Source of the DNA: Muribaculaceae bacterium
Lineage (GTDB): Bacteria > Bacteroidota > Bacteroidia > Bacteroidales > Muribaculaceae
DNA length: 64,000 bases
Reading direction: 5' to 3'
Assembly: GCA_017557425.1 (NCBI GenBank)
Contig: JAFYYU010000015.1
Span: 203,133-267,132 of the forward strand
A program made the position numbers and the translations under genes. How positions within the stretch are numbered: the first letter of the stretch is position 1; each line of letters begins with the position of its first letter. The notes under the pieces were generated by a model, which saw only the letters and a program-made list of their open reading frames with translations, searched no databases and was not told the origin of the DNA. This document shows positions 1 through 64,000 of this stretch, in pieces.

Positions 1-2
1 TC

Positions 3-647
3 ACGGTGTATTTCAACAAGCATTACCATGTACCCAACTGCGTGGCCTATGAGTTGACCAACACCATGACGTCGATGGCCGACTCGAAGGACGCCGAGAA
101 CCGCGCTGACTACAAGTTTGAGCGCGACTATGACGTGAAAGGCTGCCCCGACTGGTGGGACTACAAGGACAGCGGCTACACACGCGGCCACATGGCGCCG
201 GCGATGGATATGCGCTGGGACAAGACCGCTATGGAGCAGTGCTTCCTGATGACCAACATCTGCCCGCAGCTCGACGAGATGAACGACGGCGAGTGGCGCC
301 ACATCGAGGAGGCGGTGCACAAGTGGTCACGGTCGGCCAAGCGGCTCATCGTGTTCACAGGCCCGATTTTTTCCGATGACATGGAATACATCGGCAAGGA
401 TATCGACATCGCCGTGCCCGAGAGCTTCTTTAAGGTTGTGTACTCGCCCGAGCAGAACCGCGCTATCGCCTTCATCATGGAGAACAAGGGCACGCCTAAC
501 AGCTGGACCAACTATGCCACCACCATCGACAAGGTGGAGGAACTCACTGGCTATGACTTCCTGGCCAAACTCGAGGACAAAGTGGAAGACGTCATCGAGA
601 GCAAAGAAAATATCAAGGACTGGCCTGCTTATTACCCCCGCCGATGA
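3..647 (+). CDS. DNA/RNA non-specific endonuclease, 5' end missing
   Basis: C-terminal part of a NUC1-family sugar-non-specific nuclease; the reading frame runs off the left edge, so the true start and any signal peptide lie outside the window. The family motif is visible as YTRGHMAP, with the catalytic His codon at 189-191, followed by the metal-binding region TNICPQ and the conserved IVFTGPIF strand. The first motif position is Thr where DRGH has Asp, a variation seen in this family. Such enzymes cut DNA and RNA with Mg2+ and are usually exported. The gene overlaps mnmE by 4 bases (ATGA), so the two may be translationally coupled although the functions look unrelated. Confidence 0.88.
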   Translation, partial: TVYFNKHYHVPNCVAYELTNTMTSMADSKDAENRADYKFERDYDVKGCPDWWDYKDSGYTRGHMAPAMDMRWDKTAMEQCFLMTNICPQLDEMNDGEWRHIEEAVHKWSRSAKRLIVFTGPIFSDDMEYIGKDIDIAVPESFFKVVYSPEQNRAIAFIMENKGTPNSWTNYATTIDKVEELTGYDFLAKLEDKVEDVIESKENIKDWPAYYPRR

Positions 648-2041
648 ATCCCCTCGAGTTGACAGGTTTGACAGGTGACACCATCTGCGCCATCTCGACC
701 CCGCCGGGCCGAGGCGGCATCGCTGTGGTCAGAGTGAGCGGCCCTCAGGCGCTCGACATCGTGCAGCGCCGCTGGCAAGGCAAGCCGTTGGCCGACATGG
801 CCACACATACCGTCCACTTGGGGCATCTCATGGATTCCACGGGTGATGTGCTCGACCAGGCAGTGCTCACAGTCTATCGTGCGCCCAATTCGTTCACGGG
901 CGAGGACGTGGTGGAACTGGCATGCCACGGCTCGACATGGATTCAGCAGCAGGTCATCCAGACGCTTATCGATGCGGGTTGCCGACTTGCCACAGCTGGC
1001 GAATTCACGCGCCGCGCGTTTGCCAACGGCCGTATGGACCTTTCGCAGGCCGAGGCCGTTGCCGACGTTATCGAGGCGCAGTCCCGTGCGGCACACCATG
1101 TGGCAATGAGCCAGATGCGCGGCCGCTACAGCGACGAACTGAAAGGCCTGCGCGACAAGCTGCTGCACTTCGTGGCACTGATTGAACTGGAACTGGATTT
1201 CAGTGAAGAGGATGTAACCTTTGCCGACCGTAGCGAGGTAAGCACGCTGGCCCGCGACATCCACGCCCTGATCAGCCGCCTTGCCGATAGCTACAGCGAC
1301 GGCAACGCCATCCGCAACGGCATGCCCGTCGCCATTGTGGGACAGACCAATGCCGGCAAATCCACCCTGCTCAATGCCCTGCTGCGTGACGACCGCGCCC
1401 TGGTGAGCAACATCCACGGCACCACGCGCGACACCATCGAAGACACTGTGGTTATGGGCGGGACGCTGTTCCGCTTCATCGACACAGCAGGCATACGCCA
1501 GTCGAGCGACACCGTTGAGCAGATGGGCATCGAGCGTACCTGGCAGGCTATCGATAAAGCCAACGTCGTGCTATGGGTTGTTGACGTCACCAGCGCCGAC
1601 ACCAGCATGGCCAGTGACATCCTATCACACTGCAACGGCAAAGCCCTCATCGCCGTACTCAACAAGACCGACCTTGACGACGATTTCGCCGCGAGGAGTG
1701 AGCTCAACAACCTCCTGCCCGAGGGCACACCGGTTGTGGCCATCAGCGCCAAGAGCGAGAGCGATATCGAGGCCCTGCGCAATCTCATCGTCGAGACCGC
1801 CACCCTGCCCGACGTGGACAGCGACGCCGTCATCGTCACCAATGCCCGCCACTACCAAGCCCTGACCCGCGCCCGCGACGCCATTGCACGCGCCATCGAC
1901 GGCCTGGACAACGGCCTGAGCGGCGACCTGCTCGACCAGGACATCCGCGAATGTCTCCACTGGCTCGGCGAAATCACCGGCGAAATCACCACCGACAACA
2001 TCCTTGGCGAGATCTTCGCCCACTTCTGCGTCGGAAAGTAA
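644..2041 (+). CDS. mnmE: tRNA modification GTPase MnmE
   Basis: 465 codons, the usual length. With MnmG it installs the carboxymethylaminomethyl group on U34 of certain tRNAs. The N-terminal formyl-THF-binding domain starts with AISTPPGRGGIAVVRVSG. The inserted G domain shows G1 GQTNAGKS (233-240), G2 TTRDT (260-264), G3 DTAG (280-283) and G4 NKTD. The C-terminus is FCVGK, carrying the catalytic Cys of the usual C-[IV]-G-K tail. The start ATG overlaps the stop of the upstream nuclease gene. This is the last clear backbone gene before the AT-rich island. Confidence 0.97.
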   Translation: MNPLELTGLTGDTICAISTPPGRGGIAVVRVSGPQALDIVQRRWQGKPLADMATHTVHLGHLMDSTGDVLDQAVLTVYRAPNSFTGEDVVELACHGSTWIQQQVIQTLIDAGCRLATAGEFTRRAFANGRMDLSQAEAVADVIEAQSRAAHHVAMSQMRGRYSDELKGLRDKLLHFVALIELELDFSEEDVTFADRSEVSTLARDIHALISRLADSYSDGNAIRNGMPVAIVGQTNAGKSTLLNALLRDDRALVSNIHGTTRDTIEDTVVMGGTLFRFIDTAGIRQSSDTVEQMGIERTWQAIDKANVVLWVVDVTSADTSMASDILSHCNGKALIAVLNKTDLDDDFAARSELNNLLPEGTPVVAISAKSESDIEALRNLIVETATLPDVDSDAVIVTNARHYQALTRARDAIARAIDGLDNGLSGDLLDQDIRECLHWLGEITGEITTDNILGEIFAHFCVGK

Positions 2042-2111
2042 TTCTCTATAATACGCTGAAGAACAGATGGTTACAAGTTTTGCAAAAGGGAATAAGCAAT
2101 TTTTGATAAGT

Positions 2112-2143
2112 ATTGACATTCAATAAGTTACACTTAGTTTTGC
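2112..2143 (+). promoter_or_regulatory. Bacteroidota-type promoter ahead of the integrase module
   Basis: ATTG at 2112-2115, 19 bases, then TAGTTTTGC at 2135-2143, matching the TTTG / TAnnTTTG pattern. Followed by aaataatcaca, which is repeated after the promoter at 4038. It would serve the HTH and recombinase genes, leaving a leader of about 100 bases. Confidence 0.6.
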
Positions 2144-2250
2144 AAATAATCACACGATAAAATCGTCATTTTTTCCACCTCATTCTTACTCATTTTCAGG
2201 GGTGTTGACAACACAACCAATTTTATTATTATATACCGAGCCACTCTAAT

Positions 2251-2865
2251 GTGGCCGTATATAATATGTTCTTAAAAAACTACAAGTATTTTCATGATCC
2301 ATTCGAAAGGCTGGACCAAAAATGGCAGTATGCAATTGCCAAAGGTTACCTGACAGTAACCGAGACAGCTGAACTATCAGGATTCAGCCGCCAGTATGTC
2401 AACAGCCAGATTTTATCGGGCAAGATCAAAAGCGTAAAAGGCCGTAATGGAACCATCGGAATTCGTGCAAGGGAATTCACGAAGTGGTATTCTTCACTAG
2501 ACGTCCTTCCCTCATCTCCCATCGGGAAAAGCTCCTTTTCTCTGAAGGGGCTCATGAAGCAAATCAGAATGGGAAGGGCTTGGGTACTGAAGTTTGCCAA
2601 CAGGAATAATATCTCTTGCTATTATCTTGGCAAGTTCAGAAGATTTGACAAAGAGGAAGCTATTGCAGCCTGGGACAGAGAACGCTTTCTGTATCAAAAA
2701 TGGATCACTGTGGAAGAGGCAACGCTCAACATGGAGATCACACAGCACGAGCTGTACATGCTCGTCGCCACTCACCTGGTAAGGACAAGGAAGATGGAAT
2801 GCGTCCTCCACTATCTCAAGAGTGACATCGCAAAAAATATAGAAAGGAGGCAACACCATGTATAG
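2251..2865 (+). CDS. Helix-turn-helix protein partnered with integrase (excisionase-like)
   Basis: 204 codons from GTG 2251; ATG 2266 is an equally good start. I see three successive segments that look like MerR/excisionase-type winged helices: one around residues 30-72 (YLTVTETAELSGFSRQYVN), one around 95-140 (GLMKQIRMGRAWVLKFANRN) and one around 150-195 (WITVEEATLNMEITQHELY). Each is an N-terminal helix-turn-helix followed by a basic or strand-like wing. The gene overlaps the recombinase gene by 8 bases, so a role as directionality factor or regulator of the recombinase is likely by context. Not matched to a named family. Confidence 0.6.
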   Translation: MAVYNMFLKNYKYFHDPFERLDQKWQYAIAKGYLTVTETAELSGFSRQYVNSQILSGKIKSVKGRNGTIGIRAREFTKWYSSLDVLPSSPIGKSSFSLKGLMKQIRMGRAWVLKFANRNNISCYYLGKFRRFDKEEAIAAWDRERFLYQKWITVEEATLNMEITQHELYMLVATHLVRTRKMECVLHYLKSDIAKNIERRQHHV

Positions 2866-3973
2866 AGTTGCATTGAGATACAAATCAAAAAGAGGTGACA
2901 CCATGAAGTCTGTCTACCTTGAGTTCAGACCTTCCATTACTGATATTCGGGGCCATGTCATCAGATATGAGTTCCTGAACCTTGAGCTCTATACGAAGCC
3001 GAAAAACGCTATTCAAAAACAGCATAACAAGGTGATTGAGGAAGTTGCGGAGGAAATCCGATGCAAGAGGTATCTACAGTTGGTGAGAAGGGACTTCTCT
3101 TTTATCTCGAAAGACAATCTGGATGGTGACTTTTTGGAGTATTTCAGAATGAATGGTGACTATCATGGTCCAAAGTACGAATGCGCGAGGCTCCACTTCG
3201 AGAAATTCTGTAACCACAAATGCGCATTCAAGGATATTAACGGTGCTTTGTGTAATAAGTACAGAGCATATCTTTTGAGAGACACAAAGCTGCACGACGG
3301 AGAAAAGGAGCTGTCACATAATACAGCAAGTGCCTACTTCAATGTGTTCTTGAGTTTGGTCAAGCTTGCGTTCGTGGATCATGTCCTTGACGAGGATTAC
3401 ACAAAATATGTGAGACCAATCAGATGGAACCATGACACCCAGAAGGAGTACTTAAGCATCAACGAGGTACATCTGCTAGAGCAAACTCCATACGAGAAGT
3501 GCCCAGAACTGAGGAGAGCATGCCTCCTTTCCATCTACACAGGTCTAAGAAGGAGCGATGTACTGAAATTACATTGGGAGCAAATTGTAGACAGATCGAC
3601 TCAGAACACCTATATTGAGATCAAGATGTCGAAGACAGACCGCTTCGTCCAGCTTCCTCTCTCAAGGGCCGCCATAAATATCTTGGGAGAAAGGCAGAAT
3701 GAAGGATTGGTGTTTACGAAACTGACAGAAAGCATTCTGAATACACATCTTTCGAGGTGGCTCAAAACAGCGGGTATCAACAAACATATCACGTTTCATT
3801 GCTTTAGGCACACTTTTGCCATGATGCTTCAGGAACTGGGCACAGGAATATACGTCATCTCCAACCTGCTCGGTCACAAAAATGTATCAAGCACTCAGCT
3901 TTATGCCAAGATGAAAAGCAGTGATGCGCAAGAGGCAATTGACAGGATGGATAAAGCCTATGAAATGAAATAA
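2858..3973 (+). CDS. Tyrosine recombinase / phage-type integrase
   Basis: 371 codons from ATG 2858, which has GGAGG a few bases upstream; ATG 2903 is an alternative. It has a SAM-like core-binding domain (about 90-180) and a catalytic domain with all the expected residues: R231 (YTGLRR), K259 (MSKTDR), H314 and R317 (HCFRH), H340 (LLGH) and Y349 (QLYAKM). It should therefore be catalytically competent and is probably the integrase of the island starting downstream of mnmE. Length and architecture fit integrases of Bacteroidota mobile elements. The partner attachment sites could not be identified. Confidence 0.93.
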   Translation: MYRVALRYKSKRGDTMKSVYLEFRPSITDIRGHVIRYEFLNLELYTKPKNAIQKQHNKVIEEVAEEIRCKRYLQLVRRDFSFISKDNLDGDFLEYFRMNGDYHGPKYECARLHFEKFCNHKCAFKDINGALCNKYRAYLLRDTKLHDGEKELSHNTASAYFNVFLSLVKLAFVDHVLDEDYTKYVRPIRWNHDTQKEYLSINEVHLLEQTPYEKCPELRRACLLSIYTGLRRSDVLKLHWEQIVDRSTQNTYIEIKMSKTDRFVQLPLSRAAINILGERQNEGLVFTKLTESILNTHLSRWLKTAGINKHITFHCFRHTFAMMLQELGTGIYVISNLLGHKNVSSTQLYAKMKSSDAQEAIDRMDKAYEMK

Positions 3974-4014
3974 GTTATAATTGATTAAAAAATAAGAGTA
4001 AGGGCTTCTAATCT

Positions 4015-4046
4015 TTTGCCATACAGAATATAATCATTAACTTTGC
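4015..4046 (+). promoter_or_regulatory. Promoter of the AbiEi-like regulator gene
   Basis: TTTG 4015-4018, exactly 19 bases, TAACTTTGC 4038-4046; the start codon is at 4071. The bases 4031-4049 (taatcattaactttgcaaa) recur exactly at 8224-8242 in another promoter of the island. Confidence 0.75.
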
Positions 4047-4070
4047 AAATAATCACAGACACAAAAAAGT

Positions 4071-5048
4071 ATGGAAGATAAAGATAAAGCCCTTATAGAA
4101 CAAACCCAGTCGTATATCTATTCTTTGATCGACCAGACAATTAAAATATGGGTAGTTGACGACGAGCTTCGAAAGAGAATGCCGGCAGTGCTGATTGAGC
4201 AGTACAAGTGCTACATATCATCACTGTTCGGCATTCCCGTGATGCTGTGTTACCCGAAGGAAGTGAAAACACTAACCCCGGCACAGATACAGCGACATAT
4301 GCAGATCATGTCAGATAAGTGCGGTATCATTAGTATTATTGTTATCAGAGACGTCCCATCATACAACATCCAGCGTCTTATCCACCAGCGCGTGAACTTC
4401 ATCATTGTCGGGAAACAAATGTTCGTCCCTTCCCTGCTGATGGATCTTAGAAAACTGCCTCAGACAGGCAAAGACATAAAGGAAGAAATTCCTGCATTGG
4501 CACAGTGCCTGATACTACACAGTATCATCTTTGGACCGCTATGGATTAGTGTCAATGAAATCATGGAAGCGTTTGACGTTTCCTATTCGACAGCTAACAG
4601 GGCTGTAAGATGGCTCAAATCGAAAGAACTGGTCTTAGTGTCAAGAGGTGAGGAAAAGAAAGTGCAGATGATGAAATCAGGAAGAAGCCTGTGGGAGTCC
4701 TGCATTGCATATCTAAGTTCTCCGATAGAGAAAGTAGTATATTCTGATGAAAGGCCCGATGGTGCATTACTGACTGGAATGGATGCTGTACGCCATTATA
4801 CCAATTCGGCTAATACAAATGAAGGGACACGCTACGCTATCAGCAAAAGCCAATTATCTGAGATTACGGTTTTCGATGAAAAAGGGAACCATCCATATTC
4901 ATTAGAGGTATGGAAATACAATCCAAAGTCGCTAAGCCAATCCATTGTTGTTGACATCCTTTCTTTATACATTTGCCAGACGTCAAACAGCGATGAAAAA
5001 TTAACGAATGTACTGGAAAACTTCATGGATAGATATTTTCGTCTCTGA
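4071..5048 (+). CDS. Winged-helix regulator, AbiEi/MarR-like
   Basis: 325 codons. A winged helix-turn-helix lies at roughly residues 160-200 (VNEIMEAFDVSYSTANRAVR). It is followed by a segment with a leucine/glycine-rich motif LLTGMDAVRHYTN and a mixed alpha/beta tail. This order resembles AbiEi-type antitoxins, which repress their own promoter and normally precede an AbiEii nucleotidyltransferase toxin. No toxin gene follows; downstream there is about 500 bp of AT-rich non-coding DNA and then an ATPase remnant. It may be an orphan antitoxin or a free-standing regulator. The family assignment is from memory of the motif pattern and is tentative. Confidence 0.45.
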   Translation: MEDKDKALIEQTQSYIYSLIDQTIKIWVVDDELRKRMPAVLIEQYKCYISSLFGIPVMLCYPKEVKTLTPAQIQRHMQIMSDKCGIISIIVIRDVPSYNIQRLIHQRVNFIIVGKQMFVPSLLMDLRKLPQTGKDIKEEIPALAQCLILHSIIFGPLWISVNEIMEAFDVSYSTANRAVRWLKSKELVLVSRGEEKKVQMMKSGRSLWESCIAYLSSPIEKVVYSDERPDGALLTGMDAVRHYTNSANTNEGTRYAISKSQLSEITVFDEKGNHPYSLEVWKYNPKSLSQSIVVDILSLYICQTSNSDEKLTNVLENFMDRYFRL

Positions 5049-5563
5049 CAGATATGCTTTATTTTTATTCGAATAATATAATGGCATTTAAAAAACTGGA
5101 TTTTTGAAAGTTGGAGAAGTGACTCAATCAAGAAAAAATCGAGTTTTAGGTTTAAGTTTAATCATGTATTATACATGCCATTAATTAGAAACTAAACTCT
5201 GAGACATTCATGCAAGTTTAAGTTTACCTTTATATGCATATTAGACTCTTTAAAATTAAAAAACTTAAACCCAAACCTTTTATCAACTGTTTTTTCTGAC
5301 TGAACACTAAATCAAATAGTTGAGTAACCTCCTCAAATCTAATCACATAAATGTATCAGTGAGTTATGAACACTTGGTACAGATATGAATTACTACTAAA
5401 GCCTGCCAACAGCAGCTATTTTATAGGCTAGCTCCTTTTCTCATACTATCTAAAACTGCCCATGGAGGATAATAGGTTGCATTGTTGGGAACAATTGATT
5501 TAGTGATAAATATGAAGAATCAATGTCGTCATTCACTCGTTTATATATTTCCCCTCCTTACTC
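5049..5563. other. Non-coding AT-rich region with repeated and palindromic motifs
   Basis: No convincing gene. GGTTTAAGTTT at 5149-5159 recurs inverted at 5261-5271, and a direct copy of GTTTAAGTTTA lies around 5215-5225. Between them is a near-perfect palindrome at 5163-5177 (catgtat, t, atacatg). This could be an operator cluster, an origin-like region or debris from a lost element. Confidence 0.5.
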
Positions 5564-5565
5564 TA

Positions 5566-5805
5566 TTAGTTACAACCTTTAAATTCATCTTCAAAGTAAG
5601 GGATGGCCCCATACTTCCTTTCCAGATAATTCTTCTCGTAGTTGCTGTCTTTTCTGGGTTTTGCCCCATTGTCTAATGTGATATTCATCATCGATGTTAG
5701 TTTCGTAGAATAATGCGTTTTTGCTGTCTTCTCTACAAATATCACCTGATCTCGTCTCAGCAATTTCTTCGATAACATATTAATACAATAGTCCGTTAAA
5801 AAATC
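5566..5805 (-). pseudogene. C-terminal remnant of an AAA-type (AAA15/OLD-like) ATPase
   Basis: About 80 codons remain open on the minus strand. The piece KKLLRRDQVIFVEKT, then a gap, then YEKNYLERKYGAIPYFEDEF matches the pattern of the C-terminal end of AAA15-type ATP-binding proteins (LLRRDQ-W-FVEK ... SFEKNYLRGRYGAIP), many of which sit in abortive-infection or restriction loci. The ATPase domain, which would lie at higher coordinates, is replaced by the IS4-type element, so the insertion or an associated deletion has removed it. Assignment rests on motif resemblance only. Confidence 0.55.
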
Positions 5806-5822
5806 GATATATGGCGAAACGG

Positions 5823-7046
5823 CTATGCCGCGCCGCCAAAGAGTTCATTGAAAATCTGAGTAATTAAAGTTTGGTTCGGTCGGTATCGGGACACGTCTAA
5901 AATTCGCTTGGCCATGAACGTGTTGGTCATCAGCAGTTTGAACTTGGACATGGAATATTCCATTCCCCGTTCCTTCATCATGACCTTTGCCAGGATGAGC
6001 GAGGCGAAAGATGCATTGAATGCACAGTCGAGTTTGTTGGCATCCCTTGTCTGCGAGTGTGTCAGCCCGCAATACTGCTTAGCATCACGGAAGCAGAACT
6101 CGATCTGGAACCTTGTCCTATAGAAGTCCAGGACTTCCTCGCCCGTGAGCGAGGTGTCGGTGGAGAAGAACAGCTTGTGCTTGCCTGTGGGCATGATCCA
6201 GATGACAAGCCGCACCGTGCACTTCAGCGCCTTAGAGTAGGCCAGCAGCGTGTAGGCCTTGCCCGGCAGCCCGTCCACGACGAGGGGTGTCATCCTTGAC
6301 ATGTCGAGTTTGTTGACGTCGATCTTGCCGTCCTTTATCCTGGGGCGCCCCTTCTTGCCTGTTGGCCCTCCCTGATAGAGGTAGTACAGCACGGCATTGT
6401 CGCGGAAGCGGCTGATGAGGTGGAACCCTTGGGCACGGATGCCTTCATAGAAGGTGCGGGTCGAGAAGAAGGCGTCGGCAACGACAAGGTCGGTCAGCTT
6501 GAGCAGTTCCTTGCGGTAGCGCTTGATGACCGCTATATAGTGGTCCGCCAGCGTCTTGTTGCGCTTCTTGAGTTCGAAGTTCCCCGGTGTCTGGTGGGCA
6601 CGCAGCATCATGCAGTTGTGGGCGTCGATATCTATCAGCCCCAACCCCATGATCTCAAGCCCGTGCTTGACGGCACCCGCACATCCCGACCAGAAGCGAC
6701 CGATATGCGGAGTCTTCTTGCCCGCCTTGCTGATGTAGCTGGGTTCGATGGCGATGGCCTTGCGACCCTCGGTGCCGAAGTAGCGCAGGGCAAGAGCGGC
6801 GTTGAAGCGCAGCCAGTTCAGGCTCTTCGAGCGCAGCCGCCCGAAGTTCTGGCGGTAGCACTGTTCGCAGTGTCTGCCGTAGCGGCCCATTTGGGTGAAG
6901 TTTATCTTGCCTGGTATGACCATGTATAAAAGTAGTACCTCGATGATGACTGACTCAAAACTTTTGCTTAACTTTGACGCGCAATCGTGCAAGGCCTCCT
7001 TGCAGATGCCCGTATATTGGTCGAGTGCTTCTGAAATATATCTCAT
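5823..7046 (-). CDS. IS4-type DDE transposase, first catalytic Asp replaced by Glu
   Basis: 407 codons. An N-terminal helical domain is followed by an RNase H-like domain of the IS4 type. The second Asp is D191 (LVVADAFFS) and the Y-R-x-x-F-x-I-E motif (YRTRFQIE) supplies E316. The first position, normally Asp in IAIDPSYI, reads E101 here (codon at 6744-6746, GAA on the minus strand). Asp to Glu at a DDE site usually impairs catalysis, so the enzyme may be inactive. The gene is much richer in GC than its AT-rich flanks. I could not find clear terminal inverted repeats. It lies directly against the ATPase remnant at 5566-5805. Confidence 0.9.
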   Translation of the reverse strand: MRYISEALDQYTGICKEALHDCASKLSKSFESVIIEVLLLYMVIPGKINFTQMGRYGRHCEQCYRQNFGRLRSKSLNWLRFNAALALRYFGTEGRKAIAIEPSYISKAGKKTPHIGRFWSGCAGAVKHGLEIMGLGLIDIDAHNCMMLRAHQTPGNFELKKRNKTLADHYIAVIKRYRKELLKLTDLVVADAFFSTRTFYEGIRAQGFHLISRFRDNAVLYYLYQGGPTGKKGRPRIKDGKIDVNKLDMSRMTPLVVDGLPGKAYTLLAYSKALKCTVRLVIWIMPTGKHKLFFSTDTSLTGEEVLDFYRTRFQIEFCFRDAKQYCGLTHSQTRDANKLDCAFNASFASLILAKVMMKERGMEYSMSKFKLLMTNTFMAKRILDVSRYRPNQTLITQIFNELFGGAA

Positions 7047-7199
7047 ATCTTAGCAGTGTTTGGCGACCACTAAGTTACTGAATATCAGGCACTTGACCAA
7101 ATTTTATCAGTTATATATTGTTAAAATAACTCATTGATTTTCAAATATTTAAATTAATTATTAACTAAGTATTGTTAATAAGGGAACAAAAGAAAACCT
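7047..7199. other. AT-rich spacer between transposase and intron fragment
   Basis: Probably the right end of the IS4-type element plus flanking DNA. No gene and no recognisable terminal repeat seen. Confidence 0.4.
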
Positions 7200-7795
7200 C
7201 TAGCTCCCCGACCTACCCGACTGGCAAGACGGGCATGTCATACAACTGTGGTGAAAGTCCATACTGGGCGTAGTTACCGACAGACCCAATAGCGACTTAC
7301 AGGTTTCAAGCGGCAAGGCTTGGGAGAAAGGAGGCAATAGCGAAATCGTGGCTTGACGAACAAAAATCAGATATTAAAGCGTACCGAGCGGTCAAGTTGG
7401 CAAATGGTAACGATGCACTCAAAAGTGAGCCGTAATCTTGATGTTTAAATCTGGCGAGTAAACGATGAGAGATGTATGTCTTATCCCAGAAGGTATAGAT
7501 GACTCATAAGGGATAGTAAAAAAGAATGCCGAAAAATCAGGAGTAGTTGAATTTGTGGACTGTGAGTCAATCAAAAACGAAGGACTGAATGGTTTGCAAC
7601 ATCAACTGAGAATGTATATTCCGCTATGAATTACTGACGAGGTGCAATAGCTGAAACGCACATGATGTTTCTTCCGCAGAGATAGGTACAATCAGTCCTC
7701 AGCATAAGTTAAGGAAGGTGGAGACGGTTACATCGGCTAAGCGTCACTCCTATAATAGTGGTTATCAAACGCGGCCCAGTTCCCACCGCTCCCTA
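7200..7795 (+). mobile_element. 5' fragment of a group II intron, no reverse transcriptase
   Basis: The sequence carries the recognisable domain I text of Bacteroidota group II introns: GTGGTGAAAGTCCATAC near 7240, GGGAGAAAGGAGGCAATAGCG near 7320, AAGCGTACCGAGCGGTCAAG near 7376, GTATGTCTTATCCCAGAAG near 7474, ATGACTCATAAGGGATAGTA near 7500, and AAGGAAGGTGGAGACGG near 7711. In intact copies a maturase gene of about 500-600 codons follows, and domains V and VI end the element. Here nothing encoding a reverse transcriptase follows and no domain V was seen. It is therefore a truncated, non-mobile remnant. Exact ends are uncertain. Confidence 0.7.
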
Positions 7796-7936
7796 ACTTT
7801 AATTTGTAACATAAATCGCGGTCGCACTTGTCGACCAGGCCTGCAGGCGATGGCTTTGCATCGCCCAGATAGGCAAGACAGGCAGATACCTAGCATCGGT
7901 CGAGCCGACTAGGATGCTACCGCCATGGCCCAGTTT
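7796..7936. other. GC-rich, hairpin-rich segment of unknown origin
   Basis: About 140 bp of GC-rich sequence in an AT-rich setting. Visible hairpins are GGCGATG / CATCGCC around 7847-7866 and TAGCATC (7891-7897) / GATGCTA (7913-7919), whose loop itself contains GTCG / CGAC. No gene assigned. It may be part of the broken intron, an element end or a small structured RNA. Confidence 0.4.
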
Positions 7937-8155
7937 TCAGGCGACGGTATTGTTGTCATTGTCATTATCGTAATAGATAAAGCCGTAGGACTTGAACTCC
8001 ATCATCTTTTTACCGCTTGCGTAATAGATGCAATAGGAACCGTGCTGATCCTCGTCAATGCTGGGCGTTAGAATTCCGTTTTTGTCCCTCATGCGGATGG
8101 TATTGCCAGACAGCAAGTCTATCACCGCGCTCTCGCTTAACAGCAGCCCGGGCAA
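7937..8155 (-). pseudogene. Probable gene remnant, unknown protein
   Basis: 72 codons from a TTG with no ATG available; the frame stays open to about 8195 without a better start. The product looks protein-like (ESAVIDLLSGNTIRMRDKNG, then YCIYYASGKKMMEFKSYGF) and ends in a short Asp/Asn-rich run, YDNDNDNN. I do not recognise it. Lack of a good start and the position between an intron fragment and an unrelated promoter suggest a truncated gene. Confidence 0.3.
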
Positions 8156-8207
8156 CGAGGATGTGCGGTTTGGGTTGAACGTGTGAGAACGATTTTATAA
8201 TTGAAAA

Positions 8208-8239
8208 TTTGTTGATTAAAAGTTAATCATTAACTTTGC
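8208..8239 (+). promoter_or_regulatory. Promoter of the two-gene unit 8260-9727
   Basis: TTTG 8208-8211, 19 bases, TAACTTTGC 8231-8239. The start codon at 8260 follows with a GGAGG ribosome-binding site at 8255-8259. Confidence 0.75.
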
Positions 8240-8259
8240 AAACCAAAAAAAATTGGAGG

Positions 8260-9099
8260 ATGGAAACAGAACGACAACAATACTGCAGGGTAAAAATATT
8301 CAATATTGTCTTATATCCCGAAACGGATCAGGTAAGAGACAACTATATTGGATTGTTCCGTCACATATTTGATGATGGTATTTTAATATCGACATTTGGA
8401 GACCGAGCTACCCATATCCGCACACTATATGGTCCTGATGAAAACGGAGTTTTTCATGGCGATTTCTCCAATGCGATATATATCAAGCCAGACTCTGATG
8501 CGATAGATAGGAATACCAATCAGATTGTGCCTTCAGCCACAGATCCGAATAAAGGGCTTAGCGTTAAGATTTGGCCATATATTTTTGTGCCTGAGTTTCA
8601 TCGTATAGCCGTTATTGAACCTTTCCCTGATAAGCAGGTTTTGAAATTCTTAAAGAAGGCCATTGAGCAATATCGAGATGTTGACTCATTTGAAGTCACT
8701 TTAGAGAAGGATAGAGGCGTGTTGGAACGCATTCTTAATGCACCAGCCTTGTCAAGGTTAGAGGTCAATATTTCATATACCAACAATGACAACCACGAGG
8801 ACTGGGCTGAAGCGATTGATAACCAAATGCGTCAGAGTAATGCAAGGACATCTAAAACAGTTGTAACAGGAACGAAGCGAAATCCTATTGACATACGGCA
8901 GAGTGAGATGCTTCAAGCTTATGTTAGACTGAGCGGTTCCAATGGTCATACTATAGCCACAATATACGATGATGATGTGCCTGAAAGGATTGACACCTCG
9001 GAGCATCCCATGGTCAAAACCATCCCATACTATGGCAATTCGCCAACCTATGCGGTTTTTGATTTTATCAGACGTTTAGCAAGAGGTGAAAATGGGTAA
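8260..9099 (+). CDS. Unknown protein, possibly DUF4747-like
   Basis: 279 codons from ATG 8260, chosen over TTG 8236 because GGAGG precedes it and it lies 20 bases after the promoter. It is a soluble alpha/beta protein without a signal peptide. The N-terminus FNIVLYPETDQVRDNYIGLF, then ISTFGDRATHIRTLYG, is reminiscent of DUF4747 proteins, which are about this size and often found in accessory regions, but I am not sure of the match. The next gene starts 8 bases before this stop and encodes a small membrane protein, so the two very likely act together. No catalytic motif recognised. Confidence 0.5.
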   Translation: METERQQYCRVKIFNIVLYPETDQVRDNYIGLFRHIFDDGILISTFGDRATHIRTLYGPDENGVFHGDFSNAIYIKPDSDAIDRNTNQIVPSATDPNKGLSVKIWPYIFVPEFHRIAVIEPFPDKQVLKFLKKAIEQYRDVDSFEVTLEKDRGVLERILNAPALSRLEVNISYTNNDNHEDWAEAIDNQMRQSNARTSKTVVTGTKRNPIDIRQSEMLQAYVRLSGSNGHTIATIYDDDVPERIDTSEHPMVKTIPYYGNSPTYAVFDFIRRLARGENG

Positions 9100-9727
9100 G
9101 AAAATTACAAGTCCAGGTTGGAGCGCGGTATTTCAATGCTATACTTTACATAACTTGCGCCGCTCAGTTGTATGGCCGCTAATTATCACATTATTAGTGG
9201 TTTTATGCTCAATGGCATCGACTGAATCCCCAACAATACTTATTGATGCTGTGGCGACGTTATCTCTAACCATAGCACCCACAGTTCTTGGATTCACTCT
9301 TGCGGGTTATGCTTTGATGATGGGAATGTCAGGCTCAAAGGTCATGCAACCCATTCTGGACGGGGAAAAGCCAACATTGTTTCAAAAGTTGAACTCGACA
9401 TTTGCCATCGTGCTTGGTGCGTCTTTTATAACTACTTTGGTTTGTGTGTTTATCAAGATTGGCATGAGTTTCGTTGGTCACCTTGGCGCGCTTAATTATA
9501 ACTTGAAAATTTGCATTAAGGCATTTACTTTGTTTTCGCTGGTTTTCCTATTGATTTACACGATTTTCTCAATCAAGGATATAACAATCAATATCTTCAA
9601 TTTTGGTCAATTCGCTCAAACATACCATGATGTCCATCCAGACGACGAACGTGCTGCAGGAGACATTATTGTCATTAAAGAGAATCTTCTGATGCGCTTC
9701 CTCGATCGATTTAGAAAGAAATCGTAA
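9092..9727 (+). CDS. Four-helix membrane protein paired with the upstream unknown gene
   Basis: 211 codons from ATG 9092, preceded by AGAGG; GTG 9086 is possible. Four hydrophobic stretches are visible at roughly residues 25-43, 52-80, 105-128 and 147-165 (for example VVWPLIITLLVVLCSMAS and FTLFSLVFLLIYTIFSI), followed by a basic cytoplasmic tail ending LLMRFLDRFRKKS. There is no signal peptide and no known domain. Overlap with the preceding gene indicates a two-protein system. A soluble sensor plus a small membrane effector is a common design in abortive-infection systems, but that role is only inference. Confidence 0.6.
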   Translation: MGKKITSPGWSAVFQCYTLHNLRRSVVWPLIITLLVVLCSMASTESPTILIDAVATLSLTIAPTVLGFTLAGYALMMGMSGSKVMQPILDGEKPTLFQKLNSTFAIVLGASFITTLVCVFIKIGMSFVGHLGALNYNLKICIKAFTLFSLVFLLIYTIFSIKDITINIFNFGQFAQTYHDVHPDDERAAGDIIVIKENLLMRFLDRFRKKS

Positions 9728-9731
9728 AAGA

Positions 9732-9900
9732 TCAATACTTCTGTGCAATACCGAACATGCTGCCAACTATGAGTGCGAGAATGTAAATGGCGGCTATAAG
9801 TGTGTGACTGAGAGGAAAAGTATTGTCCCAGTCTTTATCCTATATTTCGGCGTAGCTGCCAGTTGAGTTTCTCTCCAGACGGAGTGGTGTATAACCAAAA
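9732..9900 (-). pseudogene. C-terminal fragment of a membrane protein, with internal stop
   Basis: On the minus strand the frame reads GYTPLRLERNSTGSYAEI, a TAG stop, then DKDWDNTFPLSHTL and a hydrophobic tail (IAAIYILALIVGSMFGIAQK) ending at 9732. The upstream part is cut off at the left end of the IS256-like element. A truncated and mutated gene remnant of unknown function. Confidence 0.4.
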
Positions 9901-9943
9901 TAGGCATAATGGTCATTTTGCAGGATGAAAAAGCCATATAGTG

Positions 9944-9969
9944 GTTCTATTGGTCATTTTGCAGGATGA
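9944..9969 (+). repeat. Left inner terminal inverted repeat of the IS
   Basis: Perfect 26-bp match to the reverse complement of 11119-11144. The same core also occurs 41 bp to the left, at 9910. Confidence 0.85.
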
Positions 9970-10121
9970 ATTTTCAGGGCAGGTATTGCTTATTGAAAAG
10001 GGCGCGTTATCTTTGCCGTGCAGCCTGAAGCGTAACATGGCTCTGCTGGGGAGCAACCATGCCAGGAATAGGGCTGCGGCGCAAGACGCAGAACAATGGG
10101 GCGGAGAGGATTCGCCCTTTT

Positions 10122-11051
10122 CTATTGCGGATTGTTGCCCAATGCCAAGAAAAACCCGTTGATGAAGCGTTCCCGATTCTTGCGGCTCATGCCGCTGTGA
10201 TTGTTGATGTTGCGCTTCAGGTCGGCAAAGATACCCTCCAACTTGTTGTTGGTGTTGGGCATGCCCTTGACCTCTTGCCATGTGAACAGATATGGCAGGT
10301 AAAAGCGGATGCTGGCCATGGCAGAGCGCAACCTGCGGTGGGTGTAGAATGTCTTGCCCGTCTCGGGGCTGACGGTGCGTTCTTTCAGGAACGCATCCCA
10401 CTTGATCACCCACGCTTCGAAGGCCTCTGTGAAGCGCTCTCTGTCACTGGTGGTCAGCGTCGCCATCAGCGCCTTCAGTTCAATGCCGGCGGACAGACGC
10501 GGATTGCCTGTGAGCTTCCTCCTGACGATGGCGCACATGTGGTACTGGCACATCTGCACCTTGTATCCGTCAAAGAGCGTGAACAACGTCTGCATCCCGT
10601 CGATGACGATGCCGTCAACCACATAGCCGTCATGCTCAATCCACGCCAGCGCGTCCGCGTAGTCCGAGGTGCGCTCATGGGCGATGTGTTTCAAGTACAG
10701 AGGCCGTCCGCTCGATGCCTCAAGGGCAACCAGAACGCCGCAGTTGCGCCCGAAGTAAGTCGCGCCAATCTGCACCACACCATACCCGCGGCACACCGGG
10801 TTGCGCCATGGAATACTGACACCGCGCAATAGGCGCTGCACTGTTGAAATGCTCACGCTATGGGTGGCGGCAAGCTCATTCAATGTCTGCTTGCCTTCCA
10901 AATAGTGTTCCCAGAGGGTTAGCTTGTCCAGATACACCTTACCCCGGAACTGGCGGCCACAGGCCATGCACTTGTACAGTTGAACACCGCCTCGGGTGCC
11001 ATTGCGCACCGTAATAGGCGAGCAGCAATGAGGACACTTTTTTTTGTTCAT
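10122..11051 (-). CDS. IS256-like transposase, Zn-binding variant, first catalytic Asp replaced by Gly
   Basis: 309 codons. An N-terminal zinc ribbon (C6, C9, C28, C31) and helix-turn-helix (SVSISTVQRLL) are followed by a Mutator-like DDE domain. D151 (IVIDGMQ), CQYH and the Glu in NNKLEGIFADL are present. The first aspartate, expected in the strand VVQIDATYF, is Gly at residue 96 (codon 10764-10766, GGC on the minus strand, one base from GAC). Loss of this metal ligand should abolish transposition. The gene fills most of the element and is GC-rich compared with its surroundings. Confidence 0.88.
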   Translation of the reverse strand: MNKKKCPHCCSPITVRNGTRGGVQLYKCMACGRQFRGKVYLDKLTLWEHYLEGKQTLNELAATHSVSISTVQRLLRGVSIPWRNPVCRGYGVVQIGATYFGRNCGVLVALEASSGRPLYLKHIAHERTSDYADALAWIEHDGYVVDGIVIDGMQTLFTLFDGYKVQMCQYHMCAIVRRKLTGNPRLSAGIELKALMATLTTSDRERFTEAFEAWVIKWDAFLKERTVSPETGKTFYTHRRLRSAMASIRFYLPYLFTWQEVKGMPNTNNKLEGIFADLKRNINNHSGMSRKNRERFINGFFLALGNNPQ

Positions 11052-11118
11052 ATCGTTCTGTTTTTAGACCTTTTCAAATAGTCACAAATATAGTGGCTAT
11101 CGGGCTTCAACGCAACTC

Positions 11119-11144
11119 TCATCCTGCAAAATGACCAATAGAAC
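11119..11144 (-). repeat. Right inner terminal inverted repeat of the IS
   Basis: Partner of 9944-9969. A further core copy lies at 11224-11240 in the same orientation. Confidence 0.85.
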
Positions 11145-11281
11145 GCTTTTAATAGCAGATTTTCGGCTGAAAATTTTGAAATGCCTGCAAAGCCAGTGTT
11201 CATAGGCTCTACAGGCACTTCTTATCCTGCAAAATGACCAATAGGCCCCAAAATATTCGTAATCAATTTTACCCAGAAGCC

Positions 11282-11313
11282 ATTGTCGATTCGATGAAAG
11301 AGTCTATCTTTGC
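11282..11313 (+). promoter_or_regulatory. Promoter of the 57-codon ORF
   Basis: ATTG 11282-11285, 19 bases, TATCTTTGC 11305-11313. The ORF starts at 11350. Confidence 0.65.
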
Positions 11314-11349
11314 AGCCGATTTTATATAAATAACCTAATAACAGCAGCA

Positions 11350-11523
11350 ATGCAGAGACAAAAATTCGACATATTAGCAGGATTGAACATTCTTGGCACT
11401 TGGGGCCTTGAACGGGATAACGATATGCTTCTGTCAAGCATTGCGCTCACAAGTTGTCCGCGCACAGAAAGACTTCCCATGTCAGCACGAGGATGGAACG
11501 ACCAGTTCCGTCTAAGCAATTGA
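11350..11523 (+). CDS. Small protein of 57 residues, unknown
   Basis: ATG 11350 to TGA 11521-11523. The product begins MQRQKFDILAGLNILGTWGL and ends GWNDQFRLSN; it has no signal peptide and no obvious transmembrane helix. It has its own consensus promoter 37 bases upstream and a strong terminator hairpin 28 bases downstream, so it forms a complete transcription unit just outside the IS. I do not recognise it. It could be a small regulatory or toxic protein, a remnant, or the unit could make an RNA rather than a protein. Confidence 0.45.
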   Translation: MQRQKFDILAGLNILGTWGLERDNDMLLSSIALTSCPRTERLPMSARGWNDQFRLSN

Positions 11524-11550
11524 AGCTGATATCACACGCAAGTCATTATG

Positions 11551-11590
11551 GTGGTTGGGAAGTCTGCAAAACTTTCCAACCACTTCTTTT
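11551..11590 (+). terminator. Intrinsic terminator
   Basis: Stem GTGGTTGG (11551-11558) / CCAACCAC (11576-11583), extended by partial pairing inside, followed by ttcttttt. Confidence 0.8.
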
Positions 11591-11758
11591 TGTGCCGATC
11601 ACAAACGATGAAAAATGCTGACTTACCACCAGCCCAACTTCTCCTCACCGCTCGGCCTAAGGCACAACTTACAGAGAAGGGCTCAATCGACTGAACCCAA
11701 ATCACAATCAATCATTAACCGCGCAGCGATGCGCACAAAACAAGAGGAAGATAAAACA

Positions 11759-12388
11759 ATGAATAAAATCTATTTCACGGCCGACCTACATTTCGGCCAT
11801 TCAAATATACTGAAACATTCGCCAAAACGACCATTTTCAGAGACAGTGGATATTGTGGCACATGATGAGTGGTTACTGGATCTCTTGAAGAGTACGGTAG
11901 ACAAGCGGGATACTGTGTATATTCTAGGCGATTTGACATTCTTGAAAAGCGAGAAGGCCCGCCGGTTGTTAGAGATGCTACCTGGGCAGAAGTTCCTGAT
12001 TGAGGGGAATCATGATGGTTCAATCCGGGCTTACAAAAACTATTTTAAGGAAGTCTATCAGATTAAGGAGATGTGTTTCAAACCAACGGTTGCACCTTTT
12101 CTAACAGAGGACTTCCGCGTGGTTATGTGCCACTATCCGATGGTAACATGGAATAAGAAACCACGAGGATCTGTGATGCTACACGGACACAGTCATGGAA
12201 AATTGGACGAGTATAATTCCTTGTCAACGGATTTGCGTTTCGACGTCGGAATAGATGGCTCGCTTGCTAATCTGCATTTCTTGTCGCTAGAGGACATCTA
12301 CAACGCCGCAAAACAGAAGATAATACAATACAATTGCGACACTTTTGTGGAGTACGCACAGAACAACTATCGTGGCGAGGTAAGGTAA
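11759..12388 (+). CDS. Metallophosphoesterase
   Basis: 209 codons from ATG 11759; the frame is open further upstream, but the family N-terminus MNKIYFTADLHFGHSN begins here. All calcineurin-like phosphoesterase motifs are visible: D9-x-H11 (ADLHFGH), GD (YILGDLTF), GNHD (IEGNHDG), H in VVMCHYPM and GHSH (MLHGHSHG). It belongs to the YfcE-like single-domain type acting on phosphodiesters or nucleotides; the substrate is unknown. The next gene is 75 bp downstream on the same strand, so they may form an operon. Confidence 0.85.
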   Translation: MNKIYFTADLHFGHSNILKHSPKRPFSETVDIVAHDEWLLDLLKSTVDKRDTVYILGDLTFLKSEKARRLLEMLPGQKFLIEGNHDGSIRAYKNYFKEVYQIKEMCFKPTVAPFLTEDFRVVMCHYPMVTWNKKPRGSVMLHGHSHGKLDEYNSLSTDLRFDVGIDGSLANLHFLSLEDIYNAAKQKIIQYNCDTFVEYAQNNYRGEVR

Positions 12389-12463
12389 TAAGTTGAACTA
12401 CAAATTGAAAACCAGAAAATGAAGAAAATACAAATATTGAGGTACAACGATCTCTGAGATCTG

Positions 12464-13660
12464 ATGTACTTAACCCATGAACACCATTTGAACGGTGTTG
12501 TTGTCGATGATGCAGCACTCGAAGTGATGCTTCGAATAGAGTATACCATGCAGCGACTGGAGGTGATGAGCAATGACGAGCAACGTTGGCTCTGGATAGA
12601 ACTCGAGTCGCCAGGTAAGCGTAATCGCATGGAAAGTGCAGATGCAAACGGGAACTATTGGTATCAGGTGATTACTGCCAGCTATCAGGATTTCCACTGC
12701 ATGATCATCAGGAACCGCGAGGGGATGTATCACGATCTTAGGAGTACCAGATATATTGGAGGTGAGCGAAAGCCAGATGTATGGCATGGGAATGTGTCAA
12801 AGCCACTGAAAAAACTGGAAAAGTACATCACTGCACTGCTAGATAGCATCTGCGAGAATCCCGATGCCTACAACACCCATATCGATAAGAACCTCCCATA
12901 TTCAAAGCGAGACGGTATCATCAAGCGTGCAGACCTAAACCGCATCTGCCCAATTTATCGGACGTTTGATAATCCAAAGCGAGTGGTGGATATCGTAACA
13001 AAGATGAACATGCTGCCTTTATGGTCAGTAGATAAGATGACGCTCAGAACCTACATGCATATATGGCGTATACTCTATGAGGCATACAGAACAAAGAACA
13101 GGTATGAGCCAATTTCCAAGTCGGCATTTGCCAATAAGACAGACATAGATGTATTTGTGCGCTACAATAGCAAGGGAAGAGAGATAGAAGGTCTGGATCT
13201 CGACAACGAGCAGGACTACCAGAAATGGCATGATGAGAACAGTTCTTATCACTGCATGGATGTCAACTATGCCAGAATCCATCTCTATCCCCGAAAGAAA
13301 GAAAACCGATGGGCTAACGAGGATGTGCCAGTAGCTGATGGCCAATGGTATTTTACATTATCATATAGTGTCTATGGCTATTCCAATGATGTGGTTAATA
13401 TGTTGGAGGCATTGTGCGACGCTGGAATTGGGGTGGTATGCCATGAGTCAGCCCGATTGCTTCGTATTACTCAAGAGACCGACTATGTTGGCATTACTCC
13501 TGGAGCTAACAAATACGTTCATGACGAGAAGATCGGAAATGAAATCAGGCTTCCTTATGTGCAAGATGGCATCACAGCTCAACAAGTTGCAGATGTAATT
13601 GCTGCCACTGAATGGGAGCCTCTGAGAAAAGTTAAACCAATTAGAGAAAAACAGCGATGA
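12464..13660 (+). CDS. Unknown 398-residue protein; in-frame stop just upstream of start
   Basis: 398 codons from ATG 12464, a soluble, charged protein with no recognised family. The C-terminal third is rich in aromatic residues (GQWYFTLSYSVYGYSNDVVN) and looks like a folded alpha/beta domain. An upstream ATG at 12419 opens the same frame (MKKIQILRYNDL), is interrupted by TGA at 12455-12457 and continues into this gene. The stop may therefore be a nonsense mutation in an originally longer protein, or a short leader peptide may precede the gene. It follows the metallophosphoesterase and overlaps the next small gene by 4 bases. Confidence 0.6.
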   Translation: MYLTHEHHLNGVVVDDAALEVMLRIEYTMQRLEVMSNDEQRWLWIELESPGKRNRMESADANGNYWYQVITASYQDFHCMIIRNREGMYHDLRSTRYIGGERKPDVWHGNVSKPLKKLEKYITALLDSICENPDAYNTHIDKNLPYSKRDGIIKRADLNRICPIYRTFDNPKRVVDIVTKMNMLPLWSVDKMTLRTYMHIWRILYEAYRTKNRYEPISKSAFANKTDIDVFVRYNSKGREIEGLDLDNEQDYQKWHDENSSYHCMDVNYARIHLYPRKKENRWANEDVPVADGQWYFTLSYSVYGYSNDVVNMLEALCDAGIGVVCHESARLLRITQETDYVGITPGANKYVHDEKIGNEIRLPYVQDGITAQQVADVIAATEWEPLRKVKPIREKQR

Positions 13661-13806
13661 GAATACAATACATGAGTAACCCGCAAATGGAGTTTGCAGA
13701 AAACAGCAGATACATAAAGCATTGCGGATTTCTCGTCACAGGCAATGTACTTGTGATAGCTGGGAACAAGTTCTATCTAAACAACTACGAAGTCAGAAAA
13801 CAGTAG
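13657..13806 (+). CDS. Small protein of 49 residues, translationally coupled
   Basis: The ATG overlaps the stop of the 398-codon gene (ATGA), a strong sign of real coupling. The product begins MRIQYMSNPQMEFAENSRYI and contains KHCGFLVTGNVLVIAGNKFY, a beta-hairpin-like pattern, before ending NNYEVRKQ. No family recognised. A partner or regulator of the preceding protein is plausible. Confidence 0.5.
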   Translation: MRIQYMSNPQMEFAENSRYIKHCGFLVTGNVLVIAGNKFYLNNYEVRKQ

Positions 13807-13833
13807 TCAAGCAGAATCGTTAAATATCAAAAT

Positions 13834-13892
13834 TCCGAAAGATAACTGCCGATTTTGCAAAAATTTTGCATTTTAGCAAGTTGTCTTTCGGA
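13834..13892. terminator. Nested inverted repeats between convergent genes
   Basis: TCCGAAAGATAACT (13834-13847) pairs with 13879-13892 with one mismatch. Inside it lies TGCAAAAATTTTGCA (13856-13870), 7-base arms around one A. The location between convergent transcription units suggests a bidirectional terminator. Confidence 0.5.
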
Positions 13893-13996
13893 TTTTGGCA
13901 AAATAACTCAAACATAGCTTTTAGATATTATTTTCAGGTATGCGCATTATACAGTCAACACGAATGTCGTCAAGTATTGTAAACGTCTCTGATTAT

Positions 13997-16183
13997 TTAC
14001 GAACATTCATTCTCTTCCCCACTTGCTCTGTTTTCTGGTAAAGCATCTTCCATGAGACGATCGATGAATGCTTTGTTTCTTAATGAAGCACGCTCTCGTA
14101 GCACAGAAAATTTAAGAACCTCCATATACAAAGTACCATCAACGCCTGCTCCACTATCATCCGGTATCGTTTTCTTTGGCCTAAAAAGATAATCAAGATT
14201 AGGTGCAGTTTGAAAATCACCATCAACTGCTCGCACATCTCGTTTTTCCACGCTTTCACCTATAAGGTAACCATAGAAAGTAATAAACTTGAATTGAGGC
14301 TTTGTGAAGTTCCTGAGGAAATAGGCATACTTTGTTATCTGGTTAATGCAGTCAGCGACATTTACCTTTGGATTTTTAAACTCTATAATTACACATTTAC
14401 CCTCAGCAGGAAATAGTAATACATCAGTTCGCATATCTGCTCTCTTCTCTCCTAACGAATTTAGATAGCGCTCTTCCTCCTCGTCAATGATATCTTTGAA
14501 GATACGTTCACCATCCAATTTCAATTGCGATAGTTTGCTTTCTGAAGAACCCGTAAAATACATATATTCTTCATTTATAAGCCACATGTCGCTTGAAAGA
14601 GGATTATCACTATGCTGCTTAAATATGAGATTGTGAAGCAATTTTTCGTCCTGATTTCTTTTATCATCATCTTGACAATCTGCAAGACGATCCAGTATTT
14701 TACCCATTAGTTCGATTACCATCTTGCGTCGCGCAACATATTTAGACAATGTTGCGCGATTCTGAACGGGCAATGATTCGACTAAACTATCAACAATACT
14801 AGAGAGTTGATCTTGATAATCATCAGTTGTCGGATTCAACTCATTCAACTTCTGTACGCTCTTCTCGTATGCAGCACTTTGTTTCGCCATTACCTTTGCA
14901 TCATAGGTATATGCTTTTTTGAACACATCATCAATGGAATCACTCAATGATACCTCTAATAATGCATCTTCGGAAAGCAGATAATCTTTCTTCAACTGCT
15001 CAAGCCTTTCCTGAAACTCTTCATTCTGAGTTAATATTTCAGAATAGATCTCGCTTGCTTTTGCATTCACTCCATCTTGGATATCATTAAGCACAATCTG
15101 ATGCTCAATATATCCTTGAGCTTTAGCTACTTTTTTGAATTCTGTCTTATCTAATATCTCAATATTGCCACGCTCATCACCTTCTAAATCATCAAAATAA
15201 TCACTTGAAAGCAGGAATAAATATCTGCAATTATCTAATTCTGCATCTGGATCAATACATGTTAATTTTATCTTGGTGTTATCGCAAATCTCTCCTTTAC
15301 TAGTAATCTTTATCTCACTAGTTTGGAGCATATCTGCATTAATCTTATAGGGAAGTATCTTGATTGGTATATGCGTATCCTCTACCTCTTGGATTCTTTT
15401 CATGTCATCAGATATCTTACAAAGAGGCACTGAAATCAAAACATCAGTGCAAGTTGGATCAGGAATGTCATCAACTAGAATTGTATCACGATCTTTTACT
15501 TCCCCACCAATCTTATAAATAATGCTTATCAAAGGTAATGAATCCTTTCCATTACAAAAAGTAAGTAAATAGTGATTTATGAGTTTTTTCTTTATGTCGT
15601 CTGCGCCTAATTCGGCGTACTCTTTAGCATCATGTTCATTAGTGGGTAAATACATCTTGAGGGTAGTCTTAATCTCCTCGTCACCTTCTAGTGCAGTTGG
15701 CTCTTCTGTTTTATAGATAATCGTATTCTTATCAATGAATGGCCTTGTTCCGGATATAACGAATCCTCGCTTCATCAATATGTCTCCTTCCTTATAGATA
15801 CTATCATATTGGGATAACTGAAAAGCATGAATCATTTGAATTCGGCCAGAGCCTCTATTATTATAACCTTTGGTATCATCTTTAAAGACAACAAGTCGCT
15901 TGTAGTTATCTTCATCAAATCCTATACCATTGTCTTCGATGGTTAAGCTCGACAAATCTAAACTATCACCATCAGTCGATGAATTATAACTAAGTATGAT
16001 ATTGATATAAGGAGAAAAATCATCCCCTCTTTTTATCCGCATCTTGATCGACTCTAGACTATTTGTGAAACCCTCAAAGAGTGGTTGCAGAATATTAGCA
16101 GATTTTTTAATGCTCTTCAAGATGCCCGACCATTTCAAGTCATTGTACTTTTCGAACTTTGTTACATCATCAAATTTTATCAT
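13997..16183 (-). CDS. GHKL (HSP90/MORC-like) ATPase fused to a PD-(D/E)XK-like nuclease
   Basis: 728 codons. The N-terminal Bergerat ATP-binding fold shows the N box around E37 and N41 (LFEGFTNSLESI), the DNGIGF motif at 84-89 and the lid RGSGR at 110-114. A long middle part (about 200-570) includes charged helices that may form coiled coils. The C-terminal domain has D587, E601 and K603 in the pattern RTDVLLFP ... CVIIEFKNP, typical of PD-(D/E)XK nucleases. No signal peptide. ATPase-nuclease fusions of this kind are frequent in restriction-like and anti-phage loci. It is the third gene of a tight minus-strand operon with a DUF3307 protein (12-bp gap) and a SatD-like protein. Function unknown; defence is inferred from architecture and setting. 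Confidence 0.75.
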   Translation of the reverse strand: MIKFDDVTKFEKYNDLKWSGILKSIKKSANILQPLFEGFTNSLESIKMRIKRGDDFSPYINIILSYNSSTDGDSLDLSSLTIEDNGIGFDEDNYKRLVVFKDDTKGYNNRGSGRIQMIHAFQLSQYDSIYKEGDILMKRGFVISGTRPFIDKNTIIYKTEEPTALEGDEEIKTTLKMYLPTNEHDAKEYAELGADDIKKKLINHYLLTFCNGKDSLPLISIIYKIGGEVKDRDTILVDDIPDPTCTDVLISVPLCKISDDMKRIQEVEDTHIPIKILPYKINADMLQTSEIKITSKGEICDNTKIKLTCIDPDAELDNCRYLFLLSSDYFDDLEGDERGNIEILDKTEFKKVAKAQGYIEHQIVLNDIQDGVNAKASEIYSEILTQNEEFQERLEQLKKDYLLSEDALLEVSLSDSIDDVFKKAYTYDAKVMAKQSAAYEKSVQKLNELNPTTDDYQDQLSSIVDSLVESLPVQNRATLSKYVARRKMVIELMGKILDRLADCQDDDKRNQDEKLLHNLIFKQHSDNPLSSDMWLINEEYMYFTGSSESKLSQLKLDGERIFKDIIDEEEERYLNSLGEKRADMRTDVLLFPAEGKCVIIEFKNPKVNVADCINQITKYAYFLRNFTKPQFKFITFYGYLIGESVEKRDVRAVDGDFQTAPNLDYLFRPKKTIPDDSGAGVDGTLYMEVLKFSVLRERASLRNKAFIDRLMEDALPENRASGEENECS

Positions 16184-16195
16184 CGATTTCCTCTT

Positions 16196-16966
16196 TTAGA
16201 GTTTCACAACAATTATACCTATAAAAAAAGCTATTGCCAACGATACCAAAGAACCAGCCAACACATACTCAGACTTCTCACTCTCTGAGTGTGCTTGGCT
16301 AAATCGCAAAATAGACTTTGCTGTGAGCAAGAAACCTATTGCTTCGTATTGAGACAGAATAACAAACAAGAGAATTAATACACGCTCTATATTTCCTATC
16401 AGCGCGCCTGAATGAAAGTTTCCGTGATCTTCTTCAGCGACCTTTACCTTACAAGCTTTAAGAACTAATAATACCAGAACATTGGCAGGTTTCAAAACCA
16501 AAGCCATCGCTAATATCGTCTTTATCCATAATGGATGCTGCAAGTATAAAGATGCCACCCAGTTAAACTGACTCCAATCATTACCAACCAGGAACCAAAG
16601 GTTCACAATGCTAACTATAATACCTATATGAAGCAACTGGTCAACTACAAATAACGGTAAATCATATTTAGCATTTTTCCCATCAGTTACATTAAGTTCA
16701 GCAATATTTACAATATTGTATTTAACCTGAAAATAAGATTTCAGGCTGTCGATTGCAAAATGAGATATTATCAGCAAAAGAATTATCCACCAAGCAGCAC
16801 AATCCATAACAGCAAAACAGGAAAGAATTCCAATAATTATAGCATGGGTAATCATTCCCCAGCCACTCCAATTATTCTCCACTTTGCTCCTACACATGCA
16901 GCCATTTTGCAAATAAAAGTCACCTACAAAATGAGCCACCAATAAGTTTATTATCATATCTATCAT
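16196..16966 (-). CDS. DUF3307 multi-spanning membrane protein
   Basis: 256 codons. The N-terminus shows the DUF3307 signature: NLLVAHFVGDFYLQNG, then a Trp-rich segment and GMITHAIIIGILSC, then LLLIISHFAIDSLKSY, with conserved His and Asp inside membrane helices. I count about six or seven hydrophobic segments in total. The function of DUF3307 is unknown; it is commonly encoded next to SatD-type proteins, as here. The start overlaps the stop of the SatD-like gene by 4 bases. In-membrane His/Asp residues suggest metal or proton handling, but that is speculation. Confidence 0.8.
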   Translation of the reverse strand: MIDMIINLLVAHFVGDFYLQNGCMCRSKVENNWSGWGMITHAIIIGILSCFAVMDCAAWWIILLLIISHFAIDSLKSYFQVKYNIVNIAELNVTDGKNAKYDLPLFVVDQLLHIGIIVSIVNLWFLVGNDWSQFNWVASLYLQHPLWIKTILAMALVLKPANVLVLLVLKACKVKVAEEDHGNFHSGALIGNIERVLILLFVILSQYEAIGFLLTAKSILRFSQAHSESEKSEYVLAGSLVSLAIAFFIGIIVVKL

Positions 16967-17613
16967 AATTCTCTCACGATTTCTTTATAATACTCTATTA
17001 CCTGTTCAATAGAACTCCAACAGAGCGCATTAAGATTCTGATTAACCCCCGACGGGGTAATACCCATGTTCTTTGCAATCATATTCGCATCCTTATAGAG
17101 GATTTTCTCATAAAGTGTGCGACATCTACGAGCTGTAGTTTTATTAACCAAGTCATTGATTAGCGAAAACATGATTCTCAAAATTTGTTCTTGCTTTCCA
17201 TCAGCCATGGAGATAGTAAACGAATACTTCGATCTACCCACAAGGCTATCTAGAGCTCTTCCAGATCGATAGATGGCATCACCATCCATCATATCGCGAT
17301 CTCGACTTACGGTCTTCATATCACCTAAGCCAATTGCAATCCTAAGACCATATTTGCTAAAACTATATTTAGCATCGCTCTTTGGTACAAATGATTTTAC
17401 CCATGTTTTCAGTACAAGTGCTGCCTCAAGGGCATCCTCTGGCGATTTCAGAATGCATTCTATTGTGTCACCTCTTACAATACGTCCCCAGAAGCCCATA
17501 TATCTATCTTCAAGAAGAGCTAGGCACTTCTTGATATGCTCGTTAAGCCCTATCATGGACTCTATTGATAATGAAGTAGAAGAAACTACATCTGCTGATA
17601 TTGTTGCGTACAT
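16963..17613 (-). CDS. SatD-like protein: class III cyclase-like domain plus helix-turn-helix
   Basis: 216 codons. Residues 1-135 follow the class III nucleotide cyclase layout: ISADVVSST with D8 at the first metal position, VRGDTIECIL with D49 at the second, the strand GLRIAIGLGDM, and GDAIYRSGRALD (111-122), which parallels the GxxVNxAARL motif. Residues 160-210 form a helix-turn-helix (DANMIAKNMGITPSGVNQNL). This matches the SatD family, of unknown function. Both metal-binding aspartates are present, so nucleotide cyclase activity is possible but unproven. First gene of the operon with DUF3307 and the GHKL-nuclease; the HTH could regulate the operon through the palindromes in the leader. 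Confidence 0.7.
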   Translation of the reverse strand: MYATISADVVSSTSLSIESMIGLNEHIKKCLALLEDRYMGFWGRIVRGDTIECILKSPEDALEAALVLKTWVKSFVPKSDAKYSFSKYGLRIAIGLGDMKTVSRDRDMMDGDAIYRSGRALDSLVGRSKYSFTISMADGKQEQILRIMFSLINDLVNKTTARRCRTLYEKILYKDANMIAKNMGITPSGVNQNLNALCWSSIEQVIEYYKEIVREL

Positions 17614-17643
17614 ATTCTTATAAGTATTATTTCAAATGTTAAA

Positions 17644-17690
17644 ACAAGTTCTAGCACTTGTTTTCTGACAATACAAGTTCCAGAGCTTGT
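17644..17690. promoter_or_regulatory. Two near-palindromes in the SatD operon leader
   Basis: ACAAGTTCTAGCACTTGT (17644-17661) and ACAAGTTCCAGAGCTTGT (17673-17690), 29 bp apart, lie 31-77 bases upstream of the SatD-like start codon and downstream of the promoter. Good operator candidates. Confidence 0.6.
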
Positions 17691-17767
17691 AATTAGGCTT
17701 TGAGCCAATGTTGCTAACAGGGCTATTCATCGCCTTATTGCAGTGGATTAACTTGATATTTTGATTT

Positions 17768-17776
17768 GCAAATATA
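17768..17776 (-). promoter_or_regulatory. Promoter (-7 element) of the SatD/DUF3307/GHKL operon
   Basis: TATATTTGC on the minus strand, with TTG 18 bases further upstream. Gives a leader of about 145 bases that contains the two palindromes. Confidence 0.65.
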
Positions 17777-17901
17777 CTGAATACATCCGACAAACAAGAA
17801 GAAATTGAGAAAAACTATTGATTTGAGGCTATGTTTTTGATTACCGTCATAATTTTATTGAATAAATAATTGAAGGCAAGATTGAGAAAACAAAGATGAA
17901 A

Positions 17902-17925
17902 AAACCATCTTTCAAGATGGTTTTG
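17902..17925 (-). terminator. Terminator hairpin, minus strand
   Basis: AAAACCATCTT / AAGATGGTTTT, 11-bp arms, followed by a T run on the minus strand. Probably ends transcription coming from the 18.4-19.4 kb genes. Confidence 0.6.
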
Positions 17926-18375
17926 ACGGCAGTTGGACAATATGCTTATATGCGAGCCGACGGTGTAATGGTTATTCCGATAGCTTGCCTGAAAGATTAA
18001 TATTAGAATGATTATGACTCAACCGCTTTTTCTATTATATTATGCTATTTGTGAACTACAACTGATTCACCCAATGTCGATTCAGTTGAATCTACCAGGC
18101 GTTAAACTATGTCAAAAGTATTAAATGTGAAGGCTTTGAAAGTTGTACTTCAAAACTCTACCATAGTTGTACCGTTTAATATATAAATATCCGATAATCA
18201 ATTAACTGTAACTTCTGCGTGGAAAGGTAAATACTTATGCAATTTTATTGCAACTATATTAGTTTTAGTATCGTTTTTCCTTAAATAACAACATGAGAAA
18301 AATCTGATTTCGTTGGAAAAACAACACTAGACATCATTCAACTTACTAATACAACGCATTTTGCAGTCAATCATT
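17926..18375. other. Non-coding region holding repeat copy A
   Basis: No gene seen. Its middle part (18100-18232) is copy A of the 133-bp interspersed repeat. The rest is AT-rich without recognisable signals. Confidence 0.5.
18100..18232 (+). repeat. Interspersed repeat, copy A
   Basis: Starts CGTTAAACTATGTCAAAAGT and is nearly identical to copy B over the first 95 bases. Its 3' part has drifted and no gene follows it. Confidence 0.85.
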
Positions 18376-18900
18376 CTATTCCTCTGGCATATCTGAATAA
18401 TCATAATAGATGTCCCACATTGTGTCAGGGAATCCCCAGCCGGATGACTCGCAATTATGCAGAATTGTGTCTATCCGTTGCTGGAAATGACTTTGAAGAT
18501 GGTGTTGGCTTATAAACTTCATGGCTGCTTTGAAATTGTTCTCGGCTGCATCGTAGAACTGTTCCCACATGTCGCCACACTCATCAGCAATTTGACTGGC
18601 ATATTCCGGAATGCTGAGCATCAAGTCGGCCAACAACTCGGGAAGAGGATCGAGTGACTTGAATTCTGACACCGCTTTACGGCAGACCGAGAATCTCAAT
18701 TTTGCATCGCCACGGCTGGGAAAAAACTCATTTGTAATGATTTTCCTATATTCTTCCAGCTTCGCATTGTCATCTGGCTTGATCACATACTCAAGATACT
18801 CTTTCGCTTCTTTGCGAGCCGAATACAAGTCCATCACCAACCCCTCTAATGAGCTGCGCTCCAGTGACTTGATATAGTTCTTGACTTCTGATTTGGACAT
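18376..18900 (-). CDS. DUF6155-type protein
   Basis: 174 codons, helical and acidic, no signal peptide. The pattern IITNEFFPSRGDAKLRFSV, then KAVSEFKSLDPLPELLADLM, then SSGWGFPDTMWDIYYDY is what I associate with DUF6155 proteins of Bacteroidota; function unknown. The upstream gene on the same strand is 64 bp away, so the two are probably cotranscribed. Confidence 0.65.
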   Translation of the reverse strand: MSKSEVKNYIKSLERSSLEGLVMDLYSARKEAKEYLEYVIKPDDNAKLEEYRKIITNEFFPSRGDAKLRFSVCRKAVSEFKSLDPLPELLADLMLSIPEYASQIADECGDMWEQFYDAAENNFKAAMKFISQHHLQSHFQQRIDTILHNCESSGWGFPDTMWDIYYDYSDMPEE

Positions 18901-18964
18901 TTCTATTTCAATTGGAGTTTTTCAAAAATGCTTTTGAGTACAAAAAACATGAATTGTATTGAAG

Positions 18965-19357
18965 TCAGTTGGAATCGTTTGAGTAGAATGATGCAAATCT
19001 TTTGATGTACTCACGGGGCTCGTCGCTGAAGCGGGCAATTTCTTCATCGGTCAGCCATTTGTCAAAGTACAGGACTGCAACGCAATCGAGGTAGTGGGAG
19101 CCTGTGACATCGTCGTAGCGGCGAGCCACGTGATCGTTGAATTTGTCGGTGGCTCTGAACAGCTGGGTGAAGCGTTTGTGCCGCACTCGTTCGACACTTT
19201 GACCGTTCTCCTCACGGTAAGGTTCGAAGAGTTGTTCGGGAGGGATCGGATCGCTGGCAATTCTCTGAATCTGTTCCACAAAATGCCTGCACTCCCTTTC
19301 GAGTCCAGTATTGATTAATTCACGGCATAGGCGCTTGTCTGATTTAGATAGTTTCAT
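18965..19357 (-). CDS. Unknown 130-residue protein
   Basis: Small, charged, soluble protein (MKLSKSDKRLCRELINTGLE at the N-terminus) with helices and no recognised domain. Likely the first gene of an operon with the DUF6155-type gene. A TACTTTTGT element at 19383-19391 on the minus strand is a plausible -7 promoter box. Confidence 0.6.
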   Translation of the reverse strand: MKLSKSDKRLCRELINTGLERECRHFVEQIQRIASDPIPPEQLFEPYREENGQSVERVRHKRFTQLFRATDKFNDHVARRYDDVTGSHYLDCVAVLYFDKWLTDEEIARFSDEPREYIKRFASFYSNDSN

Positions 19358-19660
19358 AATGTTTTGGTTAGATTATTGAGTTACAAAAGTACAAAAAACG
19401 CTGATTATAAGCCCGGAGAAAAAAGTTCAGGATATCATGAATGTTGTCGCAAGTGATCTAACGTCTTAAGATGTATCATGAGGTGGTTTAGAAATAGAGA
19501 AGATGCCATTATCTTGTATTCATTATTTTGTTAGCAAAAATAGACATTTTTTGTCTAACTGCGCAAATAGATATGAAAGAAAGTCCTATTATTATATTTT
19601 TGACTTATTTATTTCAGTTAATTGTATCGATGCTGTCGACGCAATCAAAGTATTCAATCT
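19358..19660. other. Intergenic region between divergent genes
   Basis: Promoter for the minus-strand pair at its left end; otherwise AT-rich with no recognisable gene. Confidence 0.5.
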
Positions 19661-19743
19661 TTGAGAATTTCGGCATTTTTCAATATTCGACCATTGAGAA
19701 TATCGGCATTTTCTGCACTTTTCCTTTGATATTTGGGATTTTA
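19661..19743 (+). repeat. 33-bp-period repeats before ATPase gene 1
   Basis: TTGAGAATTTCGGCATTTTT (19661-19680) and TTGAGAATATCGGCATTTTC (19694-19713) are exactly 33 bp apart. A weaker third copy, TTGATATTTGGGATTTT, starts at 19726 and overlaps the -33 box. Confidence 0.75.
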
Positions 19744-19756
19744 TGGTTACATTTGC
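19725..19756 (+). promoter_or_regulatory. Promoter of ATPase gene 1
   Basis: TTTG 19725-19728, 19 bases, TACATTTGC 19748-19756. This places the transcription start after 19743, so ATG 19773 is the real start codon. Confidence 0.8.
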
Positions 19757-19772
19757 ACCTGATAATACAAAG

Positions 19773-21146
19773 ATGAAAATGGCAGAAAGAATTTTCAGAC
19801 GCAAAATATATGAGCAAATGCTGAGTTGGAAGAAAAATCAGCACGGAACGACAGCACTTCTTATCAGGGGTGCAAGGCGTGTCGGCAAGTCCACTGTTGC
19901 CGAGCAATTTGCCCGTAATGAATACGAGAGCTACATATTGGTTGACTTCTCAACAGCAACGCAAGCAACACACCGTTTGTTTGAAGATGTCTCCAATCTG
20001 GACTACATCTTCACGCAACTGCAACTTAACTATCGAAAAAGCCTGAAACCACGCAAGTCTGTCATCATCTTTGATGAAATACAGAAGCAGCCATTAGCCC
20101 GGCAAGCTATTAAAACACTTGTGGCCGATGGACGCTACGATTACATCGAAACTGGCTCTCTGTTGAGCATCAAGCGTAAAAGGAAGTCAGCTGGCAACTC
20201 CGAGCAACAGAAAAACATTCTCATTCCCAGTGAGGAAACGCACCTTGATATGTACCCCATGGACTATGAGGAGTTTCGTTGGGCATTGGGAGATGACCAA
20301 ACTATTCCCCTTTTGCGTACAATGTTCAACAATTTAAGTCCACTGAGTGATGATACGAATCGTCGCATGATGCGCGATTTCCGTCTATATGTTTTGGTTG
20401 GAGGCATGCCCCAGGCAGTCAATGACTACCTTGACACTCACGACATGAGCATTGTTGACCAACGCAAGCGTAGCATTCTTGACCTATACGATGAAGATTT
20501 CTACGACTTGGATCCATCAGGTCAAACCTCCGACCTGTTTCATGCCATTCCTGCTCAACTAAACAGTAACGCCTCTCGCTATCAGGTGAGTAGCGTGATT
20601 GAGGGAGGAAAACTGGATCGTTTGAGAGGTCAGATAAATATCCTCAAAGATTCCATGACCGTCAATATAGCTTATCATGCCAACGACCCAAGTGCAGGAT
20701 TGGCATCACACATCAACCGCGACCAGTTCAAATTGTTTTGCGGAGATACAGGACTATTTGTCACTCTCGCTTTCTGGGACGATAAATTTACAGAGAATGT
20801 CATTTACCAAAAATTGTTGAGCGATAAACTGAATGCTGATGTGGGCTATGTATACGAGAACTTGGTGTCACAGATTCTGACAGCCACTGGGAATAAGTTG
20901 TATTACCATACGTGGCCGACACCATCGGGCAAACATAACTACGAGATAGACTTCCTGTTGTCCCGTAAAGCTAAAATCTGCCCGATAGAAGTCAAGTCAT
21001 CGACATCCAATCTTCATGTTTCCATTGATGAATTCCAGAAGAAGTTCTCGGCCCGCATCCTTCAACGGTACCTCCTTCATTCAAAGGACATTCGGAAAGA
21101 ACGGGACTTGATAATGCTGCCAATGTATATGGCAATTTTTCTTTAG
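19773..21146 (+). CDS. AAA ATPase with DUF4143 domain (1)
   Basis: 457 codons from ATG 19773, chosen because the promoter lies inside the longer frame. The N-terminal AAA domain has Walker A GARRVGKS (33-40), Walker B VIIFDEIQ and sensor YIETGSLL. A winged-helix-like middle part is followed by the DUF4143 domain with a PD-(D/E)XK-like core, YEIDFLLS ... CPIEVKSS. Proteins of this type are abundant in Bacteroidota and archaea and their role is unknown. Preceded by its own 33-bp-period repeats and followed by copy B of the interspersed repeat. Related in architecture to the ATPases at 22.1 and 29.9 kb but clearly diverged from them. Confidence 0.88.
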   Translation: MKMAERIFRRKIYEQMLSWKKNQHGTTALLIRGARRVGKSTVAEQFARNEYESYILVDFSTATQATHRLFEDVSNLDYIFTQLQLNYRKSLKPRKSVIIFDEIQKQPLARQAIKTLVADGRYDYIETGSLLSIKRKRKSAGNSEQQKNILIPSEETHLDMYPMDYEEFRWALGDDQTIPLLRTMFNNLSPLSDDTNRRMMRDFRLYVLVGGMPQAVNDYLDTHDMSIVDQRKRSILDLYDEDFYDLDPSGQTSDLFHAIPAQLNSNASRYQVSSVIEGGKLDRLRGQINILKDSMTVNIAYHANDPSAGLASHINRDQFKLFCGDTGLFVTLAFWDDKFTENVIYQKLLSDKLNADVGYVYENLVSQILTATGNKLYYHTWPTPSGKHNYEIDFLLSRKAKICPIEVKSSTSNLHVSIDEFQKKFSARILQRYLLHSKDIRKERDLIMLPMYMAIFL

Positions 21147-21226
21147 TGCAATCAGGTTATAGATTTGAAACTATTCCGATATGATTAAGATGATGGTCAA
21201 AATCCCCGTTTTTGACTCATTTCGAT

Positions 21227-21359
21227 CGTTAAACTTAGTCAAAAGTGTTAAATGTGAAGGCTTTGAAAGTTGTACTTCAAAACTCTACCATATTTGCACC
21301 GTTTAATATATAAATATCTGATGTTCAATAATTTGCATTTTCTGCATCGGCAAATAATT
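21227..21359 (+). repeat. Interspersed repeat, copy B
   Basis: Best-preserved copy. Contains CTTTG, 23 bases, then CATATTTGC, a possible promoter, and ends TTCTGCATCGGCAAATAA just before the start codon at 21364, so it probably drives that gene. Confidence 0.85.
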
Positions 21360-21363
21360 TAAT

Positions 21364-21885
21364 ATGAGCAATAATTCTTTGAGATTCAGAGTGTTTAAGG
21401 CAATACTAGCTTTGCCTATACCCGTTTGTATCATTATACCATCGATATTGCTGTATTTTTCTGATTGGCAACCGGGAGGTTTGCCTGTATGGAGGGCCGT
21501 AATCGGTGTAATTTGTTTCCTTGCAGGCATCTTTTTAGCAGTATCGACAGTGAGATTGTTCCCCAAACTTGGCAATGGCACTCCAGCGCCATGGGATCCC
21601 ACTACAAAAATGATAGTCACAGGCCCGTATGCCTACGTACGCAATCCGATGATTACGGGTGTTGTTCTAATTCTCATCAGCGAGGCTTTGATGTTTGGCT
21701 CATTGGCTATCGGCATTTGGGCAGTAGTATTTCTCATCATCAATATGTTTTACTTTCCCTTGTCCGAAGAACCTGGCCTTCGCAAGCGTTTCGGCAAAGA
21801 ATATGAAGAGTATTGCAAAAATGTGCCACGATACATCCCACGCCTAACGCCGTGGAAACCAGATTCGTCACCATCCTTAGAATAA
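21364..21885 (+). CDS. Isoprenylcysteine carboxyl methyltransferase-like membrane protein
   Basis: 173 codons with about four hydrophobic helices. The ICMT/PEMT-type signature is present near the C-terminus: GPYAYVRNPMITGVVL and the pair EEPGLRKRFGKEYEEYC, followed by VPRYIPR. Bacterial members are S-adenosylmethionine-dependent methyltransferases with mostly unknown small-molecule substrates. A second member lies at 41511-41993. Its promoter seems to be supplied by repeat copy B. Confidence 0.82.
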   Translation: MSNNSLRFRVFKAILALPIPVCIIIPSILLYFSDWQPGGLPVWRAVIGVICFLAGIFLAVSTVRLFPKLGNGTPAPWDPTTKMIVTGPYAYVRNPMITGVVLILISEALMFGSLAIGIWAVVFLIINMFYFPLSEEPGLRKRFGKEYEEYCKNVPRYIPRLTPWKPDSSPSLE

Positions 21886-22004
21886 TATCAACAAAAAAAG
21901 TCCTATATACAACCCTGAATAATCCTGAAGCATGGTCTCTCAATCAAACTATGCTCAACAAAGAATAGTTTGATTTCTAAATAATGCACTTTTTTATGAT
22001 TTTT

Positions 22005-22037
22005 CTTGGCGGCATAATTTGAAAAGTGTAATTTTGC
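22005..22037 (+). promoter_or_regulatory. Promoter of ATPase gene 2
   Basis: CTTG 22005-22008, 20 bases, TAATTTTGC 22029-22037. The -7 box overlaps the end of the first of three repeats. Confidence 0.65.
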
Positions 22038-22096
22038 AGTGGTAAATTATATTGAAAAGTGTATTTTTCTACTGCTGAAAATATTTGAAAAGTGTA
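22019..22096 (+). repeat. 33-bp-period repeats before ATPase gene 2
   Basis: TTGAAAAGTGTA occurs at 22019-22030, 22052-22063 and 22085-22096, exactly 33 bp apart each time. The last copy ends 6 bases before the start codon at 22103. Confidence 0.85.
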
Positions 22097-22102
22097 AATT
22101 CA

Positions 22103-23467
22103 ATGCTATACAGAAAGATTACATCATATCTTGAGGACTATTTAAAGTCTGATACTGACACGATTCTAATATTGGAAGGGGCCCGTCAGGTCGGCAAGTC
22201 ATTCAGTATCCGTGAGGTTGGCACACGATTGTACCCGAATTTTGTCGAAATAAACTTTGTGGAAGACGATGAGGGTCAGCAATTGTTTAAGAATATCCAC
22301 AGGAAAGAAGACTTCTACCTGACACTCAGTATGGTGGCTGGAGACAAGTTATCCAGTCGTGATGATACGTTGGTGTTTCTAGACGAGATTCAACACTATC
22401 CTCAGTTCCTGACCATGCTGAAGTTTCTGCGTGAGGATGGGCGTTACCGTTATATTGCTAGCGGCAGTCTGCTTGGCATCACTCTGCAGGACACAACCTC
22501 CATTCCCGTAGGCAGTATTATCCGCAAGGAGATGTTCCAGCTTGACTTCGAGGAATTTCTCATTGCCAATGGCTTTGGCTCTGAGGCCATAGACATGTTG
22601 AGACAATCCTACTTGAATCGTCAAAGTCTTACTGAGGAGCATCACAAACACGTGTTGGATTTATTCCGCCGATATCTTTTGGTGGGCGGATTGCCTGATG
22701 CAGTCAATATCTATCTAGACACGCATAATATCGTGCGAGTGCGCGAAGTGCAGGATGGCATACGAAGCCTATATGCGGATGACGCATCCAAATACGAAAG
22801 AGAGCACTCCAAGAAACTGCTTATACGCCGCATCTATGAAATGATTCCTTCACAGATGGAAAACAAAAAGAAGCGCATAGTGGCCCAGAAGATACGGGGA
22901 AAGGAGGGTGACCGTTTCTCCCAATATCAGGAAGAATTTGAATACCTGGTCTCGTCAGGCATAGCACTAGCTGTTCATGCCATATCCAATCCACATTTCC
23001 CCTTGAGTGAGTCTCTCCAGAAAAACCTGCTAAAGTTGTATCTAAATGATGTGGGGCTGCTTACCGGCCTTCTCTATCATAACAACATACGTCCTGTTAT
23101 CGACGATGTGAGAAGCATCAATCTGGGTTCAGTTTATGAGAGTGTTGTTGCTCAGGAACTGAGAGCGCATGGCCACAAACTCTTTTACTACGATAATCGT
23201 AAACAGGGCGAAGTGGACTACCTTATTGACGACCATACTGCAATGAGGCCCCATCCGATAGAAGTCAAGTCGGGCAAGGACTATAACGTACATAGTGCGC
23301 TTAACAATCTCCTAAAGAACCCCGATTACGATATTCAAGCAGCTACCGTCATCTCCAATGAGCGTGAGATCTATCAGAAGGACAAAGTCACTTATTTGCC
23401 CGTCTATTTTGTCATGTTCATGGAAATTGATACACCTCAGACAGATGAATCAGCATACATTTTCTGA
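22103..23467 (+). CDS. AAA ATPase with DUF4143 domain (2)
   Basis: 454 codons from ATG 22103; TTG 22085 is inside a repeat and less likely. Walker A GARQVGKS (26-33), Walker B LVFLDEIQ, sensor YIASGSLLG. The C-terminal DUF4143 domain carries GEVDYLID ... HPIEVKSG, the Asp and Glu-x-Lys of a PD-(D/E)XK-like core. A predicted winged helix lies between. Preceded by three exact repeats and followed by interspersed repeat copy C. Function of the family unknown; a nucleic-acid or quality-control role is often proposed. Confidence 0.88.
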   Translation: MLYRKITSYLEDYLKSDTDTILILEGARQVGKSFSIREVGTRLYPNFVEINFVEDDEGQQLFKNIHRKEDFYLTLSMVAGDKLSSRDDTLVFLDEIQHYPQFLTMLKFLREDGRYRYIASGSLLGITLQDTTSIPVGSIIRKEMFQLDFEEFLIANGFGSEAIDMLRQSYLNRQSLTEEHHKHVLDLFRRYLLVGGLPDAVNIYLDTHNIVRVREVQDGIRSLYADDASKYEREHSKKLLIRRIYEMIPSQMENKKKRIVAQKIRGKEGDRFSQYQEEFEYLVSSGIALAVHAISNPHFPLSESLQKNLLKLYLNDVGLLTGLLYHNNIRPVIDDVRSINLGSVYESVVAQELRAHGHKLFYYDNRKQGEVDYLIDDHTAMRPHPIEVKSGKDYNVHSALNNLLKNPDYDIQAATVISNEREIYQKDKVTYLPVYFVMFMEIDTPQTDESAYIF

Positions 23468-23548
23468 TTGTTTACATGCAAATTGACAACTTCACAGTAT
23501 ATGTCGAAATGGAAAACCTGTTTGCCATTTAGGCAGCATTAATACCAG

Positions 23549-23681
23549 CGTTAAACTTAGTCAAAAGTATTAAAAATGAGGGGTGATGAAATAGGTACTG
23601 TAAAACTCTACCGTATTTCTGCCATTTAGTATATAAATATATGAAATTCAATTAGTTGTATCTTCTGCATCGGCAAATAAA
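23549..23681 (+). repeat. Interspersed repeat, copy C
   Basis: Same ends as copy B (CGTTAAACTTAGTCAAAAGT and TCTTCTGCATCGGCAAATAA) but diverged in the middle. No gene starts after it; the next gene converges on it. Marks the right edge of the AT-rich island. Confidence 0.8.
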
Positions 23682-23707
23682 GCTTTACAAAGAACTTTGA
23701 AGAACAC

Positions 23708-26700
23708 TCAATCGGCTGGTATAGTGAGTTTCTGGGCTCTTGTCGCCATTTGCACGCCATCGGCCGTGACAGTAACGCGGTAGATGTAAATGCCGCCAGG
23801 CACACGTGTGCCACCGTTGTCCTTCATATTCCATTTGACGGGTGTGGCGGTGAATATGCCACTACTACCCGACGGCGCACTGTGCCATACGCAGCGCCCC
23901 ATCAGGTCATACACCTCGATGGTCAGGCTCACCTCAGCACCCAGACGATTATGTCGCACATAGAAGGTCATATCCGAGCCGTCAAACGCGGTGTAGATAT
24001 CGAGGTTCTCGGGGGCAGTGATCTCGGGTACTGCGCCGTTGGTGACGTTGAAGGTAATGGTCTTCTCACTCACATTGTTGTGCACGTCCCACACGGTCAA
24101 GGTCAGGGAGTGCTCGCCCTCGGGCAGTTCGTTCAACTGGTAACTGATGCTCCCTATCGTTCCCTGTTGAGCAGACATGGGGATATAGTAATTCACCACG
24201 TCATCGTAAATGATGCTGCCGTCGAGCGTGAGCACCATGCTGTGCACACTGCCTGACGATAGGTTCACTCCGCTCTCATCAGCAACGGTCGCCAACAGCA
24301 TCGGCGACGAGTTGACGTCGCTGCCGTCAATGAAGGTTTCATCATTCAGGACCATCGTGATGATGTCGGGACCGATGGTGTCGGTCTTCTCATCCCCAAA
24401 GATGAAGAAATCATTGCTGGAACCCTTTGCCTCCAGCGTGTCACGACTATCGTAAGCGTACAGGCTGATCAGCGCAGGGCGATAATTGTCATTCTCATCG
24501 TTGACTTCGTCAGGAATGATGACACGGACCGTGAACTCGCCATTCACAACGGTATCTGAATTGACGGTGAGGCGGTTGGACCAATCATCATAGGTGACCT
24601 CCGCACCAGTAGCGCCATAGCCGTTGGTGGTCACCGACTGTTCAGGGCCAAACAGCGTCGAGACCATTACACCGTTGAAATCGGTAGCTACTTTACCGTC
24701 CAGTCCGATAATCTTGCCTCCAAACTCTACAGACTCATGCGCCGCAAACACTAACGGTTCATAGTTCTCATCGTCAACTGCTCGGCCGTTGATGGTCTCA
24801 ATACGAGCCGTCAAGGGTGCATATGCCAGCCTCATGGCAGGGTCACCGAACACAATGAAGCGGCGGTTATTGTCACTCATCGTTGGGATATCGTTCTTGG
24901 CCATTTTGATGATATCTCCGATGCGTGTTGGACAGCCTCTCTCATCACCAGCGAAGATGTAGCCCCCCACAGCCCGATCCATCTGGCCATTGGGGGAAAG
25001 ATAGGTTAGCCTGGCGGGACAGATGGCTGCTATGACGCCGCCGTTGGGGTTGATGAACATGTGCTCGCCGCTTGATACCGAATCGTTGTCAAAGCGGCAG
25101 AAATCGGCAGTAGCGGCATATAGAACTGGCAAATGACTGTAATTCAGCAGACTTTCAACATCTGATTGTGTCAACAGCCCCTCATTGGTCCACTGCTGTG
25201 TATTGGAGCGCCCGATGTAGTTCCACCACAGGCTGCCCTCGTTCAACGAGTTGAACATCTTGGCTCGTGCATCGGGATAGGTACGTCTCCCGCCCTCGCT
25301 CACGGCTTCAAAGGCGTCGATGTACACATAATCGTAATCCATGTTTTCGCCACCGTGGCTGCGGATGGTGCTGATCATGGCATTGGATTGATTCATATGA
25401 GCACCATTGTCCTCGTCGTCGGCAACAAACATCATCCGGTTCTTCCAGGAACCGTAGTCGGGCCTGGTGATATAATTCTCAAGTTTGTCCACCACCGTAC
25501 GTGCCTCGTCCTCGCTCCTGAAAATCATGCGTCCCACAGCGATGCTCATCTTATCATTATTATCGATGCCGCTGCCATCGTCCAGCAATGCGAAGTAGTC
25601 GTCGGTGGTGAAGGAATATTCTTCGGCGCTACTCGTCTCGCTCTGCCATGTGATCAGCCTGGGGGAGTCCTGAGAACCGGCATCGCTGCCTATAAAGCGG
25701 TTGTCGTAGCTACCGCCGCCAAACAACAGCAGGTACTGCAGCCGGTGGCCGTGTTGGCTCTCGCCACGGTCATAGAACATCTTGCACAGCCGGCGATAGG
25801 CCATCGCATCCGGGGTGCCGCTGGAGAACTCGTTGAACACCTGCTCGTGGTCCAGAACCAACACGCTGAAGTGGTCATATCGCTCGTGAAGCGCTGCCAC
25901 CCGCTGCGCCTGCTCCAGATAGGCAGCAGGAGCGAGGATAATCATGTCGGGCGTCGCCTGGGCATGGATGTCTTGGTTGGATACTTTGCCCACCAGTTCA
26001 GGATGGGAGTAGGCGGTCGCCGATTCATCGAAGGCGATGAACTCGCGGCGGCCGCTCGTGCCGGGACTGAATGCGGCAATGCCATCAGTCGTGGTTATAT
26101 TCTGTTGCACCGGGGCTGAGGGCACGGTGACGTCCCACACTCTGGTGGGACCCACACAACACGTCAGCTGGTAAGTGGTGTCGCGGCTCGCATTGTTCAA
26201 GCCGAATGCCAAGCAACCGTTTCTCATAGCCAAGCGGCGCTCATAGTTGATGGTGATGAAGTCCAGACGCGCCTCAAGCACCGTACCTGGGCAGGAAAAA
26301 TCGACCTGAAACCAGAGTTGATCGGTACCATCAAGAGTGAACCGCTTGACCGTCTTTGCCAGCTTGTAATGTTCATAACTCAGATTGTAGCAAATACCGA
26401 TGATGTCATCATCGGTCTGTGCCAACTGGGTACCGTTGTACCAGTAGGTCAGGGAACTCTTAGCGTCGGTCGTCTTAGCGGCAAATACGGGATAGACACT
26501 GACCATGGAGCCGTCTACCAGCCCGTCCAGGTCAAACTGGAATGTCTGACTGCGGTTGTCGACAAAACTCTCGCCCAGGTAGTTGCGTCCCGTATGACCA
26601 GGGTTAATGATATCCTGCTCATGGTAAAGGCGTTCGATGTAGGTGCTCTTTGACGGACCTGTGAGGCTGTTGTCGGCCACGGTAATGTCAATATCGTCGT

Positions 26701-27166
26701 AACGGGCGCTGTTCGTGACCAGATAACAGCCTGTGTTGGCATAGGGGTTCTGCACCTGCACATAAGGAATGATATTGTTTAACCGTTGCCAGGTAGTGGG
26801 TCCCTGGGCGTAAAACAGGATGCGGTCGCCATGGCGCACAACGGGCACCTGCGGCAGGTCATCGCAGTAGTTGTCGCTCAGCATCACCTCGCTCAGCGGT
26901 GCGCCACCGTATCCGAATATATGGATTTGCGACAGGTCGGAGCCTAAGCCCCAGTTACTGACGTCTTCATCGGTAATCTGGAAAATGCCGCTCTCGTGGA
27001 CGGCAATCTTGACCCATTGGCCCTCAGCAAGTTTGCTGGCAGGCGCATAATAACTCTGGTCCAATGCCTTGGCACTGCCGGCGGTAATCGCCAACACACC
27101 AAGGCACACAATCAAACGAATGAAATATTTCACCATTGTTTTCGCAATATTAGATATCATGCTCAT
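23708..27166 (-). CDS. porU: PorU-like C25-family protein of the type IX secretion system, catalytic dyad altered
   Basis: 1152 codons from ATG 27166, chosen because GAGGAG precedes it; ATG 27136 is the alternative. A signal peptide (FIRLIVCLGVLAITAGSAKA) is followed by the long beta-rich N-terminal region, a gingipain-type C25 domain (around 370-780) and a C-terminal FlgD/sorting-like domain ending RVPGGIYIYRVTVTADG. PorU is the cell-surface sortase that removes the C-terminal signal of type IX cargo. Where the His of the motif NYIGHG is expected there is R653 (NYIGRSNTQQW, codon 25208-25210, CGC instead of CAC), and at the catalytic Cys (AATC) there is A687 (AATADFC). A Cys sits three residues later. 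It may be a degenerate paralogue. Confidence 0.85.
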   Translation of the reverse strand: MSMISNIAKTMVKYFIRLIVCLGVLAITAGSAKALDQSYYAPASKLAEGQWVKIAVHESGIFQITDEDVSNWGLGSDLSQIHIFGYGGAPLSEVMLSDNYCDDLPQVPVVRHGDRILFYAQGPTTWQRLNNIIPYVQVQNPYANTGCYLVTNSARYDDIDITVADNSLTGPSKSTYIERLYHEQDIINPGHTGRNYLGESFVDNRSQTFQFDLDGLVDGSMVSVYPVFAAKTTDAKSSLTYWYNGTQLAQTDDDIIGICYNLSYEHYKLAKTVKRFTLDGTDQLWFQVDFSCPGTVLEARLDFITINYERRLAMRNGCLAFGLNNASRDTTYQLTCCVGPTRVWDVTVPSAPVQQNITTTDGIAAFSPGTSGRREFIAFDESATAYSHPELVGKVSNQDIHAQATPDMIILAPAAYLEQAQRVAALHERYDHFSVLVLDHEQVFNEFSSGTPDAMAYRRLCKMFYDRGESQHGHRLQYLLLFGGGSYDNRFIGSDAGSQDSPRLITWQSETSSAEEYSFTTDDYFALLDDGSGIDNNDKMSIAVGRMIFRSEDEARTVVDKLENYITRPDYGSWKNRMMFVADDEDNGAHMNQSNAMISTIRSHGGENMDYDYVYIDAFEAVSEGGRRTYPDARAKMFNSLNEGSLWWNYIGRSNTQQWTNEGLLTQSDVESLLNYSHLPVLYAATADFCRFDNDSVSSGEHMFINPNGGVIAAICPARLTYLSPNGQMDRAVGGYIFAGDERGCPTRIGDIIKMAKNDIPTMSDNNRRFIVFGDPAMRLAYAPLTARIETINGRAVDDENYEPLVFAAHESVEFGGKIIGLDGKVATDFNGVMVSTLFGPEQSVTTNGYGATGAEVTYDDWSNRLTVNSDTVVNGEFTVRVIIPDEVNDENDNYRPALISLYAYDSRDTLEAKGSSNDFFIFGDEKTDTIGPDIITMVLNDETFIDGSDVNSSPMLLATVADESGVNLSSGSVHSMVLTLDGSIIYDDVVNYYIPMSAQQGTIGSISYQLNELPEGEHSLTLTVWDVHNNVSEKTITFNVTNGAVPEITAPENLDIYTAFDGSDMTFYVRHNRLGAEVSLTIEVYDLMGRCVWHSAPSGSSGIFTATPVKWNMKDNGGTRVPGGIYIYRVTVTADGVQMATRAQKLTIPAD

Positions 27167-27229
27167 GTGAACTCCTCTAGGTAAAACATGTTTTATCATT
27201 GCAGCAAATGCTGTAGTTCTTAATCTACT

Positions 27230-27238
27230 GCAAAAATA
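27230..27238 (-). promoter_or_regulatory. Promoter (-7 element) of the PorU-like gene
   Basis: TATTTTTGC on the minus strand, with TTGG 19 bases upstream, about 65 bases before the start codon. Confidence 0.55.
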
Positions 27239-27394
27239 GCTACTCCTATTGTAACTACCAACCATTTGGGGGACAATTCTCGGAATTGTCCATTTTTACG
27301 CACTAATTATTACATTACCCCATTCAATAGTTCAAGCGGGCTTGACATGCAGATGGTAATTAAAAAAATCAGACAATGAATAACAAACTTTTCG

Positions 27395-27403
27395 TATCTT
27401 TGC
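27395..27403 (+). promoter_or_regulatory. Promoter (-7 element) giving a leaderless SDR transcript
   Basis: TATCTTTGC; ATG 27410 starts 15 bases after its first T, so transcription should begin at or next to the start codon. Confidence 0.65.
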
Positions 27404-27409
27404 AGGCAA

Positions 27410-28171
27410 ATGATGAGCCTCTGGAAAAAAATAGTCTATCCCTCCATTGCGATAAGCGATGACAAATTGAGCAGGCACCTTGCGGGCAAGTGGGTTGTCG
27501 TCACAGGAGCGACGTCGGGCATCGGTGAAGCATTGACCCTTAGGCTGATCCATGCAAAAGCCAACCTCTATCTGATTGCCCGGAACGAGCAGAAATTGAT
27601 AGACCTGTGCCATCAGGCCAAGGAGAATGGTTGTGAGGCGTGTTATGACGTCATCGATCTGAGGCAGCGCGAACAGTTAGACACCCTTTGCGGCGCATTA
27701 AGAGAGAGGTTCCCTGCTGTGTCCTATCTTTTTTGCAACGCGGGGAAATCCATCAACCGAACAATTAATGACTCCATCGACAGGATGCATGATTTTGACC
27801 GTACCATGGATTTGAATTATCGTTCAATGGTCGCGTTGTCCTTGGCACTGATGCCTGCCCTGAGAAAAGCAAAAGGCCGTATTGTATATACTTCATCGGT
27901 GAGCAGCCGATATCCTTTCATCCCGGGATGGTCAGCCTATCATGCATCCAAATGCGCCGCCAACGCATGGTGCAGGACAGCCCGCAGAGAATACAAGCAG
28001 CTTGGGGTAAAGGTACAGATAGCATACATGCCCCTGGTCCATACGCCGATGTCGGATGTGAATGAGAGATACAAAAACATGCCCGCTTATTCCGCCGATG
28101 AGGCCGCCTGCATCCTATTGCGATTGGCGATGAGTGGAAAGTTTTGTTATAAACCCTGGTGGGCCATTTAG
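27410..28171 (+). CDS. Short-chain dehydrogenase/reductase
   Basis: 253 codons (ATG 27410 or 27413). Classical SDR: nucleotide-binding TGATSGIG around residue 33, NAGKS, catalytic Ser in TSSVSS and YHASK. No signal peptide. The substrate is unknown, but the next gene 14 bp downstream encodes an acyl/aryl-ligase, so the pair may act on a fatty acid or similar acyl substrate. Confidence 0.88.
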   Translation: MMSLWKKIVYPSIAISDDKLSRHLAGKWVVVTGATSGIGEALTLRLIHAKANLYLIARNEQKLIDLCHQAKENGCEACYDVIDLRQREQLDTLCGALRERFPAVSYLFCNAGKSINRTINDSIDRMHDFDRTMDLNYRSMVALSLALMPALRKAKGRIVYTSSVSSRYPFIPGWSAYHASKCAANAWCRTARREYKQLGVKVQIAYMPLVHTPMSDVNERYKNMPAYSADEAACILLRLAMSGKFCYKPWWAI

Positions 28172-28185
28172 GGGGTAAAAACGCC

Positions 28186-29694
28186 ATGAACAGGTCAATA
28201 TTCACAAAACTTGCTAAACTGCACATCATCACGCCAGGCGGAATTTTTCACTTGGCAAAAAGCTTTTCCCGCGATGGCATTTCGCTGATGGCATTATTGC
28301 GCTTTTCGGCCCATTATTACCCTGACCGTTGCGCCTTGGTTTCGGAGGGAGAGCGGTTAACGTACAAAGAGATGTATGAGTCCGCCAATCAGTTGGCCAA
28401 AGTGCTGTTCTCGGATTATAGCCTGAAAGCGGGAATGTGTGTCGGACTGCTGTGCAGGAGTCACATGATGGGAGCATTGCTGTTACCGGCATTGTCTCGT
28501 CTTGGAGTTAAAGTGAAACTGCTGAATACCGGCATGGCCCAGTGCAAGTTGAATGACTTGATCAAGAAAAACAAGATCGATTTGCTCATTTATGACCCGG
28601 AATTGAAAAACACACTCATCCCCGACGACCTGCCATGTGCAACCGAAGAAACCGAGGATTTATACCACAGGTTGTCAAACAAGGACAAAAGCAACGACCA
28701 GATACTCCCTCACATCAAACGAGGAGGCGAGCTATCGGTGTTTACTGGTGGGACAAGCGGAAAATATAAGGAAGCGCCAAGGCAGATGTCTATCTTCCAG
28801 TTCCTGCCTCCCTTTTTTGCGCTGTTGGAAAAACTACGTATCGATGAGTATGACAGTGTGTTCTTGCCCTTGCCCGTGTATCACGGTTTCGGGCTGGCCA
28901 CCCTCGTTATATCACTCCTGATGGGCAAGAAAGTTTGCCTTGTGAAGCATTTTGATGCCGATAAAGCCTTGAAAATCATATCCGAAGAAAAGACAGAAGT
29001 GTTGCCTGTCGTTCCTGCAATGCTTGCCCGGTTGTGGCAAGCTGGCAATGCGCCCACACTGATGAAATCGGTACGGTGTGTCATTTGTGGCGGGGACCGC
29101 CTTGACAGGAAATGGATTACCGCGACTAACGAACACCTGGGCAATGTCATCTTTAATCTATTCGGCACCTCCGAGGCGGGTTTCTTTATGGTAGCGACTC
29201 CCGACGACTTGTCAAGAAACGAAGAAGTCACCATCGGCAGGCCCATATCTGGAGTGAAATGCCAAATCAAGGATGCTGACAGTAACGGAACAGGTTCGCT
29301 GTGGGTGCGTTCCGGTTGGGCAATGATCAACATGAAAGACAAATGGCAAGATACCGGCGACCTGGTTTACCGCAATTCTGAAGGCTGTTACTTCTATCGG
29401 GGCCGGACAGACAATATGGTCGTTTGTGGCGGAGAGAACGTCTATCCTGAAAATGTCGAAAGAATCATCAACGGGCATCCTGACGTCTTGGCCTCGTTAG
29501 TGTTCCCTGTCTCAGATCCTCAATTCGGGACCGTGCTTAATGCCCAAGTCGAACTCATCCAGGACTCGTCCTTGACCCCTGACGGACTCAAATCATGGTT
29601 GCATTCACGGCTTTCCCGTGCCGAAATGCCCCATCTCATATCAATTCAACCCATCCATACCTCAGAAACCGGCAAGAAGACGCGTGACATATAA
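28186..29694 (+). CDS. AMP-binding acyl-CoA synthetase-like ligase
   Basis: 502 codons from ATG 28186, which follows the SDR stop; an in-frame GTG at 28159 inside the SDR gene is unlikely. ANL-superfamily motifs: P-loop FTGGTSGKYKEA, LFGTSEAG, DTGDLVY, the hinge GRTDNMVVCGGENVYP and the C-terminal lysine motif GKKTR. It activates a carboxylic acid as acyl-AMP, usually passing it to CoA or a carrier protein. Cotranscribed with the SDR. The middle of the P-loop (TGGTSGKY) differs from the usual TSGTTGxPKG, so activity is not certain. Confidence 0.85.
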   Translation: MNRSIFTKLAKLHIITPGGIFHLAKSFSRDGISLMALLRFSAHYYPDRCALVSEGERLTYKEMYESANQLAKVLFSDYSLKAGMCVGLLCRSHMMGALLLPALSRLGVKVKLLNTGMAQCKLNDLIKKNKIDLLIYDPELKNTLIPDDLPCATEETEDLYHRLSNKDKSNDQILPHIKRGGELSVFTGGTSGKYKEAPRQMSIFQFLPPFFALLEKLRIDEYDSVFLPLPVYHGFGLATLVISLLMGKKVCLVKHFDADKALKIISEEKTEVLPVVPAMLARLWQAGNAPTLMKSVRCVICGGDRLDRKWITATNEHLGNVIFNLFGTSEAGFFMVATPDDLSRNEEVTIGRPISGVKCQIKDADSNGTGSLWVRSGWAMINMKDKWQDTGDLVYRNSEGCYFYRGRTDNMVVCGGENVYPENVERIINGHPDVLASLVFPVSDPQFGTVLNAQVELIQDSSLTPDGLKSWLHSRLSRAEMPHLISIQPIHTSETGKKTRDI

Positions 29695-29723
29695 GACAGA
29701 TTCATAAAAGCGATCAGTCGTTT

Positions 29724-29835
29724 TTGCAAAATATAGCAAACAAAAGAACAGAAAAATGTAAAATATCGCGTTTTAGAATCCAAAAAATTGTAAAATATCG
29801 TGATGTGTCAGCAAGAAAACTTGTAAAATATCGTG
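29724..29835 (+). repeat. 32-33-bp-period repeats before ATPase gene 3
   Basis: Four copies start at 29724 (TTGCAAAATATAGC), 29756 (ATGTAAAATATCGCG), 29788 and 29821 (both TTGTAAAATATCGTGA), spaced 32, 32 and 33 bp. Confidence 0.82.
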
Positions 29836-29854
29836 ATTTATGAAAAACTATATA

Positions 29855-29863
29855 TATCTTTGC
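29855..29863 (+). promoter_or_regulatory. Promoter (-7 element) of ATPase gene 3
   Basis: TATCTTTGC, 28 bases before the start codon. The expected -33 position falls inside the last repeat. Confidence 0.65.
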
Positions 29864-29882
29864 ATATCAAAAAGCAGGTATT

Positions 29883-31169
29883 ATGGCAATTGATAAAAGG
29901 ACACTAGAATTTGTTCTGACCGAGCAAAGGGAAGAATTAGAAGACAGGGCAAAGGAAAACTATTGCTATCGAAGCGAAGCAGAACTTGTTGACCTATCGA
30001 GCACACAGGCTCAGGTAATTATCGGAGTGCGTCGCAGCGGCAAGTCAACCCTTTGCTATCAAGCATTACAGAGCAAAGGTGTAAAATATGCCTATGCCGA
30101 TTTTGATGATGAACGATTAGCAGGCATCGAAGCAGTACAGCTGAATGATATCCTGGAGACCCTGTATAAGATCTATGGTGATTTCAATTATTTATTCCTT
30201 GATGAAATCCAAAATGTCGAAGGATGGCACCTGTTTGTGAATCGTATGCTCAGGAAAAGAATGCATGTCATCATCACAGGCTCCAATGCAAAACTGCTAA
30301 GTGTGGAATTGGCAACACATCTCTCAGGAAGAAACAAAGAGATCCCTTTGTATCCTTTCTCATTTAGGGAATACTGTGATATGAAAGGAGTCGATACCAA
30401 TACTAAGACCACCAAGGCCGAAGCATTTCGCAGGGCTGCATTTGATGAGTACATGAAACAAGGTGGATTTCCTGAACTATTAACAATCAAAGACAACAAG
30501 GCTTACGTCAGAAATCTAGTTGACAATATCCTGAAGCGAGATATCGAGCAACGATACCGCATCACATATAAGGCTGCTTTTGAGAGACTTGCCCAACATC
30601 TCTTAAACAACTCGCCCACTATTATCGTCACAAAGGAATTAGCAAATATCTTCAACTTCAAGTCAGATCAAACGGCCAAAAACTATGTAGACTATTTGAA
30701 GCAGGCCTACCTTTTAATAGGGGTTCAAAAATACTCACAAAAAAGCAAACTTAGAATCGTACAAGAGAAAGTCTATCCAGTTGACGTGGCATTAATGAGC
30801 CAACGTGATAATGCTTTTGCGGGCGAGAACCTCGGGCACCGTCTTGAAACCATCGTACTGGTTCATCTTTTGCGCAAATGCAAGACCGAAGGGCTTGACG
30901 TGTATTATCTGAATGACCGTTGTGGTGAATGTGACTTCGTGGTCTGTCGAGGCAATACCGTGGTTCAAGCTATACAAGTGTCCTACGATATCTCAGCTGA
31001 CAAGACTCGCAAACGCGAGATCAAGGGGCTAGATATTGCAGCGAGACAGACAGGCTGTTCCAACCTGTTACTGCTCACTGACAATGAGAGCAACACAATA
31101 CAAGAAAACTCTGGGCGCAAAATCAAGGTACAACCCGTTTATGAATGGTGCCTTGAACTTGGGCTCTAA
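29883..31169 (+). CDS. AAA ATPase with DUF4143 domain (3)
   Basis: 428 codons. Walker A GVRRSGKST (48-56), Walker B YLFLDEIQ, sensor VIITGSNAKLL, and SGRNKEIPLYPFSFREY, typical of this family. In the C-terminal domain the Asp is kept (GECDFVVC) but the usual Glu-x-Lys reads IQVSYD, so the nuclease-like core looks degenerate; this is common in this subfamily. More AT-rich than its neighbours and sitting between backbone genes, so probably acquired. Preceded by four direct repeats. Confidence 0.88.
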   Translation: MAIDKRTLEFVLTEQREELEDRAKENYCYRSEAELVDLSSTQAQVIIGVRRSGKSTLCYQALQSKGVKYAYADFDDERLAGIEAVQLNDILETLYKIYGDFNYLFLDEIQNVEGWHLFVNRMLRKRMHVIITGSNAKLLSVELATHLSGRNKEIPLYPFSFREYCDMKGVDTNTKTTKAEAFRRAAFDEYMKQGGFPELLTIKDNKAYVRNLVDNILKRDIEQRYRITYKAAFERLAQHLLNNSPTIIVTKELANIFNFKSDQTAKNYVDYLKQAYLLIGVQKYSQKSKLRIVQEKVYPVDVALMSQRDNAFAGENLGHRLETIVLVHLLRKCKTEGLDVYYLNDRCGECDFVVCRGNTVVQAIQVSYDISADKTRKREIKGLDIAARQTGCSNLLLLTDNESNTIQENSGRKIKVQPVYEWCLELGL

Positions 31170-31214
31170 ATAAATAGGGAATAAGATAGAACTCAACATC
31201 CAATAACCAACATT

Positions 31215-32744
31215 ATGAGACAGAGAAATATCATTGCACTTGTTTTGGCAGTGTTTGTGTTGCTGCCGGGACGCTTGTGGGGGCAGTTCAACTGGCCTTA
31301 TACGATTCAGGACGGAACCATTGTAACCGAGGTGCCTAAACGGCCTGCAGGCCAGCAGTCGGCCTTGGGGCTGGCGGTGAAAAAGATTCCCGTCGTTAGA
31401 GTGGCTTTTGTGGGTTTGGGAATGCGTGGACCCGACGCGGTGGAGCGCTGGACGCATATCCCCGGCATCGAGGTGATAGCCCTATGCGACCATGAGCGCG
31501 ACCGTGCCGAGACATGCCAGAAAATACTAAGGGATGCATCGATGCCCGCTGCAAAAATTTATTACGGCGAGGACGGCTATAAAGAACTGTGCCGCCGCAC
31601 CGACATCGACCTGGTGTATATCGCCACCGATTGGCTTCATCACTATCTGATAGCCCGCGAGGCACTAGAGCACGGCCATCACGTCGCCATCGAGGTCCCC
31701 TCGGCAATGAACATGACCGAAATCTGGTCGCTCATCAACCTGAGCGAGAGCAAGCGCCTGCATGTGATGATGCTCGAGAACTGCTGCTACGACTTCTTCG
31801 AGCTTAATTCGCTGTATATGGCGCAACAGGGCCTGCTGGGCGAGGTCATCTATGTGCAAGGGGCTTACCGCCACGAGTTGTCACCCTATTGGGATGCCTA
31901 CTGGAAGCGCGGTGCAGATGATAAACTGGGGTGGCGACTGGACTATAACAGCAAGTTCCGCGGCGACGTTTATCCCACCCACGGACTGGGCCCCATAGCC
32001 CAAGTGCTGAACATTCACCGCGGCGACCGCATGAAAACGCTGGTGGCGATGGATACCCGCTCCTTCAACGGCAAGGAACTGGTCAAAGCACGCACCGGCG
32101 AGGATTGCCCTGACTTCAGGAACGGCGACCATACAACCACGCTCATCTCGACCGAGAACGGCAAGGTCATCGAGGTACACCACAACGTGATGACGCCGCA
32201 GCCCTATAACCGCATGTACCAGCTCACGGGCACCAAAGGCTTTGCCAACAAATATCCCGTCGAGGGGTTTGCATTGGCAACCGATGAGATGAAAAAGGCG
32301 GGTATCGGCCCCATCAGCAAAGAATATACGGGCCACTCCTATCTCAACAAGGAAGATACCGAAACCCTCCTGAAATCGTTCACCTCGCCCCTCGTGATCC
32401 GCTATGGCGAGGAGGCCAAGGAAGTGGGCGGACACGGCGGCATGGACTTTATCATGGACTCGCGACTGGTGTATTGCCTGCAAAACGGGCTGCCGCTGGA
32501 CATCGACGTCTATGACCTCGCCGAGTGGTGTTGCCTGGCCGAGCTGGGCAGCATCTCGATGGATAACGGCAACTTGCCCGTGCAGGTGCCCGACTTCACC
32601 CGAGGCGAATGGAACAAGACCCGCGGCTACCGCCATGCCATGGCCTCACCCGACGACGAAAAACTCGCGCGTACTGTCGCTGAAGCTTTTACCAAGCAAC
32701 TGAAGGCCCAGGGGGCCAAGTATTGGGAGGAAAATGCGCATTAG
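31215..32744 (+). CDS. Gfo/Idh/MocA protein, GH109-like
   Basis: 509 codons with a signal peptide (MRQRNIIALVLAVFVLLPGR ... WGQ). NAD-binding fold starting VAFVGLGMRGPDAVERW, then ALCD, IEVPSAM, ENCCYDFFEL and the block DVYPTHGLGPIAQVLNI, which is characteristic of GH109 alpha-N-acetylgalactosaminidases using an NAD-dependent mechanism. Probably periplasmic, acting on GalNAc-containing glycans such as mucin, but other sugar oxidoreductase activities are possible. The next gene encodes a sugar-kinase-like enzyme, which fits release and phosphorylation of an aminosugar. Confidence 0.82.
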   Translation: MRQRNIIALVLAVFVLLPGRLWGQFNWPYTIQDGTIVTEVPKRPAGQQSALGLAVKKIPVVRVAFVGLGMRGPDAVERWTHIPGIEVIALCDHERDRAETCQKILRDASMPAAKIYYGEDGYKELCRRTDIDLVYIATDWLHHYLIAREALEHGHHVAIEVPSAMNMTEIWSLINLSESKRLHVMMLENCCYDFFELNSLYMAQQGLLGEVIYVQGAYRHELSPYWDAYWKRGADDKLGWRLDYNSKFRGDVYPTHGLGPIAQVLNIHRGDRMKTLVAMDTRSFNGKELVKARTGEDCPDFRNGDHTTTLISTENGKVIEVHHNVMTPQPYNRMYQLTGTKGFANKYPVEGFALATDEMKKAGIGPISKEYTGHSYLNKEDTETLLKSFTSPLVIRYGEEAKEVGGHGGMDFIMDSRLVYCLQNGLPLDIDVYDLAEWCCLAELGSISMDNGNLPVQVPDFTRGEWNKTRGYRHAMASPDDEKLARTVAEAFTKQLKAQGAKYWEENAH

Positions 32745-32753
32745 GCGCTGATA

Positions 32754-32785
32754 AAGGATTAGTGATTAGAGATTAGAGATTAGAG
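32754..32785 (+). repeat. TTAGAG-type tandem repeat
   Basis: Short repeated units (ttagtgattagagattag...) in the 45-bp gap between two genes; one of several such tracts in this window. Confidence 0.6.
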
Positions 32786-32789
32786 AAAT

Positions 32790-33878
32790 ATGGAAACAAT
32801 CGACACTGCCAGCATACTGGCGCAATTCGAAATAAAAGGCCCGGTCAAGGAAGTCCTGCCACTGGGCAACGGGCTCATCAACGACACCTATCACGTCGTC
32901 ACCGAAGGCGATGCACCCGATTATGTGCTCCAGCGCATCAACAATGCCATTTTCCAGGACGTGGATCTGCTGCAGCACAACATTGAGGTGGTAACGGCAC
33001 ACATCCGCCACAAGCTAATAGCTTGCGATACGACCGACATCGACCGCAAGGTGCTGCAATTCGTCAAAGCCCGTGACGGCAAGACCTATTACCGCGACGA
33101 GGCCGACCGCTACTGGCGCGTCATGGTTTATATCCCCGATTCGGTCACCCGTGAGGCCGTTACGCCCGAGAGCGCATACGATTGCGGCAAGGCTTTCGGC
33201 AACTTTGAGAAGATGTTGGTGGATGTCCCCGAACAGTTAGGCGAGACTATCCCTGATTTCCACAATATGGAACTGCGCATGCGCCAGCTGCGCGAGGCCG
33301 TCCAGAACGATGCCGCAGGCCGTCTTGACGAGGTGCGTGACATTGTCGATGAGCTGGAACGCGATGCCGACGAGATGTGCCAGGCCGAGCGGCTTTACCG
33401 CGAGGGCAAGTTGCCCAAGCGCATCTGCCATTGCGACACCAAGGTCAACAACATGCTGTTTGACCAAGATGGTCAGGTGCTGTGCGTCATCGACCTCGAC
33501 ACCGTGATGCCGTCGTTCATCTTCTCGGACTACGGCGACTTCCTGCGCACCGGTGCCAATTTCACCGCCGAGGACGACCCCGACATGTCAAAGGTGGGTT
33601 TCAACGAGGAGATTTTCAAGGCCTTCACAACGGGTTATCTCGAATCGGCGCGCGACTTTCTCACGCCCATCGAGATTGAACTTCTGCCTTACGCAACGGC
33701 GCTGTTCCCCTTCATGCAGTGTGTGCGCTTCCTCGCCGATTATATCAACGGCGACACCTATTACAAAATCAAGTATCCGACCCATAACCTGGACCGCGCC
33801 CGTAACCAGCTCGCCCTGTACCGCGACGTGCGCCGGCATGACGACATGATGGCCGCCTTTATTCATGGGCTGCTGTAG
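32790..33878 (+). CDS. Phosphotransferase-fold kinase, NahK-like
   Basis: 362 codons. Aminoglycoside-phosphotransferase fold: catalytic loop ICHCDTKVNNMLFD with Asp and Asn, then the metal-binding VIDLDTVMPSF ... DYGDFLRTGANF. The pattern H-x-DTKxNNxLFD plus DLDTVMPG is that of N-acetylhexosamine 1-kinases (NahK), which make GalNAc/GlcNAc-1-phosphate. Cytoplasmic. Placement after a GH109-like gene supports an aminosugar salvage role. Substrate not proven. Confidence 0.75.
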   Translation: METIDTASILAQFEIKGPVKEVLPLGNGLINDTYHVVTEGDAPDYVLQRINNAIFQDVDLLQHNIEVVTAHIRHKLIACDTTDIDRKVLQFVKARDGKTYYRDEADRYWRVMVYIPDSVTREAVTPESAYDCGKAFGNFEKMLVDVPEQLGETIPDFHNMELRMRQLREAVQNDAAGRLDEVRDIVDELERDADEMCQAERLYREGKLPKRICHCDTKVNNMLFDQDGQVLCVIDLDTVMPSFIFSDYGDFLRTGANFTAEDDPDMSKVGFNEEIFKAFTTGYLESARDFLTPIEIELLPYATALFPFMQCVRFLADYINGDTYYKIKYPTHNLDRARNQLALYRDVRRHDDMMAAFIHGLL

Positions 33879-33985
33879 TGTTTATCAAACAACAAGCACA
33901 ACAGGTCATTTCATCAAAATATACACTTTTTCTCCAATGTCATTTAGGGATGTCAAGTTTATGATAAAGAGGCATAGTAAAATAA

Positions 33986-34011
33986 GGGCAGGCAAATAAA
34001 TCTGCCTGCCC
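33986..34011. terminator. Bidirectional terminator
   Basis: Perfect 9-bp stem GGGCAGGCA / TGCCTGCCC with an 8-base loop, A-rich before and T-rich after, between the kinase gene and the convergent AIPR-like gene. Confidence 0.8.
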
Positions 34012-34018
34012 ATTTTAA

Positions 34019-35431
34019 TTAACTAAACAATCCATGCGTTACAAGATACTGTGTAAATGGGATTGCTGCAACATCATAGAAAGAGCTCGTCTTTCCAATC
34101 ACATTTGGATTGTAGTGAACAGAAGGAAAAAGATTCGTATATAACGAAATATCCAATTCTTTCAGGTTGAACTCTGTAGTAGAGGGATTGACTATCCAAC
34201 CGATTGTATCAGTTCTAGGATCATACTTCATAAGTTCAGTAATGCCGCACAAAACAGGATAGAAATACGCATAAGGGTACTTGTATGATACCTCGGTATC
34301 GAGTGTCCTGAACAAGAAATTCTTATTCTTTTTCAGTTCAACACTATTCATTTTGCCAAAACTGCCGCCTGCTTCGTTGTACATTCCAGGGAACCTATCA
34401 TAAAGGATATCAAAGAACTTCATGATGTCCTCAGTCATGTTTAATGCAGACTTTATCAGCCCACTCTTCAAAATGTATTTGCCTTCTCCAACTGGTTTAT
34501 CACTAAATTTTTCATTCATGATGACCTTCCCAAAGAACTTGATACAAGCCCCCTTCTGTGAATAAACGCTAACCTTATTTAAAGTGCCGAATATATCAGA
34601 ATCGAGTTTCCCTTTTTTCTGCAAGTACATAAAAGGAATTGTTGCAAGAGAAATGACATCCTCTACACGGATAACGCCATTATCCTCTCCAGGTTTCCAA
34701 GAAATTGGATAGACCTCTTTAGGAAGAATGGTTTTCAAATAGTCGTAGCATCCTTCTTGGTTATCCTTTGCAGGTTGCCCTAACTGGACATTGTTATTTC
34801 TTGCATCGCAAATAGAAGCAATCGCATCGCAATACTCTTCATCGTCTTCATTATTTTCAGGTGAGAGGATTTCAATGGGGATTGAGAATCTGAACTGGTC
34901 ATTATCATCACCTCCCTTATCTTTGAAACGCTTAGTGATCTCGGTATAATTCTCATTCCAGAATTTCTTGCAGTCTATCCACCTCTTCCATTTAACCTCA
35001 AAATCAAGCACATTAACTATGAAATATGCAATAGCAAATGCATTATGACCACCATCCATAATTCCTTCTTGGAGTTTTAGTTGGTCATCCGCTGTTTCGG
35101 GGTCATAAAGACTGATTCTAACTCGATTTCTATCAAGAACCGTACAATGCTTTGTTGCAACAACTATACCCTTTGACATCAGACTGAACAATTCTGGAGA
35201 AACTGTTAGAGTCTCAATAATGTCCTTCGCGACCTTATTATTTGTGGCATTACGAGGGTTAATGTCGTTGTTAGCATAAAACAATAATTTGATAAAATTA
35301 CCCACAGAAATACTAGATGTGATTTTCTTGATTTTCACACCTTCACGTGAAATTTGAGGAGCATTCGACTGCTCCAATTTCAAAATCAAATAATTTTCGA
35401 CAGAATTTTGATCCTTAATAATATTATTCAT
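34019..35431 (-). CDS. AIPR-type (abortive infection) protein
   Basis: 470 codons, AT-rich among GC-rich neighbours. The AIPR family pattern is visible: NINPRNATNNKVAKDIIETL, LMSKGIVVATKHC, then QEGIMDGGHNAFAIAYFIV with the conserved DGGH, and RNNNVQLGQPAKDNQ. AIPR proteins are linked to phage resistance by abortive infection, mechanism unknown. No signal peptide. It stands alone, with no methylase or partner beside it. An inverted repeat lies just upstream of the start. Confidence 0.75.
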   Translation of the reverse strand: MNNIIKDQNSVENYLILKLEQSNAPQISREGVKIKKITSSISVGNFIKLLFYANNDINPRNATNNKVAKDIIETLTVSPELFSLMSKGIVVATKHCTVLDRNRVRISLYDPETADDQLKLQEGIMDGGHNAFAIAYFIVNVLDFEVKWKRWIDCKKFWNENYTEITKRFKDKGGDDNDQFRFSIPIEILSPENNEDDEEYCDAIASICDARNNNVQLGQPAKDNQEGCYDYLKTILPKEVYPISWKPGEDNGVIRVEDVISLATIPFMYLQKKGKLDSDIFGTLNKVSVYSQKGACIKFFGKVIMNEKFSDKPVGEGKYILKSGLIKSALNMTEDIMKFFDILYDRFPGMYNEAGGSFGKMNSVELKKNKNFLFRTLDTEVSYKYPYAYFYPVLCGITELMKYDPRTDTIGWIVNPSTTEFNLKELDISLYTNLFPSVHYNPNVIGKTSSFYDVAAIPFTQYLVTHGLFS

Positions 35432-35442
35432 AATAAATTAAC

Positions 35443-35514
35443 GCTACAACTTTTGATAAAAAAAAGTAAGAACAATAAGGATCCAATGATTCTTCAAACA
35501 ACTAGAAGTTGTAG
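35443..35514. promoter_or_regulatory. Inverted repeat upstream of the AIPR-like gene
   Basis: GCTACAACTT (35443-35452) pairs perfectly with AAGTTGTAGC (35505-35514). They lie 12-83 bases before the AIPR start, and the right arm overlaps a second small palindrome. Possible operator or RNA structure. Confidence 0.5.
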
Positions 35515-35738
35515 CTTATTAGAACTAGTCACTTTTCAGTCACATCAAAATCCTCGTCTCTATCCAGAGACAGTTACACTAATCCAAGTGCAGTTCGTAT
35601 TTGAACGCTACAAAATTATAACGAATCCTTCTATTTTCAAAGATTATAACTAGAAATTAATATTATTTAACACCCGGATGGTTTATAATCGAATCAAAAG
35701 AAATGTCATTTTGATGTATGATTATCAGGAAATAGTCG

Positions 35739-35747
35739 TATCTTTGC
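35739..35747 (+). promoter_or_regulatory. Promoter (-7 element) of the carboxypeptidase-regulatory-like gene
   Basis: TATCTTTGC, 9 bases before ATG 35756; this places the start codon at 35756 rather than further upstream. Confidence 0.65.
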
Positions 35748-35755
35748 GAGAAAAT

Positions 35756-36124
35756 ATGGAGGAACGCTTTATGAGACAGATATTGCTATACTTATTCCTA
35801 TTAATCGCCATTAGTGTAAGTGCTGAACAGTTTCTGATAAAGGGCAAGGTGGTTGATGAAAACAATGAACCTTTGATCGGTGCGACCGTGTATGTAAAAG
35901 GTACCAGCCGCGGTACCGCCACCGATATAGATGGCAATTACAGCATTGTAGTTGAAAAAGGTGCAATCCTTAAGATCACGTATGTGGGATACTATGAAAA
36001 GGAAATAGAGGTTTTGAATGATTCTTCTCTTATCATTGAATCGAGAGACAATAGACAAATGATAAAACTTCCGGTGAATAGTGCTGATTCTCTTGACTCT
36101 GCATGCCCCAAAGCGAACCAATAA
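35756..36124 (+). CDS. Secreted stand-alone carboxypeptidase-regulatory-like domain protein
   Basis: 122 codons from ATG 35756. A signal peptide (RQILLYLFLLIAISVSAEQ) is followed by one CarboxypepD_reg-like beta-sandwich: IKGKVVDENNEPLIGATVYV, GTATDIDGNYSIVV, LKITYVGYYEKEI. The same domain forms the N-terminus of SusC/TonB-dependent receptors, but no plug or barrel follows; the protein stops after about 20 more residues. Either a genuine small periplasmic protein or the surviving N-terminus of a receptor gene. Confidence 0.65.
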   Translation: MEERFMRQILLYLFLLIAISVSAEQFLIKGKVVDENNEPLIGATVYVKGTSRGTATDIDGNYSIVVEKGAILKITYVGYYEKEIEVLNDSSLIIESRDNRQMIKLPVNSADSLDSACPKANQ

Positions 36125-36380
36125 AGCTTCAAAATTAATCATTTAATGGTGAGCTCGTCCAATTAATCGACATTGCGATGGAGGCAAGAAGTTTATTACT
36201 GTTGATTATGGAAGAAAAAATTTTGCGGCACATGTAACCTTTTGCTTTCCTGACCTGTTATAGGAGTGAACTGCGGTGCAAGCCAACGCAATGCAAACGA
36301 GGCGCAGCCCGCAGAACCCGAGCACAAGCGAGGGGAACCGGTTCAAGAAAACAAAAGTTTAACGTCATAATTTTTTAAAA
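36125..36380 (+). other. Intergenic region with ECF-type promoter and long leader
   Basis: Holds the ECF-like promoter at 36234-36264 and a leader of about 115 bases containing GC-rich repeats around 36270-36340 (gcaagccaacgcaatgc; cgcagcccgcagaacccgag). No other gene seen. Confidence 0.5.
36234..36264 (+). promoter_or_regulatory. ECF sigma-type promoter
   Basis: GTAACC (36234-36239), 16-base spacer, TGTTATAGG (36256-36264). Resembles the self-regulated promoters of Bacteroidota ECF sigma operons, and an ECF sigma gene follows. Confidence 0.6.
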
Positions 36381-36827
36381 ATGAATCATTTAGCCCCTGT
36401 ATTAGTGTCCATCGCAATTGGTTGTGTGCTTCCTATCGTAGTCGTGTGGCTGGTTGTCCGCCAGCGTATGAACGAGACCAATTCCCGCACTCAGATTGTC
36501 ATGGCCGCAATTGAGAAGAATCCCGACATGGATATCGAGGAACTGCTTAAGAAATTTGCCCGCAGTGGAAAACTGTTGAAAGAAAAACTGCTCACGAAAC
36601 TGCTTTGGGGCACCCTGTCATCACTACTCGGCATCGGATTGATTGGCACAGGAGCATGGCTTGGCTGGGTGGGCGGTGGAGGCTCAAACGACCCCTTTGC
36701 AGCAGCCTGCTTTGGCTTGATTGCCCTCGGTGTGGGCATCGCCTTCCTGATCAATTATTTCATCGGTAAGAGGATGCTCGCCAAGGAAATCGAAGCCGAG
36801 GAGAAACTGTTGACGGAGCACGAATAA
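36381..36827 (+). CDS. DUF6249-like membrane protein
   Basis: 148 codons with three hydrophobic helices (about 6-26, 75-97 and 108-128) and a cytoplasmic loop IEKNPDMDIEELLKKFA. Small proteins of this kind regularly precede ECF sigma factors in Bacteroidota. Six bases separate it from the sigma factor gene. Role unknown; it may sense envelope state or modulate the anti-sigma protein. Confidence 0.7.
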   Translation: MNHLAPVLVSIAIGCVLPIVVVWLVVRQRMNETNSRTQIVMAAIEKNPDMDIEELLKKFARSGKLLKEKLLTKLLWGTLSSLLGIGLIGTGAWLGWVGGGGSNDPFAAACFGLIALGVGIAFLINYFIGKRMLAKEIEAEEKLLTEHE

Positions 36828-36833
36828 TCCTCT

Positions 36834-37310
36834 GTGACCCGCGACGTATTCATAGCACATGTCGAGCGTGAGCAAGAGGCACTTCGAGGCTTCTTGCTCG
36901 CCCTGTGCTGCGGCAACAAGAGCGATGCCGACGACCTGGCTCAAGACACGCTGGTCAAGGCTTACCTCTCGCTGACGGGCTTTCAGGACAAGGGGCGTTT
37001 CCGCTCATGGCTCTTCAAGATCGCCCACAACACATTCCTTAACCACATGGCGCGCCAACGGACAACGGAGAGCATCGATGAGGCGCGGACGCTCGTCAGC
37101 AACACTGCCGCCGATTCCTCCTTCGAGCACCAGGACCTCTATATGGCTCTTCGAGCTCTCCCGCCCAAAGAAAGGTCAGCTATCACCCTGTTTTACCTGA
37201 ACGGATACAGCATCAAGGATATCGCAAAGATTACCGATGCATCAGAGGGGGCCGTGAAAACACAGCTCTCACGAGGACGTGACAAACTTAAAGCGAAACT
37301 ACAGTTATGA
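36834..37310 (+). CDS. ECF RNA polymerase sigma factor
   Basis: 158 codons from GTG 36834. Region 2 includes ADDLAQDTLVKAYLSLTGF and GRFRSWLFKIAHNTFLNH; region 4 includes LPPKERSAITLFYLNGYSIK and an HTH (AKITDASEGAVKTQLSRGR). Full length for an ECF factor. It lies between two membrane-protein genes, with a 4-base overlap to the second, and an ECF-type promoter heads the operon, so autoregulation is likely. Confidence 0.93.
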   Translation: MTRDVFIAHVEREQEALRGFLLALCCGNKSDADDLAQDTLVKAYLSLTGFQDKGRFRSWLFKIAHNTFLNHMARQRTTESIDEARTLVSNTAADSSFEHQDLYMALRALPPKERSAITLFYLNGYSIKDIAKITDASEGAVKTQLSRGRDKLKAKLQL

Positions 37311-37771
37311 ACAAAGATAAAGCACTTGAGGAACTCTTCCTCGCCCAGAAACCGCATTTCGACGACAGTGAGGCCTTTATGGCATCGCTTACCAAGCGCC
37401 TGGATGCCGTGGAGTACATCAAGCAGCATCAGGAGGCAACGATTCGTCGCTACAAGATGGCAATGCTTGTGGCATTGGTCGTGGGCATCATCAGTGGTGC
37501 CTTCACTATGGCACTTATCCTTTCTACGCCGCTTGATGTACCCCTGTTCTCGTTCTTGGGCGCAAAAAGCGATAACCACGTCGTTGCAGGCCTGCTGTGG
37601 CTCAGTGAGAATTCACGCCTGATGACCGCTGCTTTACTCTCGGTGCTGATAACCCTGGGCATGATCAGCATTGTCAACAATGTTCAGGAAATCAAAGCCA
37701 TGCGCTACTCTTTGGGGAATCTGCAAATCAAATCATCGGCAGACGTTAGCCAAAAACTGGAGTCGATGTAA
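37307..37771 (+). CDS. Membrane protein, probable anti-sigma partner
   Basis: 154 codons. An N-terminal cytoplasmic part (FDDSEAFMASLTKRLDAVEY) is followed by two hydrophobic helices (about 50-72 and 103-122) and a short tail. No zinc anti-sigma motif. The ATGA overlap with the sigma gene and the topology suggest it restrains the sigma factor. Its 3' end overlaps the convergent gene by 67 bp. Confidence 0.65.
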   Translation: MNKDKALEELFLAQKPHFDDSEAFMASLTKRLDAVEYIKQHQEATIRRYKMAMLVALVVGIISGAFTMALILSTPLDVPLFSFLGAKSDNHVVAGLLWLSENSRLMTAALLSVLITLGMISIVNNVQEIKAMRYSLGNLQIKSSADVSQKLESM

Positions 37772-38244
37772 GTGACTGGTTCGCCGTATTCTTGACAGCC
37801 GTTGATGTAAGCCTGATTGTCGGCTTTCAGGCCTTGAATGGTGCACGACGAGTCGTCCAAGCGGGACTCGATGGCGGAGGCGTGTTCCTTGATTTCAGCG
37901 AAGTGCTCATCGATGTATTCGTCGGTCATGGCGAGGCAGATGAAGCGGATTGACGGCAAATACCGCTCGTCAAAGTCCTGCCGCCAGTTGAAGGGGATGT
38001 AACACCCTTCCACAATCAGGTTTTGATCGTTCTCGATGGCGGTTTTTATCATCTCTCTGACGATGGGCCATAGATAGGTGGTCAGTTCGCCATCATCTTC
38101 AGGCGTGAGGTCTGTATAGCCGCTGCGGATCAGTCCCATCTTCAAGTGATCGATGGAAAGACAGGGATAATGGTATTTCTCCAGCATTCGCTGCGCCAAC
38201 AGCGTTTTGCCCGTGTGGGACGCGCCTGTTATCAATATAATCAT
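37705..38244 (-). CDS. Small P-loop kinase-like NTPase
   Basis: 179 codons. Walker A GASHTGKT (7-14), then the nucleoside-kinase-like YPCLSIDHLKMGLIRSG and NLIVEGCYIPF. It resembles 2-phosphoglycerate kinase-like or zeta-toxin-like P-loop kinases; substrate unknown. It overlaps the acetyltransferase gene by 4 bases and, at the 3' end, the convergent ECF operon gene by 67 bp. Last gene of a nitroreductase/acetyltransferase/kinase operon. Confidence 0.75.
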   Translation of the reverse strand: MIILITGASHTGKTLLAQRMLEKYHYPCLSIDHLKMGLIRSGYTDLTPEDDGELTTYLWPIVREMIKTAIENDQNLIVEGCYIPFNWRQDFDERYLPSIRFICLAMTDEYIDEHFAEIKEHASAIESRLDDSSCTIQGLKADNQAYINGCQEYGEPVTYIDSSFWLTSADDLICRFPKE

Positions 38245-38927
38245 AGCCTTGCCTTGATTTCTTGCTTAACCTTTTCCAAATCTTTACAGGAGAGGAGGGG
38301 CATCAGGGTTTCAATTTCCTCGATGCTTTTGTCCCACCATTTGAATTGCAGCAACAAACTGATGAGTTCATCATCAAAACGCATCTTGACTACGCGACAG
38401 GGATTGCCCACAGCAATGGCATAAGGCGGGATATCACTTGCCACGACCGAGTTTGTCCCGATGATGGCGCCGTCGCCGATGTGCACGCCAGGCATGACGG
38501 TCACATTCTGCCCTATCCACACATCATTGCCGATGACGGTATCACCTTTCAGCGGCAGTTCTTCCTTGACTGGGGCGATGGCCGTTCCCCAATCACCGCC
38601 CATGATGTAAAATGGATAGGTGGTCACACAGTCCATCCTGTGGTTTGCCCCGTTCATGACAAACTCCACGCCCCGTGCAATCGCGCAAAACTTCCCGATT
38701 ATCAGTTTGTCGCCGATGAACGGGTAAAAGTGCGTGACGTGCTTCTCGAACTGGTCAGCACCATCCACGTCATCATAATAGGTGTAATCACCCACGATGA
38801 TGTTAGGGTTCTTCACCACATTCTTGATAAGACAAAGGCTAGGAATCTTGGGATTGGGAAACGCCTCGTTAGGATCAGGTCGGTTGATTATCTTCATATA
38901 CTCTGGATTATCAGTTTTCATGCCCAT
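38241..38927 (-). CDS. Vat/CatB-family O-acetyltransferase
   Basis: 228 codons (ATG 38927 or 38921). Left-handed beta-helix hexapeptide enzyme: VGDYTYYDDVDG, FIGDKLIIGKFCAIARGVEF, VMNGANHRMD with the catalytic His, then KGDTVIGNDVWIGQNVTVMP and AIAVGNPCRVVK. These are the hallmarks of xenobiotic acetyltransferases that inactivate streptogramin A or chloramphenicol, but many chromosomal relatives have other substrates. Resistance is possible but not shown. Confidence 0.85.
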   Translation of the reverse strand: MGMKTDNPEYMKIINRPDPNEAFPNPKIPSLCLIKNVVKNPNIIVGDYTYYDDVDGADQFEKHVTHFYPFIGDKLIIGKFCAIARGVEFVMNGANHRMDCVTTYPFYIMGGDWGTAIAPVKEELPLKGDTVIGNDVWIGQNVTVMPGVHIGDGAIIGTNSVVASDIPPYAIAVGNPCRVVKMRFDDELISLLLQFKWWDKSIEEIETLMPLLSCKDLEKVKQEIKARL

Positions 38928-39619
38928 TTGAAGTTTTCAGTTCCTGCGCCGATTTCGAAGTGGTATCGGGCGATGCCCAGGTCCATTTGGGTGTAGCCTA
39001 CAAGTGAGAAATGGCGCTTGGCAAGGACGCGCGCGGGCTGGCCTTCCTCGGCGGGCAGGAGTTCAAAGGAGAACTTCTGCTGATTGATGGCCGTGGGAGC
39101 CAACAGGGCCGCTTCGACGCCACGGCGGAACCAGTCGGGGCTGTCATCGCTGACGTTGCTCACCTGGTCGATGCGCTTGATTTTGTGCTTCACGCCCTGC
39201 GTCTCGCCGTAGCCGATGGCGATGTAGCAAGCGATTTTCTCGCCCTCGTCGAATACGTAGGTCCCCGGTATCTTGGTGTAGCTGAGGCCGACCCAGCAGG
39301 TGTTCAGTCCGATGGTCTGGGCAAACAGCACCAACTGCTCGCCGTAGTAGCCGATGCGCTCGTCCAGGTCGTCGGCCTGTTTGCCTATCATGACGAGGTA
39401 GTTCCTTACCCCGCGGAACTTGCCGTAGCGGGCAAACGGCCCGAGGAACGCCTTGGGCTCATTTTGTATCAGCTGGATGTGCAGCTGCCCCTCGCGGTTA
39501 AGTTCGGCAATCTTCTCTTCCAGCGCTTGTGCATCGGCGGCTGTCAGTGGCTGCTCTTTATAGGCCCTCACACTGTGGCGGGCTTGAATGGCTTCTTGTA
39601 GTGTCATTGTCGATGTCAT
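38918..39619 (-). CDS. Nitroreductase family protein
   Basis: 233 codons from ATG 39619; ATG 39637 would add six residues. FMN-dependent nitroreductase fold: ARHSVRAYKEQPL near the N-terminus, then GYYGEQLVLFAQTIGLNTCWVG and IAIGYGETQG, and a C-terminal AALLAPTAINQQKFSFEL block. Overlaps the acetyltransferase start by 10 bases. First gene of the operon. No signal peptide. Confidence 0.85.
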   Translation of the reverse strand: MTSTMTLQEAIQARHSVRAYKEQPLTAADAQALEEKIAELNREGQLHIQLIQNEPKAFLGPFARYGKFRGVRNYLVMIGKQADDLDERIGYYGEQLVLFAQTIGLNTCWVGLSYTKIPGTYVFDEGEKIACYIAIGYGETQGVKHKIKRIDQVSNVSDDSPDWFRRGVEAALLAPTAINQQKFSFELLPAEEGQPARVLAKRHFSLVGYTQMDLGIARYHFEIGAGTENFKWA

Positions 39620-39637
39620 TTTTATTTCACGTCTCAA

Positions 39638-39931
39638 AAATACTCATAATCCCCGATATGGCAAAATTGTGCTCGCTGACGCGAGCAGTTTAGAGATTAG
39701 GGCTTAGAGGTTTCTGCCCTGCGAGGACTCATTTGATTCAAAAACACATCAAAATATATGGATCGTGCTGCGCACGAATAATTGAAACAAATCTAGAACA
39801 AATCAAGCTAATACTATTTAGTCCGTCATAAATCCAAGAGAAAGTGAGCGCTTAGAGAAAATATTCGCTACCTTTGCCACAGTAAAAAAGTGAATAAATT
39901 CCATTTTTGCCAGATATAATACTCAACCCTT
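39638..39931 (+). other. Intergenic region between divergent genes
   Basis: Contains a short TTAG-rich tract near 39690 and the promoter at 39869. Nothing else recognised. Confidence 0.5.
39869..39877 (+). promoter_or_regulatory. Promoter (-7 element) of the 130-residue protein
   Basis: TACCTTTGC, 55 bases before the start codon at 39932. Confidence 0.6.
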
Positions 39932-40324
39932 ATGAATAAGAAGAAATTGTGGTTTGTCATCCTGATTGTATTGGGTATCATCGGAGGTTATCTTTGGATG
40001 AACGATACCCTCTATTCTAGCGGCAAAGACGTATCTCAACATCTGACCATAACGGCCGATATGGCCTATCAAGGAGTAAACAACTATTGCCATAGCGCTT
40101 ATGACTGGAGCGTGGCAGAAGAGAATCCTTCCATGATGTCTTTAACGATGGGAGAAGAGACAGAAACGGAGTATCAAGTGATATTCCGAAGTTATACAGG
40201 CGCCATAGTAAATTTTTATGTCGATAAAACCACTGGCACCACAAGAATGGTTGAATATGTCCCAACGCTTGATGTCAAAAACGAAGCAGGAACCATCGAC
40301 CTATTTGACTACATCGAGAAATAA
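39932..40324 (+). CDS. Unknown membrane-anchored protein, 130 residues
   Basis: An N-terminal helix (KKLWFVILIVLGIIGGYLWM) anchors or exports a domain of about 100 residues made of alternating polar strands (EYQVIFRSYTGAIVNFYVD). No family recognised. Own promoter and terminator, so monocistronic. Confidence 0.65.
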   Translation: MNKKKLWFVILIVLGIIGGYLWMNDTLYSSGKDVSQHLTITADMAYQGVNNYCHSAYDWSVAEENPSMMSLTMGEETETEYQVIFRSYTGAIVNFYVDKTTGTTRMVEYVPTLDVKNEAGTIDLFDYIEK

Positions 40325-40335
40325 AATAATTAAAT

Positions 40336-40373
40336 GACATCAAAAGAACCGTCCCTTTGATGTCTTTATTTTT
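40336..40373 (+). terminator. Intrinsic terminator
   Basis: GACATCAAA (40336-40344) / TTTGATGTC (40356-40364), followed by tttattttt. Confidence 0.8.
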
Positions 40374-40408
40374 CTAGAAAGATACTCTTGATTTCAAAGC
40401 CTTTTGTT

Positions 40409-41461
40409 TTAAAACAGTATCGCAAATCGGGAGAGATAGCGTTGGTAGGCTTGCCAGGCGGGGTGGAGGGCGGTCGTGTCGTGGCCGGCATCGAAGAAGG
40501 TTGCTTGGCAGGTGGGCTTGAAGGGGGACCAGTTGCCGCAGATGATGCCGTCACGGGCGATGACGGGTTGGAAGATGCCGCTGTTGTTGTGGGCGCGGTG
40601 GGTGTGCTCGGGCGGGAGGACGATGTCGCGGCTCTTGTAGCCGATGAGGTATTCGTCGTAGGGCGGAATCAGGAGGTATTTGCCCTTGCGGAAACCTCGA
40701 GTGCGGCAATCATCCGTCAGGTAGAATTCCCTACCCTTCCATTTCACGGTGTGAATCCCGTTGCCCAACATGGCGATGCCCTTGCGGCAGTCGCTGATGT
40801 TCAGGCCCGACCACCAGACAAAATCCTCAAGCGTGGCGGGCTGATGGCTCTGGAAATACTTGCGGGTAAAGCACATCAGGGCCTCGTCTCGGTCTATCTT
40901 GCCTGAAGCTTTCACCTTGTTTGCAGTGAGCGCGTAGGTCGCTTTCATGGGCAAGAGATCGCCGCTGCACAGGGTTCCCGACATTTCGGCCATGCGGATG
41001 TGGTAGGACAGCCGATGGTCATCCATGCGAATATCCCTCTCGGCCAACGCCTGAACGAGGTCCTCTTTGGTCACGCTGCCCTTGTCGGCAGCCGTCCGGG
41101 CAAGGATGTCCCGAATGCTCATCAGTTCCTCGTCAGGAATACTAATTTTATTGCTGCTCATCCACCCCTTGGTGACAGCGATGGCTTTGGGGGCACACAG
41201 GCTGAGCCAAGTCCAGTAGTCATCGGCCGAGACCAGTTGCCAGGTGCCGCGCATCAGGTGCAGACGGATAATCCGCCCGCTGTCAAAGGCCTTCTTGAAT
41301 GCCCGGGCCGACGGCTTGCGGGTGCGCATCTCCACCGCCCAGCGCATCATGCGGTATTCCTGCGCCTGCATGGCGCCCATGTGGCTGACCACCTGGGCAG
41401 GGTCGCTGAACTGAGGCGCGACAAGCTGCTGGTTGAGAAGACGGATGGCTACGGGGTTCAT
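40409..41461 (-). CDS. AlkZ-like winged-helix DNA-binding protein
   Basis: 350 codons, HTH_42/AlkZ type. The QAQ motif near residue 32 (HMGAMQAQEYRMMRW), RLHLMRGTWQLVSADDYWTW, and the C-terminal block KYLLIPPYDEYLIGYKSRD fit the family. AlkZ members are glycosylases that remove bulky or crosslinked bases; the Q-x-Q glutamines are catalytic in AlkZ. Cytoplasmic. Another repair gene, AlkD-like, lies at 43106. Confidence 0.8.
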   Translation of the reverse strand: MNPVAIRLLNQQLVAPQFSDPAQVVSHMGAMQAQEYRMMRWAVEMRTRKPSARAFKKAFDSGRIIRLHLMRGTWQLVSADDYWTWLSLCAPKAIAVTKGWMSSNKISIPDEELMSIRDILARTAADKGSVTKEDLVQALAERDIRMDDHRLSYHIRMAEMSGTLCSGDLLPMKATYALTANKVKASGKIDRDEALMCFTRKYFQSHQPATLEDFVWWSGLNISDCRKGIAMLGNGIHTVKWKGREFYLTDDCRTRGFRKGKYLLIPPYDEYLIGYKSRDIVLPPEHTHRAHNNSGIFQPVIARDGIICGNWSPFKPTCQATFFDAGHDTTALHPAWQAYQRYLSRFAILF

Positions 41462-41504
41462 GTGTTAGTTTCTAGTTTCTAGTCCCTAGTCCTTAGTTTT
41501 TAGT
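41462..41504 (+). repeat. TTAG/CTAG-type tandem repeat
   Basis: Runs of tagtttctagtttctagtcc-type units between two genes. Confidence 0.6.
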
Positions 41505-41510
41505 CGTTTT

Positions 41511-41993
41511 TCACCAGTAGCGGCCGACGCGTTGTTTGTAGTCGAGGTATTCCTGGCCGAAGTCTTTTTCGAGGCGCTTTTCCTCGCTGCGGACCTGCAA
41601 AGTGAGCAGGATGACCTCGACGAGGAAGACGAGCAGCGGAAGGGCCGTCCATAGCCAAACGAGAACGCCTATGTCATAGAGGTAGATGCCCACGAGCATC
41701 GGGTTGCGGCACAGGCGGTACGGGCCCTCGGTCATCAGGCGACGGGTGCGGGGCGCTACTTCATGGTTATAGGCATCGAAGGGGTTACCCTTGCCGACAA
41801 CACGTATATAGACGATACTGTAAATGCTGAGACCCAATCCACCGATGATATACAGGGCAGCGACCATATAGCGGATGAGCGTGTCGGGCACATAGGGAAA
41901 CGGCCGCCCCGACACCCACCACATGAGAGCCGGAATGCCGATGACAAAAATCAGCAGCCCCAAGAGATAACCGATGATATGCGATTTAAACAT
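41511..41993 (-). CDS. Isoprenylcysteine carboxyl methyltransferase-like membrane protein
   Basis: 160 codons with about four membrane helices. C-terminal signature TEGPYRLCRNPMLVGIYLYD and RSEEKRLEKDFGQEYLDYK. SAM-dependent methyltransferase of the ICMT type, substrate unknown. Same family as 21364-21885 but more GC-rich and clearly a backbone copy. Confidence 0.85.
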   Translation of the reverse strand: MFKSHIIGYLLGLLIFVIGIPALMWWVSGRPFPYVPDTLIRYMVAALYIIGGLGLSIYSIVYIRVVGKGNPFDAYNHEVAPRTRRLMTEGPYRLCRNPMLVGIYLYDIGVLVWLWTALPLLVFLVEVILLTLQVRSEEKRLEKDFGQEYLDYKQRVGRYW

Positions 41994-42016
41994 TCTTTTG
42001 TTTTATTCTTTTGTTG

Positions 42017-42035
42017 GCCGTGACATAGTCACGGC
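42017..42035. other. Perfect hairpin between genes
   Basis: GCCGTGAC, ata, GTCACGGC: 8-bp stem with a 3-base loop. No T run on the minus strand, so its role as a terminator is uncertain. Confidence 0.5.
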
Positions 42036-42058
42036 ACACTGAACCAGGAGGGAATGGA

Positions 42059-42358
42059 TTATTTACCGAATTTCCTTAAAAGGATTTTCAGTTCACGGCA
42101 GTCGGTGAGCAGGTTCCAGATGCCGTCCTCACTGAGCACACCGCGTTTCAGGTCTTTGGGTAAGAGTCCCATTTCGTCGTCGGCATAGTCTTGGCGCCAT
42201 GCCTCGCTACCGTAATACTCGTCTAGCGCTGCAATGTCCTGCTGGGCCGTCTCATATTTGTCGAGGGCTGTGGCGAGGCGTTTCACGGCAGCCGTGGCAC
42301 GGTCGAGGCGCCGCTCCATCTTGCGGATGCGGGCTATCTGTTCTTTATTGTCACCCAT
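42059..42358 (-). CDS. DUF4298 protein
   Basis: 99 codons, mostly helical (RIRKMERRLDRATAAVKRLA), with EYYGSEAWRQDYADDEMGLL and the end LLTDCRELKILLRKF, as in DUF4298. Function unknown. Seven bases downstream of the nitroreductase gene, on the same strand. Confidence 0.8.
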   Translation of the reverse strand: MGDNKEQIARIRKMERRLDRATAAVKRLATALDKYETAQQDIAALDEYYGSEAWRQDYADDEMGLLPKDLKRGVLSEDGIWNLLTDCRELKILLRKFGK

Positions 42359-42365
42359 AATCGTG

Positions 42366-42983
42366 TTATTTGATGTATTTCACTTTAGACTCGTCACGCG
42401 GCTTGGCTTCGGGCTGCTCGTCAGGATAGCCGATAGCGATGATGTAGTTCAGCTTGTAGTCCTCAGGGATGTCGAGGCGGTCGATAAAGAACTTGCAGCG
42501 CTCATTCGACAGCAGGAAACGCACCGGCCCGCCCAGGCAGCATGTTCCCAGTCCCAACGACTGTGCCGCCAGCATCATGTTCTCGCCCAACAGACCGGCA
42601 TCGAGTTCACCACCGCCCTTGGCGGGTGTACAGACGCAAATGAGGTTGGGAGCATTACGGAACATGTTCTTGAAGTTCGGATCTCGTTTTACCTGCTCGG
42701 GATTCTCCTGTATGAACACCTCGTTCACGTCGGCTATCAGCTGCTGGTCCTCGACCACACGGATGATCCACGGCTGGCGGTTCATGCCGCTAGGCGCATT
42801 GATGCCTGCACGAACCACCACCGCCAATTTCTCATGCTCGACAGGCTTATCAAGATACTGCCGCACGGAACGCCGCGCCATGATGTTGTTGATCACTTCG
42901 TTCTCATACACACTCTGTGCCGACATCGTCAGCGAGGTAAGCACTGCCATCAGGCCGGCAATAGCCAATATTCTCTTTTTCAT
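42366..42983 (-). CDS. Exported nitroreductase family protein
   Basis: 205 codons. A clear signal peptide (KRILAIAGLMAVLTSLTMSA) precedes an FMN nitroreductase domain: NIMARRSVRQYLDKPV, AGINAPSGMNRQPWIIRVV, GENMMLAAQSLGLGTCCLG and IIAIGYPDEQPEAKPR. Flavin enzymes of this type are usually cytoplasmic, so an exported version is notable. In an operon with DUF4298. Confidence 0.85.
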   Translation of the reverse strand: MKKRILAIAGLMAVLTSLTMSAQSVYENEVINNIMARRSVRQYLDKPVEHEKLAVVVRAGINAPSGMNRQPWIIRVVEDQQLIADVNEVFIQENPEQVKRDPNFKNMFRNAPNLICVCTPAKGGGELDAGLLGENMMLAAQSLGLGTCCLGGPVRFLLSNERCKFFIDRLDIPEDYKLNYIIAIGYPDEQPEAKPRDESKVKYIK

Positions 42984-43066
42984 TGCGGTAATAATGATGA
43001 TTTCGATTAACTACGGAACAAAGATAGTGCAAGTCGAGTGGAGAGCCAAACAAAAACACATTTTTG

Positions 43067-43099
43067 TTTGGGCTATCCCGAGGCTTTCATTATCTTTGC
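43067..43099 (+). promoter_or_regulatory. Promoter giving a leaderless AlkD-like transcript
   Basis: TTTG 43067-43070, 20 bases, TATCTTTGC 43091-43099. ATG 43106 lies 15 bases after the first T of the -7 box, the same spacing as at 27395. Confidence 0.75.
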
Positions 43100-43105
43100 A
43101 GAATA

Positions 43106-43855
43106 ATGACTGCAAAGGAAATAATCAAGTACATGGAGTCGCTGCAGGACGAGAAGCAGCGGCAGGTGTTGATGAGGTTCTTCAAGACGGGGCCAGGCGA
43201 GTATGGCCACGGCGACGAGTTCCTGGGGCTGAAGGTGCCGCAAACACGTGAAGTCGTCAAACTCGCAGCATGGGACACTCCTCTTGATGAGGTGCCCGAA
43301 CTGCTGATGTCGCGGTGGCACGAGGTCAGACTGTGCGGACTGCTCATTCTGGTCGATCAGTTCAGCAAACAGGCCACCAAGCGGCTGGCCAATGACGAGA
43401 AAGCAATCGCAACCCGGGATGCCATCGTGTCGATGTACCTGCAATATGCCGAGCAGGCCAACAATTGGGACTTGGTGGACCTGTCAGCACCCAAGATTCT
43501 GGGCCATTGGCTCTTGCTGCCCACGCATCTGGGCGACAAGCAGCAGATTCTTGACGGATTGGCGTCAAGCCCATGCCTGTGGAAGCAGCGGATGAGCATG
43601 GTGTGCACTTGGAAAACTTTGCAACAAGGCGACCCCTCGTGGTGCCTGCGCTATGCCGAGATGCACCTGCATCACCCGCACGACCTGATGCACAAGGCGG
43701 TGGGCTGGATGCTGCGTGAGATGGGCAAGCGTTGCAGCATGGACCTGCTGCAACAATTCCTGGAGCGCCATGCCCATGAGATGCCACGCACCGCCCTGCG
43801 TTACGCCATCGAAAAGATGTCTCCCGCCGAGCGCGAGCACTGGATGAGCCGTTAG
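43106..43855 (+). CDS. AlkD-like DNA alkylation repair protein
   Basis: 249 codons from ATG 43106, set by the promoter. HEAT-like helical repeats: FLGLKVPQTREVVKLA, LLMSRWHEVRLCGLLILV, then AEQANNWDLVDLSAPKILG with the Trp and Asp used by AlkD to excise alkylated bases, and LMHKAVGWMLREMGKR. Cytoplasmic base excision repair of positively charged adducts. Confidence 0.88.
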   Translation: MTAKEIIKYMESLQDEKQRQVLMRFFKTGPGEYGHGDEFLGLKVPQTREVVKLAAWDTPLDEVPELLMSRWHEVRLCGLLILVDQFSKQATKRLANDEKAIATRDAIVSMYLQYAEQANNWDLVDLSAPKILGHWLLLPTHLGDKQQILDGLASSPCLWKQRMSMVCTWKTLQQGDPSWCLRYAEMHLHHPHDLMHKAVGWMLREMGKRCSMDLLQQFLERHAHEMPRTALRYAIEKMSPAEREHWMSR

Positions 43856-43902
43856 GGGCAAACACCATTATTGATAAATACTAACCAAAAATATAAACCA
43901 TC

Positions 43903-46900
43903 ATGAATATCAAGAAACTATTTGCCGGAATTGCCGCACTGCTGGCAGTCAGCGGCGCCACAGCACAAACCAACCCGTTGTGGATGCGCTTCAGCGCCAT
44001 TTCACCCGATGGCCAGACCATCGCTTTTTCCTACAAGGGAGACCTGTTCACTGTGCCCGTCCAGGGTGGCACGGCCCATCAAGTGACCAGCAATGCCGCC
44101 TATGACGCTTACCCCGTGTGGAGCCCCAACGGGCAGCAAATCGCCTTTGCCTCGGCCCGCGAAGGGAGCCTGGACGTGTATATCGTCGGCAAGAACGGCG
44201 GCACGCCCACACGGCTGACCACCGACAGCGGCAACGAGACACCGCTTTGCTTCCTCAATGACGGCACGGTGCTCTTTGAAGCCACCGGCATGCCAACAGC
44301 CCAATCGATCCTGTTTGCCGACCGTTCGTTCCCGCAGGTTTATCAGGTGAGCACCAGCGGCGGCAGGGCTCGTCTGTTCTCGGCCTTGCCCATGCAGGAC
44401 TTGAGCATCAATGCCAAGGGAGACATCCTGTACCATGACATCAAGGGCTATGAGGACCCCTTCCGCAAGCACCATACCAGTCCCATCACGCGTGACATCT
44501 GGCTCAACCGTGACGGCAAGTTCACCAAGCTCACCGACTTCAACGGCGAGGACCGCACCCCGCGCTGGAGTGCCGACGGCAACGCCTATTACTACCTGAG
44601 TGAGCAGGACGGCACATTCAACGTGTATAAGAGCACCATCGGCGGGAAGGCTGTGCAGCTTACCCACCACAAGGACAATCCCGTGCGTTTCCTCACGGTG
44701 GCTGAGAACGGCACGCTATGCTACGGCTACAACGGCGAAATATACACCCTGCGCGAGGGCGGCGAGCCTCAGCGTGTCAACATCACCATTGCTGCCGACT
44801 GCATCGAGAAGGAACTGGTAAGGGACATCAAGAAAAACGGCGCCACCGCCATCTGCGTGTCGCCTGGCGGCAAGGAAGTGGCCTTTGTGATGCATGGCGA
44901 CGTGTATGTAACCTCAGTGGAGTACAACACCACCAAGCAAATCACCAACACGCCCGAGCAGGAACGCACCATCGACTTCTCGCCCGACGGCCGCAGCATC
45001 GTCTATGACAGCGAGCGTGGCGGCATGTGGCAGATTTATCAGACCACCATCAAGAACAAGGACGAAAAACTGTTTACCTATTCGACCGACCTGGTAGAGG
45101 AACAACTTACCAACACGGGCCACACCTCGCTGCAGCCCAAATACAGCCCCGACGGCAAGAGCGTGGCCTTCCTTGAAGACCGCGGCACACTGCGGGCCGT
45201 GGACGTGAAAACCAAGGCTGTGCGCACGCTGATGGACGGCAAGTACATCTACTCCTACAGCGACGGCGACGTGTGGTATGAGTGGAGTCCCGACAGCCGG
45301 TGGCTACTCTCGTCCTACATCGGCACCGGCGGTTGGAACAGCCAGGATGTCGCCCTGGTCAACGCCAGCGGCAACGGCGAAGTGCACGACCTGACCGAGA
45401 GCGGCTATAACGAGGGTAACGCCAAGTGGGTGCTGGGCGGCAAAGCCATGATTTTCACCAGCGACCGCGCGGGCTATCGCAGCCACGGCAGCTGGGGCAG
45501 CGAGGACGACGTGTACATCATGTTCTTTGATCTGGACGCCTATGAGCATTTCCGCATGACCAAGGAGGAGAAAGTGCTGCGTGAGGAGGCCGAGAAAGAG
45601 AAGAAAAAAGAGGCCGACAAGGAAAAGGCCGAAAAGCCTGCCAAGAAAAAAGACAACAAGAAGAAAAAAGGCGCCAGCGAGGAAAAACCCGCTGTGGAGC
45701 CCTTGCAGTTTGACCTGGAGAACTGCCGTGACCGCGTGGCGCGCCTGACGGTGAATTCCTCCCGCCTGGGCGATGCTGTGCTCTCCAAGGGCGGTGACAC
45801 GCTGTATTACCAGGCGGCCTTTGAGGGCGGCATGGACCTGTGGAAACACGACCTGCGCGAGAACAAGACCGAAATCGTCCTCAAGGATGTGGGACGTGGA
45901 CCGATGATGGCCGATAAGGACGGCAAAAACCTGTTCCTGTGCACCGGTAAGGGCATCAAGAAGATTGATCTGGCCAAGGGCAAACCCGAGGCCGTCAACT
46001 TCGAGGCCAACTTCAACTACCGCCCCCAGGAGGAGCGCGAATACATCTTCAACCACATCTGGCAACAGGTCAAGGACAAATTCTACGTCGAGGACATCCA
46101 CGGCGTGGACTGGGAGGGCTACCGCGAGAACTACAAGCGTTTCCTGCCCTACATCAACAATAACTACGACTTCCGCGACATGCTGAGCGAGATGCTGGGC
46201 GAGCTGAACGGCTCCCACACCGGCGCCCGCTACAACCCCGAGGGTCCGAGCCTCAAAACGGCGGCCCTGGGCCTCTTCCTTGACAACAGTTACACGGGCA
46301 ACGGCCTGCGCGTCGAGGAGGTCATCAAGCGCGGCCCGTTTGACGTGAAGAAGACGGGCGTCACGGCAGGATGCATCATCGAGAAAATCGACGGCAACGA
46401 GATTGGCTCCGACGCCGACTACAACTGGATGCTCGACGGTAAGGCGGGCAAGCCCATCCGCGTCACGGTGTACAATCCGGCGACCAAGAAACGCTTTGAC
46501 GTCAACGTCAAGGCCATCAGCAAGGGCGAGCAGCAGGAACTGCTCTACAGGCGCTGGGTAGACCGCAACCGCGCGTTGGTTGACAGCCTGTCGGGCGGTC
46601 AGCTGGCCTATGTCCACGTCAAGGAGATGAACAGCGAGAGTTTCCGCACCGTCTATCGTGAACTGCTCAACGACAAGAACCGCAACCGCAAGGCCGTCAT
46701 CGTCGATGAGCGCCACAACGGCGGCGGCTGGCTGCACGACGACCTGTGCACCCTGTTAGGCGGCAAGCAATACCAAAGTTTCGTGCCTCACGGCCAGTAT
46801 GTGGGCGCTGACCCGTTCAACAAGTGGACCAAGCCCTCGTGCGTGCTCATGTGCGAGGACGACTACAGCAACGGCCACGGCTTCCCCTTCGTCTATCGAG

Positions 46901-47145
46901 AGTTGGGCATCGGCAAACTCATCGGCACACCCGTGGCAGGCACGATGACCGCCGTGTGGTGGGAGACGCTGATCGACCGTTCGCTGGTATTCGGCATCCC
47001 GCAAGTGGGCTGCCGCGACATGCGGGGCAACTACTGTGAGAACCAGCCGCTGTTGCCCGACATCGAGATCTATAACACCCCCGAAGACTACCTCACGGGC
47101 CATGACCGCCAGCTTGAGCGCGCCGTTCAGGAGATGCTCAAGTAG
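43903..47145 (+). CDS. Tricorn protease homologue, S41 family
   Basis: 1080 codons with a signal peptide (KKLFAGIAALLAVSGATAQ). Two N-terminal beta-propeller regions of PD40/TolB-like repeats (FSAISPDGQTIAFSYKGDLF, FSPDGRSIVYDSERGGMWQI), a lysine/glutamate-rich linker around 550-605, a C1-like helical part (EYIFNHIWQQVKDKFYVED), a PDZ domain (GCIIEKIDGNEI) and an S41 peptidase core with VIVDERHNGGGW and the nucleophile region DDYSNGHGFPF, then GTPVAGTM. The catalytic Ser is in YSNG, where archaeal tricorn has SDG. Likely periplasmic peptide degradation. Confidence 0.92.
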   Translation: MNIKKLFAGIAALLAVSGATAQTNPLWMRFSAISPDGQTIAFSYKGDLFTVPVQGGTAHQVTSNAAYDAYPVWSPNGQQIAFASAREGSLDVYIVGKNGGTPTRLTTDSGNETPLCFLNDGTVLFEATGMPTAQSILFADRSFPQVYQVSTSGGRARLFSALPMQDLSINAKGDILYHDIKGYEDPFRKHHTSPITRDIWLNRDGKFTKLTDFNGEDRTPRWSADGNAYYYLSEQDGTFNVYKSTIGGKAVQLTHHKDNPVRFLTVAENGTLCYGYNGEIYTLREGGEPQRVNITIAADCIEKELVRDIKKNGATAICVSPGGKEVAFVMHGDVYVTSVEYNTTKQITNTPEQERTIDFSPDGRSIVYDSERGGMWQIYQTTIKNKDEKLFTYSTDLVEEQLTNTGHTSLQPKYSPDGKSVAFLEDRGTLRAVDVKTKAVRTLMDGKYIYSYSDGDVWYEWSPDSRWLLSSYIGTGGWNSQDVALVNASGNGEVHDLTESGYNEGNAKWVLGGKAMIFTSDRAGYRSHGSWGSEDDVYIMFFDLDAYEHFRMTKEEKVLREEAEKEKKKEADKEKAEKPAKKKDNKKKKGASEEKPAVEPLQFDLENCRDRVARLTVNSSRLGDAVLSKGGDTLYYQAAFEGGMDLWKHDLRENKTEIVLKDVGRGPMMADKDGKNLFLCTGKGIKKIDLAKGKPEAVNFEANFNYRPQEEREYIFNHIWQQVKDKFYVEDIHGVDWEGYRENYKRFLPYINNNYDFRDMLSEMLGELNGSHTGARYNPEGPSLKTAALGLFLDNSYTGNGLRVEEVIKRGPFDVKKTGVTAGCIIEKIDGNEIGSDADYNWMLDGKAGKPIRVTVYNPATKKRFDVNVKAISKGEQQELLYRRWVDRNRALVDSLSGGQLAYVHVKEMNSESFRTVYRELLNDKNRNRKAVIVDERHNGGGWLHDDLCTLLGGKQYQSFVPHGQYVGADPFNKWTKPSCVLMCEDDYSNGHGFPFVYRELGIGKLIGTPVAGTMTAVWWETLIDRSLVFGIPQVGCRDMRGNYCENQPLLPDIEIYNTPEDYLTGHDRQLERAVQEMLK

Positions 47146-47190
47146 CATGATATCCCTACCCTATTGTTATCAATAATGGTCCTTTGAATC

Positions 47191-47865
47191 ATGACAAAAA
47201 CATCAACCATCAGGATATTGGCAGCCATCGGTTTTCTATGCTTCGGCACCTTTTTCCATGTCCAGGCACAGAGTCTGGCACAACAGGGCACCTCGCTCGA
47301 GGATATCGTGCCAGCAGGGTGGCTGCACCACGAGGCAACGGGCGACTTGAACAAGGACGGCATCGCGGACCTCGTGGTGGTGGCGACACCTGACTTCCAG
47401 GAGAACCTCAAGACTCGCGACGATGGCTACGTCTATAACTTTAACCAGCCCGTGCTGGCCATCTACTTTGGGACACAGCAAGGCCAGCAGCGGCTGTGGA
47501 AGCAATATGGCAACGTCATTCCCGCCAATGAAAGCGAGAACTGCAGCCACGAGGTCAGTCTGGAGATAACGAGCCGCGGCACCCTGCGCATCACTATCGG
47601 ATTGTTCTGCAGTGCGGGCAGTTACGGCACCTCGACCGACACCTACACCTACCGCTACCAGGACGGCGACTTCTTCCTCATCGGCATGGACCGGGAGGAG
47701 ATGATGCGCAACACAGGAGAGTGTACTACCGTGAGCGAAAACTATCTGGCCTGGAAGCGGCAGGTGACGAAGAGCAATGCCTTTGACGACACCGCGCCCG
47801 ACAACGAAAAGTGGAGCCGCCTGAAAAAGAGCCCCCTTGAGAAACTCGGGGCTAGAGAACTTTAA
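47191..47865 (+). CDS. Unknown secreted protein with FG-GAP-like segment
   Basis: 224 codons. A signal peptide (ILAAIGFLCFGTFFHVQAQ) and a calcium-loop/FG-GAP-like segment, ATGDLNKDGIADLVVVATPD; the rest is beta-rich. No enzyme motif. Same strand as the tricorn homologue and the next secreted protein, with short gaps, so possibly cotranscribed. Confidence 0.7.
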   Translation: MTKTSTIRILAAIGFLCFGTFFHVQAQSLAQQGTSLEDIVPAGWLHHEATGDLNKDGIADLVVVATPDFQENLKTRDDGYVYNFNQPVLAIYFGTQQGQQRLWKQYGNVIPANESENCSHEVSLEITSRGTLRITIGLFCSAGSYGTSTDTYTYRYQDGDFFLIGMDREEMMRNTGECTTVSENYLAWKRQVTKSNAFDDTAPDNEKWSRLKKSPLEKLGAREL

Positions 47866-47877
47866 TCAAGAGTAGTT

Positions 47878-48657
47878 ATGGATATGAAAAAAATCTGTTT
47901 GATATTGATGAGCATGATGGCCTTGGGTGGCTACGCCCAGCAGGGCTATCCCGAGGAACTGTTGACATATGATGAAACCAGCGCCATAACAGTTTCATTC
48001 AAGGGTAAGGCACCCGGTATCTGTGATTTCATAACGTCCTTGTTCCCCGAAGATGATTGCCTGTTTTTTATGGATAGCGGGGATTTTATCGATGCCTGGT
48101 TCCACTATCTGAACAACGAGAAGCAGGAAGAGAACTCTGAAATTATCGTGGATAAGAAGAACGGGTATGTGTACCAGGCTTCTGAATACGATGATGAAGA
48201 TGAGGGCGAGTCCCATCATATAACATCATTTTATGAGATGTGCTACTGGAACTGTGCCGATGGCAAACACAAGCTGTTTGCAATGACTTGCAATTCTATG
48301 GAAAACGGCCGTTATGTCGAGGGTCAAACCACAGGGATGGCTCTCCACCTCTATGATAACGCCCGGCACGTCATGTGGGACATTCCTGAGGCAGACCTTG
48401 GGGCCGAAGTGGATCCGGGAACCGACGAGTGCTATGAATATAACGCAGAAACCAAATTGTATTACGTCAGGGATCGGGAGACGGGAGAGCCGCTGACATT
48501 GACCGATGAAGAATTTTATCGCTGGCTCGATGAGAGGCCAGTTGTGGTCTATCGTCTGCCCAAACAGGGCAAAGACATCATTGCCGAGATTCATCGCGCC
48601 AACCGTACCGACACGGTGAAGCTGGTGTGGAACGGCATGCGGTTCGACAGAGAGTAG
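47878..48657 (+). CDS. Unknown secreted acidic protein
   Basis: 259 codons. Signal peptide MKKICLILMSMMALGGYAQQ. Acidic region with EYDDEDEGESHH near residue 100, then alternating strands. No family recognised. 12 bases after the preceding secreted-protein gene. Confidence 0.65.
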   Translation: MDMKKICLILMSMMALGGYAQQGYPEELLTYDETSAITVSFKGKAPGICDFITSLFPEDDCLFFMDSGDFIDAWFHYLNNEKQEENSEIIVDKKNGYVYQASEYDDEDEGESHHITSFYEMCYWNCADGKHKLFAMTCNSMENGRYVEGQTTGMALHLYDNARHVMWDIPEADLGAEVDPGTDECYEYNAETKLYYVRDRETGEPLTLTDEEFYRWLDERPVVVYRLPKQGKDIIAEIHRANRTDTVKLVWNGMRFDRE

Positions 48658-48681
48658 TGAATATTTCCAAGTTCGGGAAGA

Positions 48682-49656
48682 TTATTGTCCAAGGATTTTG
48701 CGGGCTTGGGTGGTGCCGTCGCTCAAGTGCTCGACGCTGATGTAGATGCCACCCGGGAGGTTATCCTTATCCACGCTCATGCCGGTCATCGTGTACCGGT
48801 CGGTAGCCGTGACGGTGACGTCGTCAGGCAAGGTTTCTTCAACCCCGTCGTCTCCCCAATCGATGTCTTCGAGTTCGGGCATCTCGTCGGGCCGTAGCGA
48901 GTTGCAGGTCATCATGTGTACACCCATGTTGCCATACTTCAGGTAGTTGGCCTTGCTGTCCACGGTCCACATGGCTACATGGAGCCCCATCCGGTGGAAC
49001 GTCCTGACGGTGTAGGCGTCAAAGTTGCCGATCGAGATGCTCGGGTTGAGGCCGTACTGGCGGCACCACTCCTCGTTGCCGGCCCAGTTGGCGTTGCACA
49101 GCCACTGACGGGTGAACTGGGGATAGTTTTCGGCGATATACTCCTGGGAATTCTTCATCGACGTGAGAAAGATGACCTTGTCGGCCAAGCCCTGGTCTAT
49201 GACCAGGTGGGCAAGGCCCTCGAAGTTGCTCATGTCGTTGCTGTTGATGCCCGTGGTCCACTTCAATTCGATGACGGGAAAGACGCCCTTCTCGACACAG
49301 ATGGCCAGATACTCGTCCACGGTGCAGATGTGGCCCGTGTAGGTCACGCCGCCGCGCGTCTGGCGATATTCCTCGGCACGCAGCTCGGCCAGGGTGGCAT
49401 TGGCCACGGTGAGGTTGCCGCCCACACGGTTGGTCGTCTCGTCGTGGCTGATGACATAGAAGCCGTCCTTGGTCACACGCACGTCACACTCCAGCCCGTC
49501 ATAGCCGTACACATCGACACCGTTGCGGAAGGCCTCAGCCGTGTTCTCCACACCGATATTGCAGCCGCGATGGCCCACAAACAGCGGTTTCCATGCCCAT
49601 GCGTCAACCGCCAGTGCCAACACTATCAGTAAAGTGAAAAGTCGTCTCATCGTCAT
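48682..49656 (-). CDS. Glycerophosphodiester phosphodiesterase with a sorting-like C-terminus
   Basis: 324 codons from ATG 49656. Signal peptide RRLFTLLIVLALAVDAWA, then a GDPD TIM barrel: FVGHRGCNIGVENTAEAFRN, LECDVRVTKDGFYVISHDE, FPVIELKW, and AMWTVDSKANYLKYGNMGVH. The end, TMTGMSVDKDNLPGGIYISV and then GTTQARKILGQ, resembles a type IX secretion sorting tail, so it may be a surface or outer-membrane cargo that releases glycerol 3-phosphate from phospholipid-derived diesters. Confidence 0.88.
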   Translation of the reverse strand: MTMRRLFTLLIVLALAVDAWAWKPLFVGHRGCNIGVENTAEAFRNGVDVYGYDGLECDVRVTKDGFYVISHDETTNRVGGNLTVANATLAELRAEEYRQTRGGVTYTGHICTVDEYLAICVEKGVFPVIELKWTTGINSNDMSNFEGLAHLVIDQGLADKVIFLTSMKNSQEYIAENYPQFTRQWLCNANWAGNEEWCRQYGLNPSISIGNFDAYTVRTFHRMGLHVAMWTVDSKANYLKYGNMGVHMMTCNSLRPDEMPELEDIDWGDDGVEETLPDDVTVTATDRYTMTGMSVDKDNLPGGIYISVEHLSDGTTQARKILGQ

Positions 49657-49728
49657 AGTCGTTTTGGTTGTCATGGGCAAAAGTATACAAAAAAACCTAG
49701 AATTCATGACATCTACTGGTTTTTGTTG

Positions 49729-49737
49729 TAAATTTGC
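49729..49737 (+). promoter_or_regulatory. Promoter (-7 element) of a small membrane protein
   Basis: TAAATTTGC, 29 bases before ATG 49767. Confidence 0.55.
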
Positions 49738-49766
49738 AATATTGTTTAACCAAACTGGTATTCGCT

Positions 49767-49997
49767 ATGAAAGATTTTCAATTATCCTTTGCCACGATCC
49801 TGAAGTACATCTCGATTGTCTTGATTGCATGCGGCGTGATCAGCTTTTTTGCCGGTTTAATTATGGGAAGCAGTACTATCTTCAGCAACTGTTTCGCCGA
49901 CATCGCTTGCGGCGTGATGTTCTATGCATTGTCCATCGTGGTACATGCAGCAGCCATCTACATCAAGAAAAATACGCCTGAGAAACCTAAAGGTTAG
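49767..49997 (+). CDS. Small two-helix membrane protein
   Basis: 76 codons from ATG 49767, placed by the promoter. Two hydrophobic helices (ILKYISIVLIACGVISFFAG and MFYALSIVVHAAAIYI) and a basic tail KKNTPEKPKG. Unknown function. The TTAGG-type repeat begins at its stop codon. Confidence 0.6.
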   Translation: MKDFQLSFATILKYISIVLIACGVISFFAGLIMGSSTIFSNCFADIACGVMFYALSIVVHAAAIYIKKNTPEKPKG

Positions 49998-50073
49998 GTT
50001 TTAGGCGTTAGGTTTTAGGCGTTAGGTTTTAGGCGTTAGGTTTTAGGCGTTAGGTTTTAGGCATTAGGTTTTA
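49994..50073 (+). repeat. 14-bp tandem repeat TTAGGTTTTAGGCG
   Basis: About five to six head-to-tail copies, the last with a base change (gcatt). The longest of several TTAG-rich tracts between genes here. Confidence 0.9.
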
Positions 50074-50134
50074 GGGGGCATCCGCTTTCCTGTTGCCTGT
50101 AATCTTGGCAGCTTGGCGTGAGACCTGGGACGCT

Positions 50135-51004
50135 TTATTTCAGGTAGCGGGAGAAGAATTGCCAGATTTCCTCACCGGTATCGATGTCGGCGGTGTGCCA
50201 GCTGTGGACGCCGCCCACGACCTCGTATAACCACACGTCGCAGCCTGTGGTGGGGCTGGTGTAGCGGTGCTTGATGACGGGATGCCCTTCGTCACCCTGC
50301 AGACTCTTGACGCGCTCCACCTGCTCGTGGGTGCAACGGTTCTTGGCCACCCAGTAGCCGATGGCGACAGGCACGGGCAGATAGGCACCCCAGCCGCCCT
50401 GGTTTTCCATATCGCCCGTCCACTCCGACACGCGGTCCTCGGTGCCGTGGATTTCCATCAGGGGAATGGGATGCGGGGCGTCGAGCTGCTGATATATCCA
50501 TGCCATCGTCAGGCCGGCAATAGGGGCCACGGCCTTGAAGGTCGACTGCTTGCTGTAGGCCATCAGGTAGCACATCTCACCGCCGTTGGACATCCCCGTG
50601 AGGAAGGTATTCTCACGGCTCAGTCGGTAACGCTTCTGGACATGACGCGCCATGCGGCACAAGGCCTTGACGTCATCCACTTTCCACCCTTGCTGGAAGG
50701 GATAACCCACATTCCAACTGGGCTCTCCCTGGGGGTCTTTCAGTCCCTGAGGCAGGCAGACGGCAAAGCCGTGGCGGTCGGCAGCGGCAAGCATGGGATT
50801 CTCGCGCCAGATGCCCGCCCCATAGCCGTGCAGGATAAAAACCAGCGGGGCGCCGGCACTCAGACCGTCGGGCAGGTACACCGCCATGTGACGCATGTGG
50901 CCATCGACCTTGACCGAGTCATCGACAAAGGTCCCCGCGCGGCAAGGCAGAAAGCACAGCGGCAGCAGCAGAGCCGCAAGAGCCGATAAGAGATGACGGT
51001 TCAT
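50135..51004 (-). CDS. Secreted alpha/beta hydrolase esterase (PHB depolymerase/CE1-like)
   Basis: 289 codons. Signal peptide LLSALAALLLPLCFLPCRA. Nucleophile elbow GMSNGGEMCY, oxyanion region VFILHGYGAG, the acid in IHGTEDRVSEW and the His in VGGVHSWHTADID. Similar to feruloyl/acetyl-xylan esterases and PHB depolymerase-like LpqC proteins; it probably removes ester groups from plant or host glycans. Four-base overlap with the upstream permease gene. Confidence 0.85.
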   Translation of the reverse strand: MNRHLLSALAALLLPLCFLPCRAGTFVDDSVKVDGHMRHMAVYLPDGLSAGAPLVFILHGYGAGIWRENPMLAAADRHGFAVCLPQGLKDPQGEPSWNVGYPFQQGWKVDDVKALCRMARHVQKRYRLSRENTFLTGMSNGGEMCYLMAYSKQSTFKAVAPIAGLTMAWIYQQLDAPHPIPLMEIHGTEDRVSEWTGDMENQGGWGAYLPVPVAIGYWVAKNRCTHEQVERVKSLQGDEGHPVIKHRYTSPTTGCDVWLYEVVGGVHSWHTADIDTGEEIWQFFSRYLK

Positions 51005-52203
51005 GCTTCTTTGGTCTTGGGGAGGATAAGGTTGAGGAGAACACCCGCTACTGCGGCAAGGCCGATACCGCTCAACGAGAAGGAGCCCATCGGAATGACG
51101 GCGCCGCCGATGCCCAGCGTCAACGTCACGCTGACAATGATGATGCTGCGCGTCTGGTTCAGATCAACCTTGCTGCGCACCAGGTTCTGGATGCCCACCG
51201 AGGCAATGGAGCCGAACAGCAACAGCATGATACCGCCCAAGACGGCTGTGGGGATGCTCTGCAGCAGGGCACTCAGCTTGCCGATGACTGAAAAAACGAT
51301 GGCTGTGCCCGCAGCGATGCGGATCACCACTGGAGAGGTGATGCGGGTAATCTGCATAGCGCCCGTTACCTCGCTGTAGGTCGTCACGGGAGGGCCGCCA
51401 AAAAGGGATGCCGCCAGGCAAGCCAGTCCGTCGCCCAACATGGTGCGGTGCAGACCGGGGTCCTTGACAAAATCCTTGTCGGCCACAGCGCCCACCACAT
51501 AAACGTCGCCGATATGTTCAATTACGGGCGCAATGGCAACGGGTATCATGAACACGAAGGGTTGCCAAGCGAATTGCGGCAACCGGAAATGAGAAACGCT
51601 CTGCGGCAGAGAAAACCACGAGGCGTTGCTCAAGGCCGACACATCGACCAGCCCCATCAGCCAAGCAACGGCATATCCCACGATGATACCGCACACAACA
51701 GGGACCAACTTGAGCAGCCCCTTGCCAAAGACCAAGACGACAATCGCGGTCAAGAGTGAAACGAAAGCCAGGAGCCAATTTTCCTGAGCCATGTTGACGG
51801 CGGCAGGCGCCAGCGAGAGTCCGATGCAGATAATCACCGGGCCGATGACAACGGGCGGGAACAGCCTATCCAACAGTCGCCGGCCCTGCCATTTAACGAG
51901 CGCCGACATGATGAAATAGACCAGCGCAACGCCCATGATGCCCGCCAGCGTGCCCGGCATGCCCCACTGCTGGGACGCCGAGATGATGGGGGCGATAAAG
52001 GCGAAACTGGAGCCCAAAAAAATGGGCACCTTGCCCTTGGTAACCATGTGAAAGATAAAAGTGCCGATACCAGCCGTGAACAAAGCGGCTGCAGGGTCAA
52101 GACCAACGAGAAGGGGTACCAGAACCGTAGAGCCAAAGGCTACAAAGAGGAACTGAATGCCCACGATGGTTTTTCTAGAAGGTGAAAGATTGGCGGTTTC
52201 CAT
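51001..52203 (-). CDS. uraA: Uracil/xanthine:H+ symporter (NCS2)
   Basis: 400 codons from ATG 52203. About 12-14 membrane helices. NCS2 motifs are PIFLGSSFAFIAPI near the N-terminus, FPPVVIGPVIICIGLSLAP, PVAIAPVIEHIGDVYVVG with the substrate-binding Glu, and GGPPVTTYSEVTGAMQITR. Imports uracil (or a related base) with protons. Overlaps the esterase gene by 4 bases, which looks accidental. Confidence 0.92.
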   Translation of the reverse strand: METANLSPSRKTIVGIQFLFVAFGSTVLVPLLVGLDPAAALFTAGIGTFIFHMVTKGKVPIFLGSSFAFIAPIISASQQWGMPGTLAGIMGVALVYFIMSALVKWQGRRLLDRLFPPVVIGPVIICIGLSLAPAAVNMAQENWLLAFVSLLTAIVVLVFGKGLLKLVPVVCGIIVGYAVAWLMGLVDVSALSNASWFSLPQSVSHFRLPQFAWQPFVFMIPVAIAPVIEHIGDVYVVGAVADKDFVKDPGLHRTMLGDGLACLAASLFGGPPVTTYSEVTGAMQITRITSPVVIRIAAGTAIVFSVIGKLSALLQSIPTAVLGGIMLLLFGSIASVGIQNLVRSKVDLNQTRSIIIVSVTLTLGIGGAVIPMGSFSLSGIGLAAVAGVLLNLILPKTKEA

Positions 52204-52307
52204 TGCTTTGCTTGTAACCAAACAGTATGCGATTATATTGCGGTCACAAAGTTACAACACTTTTTCGGCACAACAACATGGTTGACATCAAAAAACATCA
52301 ACACACG

Positions 52308-54041
52308 TCAGTCCTCAAACACCAGAATATCGATGAGGGCCGTGATATCGGCTATATTAACAGCGCCATCTTTTTTCACATCCAACTTGTAAGGGTTGAT
52401 GACCGTCCCGTCTATATCCAGCAGATAATCAATAAGAGTCGTCACATCTTTGATGTTTACCACATGGTCAAAATTCACATCACCACGCGGATAAGGGATA
52501 AAGACATTGGCATCCAGATAGGCAATGTGGCGAGACCACCAGTCACGCAGGTACTCCAGCTCGGTATCAAAATTCAGCACACGCCCACCCAGGTCCGTTC
52601 CACGACTCCATCGGGCAATCTCCCGCTGGTCGGCGCCACAACTCTTCATCCGGTCAAAATAGCGGCTGTATCGGGCCACAATGCTGTCGGGATTAAACGT
52701 GGTGGAGCGAAGTTCCCAGTAGCGCTCTGTGGCCAGGCCATGAAAACTGACGTCAGTTGCCCTGAGCCGTTTCAAGACCTTGTGCCTCGACAGGGTCTGG
52801 GTCCAGAAATCCACTTCGGGCCCTACCAGGTCATTGTGATAGTTGGACCCCACATTACTCCAGAACTGCCCCTGTGTGCAGTCCAGATCCCAGACGGCCA
52901 CGGTCAGCCGTTTGTCGGTAGCCACATCATAACAGGCATAGTACACATTCTTGCCGACGTTATCAGGAGCCTGCAACAATGTCGTGAACAAATAATAGTC
53001 ACGAAACGCAGGGATGTCGAAGTAATATTCGGCACTATCCTTAAACTCAGCATCAGTGGCATTCACAGCAAACGATATGGCATCATAGAGTGTCCTGAAA
53101 TTGGTGGGGGAGACATCGTCGATATTAGGATATTTCACGTAGAATTCGTCCCAATTCTTCTTGTTGGCATTCACATCAGCAAGAGCGCTGAACAAGGTGA
53201 CGTTGGTCAACGACATCGGTTTCCACAGCCCGCCATGGAACTCGCCCTGCTCATAATCATATTGCTTGAGTTTCAACTGCTGGCGGTCCATGTGTTCATT
53301 CAGGCTATAAATGCCCATGTACTCGTCGTTAAGGAAGACCTCGACGAAATCCCCGCGCACATAGTTGTAGGGTGTCTTCGGCTCATAGGAGGCATAATAG
53401 GGCGGATTGGCAAAATCGACCCAGATATCCTTGGAAACCCTGTTGCGGACACGGGAAAAATCGACCTGACCGGCATCCAGCCGCCAATGGAAATCACTGC
53501 GAAGGCCAAAAAACGACATGTTCTTCTTGCTGCCGTCCTCGTTGTAGAATTTCAGGTGGAAATTATGTTTCTTACGGTCGGATCCCGCCGTTGAACTTCC
53601 GGCCCACCGCACGCGCGATGACAGGGTTTCCTGACTGGATGAGTCGGGATGGGTATATACTACCGTTCCTGTCGCATAGGGCCTTTTTTTGTAATTCCCG
53701 TAAATCTGGATCACGGGCCAATAAGTGAACTGGATATTGGCATTGATGGTGTCTTCACCGCTGATGACATGCAGGTGATAGGTCGCTCCGGGCTCAACGT
53801 CGACGAAGGTGAAACAGTCGGTCACCTCAACGCCGTCGATTGAACATTGCGACACGCCTTCGTCCAGTGTCACCAGGGCCTGATAATCGGTCCCGAAGAC
53901 TGCCTCCGGCACAGAGAAGAGCCAGGTCGATTTCAAGTTATCGACAGCGGCCTTCTTGCCATTGATGGTCACTTGCGCCCCTGCACTCACAGGCAGCAGG
54001 CACAATAACAGTATGTTTATCCAGGTTACGTTTTTGATCAT
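52308..54041 (-). CDS. CotH-family protein with dockerin-like tail (1)
   Basis: 577 codons. Signal peptide NILLLCLLPVSAGAQ, an N-terminal beta domain, then a CotH kinase-like domain (about 140-500): RVRWAGSSTAGSDRKKHNFH, RGDFVEVFLNDEYMGIYSLN, and LTVAVWDLDCTQGQFWSN. The C-terminal 65 residues form two dockerin-type Ca-binding repeats, GDVNFDHVVNIKDVTTLIDY and DVKKDGAVNIADITALIDI. CotH domains phosphorylate proteins in spore-formers; in gut Bacteroidales the role is unknown. A second such protein is at 62169. Confidence 0.88.
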   Translation of the reverse strand: MIKNVTWINILLLCLLPVSAGAQVTINGKKAAVDNLKSTWLFSVPEAVFGTDYQALVTLDEGVSQCSIDGVEVTDCFTFVDVEPGATYHLHVISGEDTINANIQFTYWPVIQIYGNYKKRPYATGTVVYTHPDSSSQETLSSRVRWAGSSTAGSDRKKHNFHLKFYNEDGSKKNMSFFGLRSDFHWRLDAGQVDFSRVRNRVSKDIWVDFANPPYYASYEPKTPYNYVRGDFVEVFLNDEYMGIYSLNEHMDRQQLKLKQYDYEQGEFHGGLWKPMSLTNVTLFSALADVNANKKNWDEFYVKYPNIDDVSPTNFRTLYDAISFAVNATDAEFKDSAEYYFDIPAFRDYYLFTTLLQAPDNVGKNVYYACYDVATDKRLTVAVWDLDCTQGQFWSNVGSNYHNDLVGPEVDFWTQTLSRHKVLKRLRATDVSFHGLATERYWELRSTTFNPDSIVARYSRYFDRMKSCGADQREIARWSRGTDLGGRVLNFDTELEYLRDWWSRHIAYLDANVFIPYPRGDVNFDHVVNIKDVTTLIDYLLDIDGTVINPYKLDVKKDGAVNIADITALIDILVFED

Positions 54042-54375
54042 ATCAGATTGCGGTTAATTAATTAAAACTCCAGGGGGGCGGCAAGTGCATCGCCATGGGG
54101 ACTGGAGCGGACTGCACTTGCTTGCGATGACCTCCAGCCAAACAACTCGCCGCAAAAATACCGTTTTTTTCGAGGATGGGCAAATTTTCACAGTATCTCT
54201 TGAGCGAATTCCCCCACTCTGTAATCCCGGGACTTCTTTTTTCAGGGTTGAATGATGGTTTATTAAATCAAATGGCCTAATTTTGCGTTGTGATAGTAAA
54301 ACTTTTGCGTTCCACAGGGCCACAAAGGTCACTTAATGGCCTGAGGAATGCCATATTTAATAAGAGAGGACAAGA
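54042..54375 (+). other. Intergenic region with promoter at 54278
   Basis: TAATTTTGC at 54278-54286 is a likely -7 box for the NamZ operon, giving a leader of about 85 bases. The left part is GC-rich non-coding DNA next to the CotH gene. Nothing else recognised. Confidence 0.5.
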
Positions 54376-55644
54376 ATGATGAACTTAACCAAAATCTCAT
54401 TATTGTTGATGTCGGCATGGCTTTCGCTCACGTCGATGACGACACTGAATGCCTGCACCACCAACAAAACAACCGCCACAGCCAGCACAACGACACCGGC
54501 CACTGACCAGCCGACGGGCACCGTCAGCAGCGAAGGTGTGGTGTTGGGTGCTGCACGCACGAGTGTATATGTTCCCCTGCTCAAGGGCAAGCGCGTGGCG
54601 CTATTGAGCAACCAGACGGGTATGGTGGGCGACAAGCACACCCTGGACCTGATGCTGGAAAACGGCGTGAACGTGGTGACCATCTTCTCGCCTGAGCACG
54701 GTTTCCGCGGCAATGCCGATGCCGGCGAACACGTGTCGAGCAGTGTGGACGAGAAAACTGGCATTCCCATCGCTTCGCTCTATGACGGCAAGTCACCCAT
54801 GCCCAGCAAGGAGGTGATGGACGGCATCGACGTCATCGTCACCGACATCCAGGACGTGGGACTGAGGTTCTACACCTACTACGTGACAATGATTAATCTG
54901 ATGGACGCCGCCGTGACCTACGGCAAGCAGTTCATGGTACTGGACCGTCCCAATCCCAACGGCATGTATGTTGACGGCCCCATTCTGGACATGTCGCTCA
55001 AGTCGGGCGTGGGACGTCTGCCCATCCCCACGGTACACGGCATGACGCTGGGCGAACTGGCACAGATGGCCAATGGCGAAAAATGGCTGAAAGACGGCAA
55101 GAAGTGTGACCTCACCGTTATTCCCTGCCTGAACTATACCCACCAGACGCGCTATACATTGCCCATCGCCCCGAGCCCCAACCTGCCCAATATGCTCTCC
55201 ATCTACCTGTACCCCTCGATGTGCTATTTCGAGGGCACGACCGTGAGTCTGGGCCGCGGCACCGACTGGCCGTTCCAAGTCTATGGCCACCCCGACATGG
55301 CAGGCTATGACTTTGAGTTCACGCCCACCAGCCGTTTTGGCGCTAAGACACCGCCCCAAATGGACAAACTGTGCCACGGCGTGGACCTGCACAACCTCGA
55401 TGCCGAGGAAGTCATTGCGCAGGGCATCAACTTGGGCTATGTCATCGATGCCTATCGCAACCTGACCGCCGGAGGCCACCAATTCTTCCTGAAGAGCAAT
55501 TTCTTTGACCTGCTGATGGGCACCACCCGTGTGCGGGAAATGATTGCCGAGGGCAAGACCGCCCAAGAAATCAAAGACACGTGGCAAGGCGACGTTGAAC
55601 TTTTCAAGGCCCAACGCAAACCCTACCTCCTCTACGACGAATAA
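54376..55644 (+). CDS. namZ: NamZ-like exo-N-acetylmuramidase (DUF1343), lipoprotein
   Basis: 422 codons. Lipobox LNAC at the end of a signal peptide, then a Thr/Ala-rich linker. The DUF1343 core follows: LLSNQTGMVGDKHTLDLML, TIFSPEHGFRGNADAGE, VIVTDIQDVGLRFYTYYVTM, VLDRPNPNGMYVDGP, PTVHGMTLGELAQM and GRGTDWPFQVYGHPDM. NamZ (GH171) removes terminal MurNAc from peptidoglycan fragments. It heads a same-strand group with a symporter, a WYL regulator and two serine hydrolases, which resembles peptidoglycan recycling clusters. Confidence 0.9.
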   Translation: MMNLTKISLLLMSAWLSLTSMTTLNACTTNKTTATASTTTPATDQPTGTVSSEGVVLGAARTSVYVPLLKGKRVALLSNQTGMVGDKHTLDLMLENGVNVVTIFSPEHGFRGNADAGEHVSSSVDEKTGIPIASLYDGKSPMPSKEVMDGIDVIVTDIQDVGLRFYTYYVTMINLMDAAVTYGKQFMVLDRPNPNGMYVDGPILDMSLKSGVGRLPIPTVHGMTLGELAQMANGEKWLKDGKKCDLTVIPCLNYTHQTRYTLPIAPSPNLPNMLSIYLYPSMCYFEGTTVSLGRGTDWPFQVYGHPDMAGYDFEFTPTSRFGAKTPPQMDKLCHGVDLHNLDAEEVIAQGINLGYVIDAYRNLTAGGHQFFLKSNFFDLLMGTTRVREMIAEGKTAQEIKDTWQGDVELFKAQRKPYLLYDE

Positions 55645-55652
55645 TTTTCAGG

Positions 55653-55696
55653 CAAAGAACTAATAACTAAAGACTAAAAGACTAAAGACTAAAAAA
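55653..55696 (+). repeat. ACTAA-type tandem repeat
   Basis: Repeats of aagactaa-type units immediately before the symporter start codon. Confidence 0.65.
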
Positions 55697-55697
55697 T

Positions 55698-57143
55698 ATG
55701 ACTCCCTGGATTGTACTCGCCACGATCGTTGGCTATTTCATTCTACTGTTTATCATCTCATGGGCCGCATCGCGCAAGAGCGACACCGCCACTGCGTTAA
55801 GCGGCGGCCGTCAGGCCCCGTGGTTCATTGTCGCCATCGCCATGCTGGGTGCGCCCATTTCGGGTGTGACCTTTATCTCGGTGCCCGGTTATGTGGTCGG
55901 CTCCAGTTACAGCTACATGCAGATGGTGCTCGGCTTTGCCGTGGGCTATTTTGTCATCGCTTATGTGCTGTTGCCGCTGTTCTACAAACGCAACCTGGTA
56001 TCCATCTACGGCTATCTGGAGCAGCGCTTTGGCGGCAGCACCCACAAGAGCGGTGCATGGTTCTTCTTCATCAGCAAGATGCTGGGTGCCGCGGTCCGCT
56101 TTCTGGTGGTTTGCGTCACGTTGCAGATGCTGGTGTTTGAGCCCCTGCACATCCCGTTTGTATTCAATGTCATCGTCACCATTGCCCTCATCTTCCTCTA
56201 CACGCTGCAAGGCGGTGTGAAAACGGTCATTTGGACCGATACCTTGAAGAGCTTCTGCCTCATCCTGTCAGTGGTGCTGTGCATCGTGTTCATCGCCCGT
56301 GCGCTGGGTTATGGCGCCGGTGATATGGTCAAGGCCATCGCTGCCGACGACTCGTCGCGCATCTTCTTCTTTGACAATCCCAAGGAGGGCACCTACTTCT
56401 GGAAACAGTTCATCGCCGGTATTTTCATGGTAATTGCCACAACCGGTCTTGACCAGGACCTGATGCAGCGCACCCTGGCCAGCAAAAATGTGGCCGAGTC
56501 CAAGAAGGGACTTATCGTGAGCGGTATCACCCAGATTTTCGTCGTGGGACTGTTCCTCGTGTTGGGTACCCTGCTGGTGATGTACACCAAACATGCCGGC
56601 CTTGAGATGCCCGAAAAGAACGACGCCTTGTTCGGCCTCGTGGCCAAAGACAGTTCGATGCCCATCATCATGCTCATTCTCTTTGTTCTGGGACTGATTG
56701 CGGCAGGTTACTCGGCTGCTGGCTCGGCACTGACGGCCTTGACTACCTCATTCACCGTTGACATCCTCGAGAGCGACAAGAAGCAGGAAGAGGCCCAACT
56801 GGCCCGCACACGCCGCCTGGTACACGTCGGCATGGCTGTTGTCATGGGTCTGATTATCCTTGTATTCTATGCCTTGAACAACGACAGTGCCATCAAGATG
56901 GTTTATACCCTGGCCAGCTACACCTACGGTCCCATTCTGGGCCTGTTCGCCTTCGGCATGATGTGCAAGAAGCCCGTTCGCGACCGTTTGGTGCCTATTG
57001 TCTGCATCGCAGCGCCCATCCTCAGTTTCTTTATCCAGATGTGGCTGAAAAACCAGTTTGACTACACGCTGGGCTTTGAGTTGCTGCTGCTGAATGCCGC
57101 TTTGACCATGATTGGCCTGGTACTGCTCATCAAGAGGAAATAA
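55698..57143 (+). CDS. Sodium:solute symporter family transporter
   Basis: 481 codons with about 13 membrane helices. SSS family: SGGRQAPWFIVAIAMLGAPI, GFAVGYFVIAYVLLPLFYKR, YGYLEQRFGGSTHKSGAW and TGLDQDLMQRTLASKN. Na+-driven uptake of a sugar or similar solute. Placement directly after NamZ suggests a MurNAc or peptidoglycan sugar importer, by analogy with MurNAc uptake loci of oral Bacteroidales; this is inference. Confidence 0.88.
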   Translation: MTPWIVLATIVGYFILLFIISWAASRKSDTATALSGGRQAPWFIVAIAMLGAPISGVTFISVPGYVVGSSYSYMQMVLGFAVGYFVIAYVLLPLFYKRNLVSIYGYLEQRFGGSTHKSGAWFFFISKMLGAAVRFLVVCVTLQMLVFEPLHIPFVFNVIVTIALIFLYTLQGGVKTVIWTDTLKSFCLILSVVLCIVFIARALGYGAGDMVKAIAADDSSRIFFFDNPKEGTYFWKQFIAGIFMVIATTGLDQDLMQRTLASKNVAESKKGLIVSGITQIFVVGLFLVLGTLLVMYTKHAGLEMPEKNDALFGLVAKDSSMPIIMLILFVLGLIAAGYSAAGSALTALTTSFTVDILESDKKQEEAQLARTRRLVHVGMAVVMGLIILVFYALNNDSAIKMVYTLASYTYGPILGLFAFGMMCKKPVRDRLVPIVCIAAPILSFFIQMWLKNQFDYTLGFELLLLNAALTMIGLVLLIKRK

Positions 57144-57213
57144 TTGTAAGTCCCTGATCTAGATATCCTAGATGATCTTGAGTGTCTAGATAAGACTTCT
57201 AACTTTAAATAGC

Positions 57214-58110
57214 ATGGCACGCAACCTGATCAACCGCTACGTTTGGCTGGTGGACACCATCAGCCGCTACGGTCGCATCACCCTCAAGGACCTGAACGAC
57301 GCATGGCTGCGTAGCGAAATCAGTGAAGGCAAGCCGCTGGCCCGACGCACCTTCTTCCACTACCGCGACGGCGTGGAGGAGATGTTCGACATCAACATCC
57401 AGTGCGACAAGTCCACGTTTGAATACTATATCGATGACTCGGGCGGGGAAAACAATGCGCGCCTGCGCTCGTGGCTGGTGGATTCGGTATCGATGAGCGG
57501 TACATTGAGCAGCGCACGTGATATCAGCAGCCGCATCATGCTTGAGAATGTGCCTTCAGCACGCGAATATCTGCCAGTGGTGATCGACGCCATGAAGCAA
57601 AACCGCTGCATCCGCTTTTCCTACAAAAGCTACACGCGCAGCCGCCCCACCGACGGAATCGTGCTGGAGCCCTACTTCGTCAAGATCTTCAAGCAGTTGT
57701 GGTACGTCATCGGCCTTAACGTCAAGGACGGCCAGATCAAGACCTATTCGCTGGACCGCATCAGTCAATTGAATCTCTTGCAGGAGACGTTCACCATGCC
57801 CGAGAATGTGAAGCCGTCGGAATTCTTCAAGGACTGCTTCGGCATTATCACCAACCAAAACAGCCCCAAACGCATCGTGCTGCGAGTCGAACCCACCCAG
57901 GCTAAATACTTCCGTGCCCTGCCGCTACACAGTTCCCAAAAGGAGGAGATACACGACAACTACTCCATCTTCACCTACACGATGCGCATCACCTATGACT
58001 TGAAGGAGGAAATCATGTCCCACGGTGCCAGCATCGAGGTGCTGGAGCCCAAAGAACTGAAAACTCTCATCCGCACCGAACTCGAACAAGCACTCAACAA
58101 CTATCAATAA
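57214..58110 (+). CDS. WYL-domain transcriptional regulator
   Basis: 298 codons. An N-terminal winged helix (LVDTISRYGRITLKDLNDAW, RRTFFHYRDGVEEMF) and a WYL domain (IRFSYKSYTRSRPTDGIVLE, KIFKQLWYVIGLNVKDGQI). WYL proteins bind nucleic-acid or nucleotide ligands and are usually repressors or activators. Placed between the symporter and the hydrolases, so probably a local regulator. Confidence 0.88.
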   Translation: MARNLINRYVWLVDTISRYGRITLKDLNDAWLRSEISEGKPLARRTFFHYRDGVEEMFDINIQCDKSTFEYYIDDSGGENNARLRSWLVDSVSMSGTLSSARDISSRIMLENVPSAREYLPVVIDAMKQNRCIRFSYKSYTRSRPTDGIVLEPYFVKIFKQLWYVIGLNVKDGQIKTYSLDRISQLNLLQETFTMPENVKPSEFFKDCFGIITNQNSPKRIVLRVEPTQAKYFRALPLHSSQKEEIHDNYSIFTYTMRITYDLKEEIMSHGASIEVLEPKELKTLIRTELEQALNNYQ

Positions 58111-58112
58111 AA

Positions 58113-59621
58113 ATGAAACGGCAAATTCTTATATTACTGGCTTTGTTGCCGCTGTTGCTGGCGGCACAGACGGGCGACCTGCCCCGCAGCACGCCTGCTG
58201 CCGAAGGAATCAGCACCCAAGCGGTCATCAACATGATGGACTCGATGATGGCGTTGCCCGAGTGTGATATCCACCATGTGATGGTCGTGCGCCACGGCAA
58301 GGTGGTGGCCGAACTGCATCCCGCTCCTTTCCGCGCCGAAGACAGCCACACGCTCTATTCGGCCAGCAAGACATTTACCTCGCTGGCAGTGGGCATAGCT
58401 ATCGACGAGAACCTGCTGAGGCTCGATGACAGGGTGATGACTTTCTTCCCCGACAAACGTACGAACCGCGTCAGCGACAACATGGCCGACATGACCGTGC
58501 GTGACCTGCTGATGATGGCCTCGGGCGTAAAACCCGACTGGACAATGCGCAACAACAGCACCGATTGGGTCAAGGACTGGCTGGCTAAACCCGTTGATGA
58601 CAAGCCGGGCAGCCTTTTCCAGTATGACTCGATGTGTACGTTTATGCTCAGCGCCATCGTTCAGCGCGTGACGGGCTACACGATGTTGGAGTACCTGCAG
58701 AAGAAATTGTTCAATCCCATGCACATCACCATAGCTGACTGGGAAACCAGCCCCGACGGCATCAACACTGGCGGTTGGGGACTGCGCGTACAAGCCGAAA
58801 CGATGGCCAAACTGGGTCTGCTACTCCTGAACGAGGGCAACTGGAACGGTGAGCAACTGGTCAGTGCTGACTACGTGAAAGCTGCGTGCTCACGACTCAT
58901 CGACGGCGGTGCCAAGGAGACGGTGCCTGCAACCGACGGCAATCAGGGCTATGGCTACCAGGTGTGGCAAAGCAAGTGGCCCGGCTCCTATCGTGCCGAC
59001 GGGGCGATGGGCCAATACACCGTCGTGGTACCTCAGGAAAACCTTGTGGTGGTCATTCTGGGCATGAAACTCTACGGCCACGAAGAACTGGCCTGCATTT
59101 GGAACCAGTTGATGCCGGGACTGAAAACCGAACCCCTCAAGCCCGAAAACAAGCTGCAGAAAAAGCTGGAAAGCCTTTCTGCCAATGCTTCTCTGCAACT
59201 GCCGAAGGGTAAACGCACCAGCAAAAAGACGGATGCTTTTATGGGTCGTCAACTCCAATTGGACGCTAATCGTTTCAAACTGAAAAGTATCGAGGTGGAT
59301 CGTAATATGCTGACGCTTGATAGCGAGGACGGCACCCATGAGACGTTTGCCATGGGCTACCGCACTTGGAATTACAGCCCCATGACCGGTTACCCATATT
59401 ACTCGATTAATTCGATCAACCGCATGCAAGGTTTCAAACATGGTTTTGAGGCTGCAGCGGCATATGCCTGGACTTCGCCCACCACGCTTGAGGTTCGTGT
59501 ACATTATGTCGATTGGATCAGCGGAATGAAATTCGTTTTTGACTTTGAGAAGAGCGAGGTGACCATCGTTGATACCTATCCCAATTCCAAACCTGCGACC
59601 ATTCCGTTCACTGTACAATGA
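58113..59621 (+). CDS. Secreted serine hydrolase, class C beta-lactamase fold (1)
   Basis: 502 codons. Signal peptide RQILILLALLPLLLAAQ. Nucleophile motif SASK (83-86), then the Tyr motif FQYDSMCTFML and LTVRDLLMMASG-like helix (MTVRDLLMMASGVKP). Penicillin-binding-protein-like esterase or peptidase; the C-terminal third is a beta domain. Two bases after the WYL gene, and overlapping the paralogue by 4 bases. Confidence 0.88.
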   Translation: MKRQILILLALLPLLLAAQTGDLPRSTPAAEGISTQAVINMMDSMMALPECDIHHVMVVRHGKVVAELHPAPFRAEDSHTLYSASKTFTSLAVGIAIDENLLRLDDRVMTFFPDKRTNRVSDNMADMTVRDLLMMASGVKPDWTMRNNSTDWVKDWLAKPVDDKPGSLFQYDSMCTFMLSAIVQRVTGYTMLEYLQKKLFNPMHITIADWETSPDGINTGGWGLRVQAETMAKLGLLLLNEGNWNGEQLVSADYVKAACSRLIDGGAKETVPATDGNQGYGYQVWQSKWPGSYRADGAMGQYTVVVPQENLVVVILGMKLYGHEELACIWNQLMPGLKTEPLKPENKLQKKLESLSANASLQLPKGKRTSKKTDAFMGRQLQLDANRFKLKSIEVDRNMLTLDSEDGTHETFAMGYRTWNYSPMTGYPYYSINSINRMQGFKHGFEAAAAYAWTSPTTLEVRVHYVDWISGMKFVFDFEKSEVTIVDTYPNSKPATIPFTVQ

Positions 59622-61213
59622 AGCGCTGCGTCTTCTCAATATTGCTGCTGTTGACCTTAAGCCTGACCGCTGTTGCCCAGGTAGGTGAGTTGCCTCGCTC
59701 CACGCCTGAGGACGAGGGTGTAAGCACCATGTTGCTAAGGAGTTTCTGCAACGAATTGACGGCATTGCCCAATGTGGACGTCCATCACTTGATGGTGCTG
59801 CGCCACGGCAAGGTCATCGGCGAGCTGCATGCCGCTCCCTACCAAGCCACCGATGTACACACGCTATACAGCGCCAGCAAGACGGTTACGGGGCTTGCTG
59901 TGGGGCTTGCCGTTGAAGACGGGCTGCTCACTGTCGATGACAAGGTATCCAAATACCTGCGCGACAAAATGCCAGCCACGTTGTCGCCCGCGTTGGACAG
60001 CCTTACCGTGCGCGATGTGCTCATGATGGCGGCAGGCAGGGAAGAGGACTTGAGTATCTTTGAGGGTGACCAGGATTGGCTGAGTACTTGGTTTGCCAGC
60101 GAGTTCCAGGGTGTGGGCAAAGTGTTCAACTACGACTCGATGTGTAGCCACGTGCTGGCAATGATTGTCACACGGCTCACGGGCAAGCCGCTGCTGGAGT
60201 ATGTGCGGGAACGCATTTTTACGCCTTTGCACATCACACAATGCGACTGGGAACTGGCGCCCGACAGCGTCGAAATCGGTGCCTGGGGCCTGCGTCTGCA
60301 TGCCGAAAGTCAAGCCAAACTGGGCCAATTTATGCTGCAAGAAGGTCAGTGGAACGGTCAGCAGCTCATCAGCGCCCAGTGGATTCACGACATGACGCAG
60401 CGCCTGATCAGCACTCAGGAAAACGACAAAAATCCCAAACTCTCATGGGGAGAAAAAATCAAACGCTTCCTGCAACGCGTGTGGCACGAGATACGGTCCT
60501 GGTTCACGGGCTACAATGTTGACGATTACTACTTGGGCTATGGCTATCAGACCAAGTCCATCCAGCATCCGCGTGCCGAGTGTTACTTTGCTGCGGGCTA
60601 TGGAGGACAACTCATCTATGTAGTGCCCAAACTGGATATGGTCGTCGTCATCAACGGCCGTGCCGCCAACTATGGAGACGAACTGAACACACTCTACTAT
60701 AAACTGGTAGAGCCGATGCTTGACGAGGAGGAATTGTTGAAAGCAGCACCTTCACAACTGGCTATTGACATGCCACAAGGTGATGCCACCCACCCGCTGG
60801 AACAGCGTCTGTTGGGCACCACCATTGTGCTCGAGGACAATCTGCTAGGATTGCAATCCATCGAGGTAAACAAGCAGGGAAATGACCGCCTTTTTACGAT
60901 GATTGACAATCGCGGTACGAAGCATGCCGTTGCGGCCTGGGGCGAGTGGCGCATCACTACCAGCGATGAGCGCCCCATCTACATTGTCGAATGCCGTGAG
61001 CAATTGGTGGGCACACCGCGGCCCTTTACCAGTGCTGCGGCCTATGCCTGGCAAGGCGACACGCTTGCCATGCGCCTCGACTGGATTGATGGAGGCGATA
61101 ACCGCCGGCTGAAGATCATCGCCCATGACGACAAGGCTACCGTCATCGCTTGTGATAACTTTGACCCGTTGCTGACCGACACGATTATTGGGGAGATAGG
61201 CGTTAGGCATTAG
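59618..61213 (+). CDS. Secreted serine hydrolase, class C beta-lactamase fold (2)
   Basis: 531 codons; tandem paralogue of the preceding gene with the same layout. Signal peptide CVFSILLLLTLSLTAVAQ, SASK (85-88), NYDSMCSHVLAMIV and VRDVLMMAAGREED. It differs by an insert of about 30 residues around 270-305 (KIKRFLQRVWHEIRSWFTGY). The start overlaps the previous stop (ATGA). Possibly both trim peptidoglycan-derived peptides. Confidence 0.88.
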   Translation: MKRCVFSILLLLTLSLTAVAQVGELPRSTPEDEGVSTMLLRSFCNELTALPNVDVHHLMVLRHGKVIGELHAAPYQATDVHTLYSASKTVTGLAVGLAVEDGLLTVDDKVSKYLRDKMPATLSPALDSLTVRDVLMMAAGREEDLSIFEGDQDWLSTWFASEFQGVGKVFNYDSMCSHVLAMIVTRLTGKPLLEYVRERIFTPLHITQCDWELAPDSVEIGAWGLRLHAESQAKLGQFMLQEGQWNGQQLISAQWIHDMTQRLISTQENDKNPKLSWGEKIKRFLQRVWHEIRSWFTGYNVDDYYLGYGYQTKSIQHPRAECYFAAGYGGQLIYVVPKLDMVVVINGRAANYGDELNTLYYKLVEPMLDEEELLKAAPSQLAIDMPQGDATHPLEQRLLGTTIVLEDNLLGLQSIEVNKQGNDRLFTMIDNRGTKHAVAAWGEWRITTSDERPIYIVECREQLVGTPRPFTSAAAYAWQGDTLAMRLDWIDGGDNRRLKIIAHDDKATVIACDNFDPLLTDTIIGEIGVRH

Positions 61214-61226
61214 GTTTTAGAATTAG
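61200..61226 (+). repeat. Short TTAGG-type tract
   Basis: gcgttaggcattaggtttta-type units overlap the end of the hydrolase gene and the gap to xerD. Confidence 0.55.
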
Positions 61227-61228
61227 GG

Positions 61229-62167
61229 ATGCGTGATATTATCGACATCAGTGACGTGAAAATGCGTTTTTTGGCGCATTTGACCTTGGAGAAAGGCATG
61301 AGCCAGAATACCGCCGTTGCCTATAGCGATGATGTGGACAAACTCATCCATTATCTCGCTGATGCAGGGGTAGGCATAGAACGCGCCACGACTGATGACC
61401 TGGAAGGCTTTGTTTGCATCCTGCAGGACGTTGGCATCCAGCCGCGGTCCCAGGCCCGCATCATCAGCGGCGTAAAAAGTTTCTATAAGTTCCTGCGCAT
61501 GGAGCACTATATGTACACCGACCCGACGGAACTGCTGCTGACACCGAAAATCGGGCGACACCTGCCCGAGGTGCTCACCATCACCGAGATTGACGCCATG
61601 ATTGATGCCATCGACATGTCCAAGGCCGAGGGACAGCGCAACCGTGCCATTATCGAGACGCTTTACGGCTGCGGCCTGCGTGTGAGCGAACTGGTGACGC
61701 TCAAGCTCTCCCAGCTCTATCTGGATGAGCACTATGTCCTCATCCAGGGCAAGGGTAACAAGCAGCGCGTCGTCCCCATCTCGCCTGTCGCCATCGAGCA
61801 GATCAACCTGTACTTGGAACAGACGCGCTCTCGTCAGGTCGCCCAACGCGGCAGCGAGGACATCCTGTTCCTGAACCGCCGCGGAGCGATGCTTACCCGC
61901 CAGATGATTTTCCACATCGTCAAGCAACTGTGCGAACTGGCCGGAGTGCGCAAGGTCATCAGCCCGCACACCCTGCGCCACAGTTTTGCCACCCACCTGC
62001 TCGAAGGCGGCGCCAACCTACGCGCCATCCAGCAGATGCTCGGTCACGAGAGCATCACCACGACCGAAATCTACGTCCACATCGACCGCACACGCCTGCG
62101 GGACGAAATCCTGCAACACCACCCCCGCAATAATCACCCTACAGAACAACTGAAAACTGAAATATAA
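61229..62167 (+). CDS. xerD: Site-specific tyrosine recombinase XerD
   Basis: 312 codons, the usual length. N-terminal SAM-like domain (LEKGMSQNTAVAYSDDVDKL). Catalytic residues: Arg in YGCGLRVSELVTL, Lys in QGKGNKQRVVP, His-x-x-Arg in SPHTLRHSFATHLL, His in QQMLGHESITTTEIY and the Tyr in IYVHI. Resolves chromosome dimers at dif with XerC. Unlike the island integrase it is a standard, GC-rich backbone gene. Confidence 0.95.
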   Translation: MRDIIDISDVKMRFLAHLTLEKGMSQNTAVAYSDDVDKLIHYLADAGVGIERATTDDLEGFVCILQDVGIQPRSQARIISGVKSFYKFLRMEHYMYTDPTELLLTPKIGRHLPEVLTITEIDAMIDAIDMSKAEGQRNRAIIETLYGCGLRVSELVTLKLSQLYLDEHYVLIQGKGNKQRVVPISPVAIEQINLYLEQTRSRQVAQRGSEDILFLNRRGAMLTRQMIFHIVKQLCELAGVRKVISPHTLRHSFATHLLEGGANLRAIQQMLGHESITTTEIYVHIDRTRLRDEILQHHPRNNHPTEQLKTEI

Positions 62168-62168
62168 A

Positions 62169-63782
62169 ATGAAACGATTTTTACTGGTTGCAGTAACAAT
62201 GATGGCCATAGCCGGAACGGCACAAGCCAATAGCTGGTGGAACAACTACCAACCCGACAACAAAAACGTGAAACTCACGTCCACCAATCTGCCCATCGTG
62301 TGGATTGAAGTAAACGGCAACATCATCGACCGTGACGAGCGCATCACGGCCCGCATGAAGATTATCCACAACGGCGAAGGCCAGCTTAACTACGCCGACA
62401 CCGTGGCCCATCCCGGTCAGACGATAGACTATGAGGGCTACGTGGCGTTGCGCTACCGTGGCAGTTCATCCTACAGCATGAGCGACAAGAAGCCTTATTC
62501 ATTCCGCCCATTGGACAAACCGCTAGAGGAAGGCGGTGAAAAGAAGAAAGTCAACATTCTGGGCATGGGCAAGGACAACAACTGGGCCCTGCTGGCACCC
62601 TATGCCGACAAGAGCATGATGCGCGACCTGCTAGCCTTTGAGGTATCCCGGCCATGGATGGAATATACGCCCAAGGGCCGCTATTGCGAGCTGTTCCTGG
62701 ATGGCATGTACTATGGCGTTTATATCCTCACCGAGGTCGTTTCCAAGGGCAAACACCGCATCAACCTGTCCGACCCCGGCGAGAGCGGCGACGAACTCAC
62801 CGGCGGCTACATCATGGAGGTGGACCGCTACGACTATGAGGGCACCTACACTTCCAAATATCACCCCGTGAGCAACACGGGAGTGCGTTACACGAATTAT
62901 TACATCTATTTCCAGTATGAGTCGCCCGATTATGCGGATTTGACACAAGATCAGATAAGTTACATCACGGGACGCATCGACCAGATGGAGGCTGCATTGT
63001 GGAATTACCGCCCCACTGGTGCCACCACTTATCGGGAATACCTTGACATGCAGAACTTCATCGATTACCAGATTGCCATGGAGCTGGGACATAACGTGGA
63101 CGGTTACCGCCTGAGCGGCAAGTTCTTTAAACGCCGCGACAGCGAGGACCCGCGCTTCAAGATGGTGGTGTGGGACAACAACCTGTCTTACGGCAACGCC
63201 GACTATTATGATGCCTGGCGCACCGACACGTGGATGTACAAGAACAACAACATCCTCTATAGCCAGGGTGATTCCCAACTGATACCCTTCTGGTGGTACA
63301 AACTCAACACTGACCCCGAATTCACAGCCATGTTTAAGGCACGTTGGGCACAGTACCGACGCGGCAACCTGCGCGAGGACCGCATCATGGCGACCGTGGA
63401 CTCGATGGCAACTGTTCTTACATCCCATGGCGCCGAGAGTCGCAACAGCAAGGCATGGCCGCGATGGGGGCAGTACGTGTGGCCCAACTATTACATTGCC
63501 AACAACTTTACCGAGGAAGTGGCCTGGCTTAAGCAATGGCTCCACGACCGCATCGCATGGATGGACCAACAGCTGGGATTTGACCCCAATGCCATCCAGC
63601 GCGGCGATGTAAACGGCGACGGCGATGTAAACATTGCCGATGTGACGGCTCTCATCGACTATCTGCTCAGCAGCAATGCCGATACCATCGAACTCGACGC
63701 CACCGACTGCAATCAGGACGGAAGCATCAACATCAGCGACGTTACGACACTGATTGACTACCTGTTGAGCGGCAGTTGGTGA
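62169..63782 (+). CDS. CotH-family protein with dockerin-like tail (2)
   Basis: 537 codons starting 2 bases after the xerD stop. Signal peptide FLLVAVTMMAIAGTAQA. CotH domain (about 85-440): VALRYRGSSSYSMSDKKPYS, LGMGKDNNWALLAPYADKSM, LFLDGMYYGVYILTEVV and FKMVVWDNNLSYGNADYY. The end is two dockerin-type repeats, GDVNGDGDVNIADVTALIDY and DCNQDGSINISDVTTLIDY, with canonical calcium loops. Secreted; function unknown. Confidence 0.88.
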   Translation: MKRFLLVAVTMMAIAGTAQANSWWNNYQPDNKNVKLTSTNLPIVWIEVNGNIIDRDERITARMKIIHNGEGQLNYADTVAHPGQTIDYEGYVALRYRGSSSYSMSDKKPYSFRPLDKPLEEGGEKKKVNILGMGKDNNWALLAPYADKSMMRDLLAFEVSRPWMEYTPKGRYCELFLDGMYYGVYILTEVVSKGKHRINLSDPGESGDELTGGYIMEVDRYDYEGTYTSKYHPVSNTGVRYTNYYIYFQYESPDYADLTQDQISYITGRIDQMEAALWNYRPTGATTYREYLDMQNFIDYQIAMELGHNVDGYRLSGKFFKRRDSEDPRFKMVVWDNNLSYGNADYYDAWRTDTWMYKNNNILYSQGDSQLIPFWWYKLNTDPEFTAMFKARWAQYRRGNLREDRIMATVDSMATVLTSHGAESRNSKAWPRWGQYVWPNYYIANNFTEEVAWLKQWLHDRIAWMDQQLGFDPNAIQRGDVNGDGDVNIADVTALIDYLLSSNADTIELDATDCNQDGSINISDVTTLIDYLLSGSW

Positions 63783-63794
63783 GTTGAGGCATTA

Positions 63795-63843
63795 TTAGGC
63801 TTTAGGTTTTAGGCTTTAGGCTTTAGGTTTTAGGTTTTAGGTC
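63795..63843 (+). repeat. TTAGGCTTTAGG-type tandem repeat
   Basis: Seven-base units (taggctt, taggttt) repeated head to tail just after the CotH stop codon. Confidence 0.85.
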
Positions 63844-63860
63844 TGAGATATCATTTTCTG

Positions 63861-63891
63861 GCACCTGCAGGGATTTCTTCCTTGCAGGTGC
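63861..63891. terminator. Stable hairpin after the CotH gene
   Basis: 13-bp stem with one mismatch, GCACCTGCAGGGA / TCCTTGCAGGTGC, loop tttct. Likely the transcription terminator, although no T run follows. Confidence 0.55.
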
Positions 63892-63923
63892 AGTTCATCA
63901 AATACCCTTCTTATTCGCGATGA

Positions 63924-63998
63924 TGTAGGGCCTCGCCTTGGCGTGGCCAATATTCCAGGTATATGCCGCCTATGGCCACGCCAAGGCGAGGCCCTACA
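63924..63998. repeat. 25-bp perfect inverted repeat at the window end
   Basis: Arms 63924-63948 and 63974-63998 are perfect reverse complements (starting TGTAGGGCCTCGCCTTGGCG), around a 25-base loop. Very GC-rich; it looks like a REP-type or other small palindromic mobile repeat. Confidence 0.85.
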
Positions 63999-64000
63999 GT

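Follow-up and report, generated by a model that had tools for sequence, protein, structure and literature searches.

A SatD-DUF3307 gene pair with regularly spaced operator-like repeats heads a paraMORC3-like nuclease operon and recurs in type I restriction-modification operons

Proteins of the paraMORC3/VcSduA type (GHKL-Shedu type I-D) join an N-terminal GHKL ATPase to a C-terminal restriction-fold nuclease with an E-D-ExK site, with an S5 domain between the two in paraMORC3. VcSduA is a tested phage defense nuclease, whose E27A and K557A mutants lose defense (PMC12137116), and proteins of this type occur alone or with restriction-modification (R-M) genes and are prevalent in Bacteroidetes and proteobacteria (PMC2292703, PMC12137116). 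Diverse defense operons are in turn headed by helix-turn-helix (HTH) regulators, often together with a partner gene, such as CapW/BrxR, CapH+CapP, CapK+CapS (PMC13373217), and RptR (PMC12255303). The three Cap-type regulators are characterized by a DNA damage response, and CapK+CapS also occur by R-M genes (PMC13373217), while RptR is located with type I R-M systems and is encoded behind a promoter that itself contains repeated palindromes (PMC12255303). The gap between hsdS and hsdR in type I R-M operons is a known site of embedded independent defense or toxin-antitoxin modules, e.g., DarTG2 in enteropathogenic Escherichia coli (EPEC) (PMC12255303). Finally, Pycsar systems combine a cyclase-like protein with a membrane protein.

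Here, we describe a locus from a 64,000-nucleotide stretch of a Muribaculaceae genome, referred to as the window, in which a SatD-like gene, a DUF3307 gene, and a GHKL-nuclease gene follow each other on the minus strand (Table 1). The initial annotation read them as a tight operon, and the coordinates, strand, overlap, and gap all agree with this: the first two genes share 4 bases (16963-16966), and 12 bases (16184-16195) separate DUF3307 from the nuclease gene, where the gap plus the start codon, AAAGAGGAAATCGATG, provides a good ribosome-binding site. The three genes are probably cotranscribed, with a candidate promoter box (TATATTTGC) of the Bacteroidetes -7 type.

Table 1. Coordinates of the features of the locus within the window
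Feature	Position	Strand	Remarks
SatD-like protein	16963..17613	-	216 aa; domain homologous to class III cyclases (D8, D49) and C-terminal helix-turn-helix
DUF3307 protein	16196..16966	-	256 aa; PF11750 (1.1e-20) and conservation
paraMORC3-like GHKL ATPase with C-terminal E-D-ExK nuclease	13997..16183	-	728 aa; E513, D587, E601, K603
Candidate operon promoter box, TATATTTGC	17768..17776	-	From the sequence
Operator-like palindrome 1	17673..17690	.	
Operator-like palindrome 2	17642..17663	.	Center 29 bp from palindrome 1
Cassette common to L057 (RUG13250)	13819..18216	-	94% DNA identity
140-bp repeat, upstream cassette edge	18100..18239	+	More copies at 21227-21366 and 23550-23689

The three genes move jointly as one cassette. 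The 4.4-kb block recurs in a second MAG (L057) in the same mnmE hotspot, with other neighbors and sharp edges, and dN/dS values of 0.164, 0.164, and 0.158 for the three genes indicate purifying selection.

The window nuclease resembles paraMORC3 and VcSduA in architecture, and its family has both the GHKL ATP-binding motifs and the C-terminal E-D-ExK nuclease. Across 64 sequences (the window protein and 63 of 75 long relatives, 12 being omitted for a residue limit), E37, N41, D84, G88, G111, G113, R114, E513, D587, E601, and K603 are invariant, and Pfam matches at an E value of ≤0.01 were found to HSDR_N in 41/64 and to HATPase_c in 23/64, supporting the annotation of an ATPase and a nuclease in one protein. 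Taken alone, the window protein reached 23.4 bits with HSDR_N, just under the cutoff of 25.1, and a weak GHKL match (E value of 0.24); a more distant relative, L037, lacks E601, and the family profile gave only weak histidine kinase and unrelated matches in the PDB. Shedu proteins carry the DUF4263 signature, whereas DUF4263 was absent from the Pfam matches of the 64 sequences at an E value of ≤0.01, given a library assumed to include it; PADLOC matched no Shedu model over these sequences but gave scattered weak matches, mostly to Cas4 (10/64). The most likely role of the nuclease is the cleavage of incoming DNA from phages or plasmids, and the window operon may act against phages. The notion that the nuclease is undescribed has to be dropped, given that its architecture is already known from paraMORC3 (PMC2292703) and the tested VcSduA (PMC12137116); what differs from these is its place as third gene behind SatD-DUF3307.

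This exact arrangement is rare. Among 395 genomes of the window's phylum, 4 contain the nuclease and 104 contain SatD, but only the window genome contains both. Nuclease relatives were confined to matches of two short peptide patterns, and among the best 80 of 161 relatives the SatD-DUF3307 pair is near the nuclease in 3, one of them almost the window itself: direct adjacency is confined to the window lineage (2 records), and in L066 they lie near each other in one type I R-M operon. In a separate search of plasmids, seven of the ten nuclease matches listed were inspected. The idea of a widespread three-gene system was rejected on these nuclease loci and the 395-genome survey.

What is new at this locus is the SatD-DUF3307 pair, through its recurrence in defense operons and its regular operator-like repeats. 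In an alignment of 18 SatD sequences, D8 and G48-D49 are invariant, and the resulting profile matches the solved class III cyclases 3mr7 (E value of 2.5e-5) and Ma1120 (7e-4), although the window protein as a single query found no cyclase in the PDB. D8 and D49 align with the aspartates of the D-x-x and G-D motifs of these structures, presumably the metal-binding ones, so that at the sequence level SatD has the two aspartates of a class III cyclase. Such cyclases also have an Asn and an Arg among their later catalytic residues. The profile alignment stops at column 104, before those residues; by eye, the corresponding positions vary across the 18 sequences, with Asn in some of them, and the window protein reads DGDAIYRSGR in this region, without the Asn. 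Profile comparison places an HTH at the C terminus, so the domain composition initially annotated, a cyclase-homology domain with both aspartates plus an HTH, stands. The window protein aligns over its full length with SatD homologues, but it has no match to Pfam SatD (PF16264) at an E value of ≤1, while 7/10 homologues match at ≤0.1, four of them over the curated cutoff.

The assignment of the second gene to DUF3307 is borne out by PF11750 (E value of 1.1e-20; 74.4 bits against a cutoff of 23). Its conserved polar residues (H12, D16, Q20, H41, H69, D73, K76, D109, Q110, and H113) suggest an enzyme-like site in a protein that is probably located in the membrane, and its profile had no PDB match at an E value of ≤10. 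Our literature search, partly swamped by other senses of “SatD,” returned no function for SatD or DUF3307 and no title tying SatD to defense.

The two window palindromes lie 78 to 126 bp downstream of the candidate promoter box, off the box itself. Upstream of 95/136 SatD genes, a 7-mer recurs exactly at a distance of 28 or 29 bp, compared to 24/251 control genes (Fisher test, P = 1e-34), whereas distances of 27 and 30 bp gave 3/136 and 1/136. The SatD repeats are often palindromic, at least two palindromes being found upstream of 90/136 SatD versus 63/251 control genes, and neighboring alike palindromes are spaced by 28 or 29 in 45/45 cases; our first measure, a half-site count (27/83 versus 2/78), is a weaker form of the same test. 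Outside Bacteroidota, 2/4 plasmid SatDs (Vibrio and Salinivibrio) have the 28-bp repeat. The tested sequences are related, and kinship was treated by a partial Mantel test alone, in which the HTH recognition region tracks the half-site beyond cyclase-domain similarity (r = 0.18, P = 0.001, n = 36). The repeats upstream of SatD point to a repressor rather than to a maker of a nucleotide signal.

DUF3307 directly follows SatD in 76/83 SatD genes and is missing from that position in 7/83. A simple open reading frame caller missed DUF3307 in L281 and L308, SatD in L046, and both genes in L315, where other searches show them to be present, and L043 has SatD without a called DUF3307. We surveyed the neighborhoods of 81 loci, five of them plasmid stretches, with L043, L281, L308, and L315 excluded; L036-L055 and L252-L316 are rank-ordered search matches or picks from them and hence nonrandom. 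The pair lies inside type I R-M operons in L066, L271, L279, L296, and partly L287, in several cases between hsdS and hsdR or hsdM, much like DarTG2 in EPEC (PMC12255303), and it is directly followed by fragments of hsdM or hsdR in L254 and L259 and, with a weaker match, in L304. Genes resembling hsd made up 12/269 genes within two genes of a pair and 2/498 genes farther off (P = 1e-4; L066, L057, and L210 excluded, as they came from other searches), and in L208 a TOTE primase-helicase gene stands 4 bases behind the pair. The 28/29-bp repeat is present in all nine loci tested here (L066, L271, L279, L296, L287, L254, L259, L304, and L210). The defense context suggested earlier holds for the SatD-DUF3307 half as well as for the nuclease half. 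In contrast to these R-M operons, the window yielded no hsd sequence: sets of hsdM, hsdS, and hsdR gave no tblastn match in it at an E value of ≤1e-3, and the idea of an R-M remnant was rejected.

Given these observations, we favor, with a probability of roughly 55%, the view that SatD-DUF3307 is a self-contained autorepressed module that brings a DNA-attacking gene under its control. SatD would repress its own gene by binding, via its HTH, the tandem palindromes that recur every 28 or 29 bp in the region of its promoter, its cyclase-fold domain would sense a ligand, probably a nucleotide, and DUF3307 would be its membrane partner with an enzyme-like conserved set of His, Asp, Gln, and Lys. 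Insertion of the module in front of a DNA-attacking gene would place that gene under the module's promoter, i.e., the paraMORC3-like ATPase-nuclease in the window and hsdR, hsdM, or the TOTE primase-helicase elsewhere. SatD has the sequence traits of controllers of adjacent immune operons, namely, an HTH, recurring sites in the promoter region of the regulator gene itself, and a position ahead of an immune gene. Compared with CapW/BrxR, CapH+CapP, CapK+CapS, and RptR, it differs in its cyclase-homology domain, its DUF3307 partner, its 28/29-bp site period, and in that most pairs have no recognized partner operon; the WYL, peptidase, and kinase plus STAS parts of the Cap-type regulators had no Pfam match in SatD or DUF3307 at an E value of ≤1. 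If this view is correct, a cyclase fold with a membrane partner would add a new sensor type to the few known immune-operon controllers, and a paraMORC3-like nuclease would be under switchable control. The ties to R-M and anti-phage genes and the predicted operator provide a concrete hypothesis for both families, SatD being found in 104/395 genomes of the phylum.

Control of a neighbor cannot be the whole function, since 68/80 pairs have no hsd or nuclease model match or such fragment nearby (other defense genes were searched unsystematically). The position of the window palindromes away from the promoter box, the relatedness of the sequences in the repeat comparison, and the 24 control genes with the repeat also weigh against the favored view. 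More tentatively, SatD-DUF3307 might be a new, widespread, self-contained membrane-acting defense or addiction module, in which a cyclase-fold repressor reading a nucleotide pool through its two aspartates, on a strictly 28/29-bp tandem operator, and an intramembrane His/Asp/Gln enzyme under its control would repeatedly have been wired ahead of type I R-M, paraMORC3, and TOTE genes. A single sensor would then trigger the membrane and the nuclease responses alike. The unpartnered pairs also speak for a reading that we consider somewhat unlikely, i.e., a toxin-antitoxin or abortive-infection module, with SatD as autorepressing antitoxin and DUF3307 as membrane toxin, embedded in R-M operons like DarTG and with the nuclease as a mere operon neighbor. 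Its regulator-first order, 4-base overlap, and repeated palindromes would suit such a module, as would the tiny E. coli plasmid pEC34A (3,770 bp), which bears the pair with rop, mobA, and one small hypothetical open reading frame and whose pair had no megablast match in 20,395 E. coli complete genome records. DarTG2 sits between hsdS and hsdR in EPEC (PMC12255303), a gap whose use by embedded modules fits a stand-alone SatD-DUF3307 module equally well. On the other hand, 11/12 viral loci have DUF3307 as a core of 94 to 160 amino acids (four of them identical) without SatD in the stretch, unlike a free toxin. Proteins of toxin-antitoxin modules are, moreover, usually smaller than SatD and DUF3307.

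Pycsar-like signaling, in which SatD would be an active cyclase and its product would activate DUF3307, the nuclease, or both, appears improbable. The invariant aspartates, the class III cyclase profile match, the membrane partner, and a PycTM gene adjoining one pair on a Sphingomonas plasmid would agree with it, but SatD differs from Pycsar by its HTH and operator-like array, and the three window proteins match no PycC or PycTM profile in Pfam or PADLOC, nor any other PADLOC model, at an E value of ≤1; the variable Asn/Arg positions and the absence of the Asn from the window protein also count against catalysis, without being decisive, as some sequences do have the Asn. Even less probable is that the SatD pair and a paraMORC3-like gene acting on its own adjoin by chance, with no connection between them. 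The low number of genomes and nuclease loci that combine them would be expected in that case, as would the nuclease relatives L058, L059, and L060 (66 to 70% identity), which are without the pair; yet the block is intact and sharp edged in a second genome, the 12-bp gap carries a ribosome-binding site, the dN/dS values are alike, and the co-occurrence in L066 is independent. The autorepressed module remains our preferred reading.

A phage origin of the genes was rejected, as no relative of the nuclease (E value of ≤1e-3) or of SatD (≤1e-2) was found in 50,697 phage records. Viral contigs carried three distant nucleases, two SatD-DUF3307 pairs, and short DUF3307 proteins, and in the literature searched DUF3307 appears in one paper, in a jumbo-phage gene table.

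The three ORFs were checked in the window and lie where the initial annotation, which read them as a possible anti-phage operon, had placed them. This strict three-gene set is a property of one lineage. Among 395 genomes of the phylum, the GHKL-nuclease was detected in 4 (2 of these by distant, partial matches) and SatD in 104 of the same draw, while the two occurred together in the window's genome only (2.58 Mb, 85% complete). When species genomes were scanned with a six-row profile in a pattern-limited way, 161 nuclease relatives emerged, and the best 80 were kept. Within these best 80 of 161, the SatD-DUF3307 pair was not found in 77 stretches, some of which are short; it lies directly upstream of the nuclease in L056 and L057 (the loci of RUG330 and RUG13250) and upstream with hsdM and hsdS intervening in a third locus, L066. 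The nuclease thus stands beside SatD and DUF3307 almost, though not quite, in this genome alone, which goes most of the way to refuting the initial reading.

The nearest named records are the MAGs RUG330 and RUG13250, classified as Prevotellaceae and Bacteroidales, whose prefix presumably refers to the rumen. RUG330 carries the same locus (99.8% across 4.28 kb), and RUG13250 matches the block with all three genes (the cassette) at 94.2% DNA identity. In the window, the cassette sits in an accessory island that begins next to mnmE, about 11.8 kb off; in RUG13250, mnmE (81%) starts 125 bp past the shared block, and the opposite flank, about 2.8 kb further, matches a distal window segment (79%). 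Since both flanks match, the two genomes share one chromosomal hotspot, whose content in RUG13250 differs and spans about 7 kb, and the three genes move as one unit. The dN/dS values between the window and RUG13250 (SatD, 0.164; DUF3307, 0.164; nuclease, 0.158) indicate that all three are maintained. A 140-bp direct repeat has three copies in the genome, every one in this island, one at the cassette's upstream edge and the others behind two related ATPase genes. Given that this edge lies inside the repeat, it is likely a place of recombination. The same island holds a second defense candidate, a DUF4747 gene overlapping a gene of membrane-protein appearance, a make-up shared with the CarolAnn/RexAB-like phage exclusion pairs described in PMC6426606.

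The nuclease belongs to a known kind. Its GHKL motifs and residues E513, D587, E601, and K603 are kept in all rows of a 64-row alignment; a more distant relative (L037) is without E601. The same E-D-ExK pattern is found in paraMORC3, described in PMC2292703 as GHKL proteins from restriction-modification (R-M) neighborhoods that also stand alone in Bacteroidetes and proteobacteria. By architecture rather than sequence comparison, it also resembles Vibrio cholerae VcSduA, which is reported to protect against T1-like phages, a protection abolished by E27A or K557A (PMC12137116). Neighbors within five genes were counted in 83 loci (the best 80 of 161 genome loci plus 3 viral ones), with each gene cluster named from one representative: HsdM-like and HsdS-like genes each occurred in 14 and HsdR-like helicases in 12; 5 loci had type III methylase-like genes, and 4 had an AbiLi-like ATPase accompanied by a DUF3226 partner. 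Of seven plasmid relatives inspected, two in records lacking annotation, one has SIR2 and DarT-macro genes as neighbors and another a UvrD helicase.

The pair itself recurs in defense operons. SatD was called next to DUF3307 in 80 of 81 DUF3307 loci, and model matches placed a GHKL-nuclease, hsd-like, or helicase-like gene in nine of the 81 stretches. Genes of hsd type filled 12 of 269 slots within two genes of the pair versus 2 of 498 beyond (P = 1e-4). On a Sphingomonas plasmid, the pair adjoins PycTM. The 3,770-bp plasmid pEC34A (NC_019077.1), typed as mobilizable, carries it as main cargo along with rop, mobA, and one small ORF; six Klebsiella plasmids (3,770 to 4,424 bp) also have DUF3307 matches.

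Features of the window and of compared loci (L-numbers), with gene orders where these were read
Sequence	Positions	Strand	Feature
Window	644-2041		mnmE
Window	2251-3973		HTH_17 gene, then tyrosine integrase
Window	8236-9727		DUF4747 gene (PF15931, 1.9e-22) and overlapping partner without Pfam match
Window	13819-18216		Cassette
Window	13997-16183	minus	GHKL-nuclease
Window	16196-16966	minus	DUF3307
Window	16963-17613	minus	SatD-like
Window	18100-18239, 21227-21366, 23550-23689		140-bp direct repeat
Window	19743-21146		ATPase, matches PADLOC candidate PDC-S01 (E 3.7e-94)
Window	22085-23467		ATPase, AAA_14/DUF4143
Window	42358-42888		Segment matched by RUG13250
L066			hsdR-SatD-DUF3307-hsdM-hsdS-nuclease (Pfam)
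L271 (G818:C13)	1962-11931		Type I R-M operon holding the pair, hsdM-hsdS-SatD-DUF3307-hsdR-Piwi; Piwi-domain (Argonaute-like) gene at end
L279			hsdM-hsdS-SatD-DUF3307-hsdR (model matches only)
L296			hsdR-x-hsdS-SatD-DUF3307-hsdM (model matches only)
L287			Partly decayed copy of R-M operon with pair
L299			hsdR-like gene nearby
L301			hsdR-like gene nearby, opposite strand
L254, L259			hsdM fragments immediately behind DUF3307
L304			Weak match to hsdR-like protein behind DUF3307
L208/L210			TOTE primase-helicase 4 bases behind pair
L252 (G708:C10)	6727-8428		Two genes (277, 284 aa), no Pfam match at E<=0.01, 9 bases behind a pair of the window's clade
L315 (G112:C1)	3606-6324		hsdS and split hsdM beside, and divergent from, SatD gene position

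Upstream of SatD, inverted repeats vary in sequence among genomes but share a common layout. An exact 7-mer repeated at 28 or 29 bp is present in 95 of 136 distinct upstream regions (50 regions have it at 28 bp and 47 at 29 bp, 2 of them at both), versus 24 of 251 control regions from other genes of the same stretches, some of which may have SatD's intergenic region in common; spacings of 27 and 30 bp occur in only 3 and 1 of the 136. When palindromes were called first, at least two were found in 90 of 136 SatD regions versus 63 of 251 controls, and two alike copies in 35 versus 7, with all 45 neighboring distances between alike copies at 28 (22) or 29 (23) bp. The window has two palindromes with centers 29 bp apart plus an 8-base repeat at 29 bp. 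Among four plasmid SatDs outside Bacteroidota, those of Vibrio lentus and Salinivibrio have 28-bp repeats, the Sphingomonas one shows nothing beyond a single 6-base repeat at 29 bp and another at 30 bp, and no 28/29-bp repeat was found upstream of SatD in pEC34A. In 36 SatDs with arrays, half-site similarity tracks that of the HTH recognition region once cyclase-domain similarity is removed (r = 0.18, permutation P = 0.001), a pattern that coevolving autorepressor and operator would give.

The gap between hsdS and SatD in L271, L279, and L296 (174 to 221 bp) contains such repeats, suggesting that transcription of whatever gene follows the pair would start at the SatD promoter. Together with the repressor-operator layout, the repeated placement before R-M, paraMORC3-like, or TOTE genes suggests that the pair probably controls those genes. 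Precedents for such control are CapW/BrxR, CapH with CapP, and CapK with CapS (PMC13373217), as well as RptR with type I R-M (PMC12255303). The RptR source further identifies the interval between hsdS and hsdR as a likely hotspot of embedded defense modules, which keeps in play the rather unlikely alternative that SatD-DUF3307 is a toxin-antitoxin module embedded in R-M operons. Besides the probable control of neighboring genes, the pair must act by itself, as 68 of 80 pairs are without a recognized partner gene. A search of published, mostly open-access papers found no earlier account of SatD-DUF3307 recurring in defense operons or of its 28/29-bp array; within that scope no title linked SatD to defense, and DUF3307 appeared in a single paper. 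These two features are what appears to be new here, the kind of nuclease being already known.

Of 83 distinct SatD genes, 76 have DUF3307 as the very next gene. An 18-row SatD profile matched class III cyclases in the PDB, with D8 and D49 aligned to the Asp of both cyclase motifs; the window SatD as a single sequence gave no such match. In DUF3307, polar positions H12, D16, Q20, H41, H69, D73, K76, D109, Q110, and H113 are at least 90% conserved (17 rows), and proteins of 94 to 160 amino acids from 11 viral loci match its N-terminal half, which together point to a putative enzyme-like site in the membrane. On these viral contigs (L212 to L222), the short DUF3307-core proteins occur without SatD in the stretch, and 4 of the 11 are identical.
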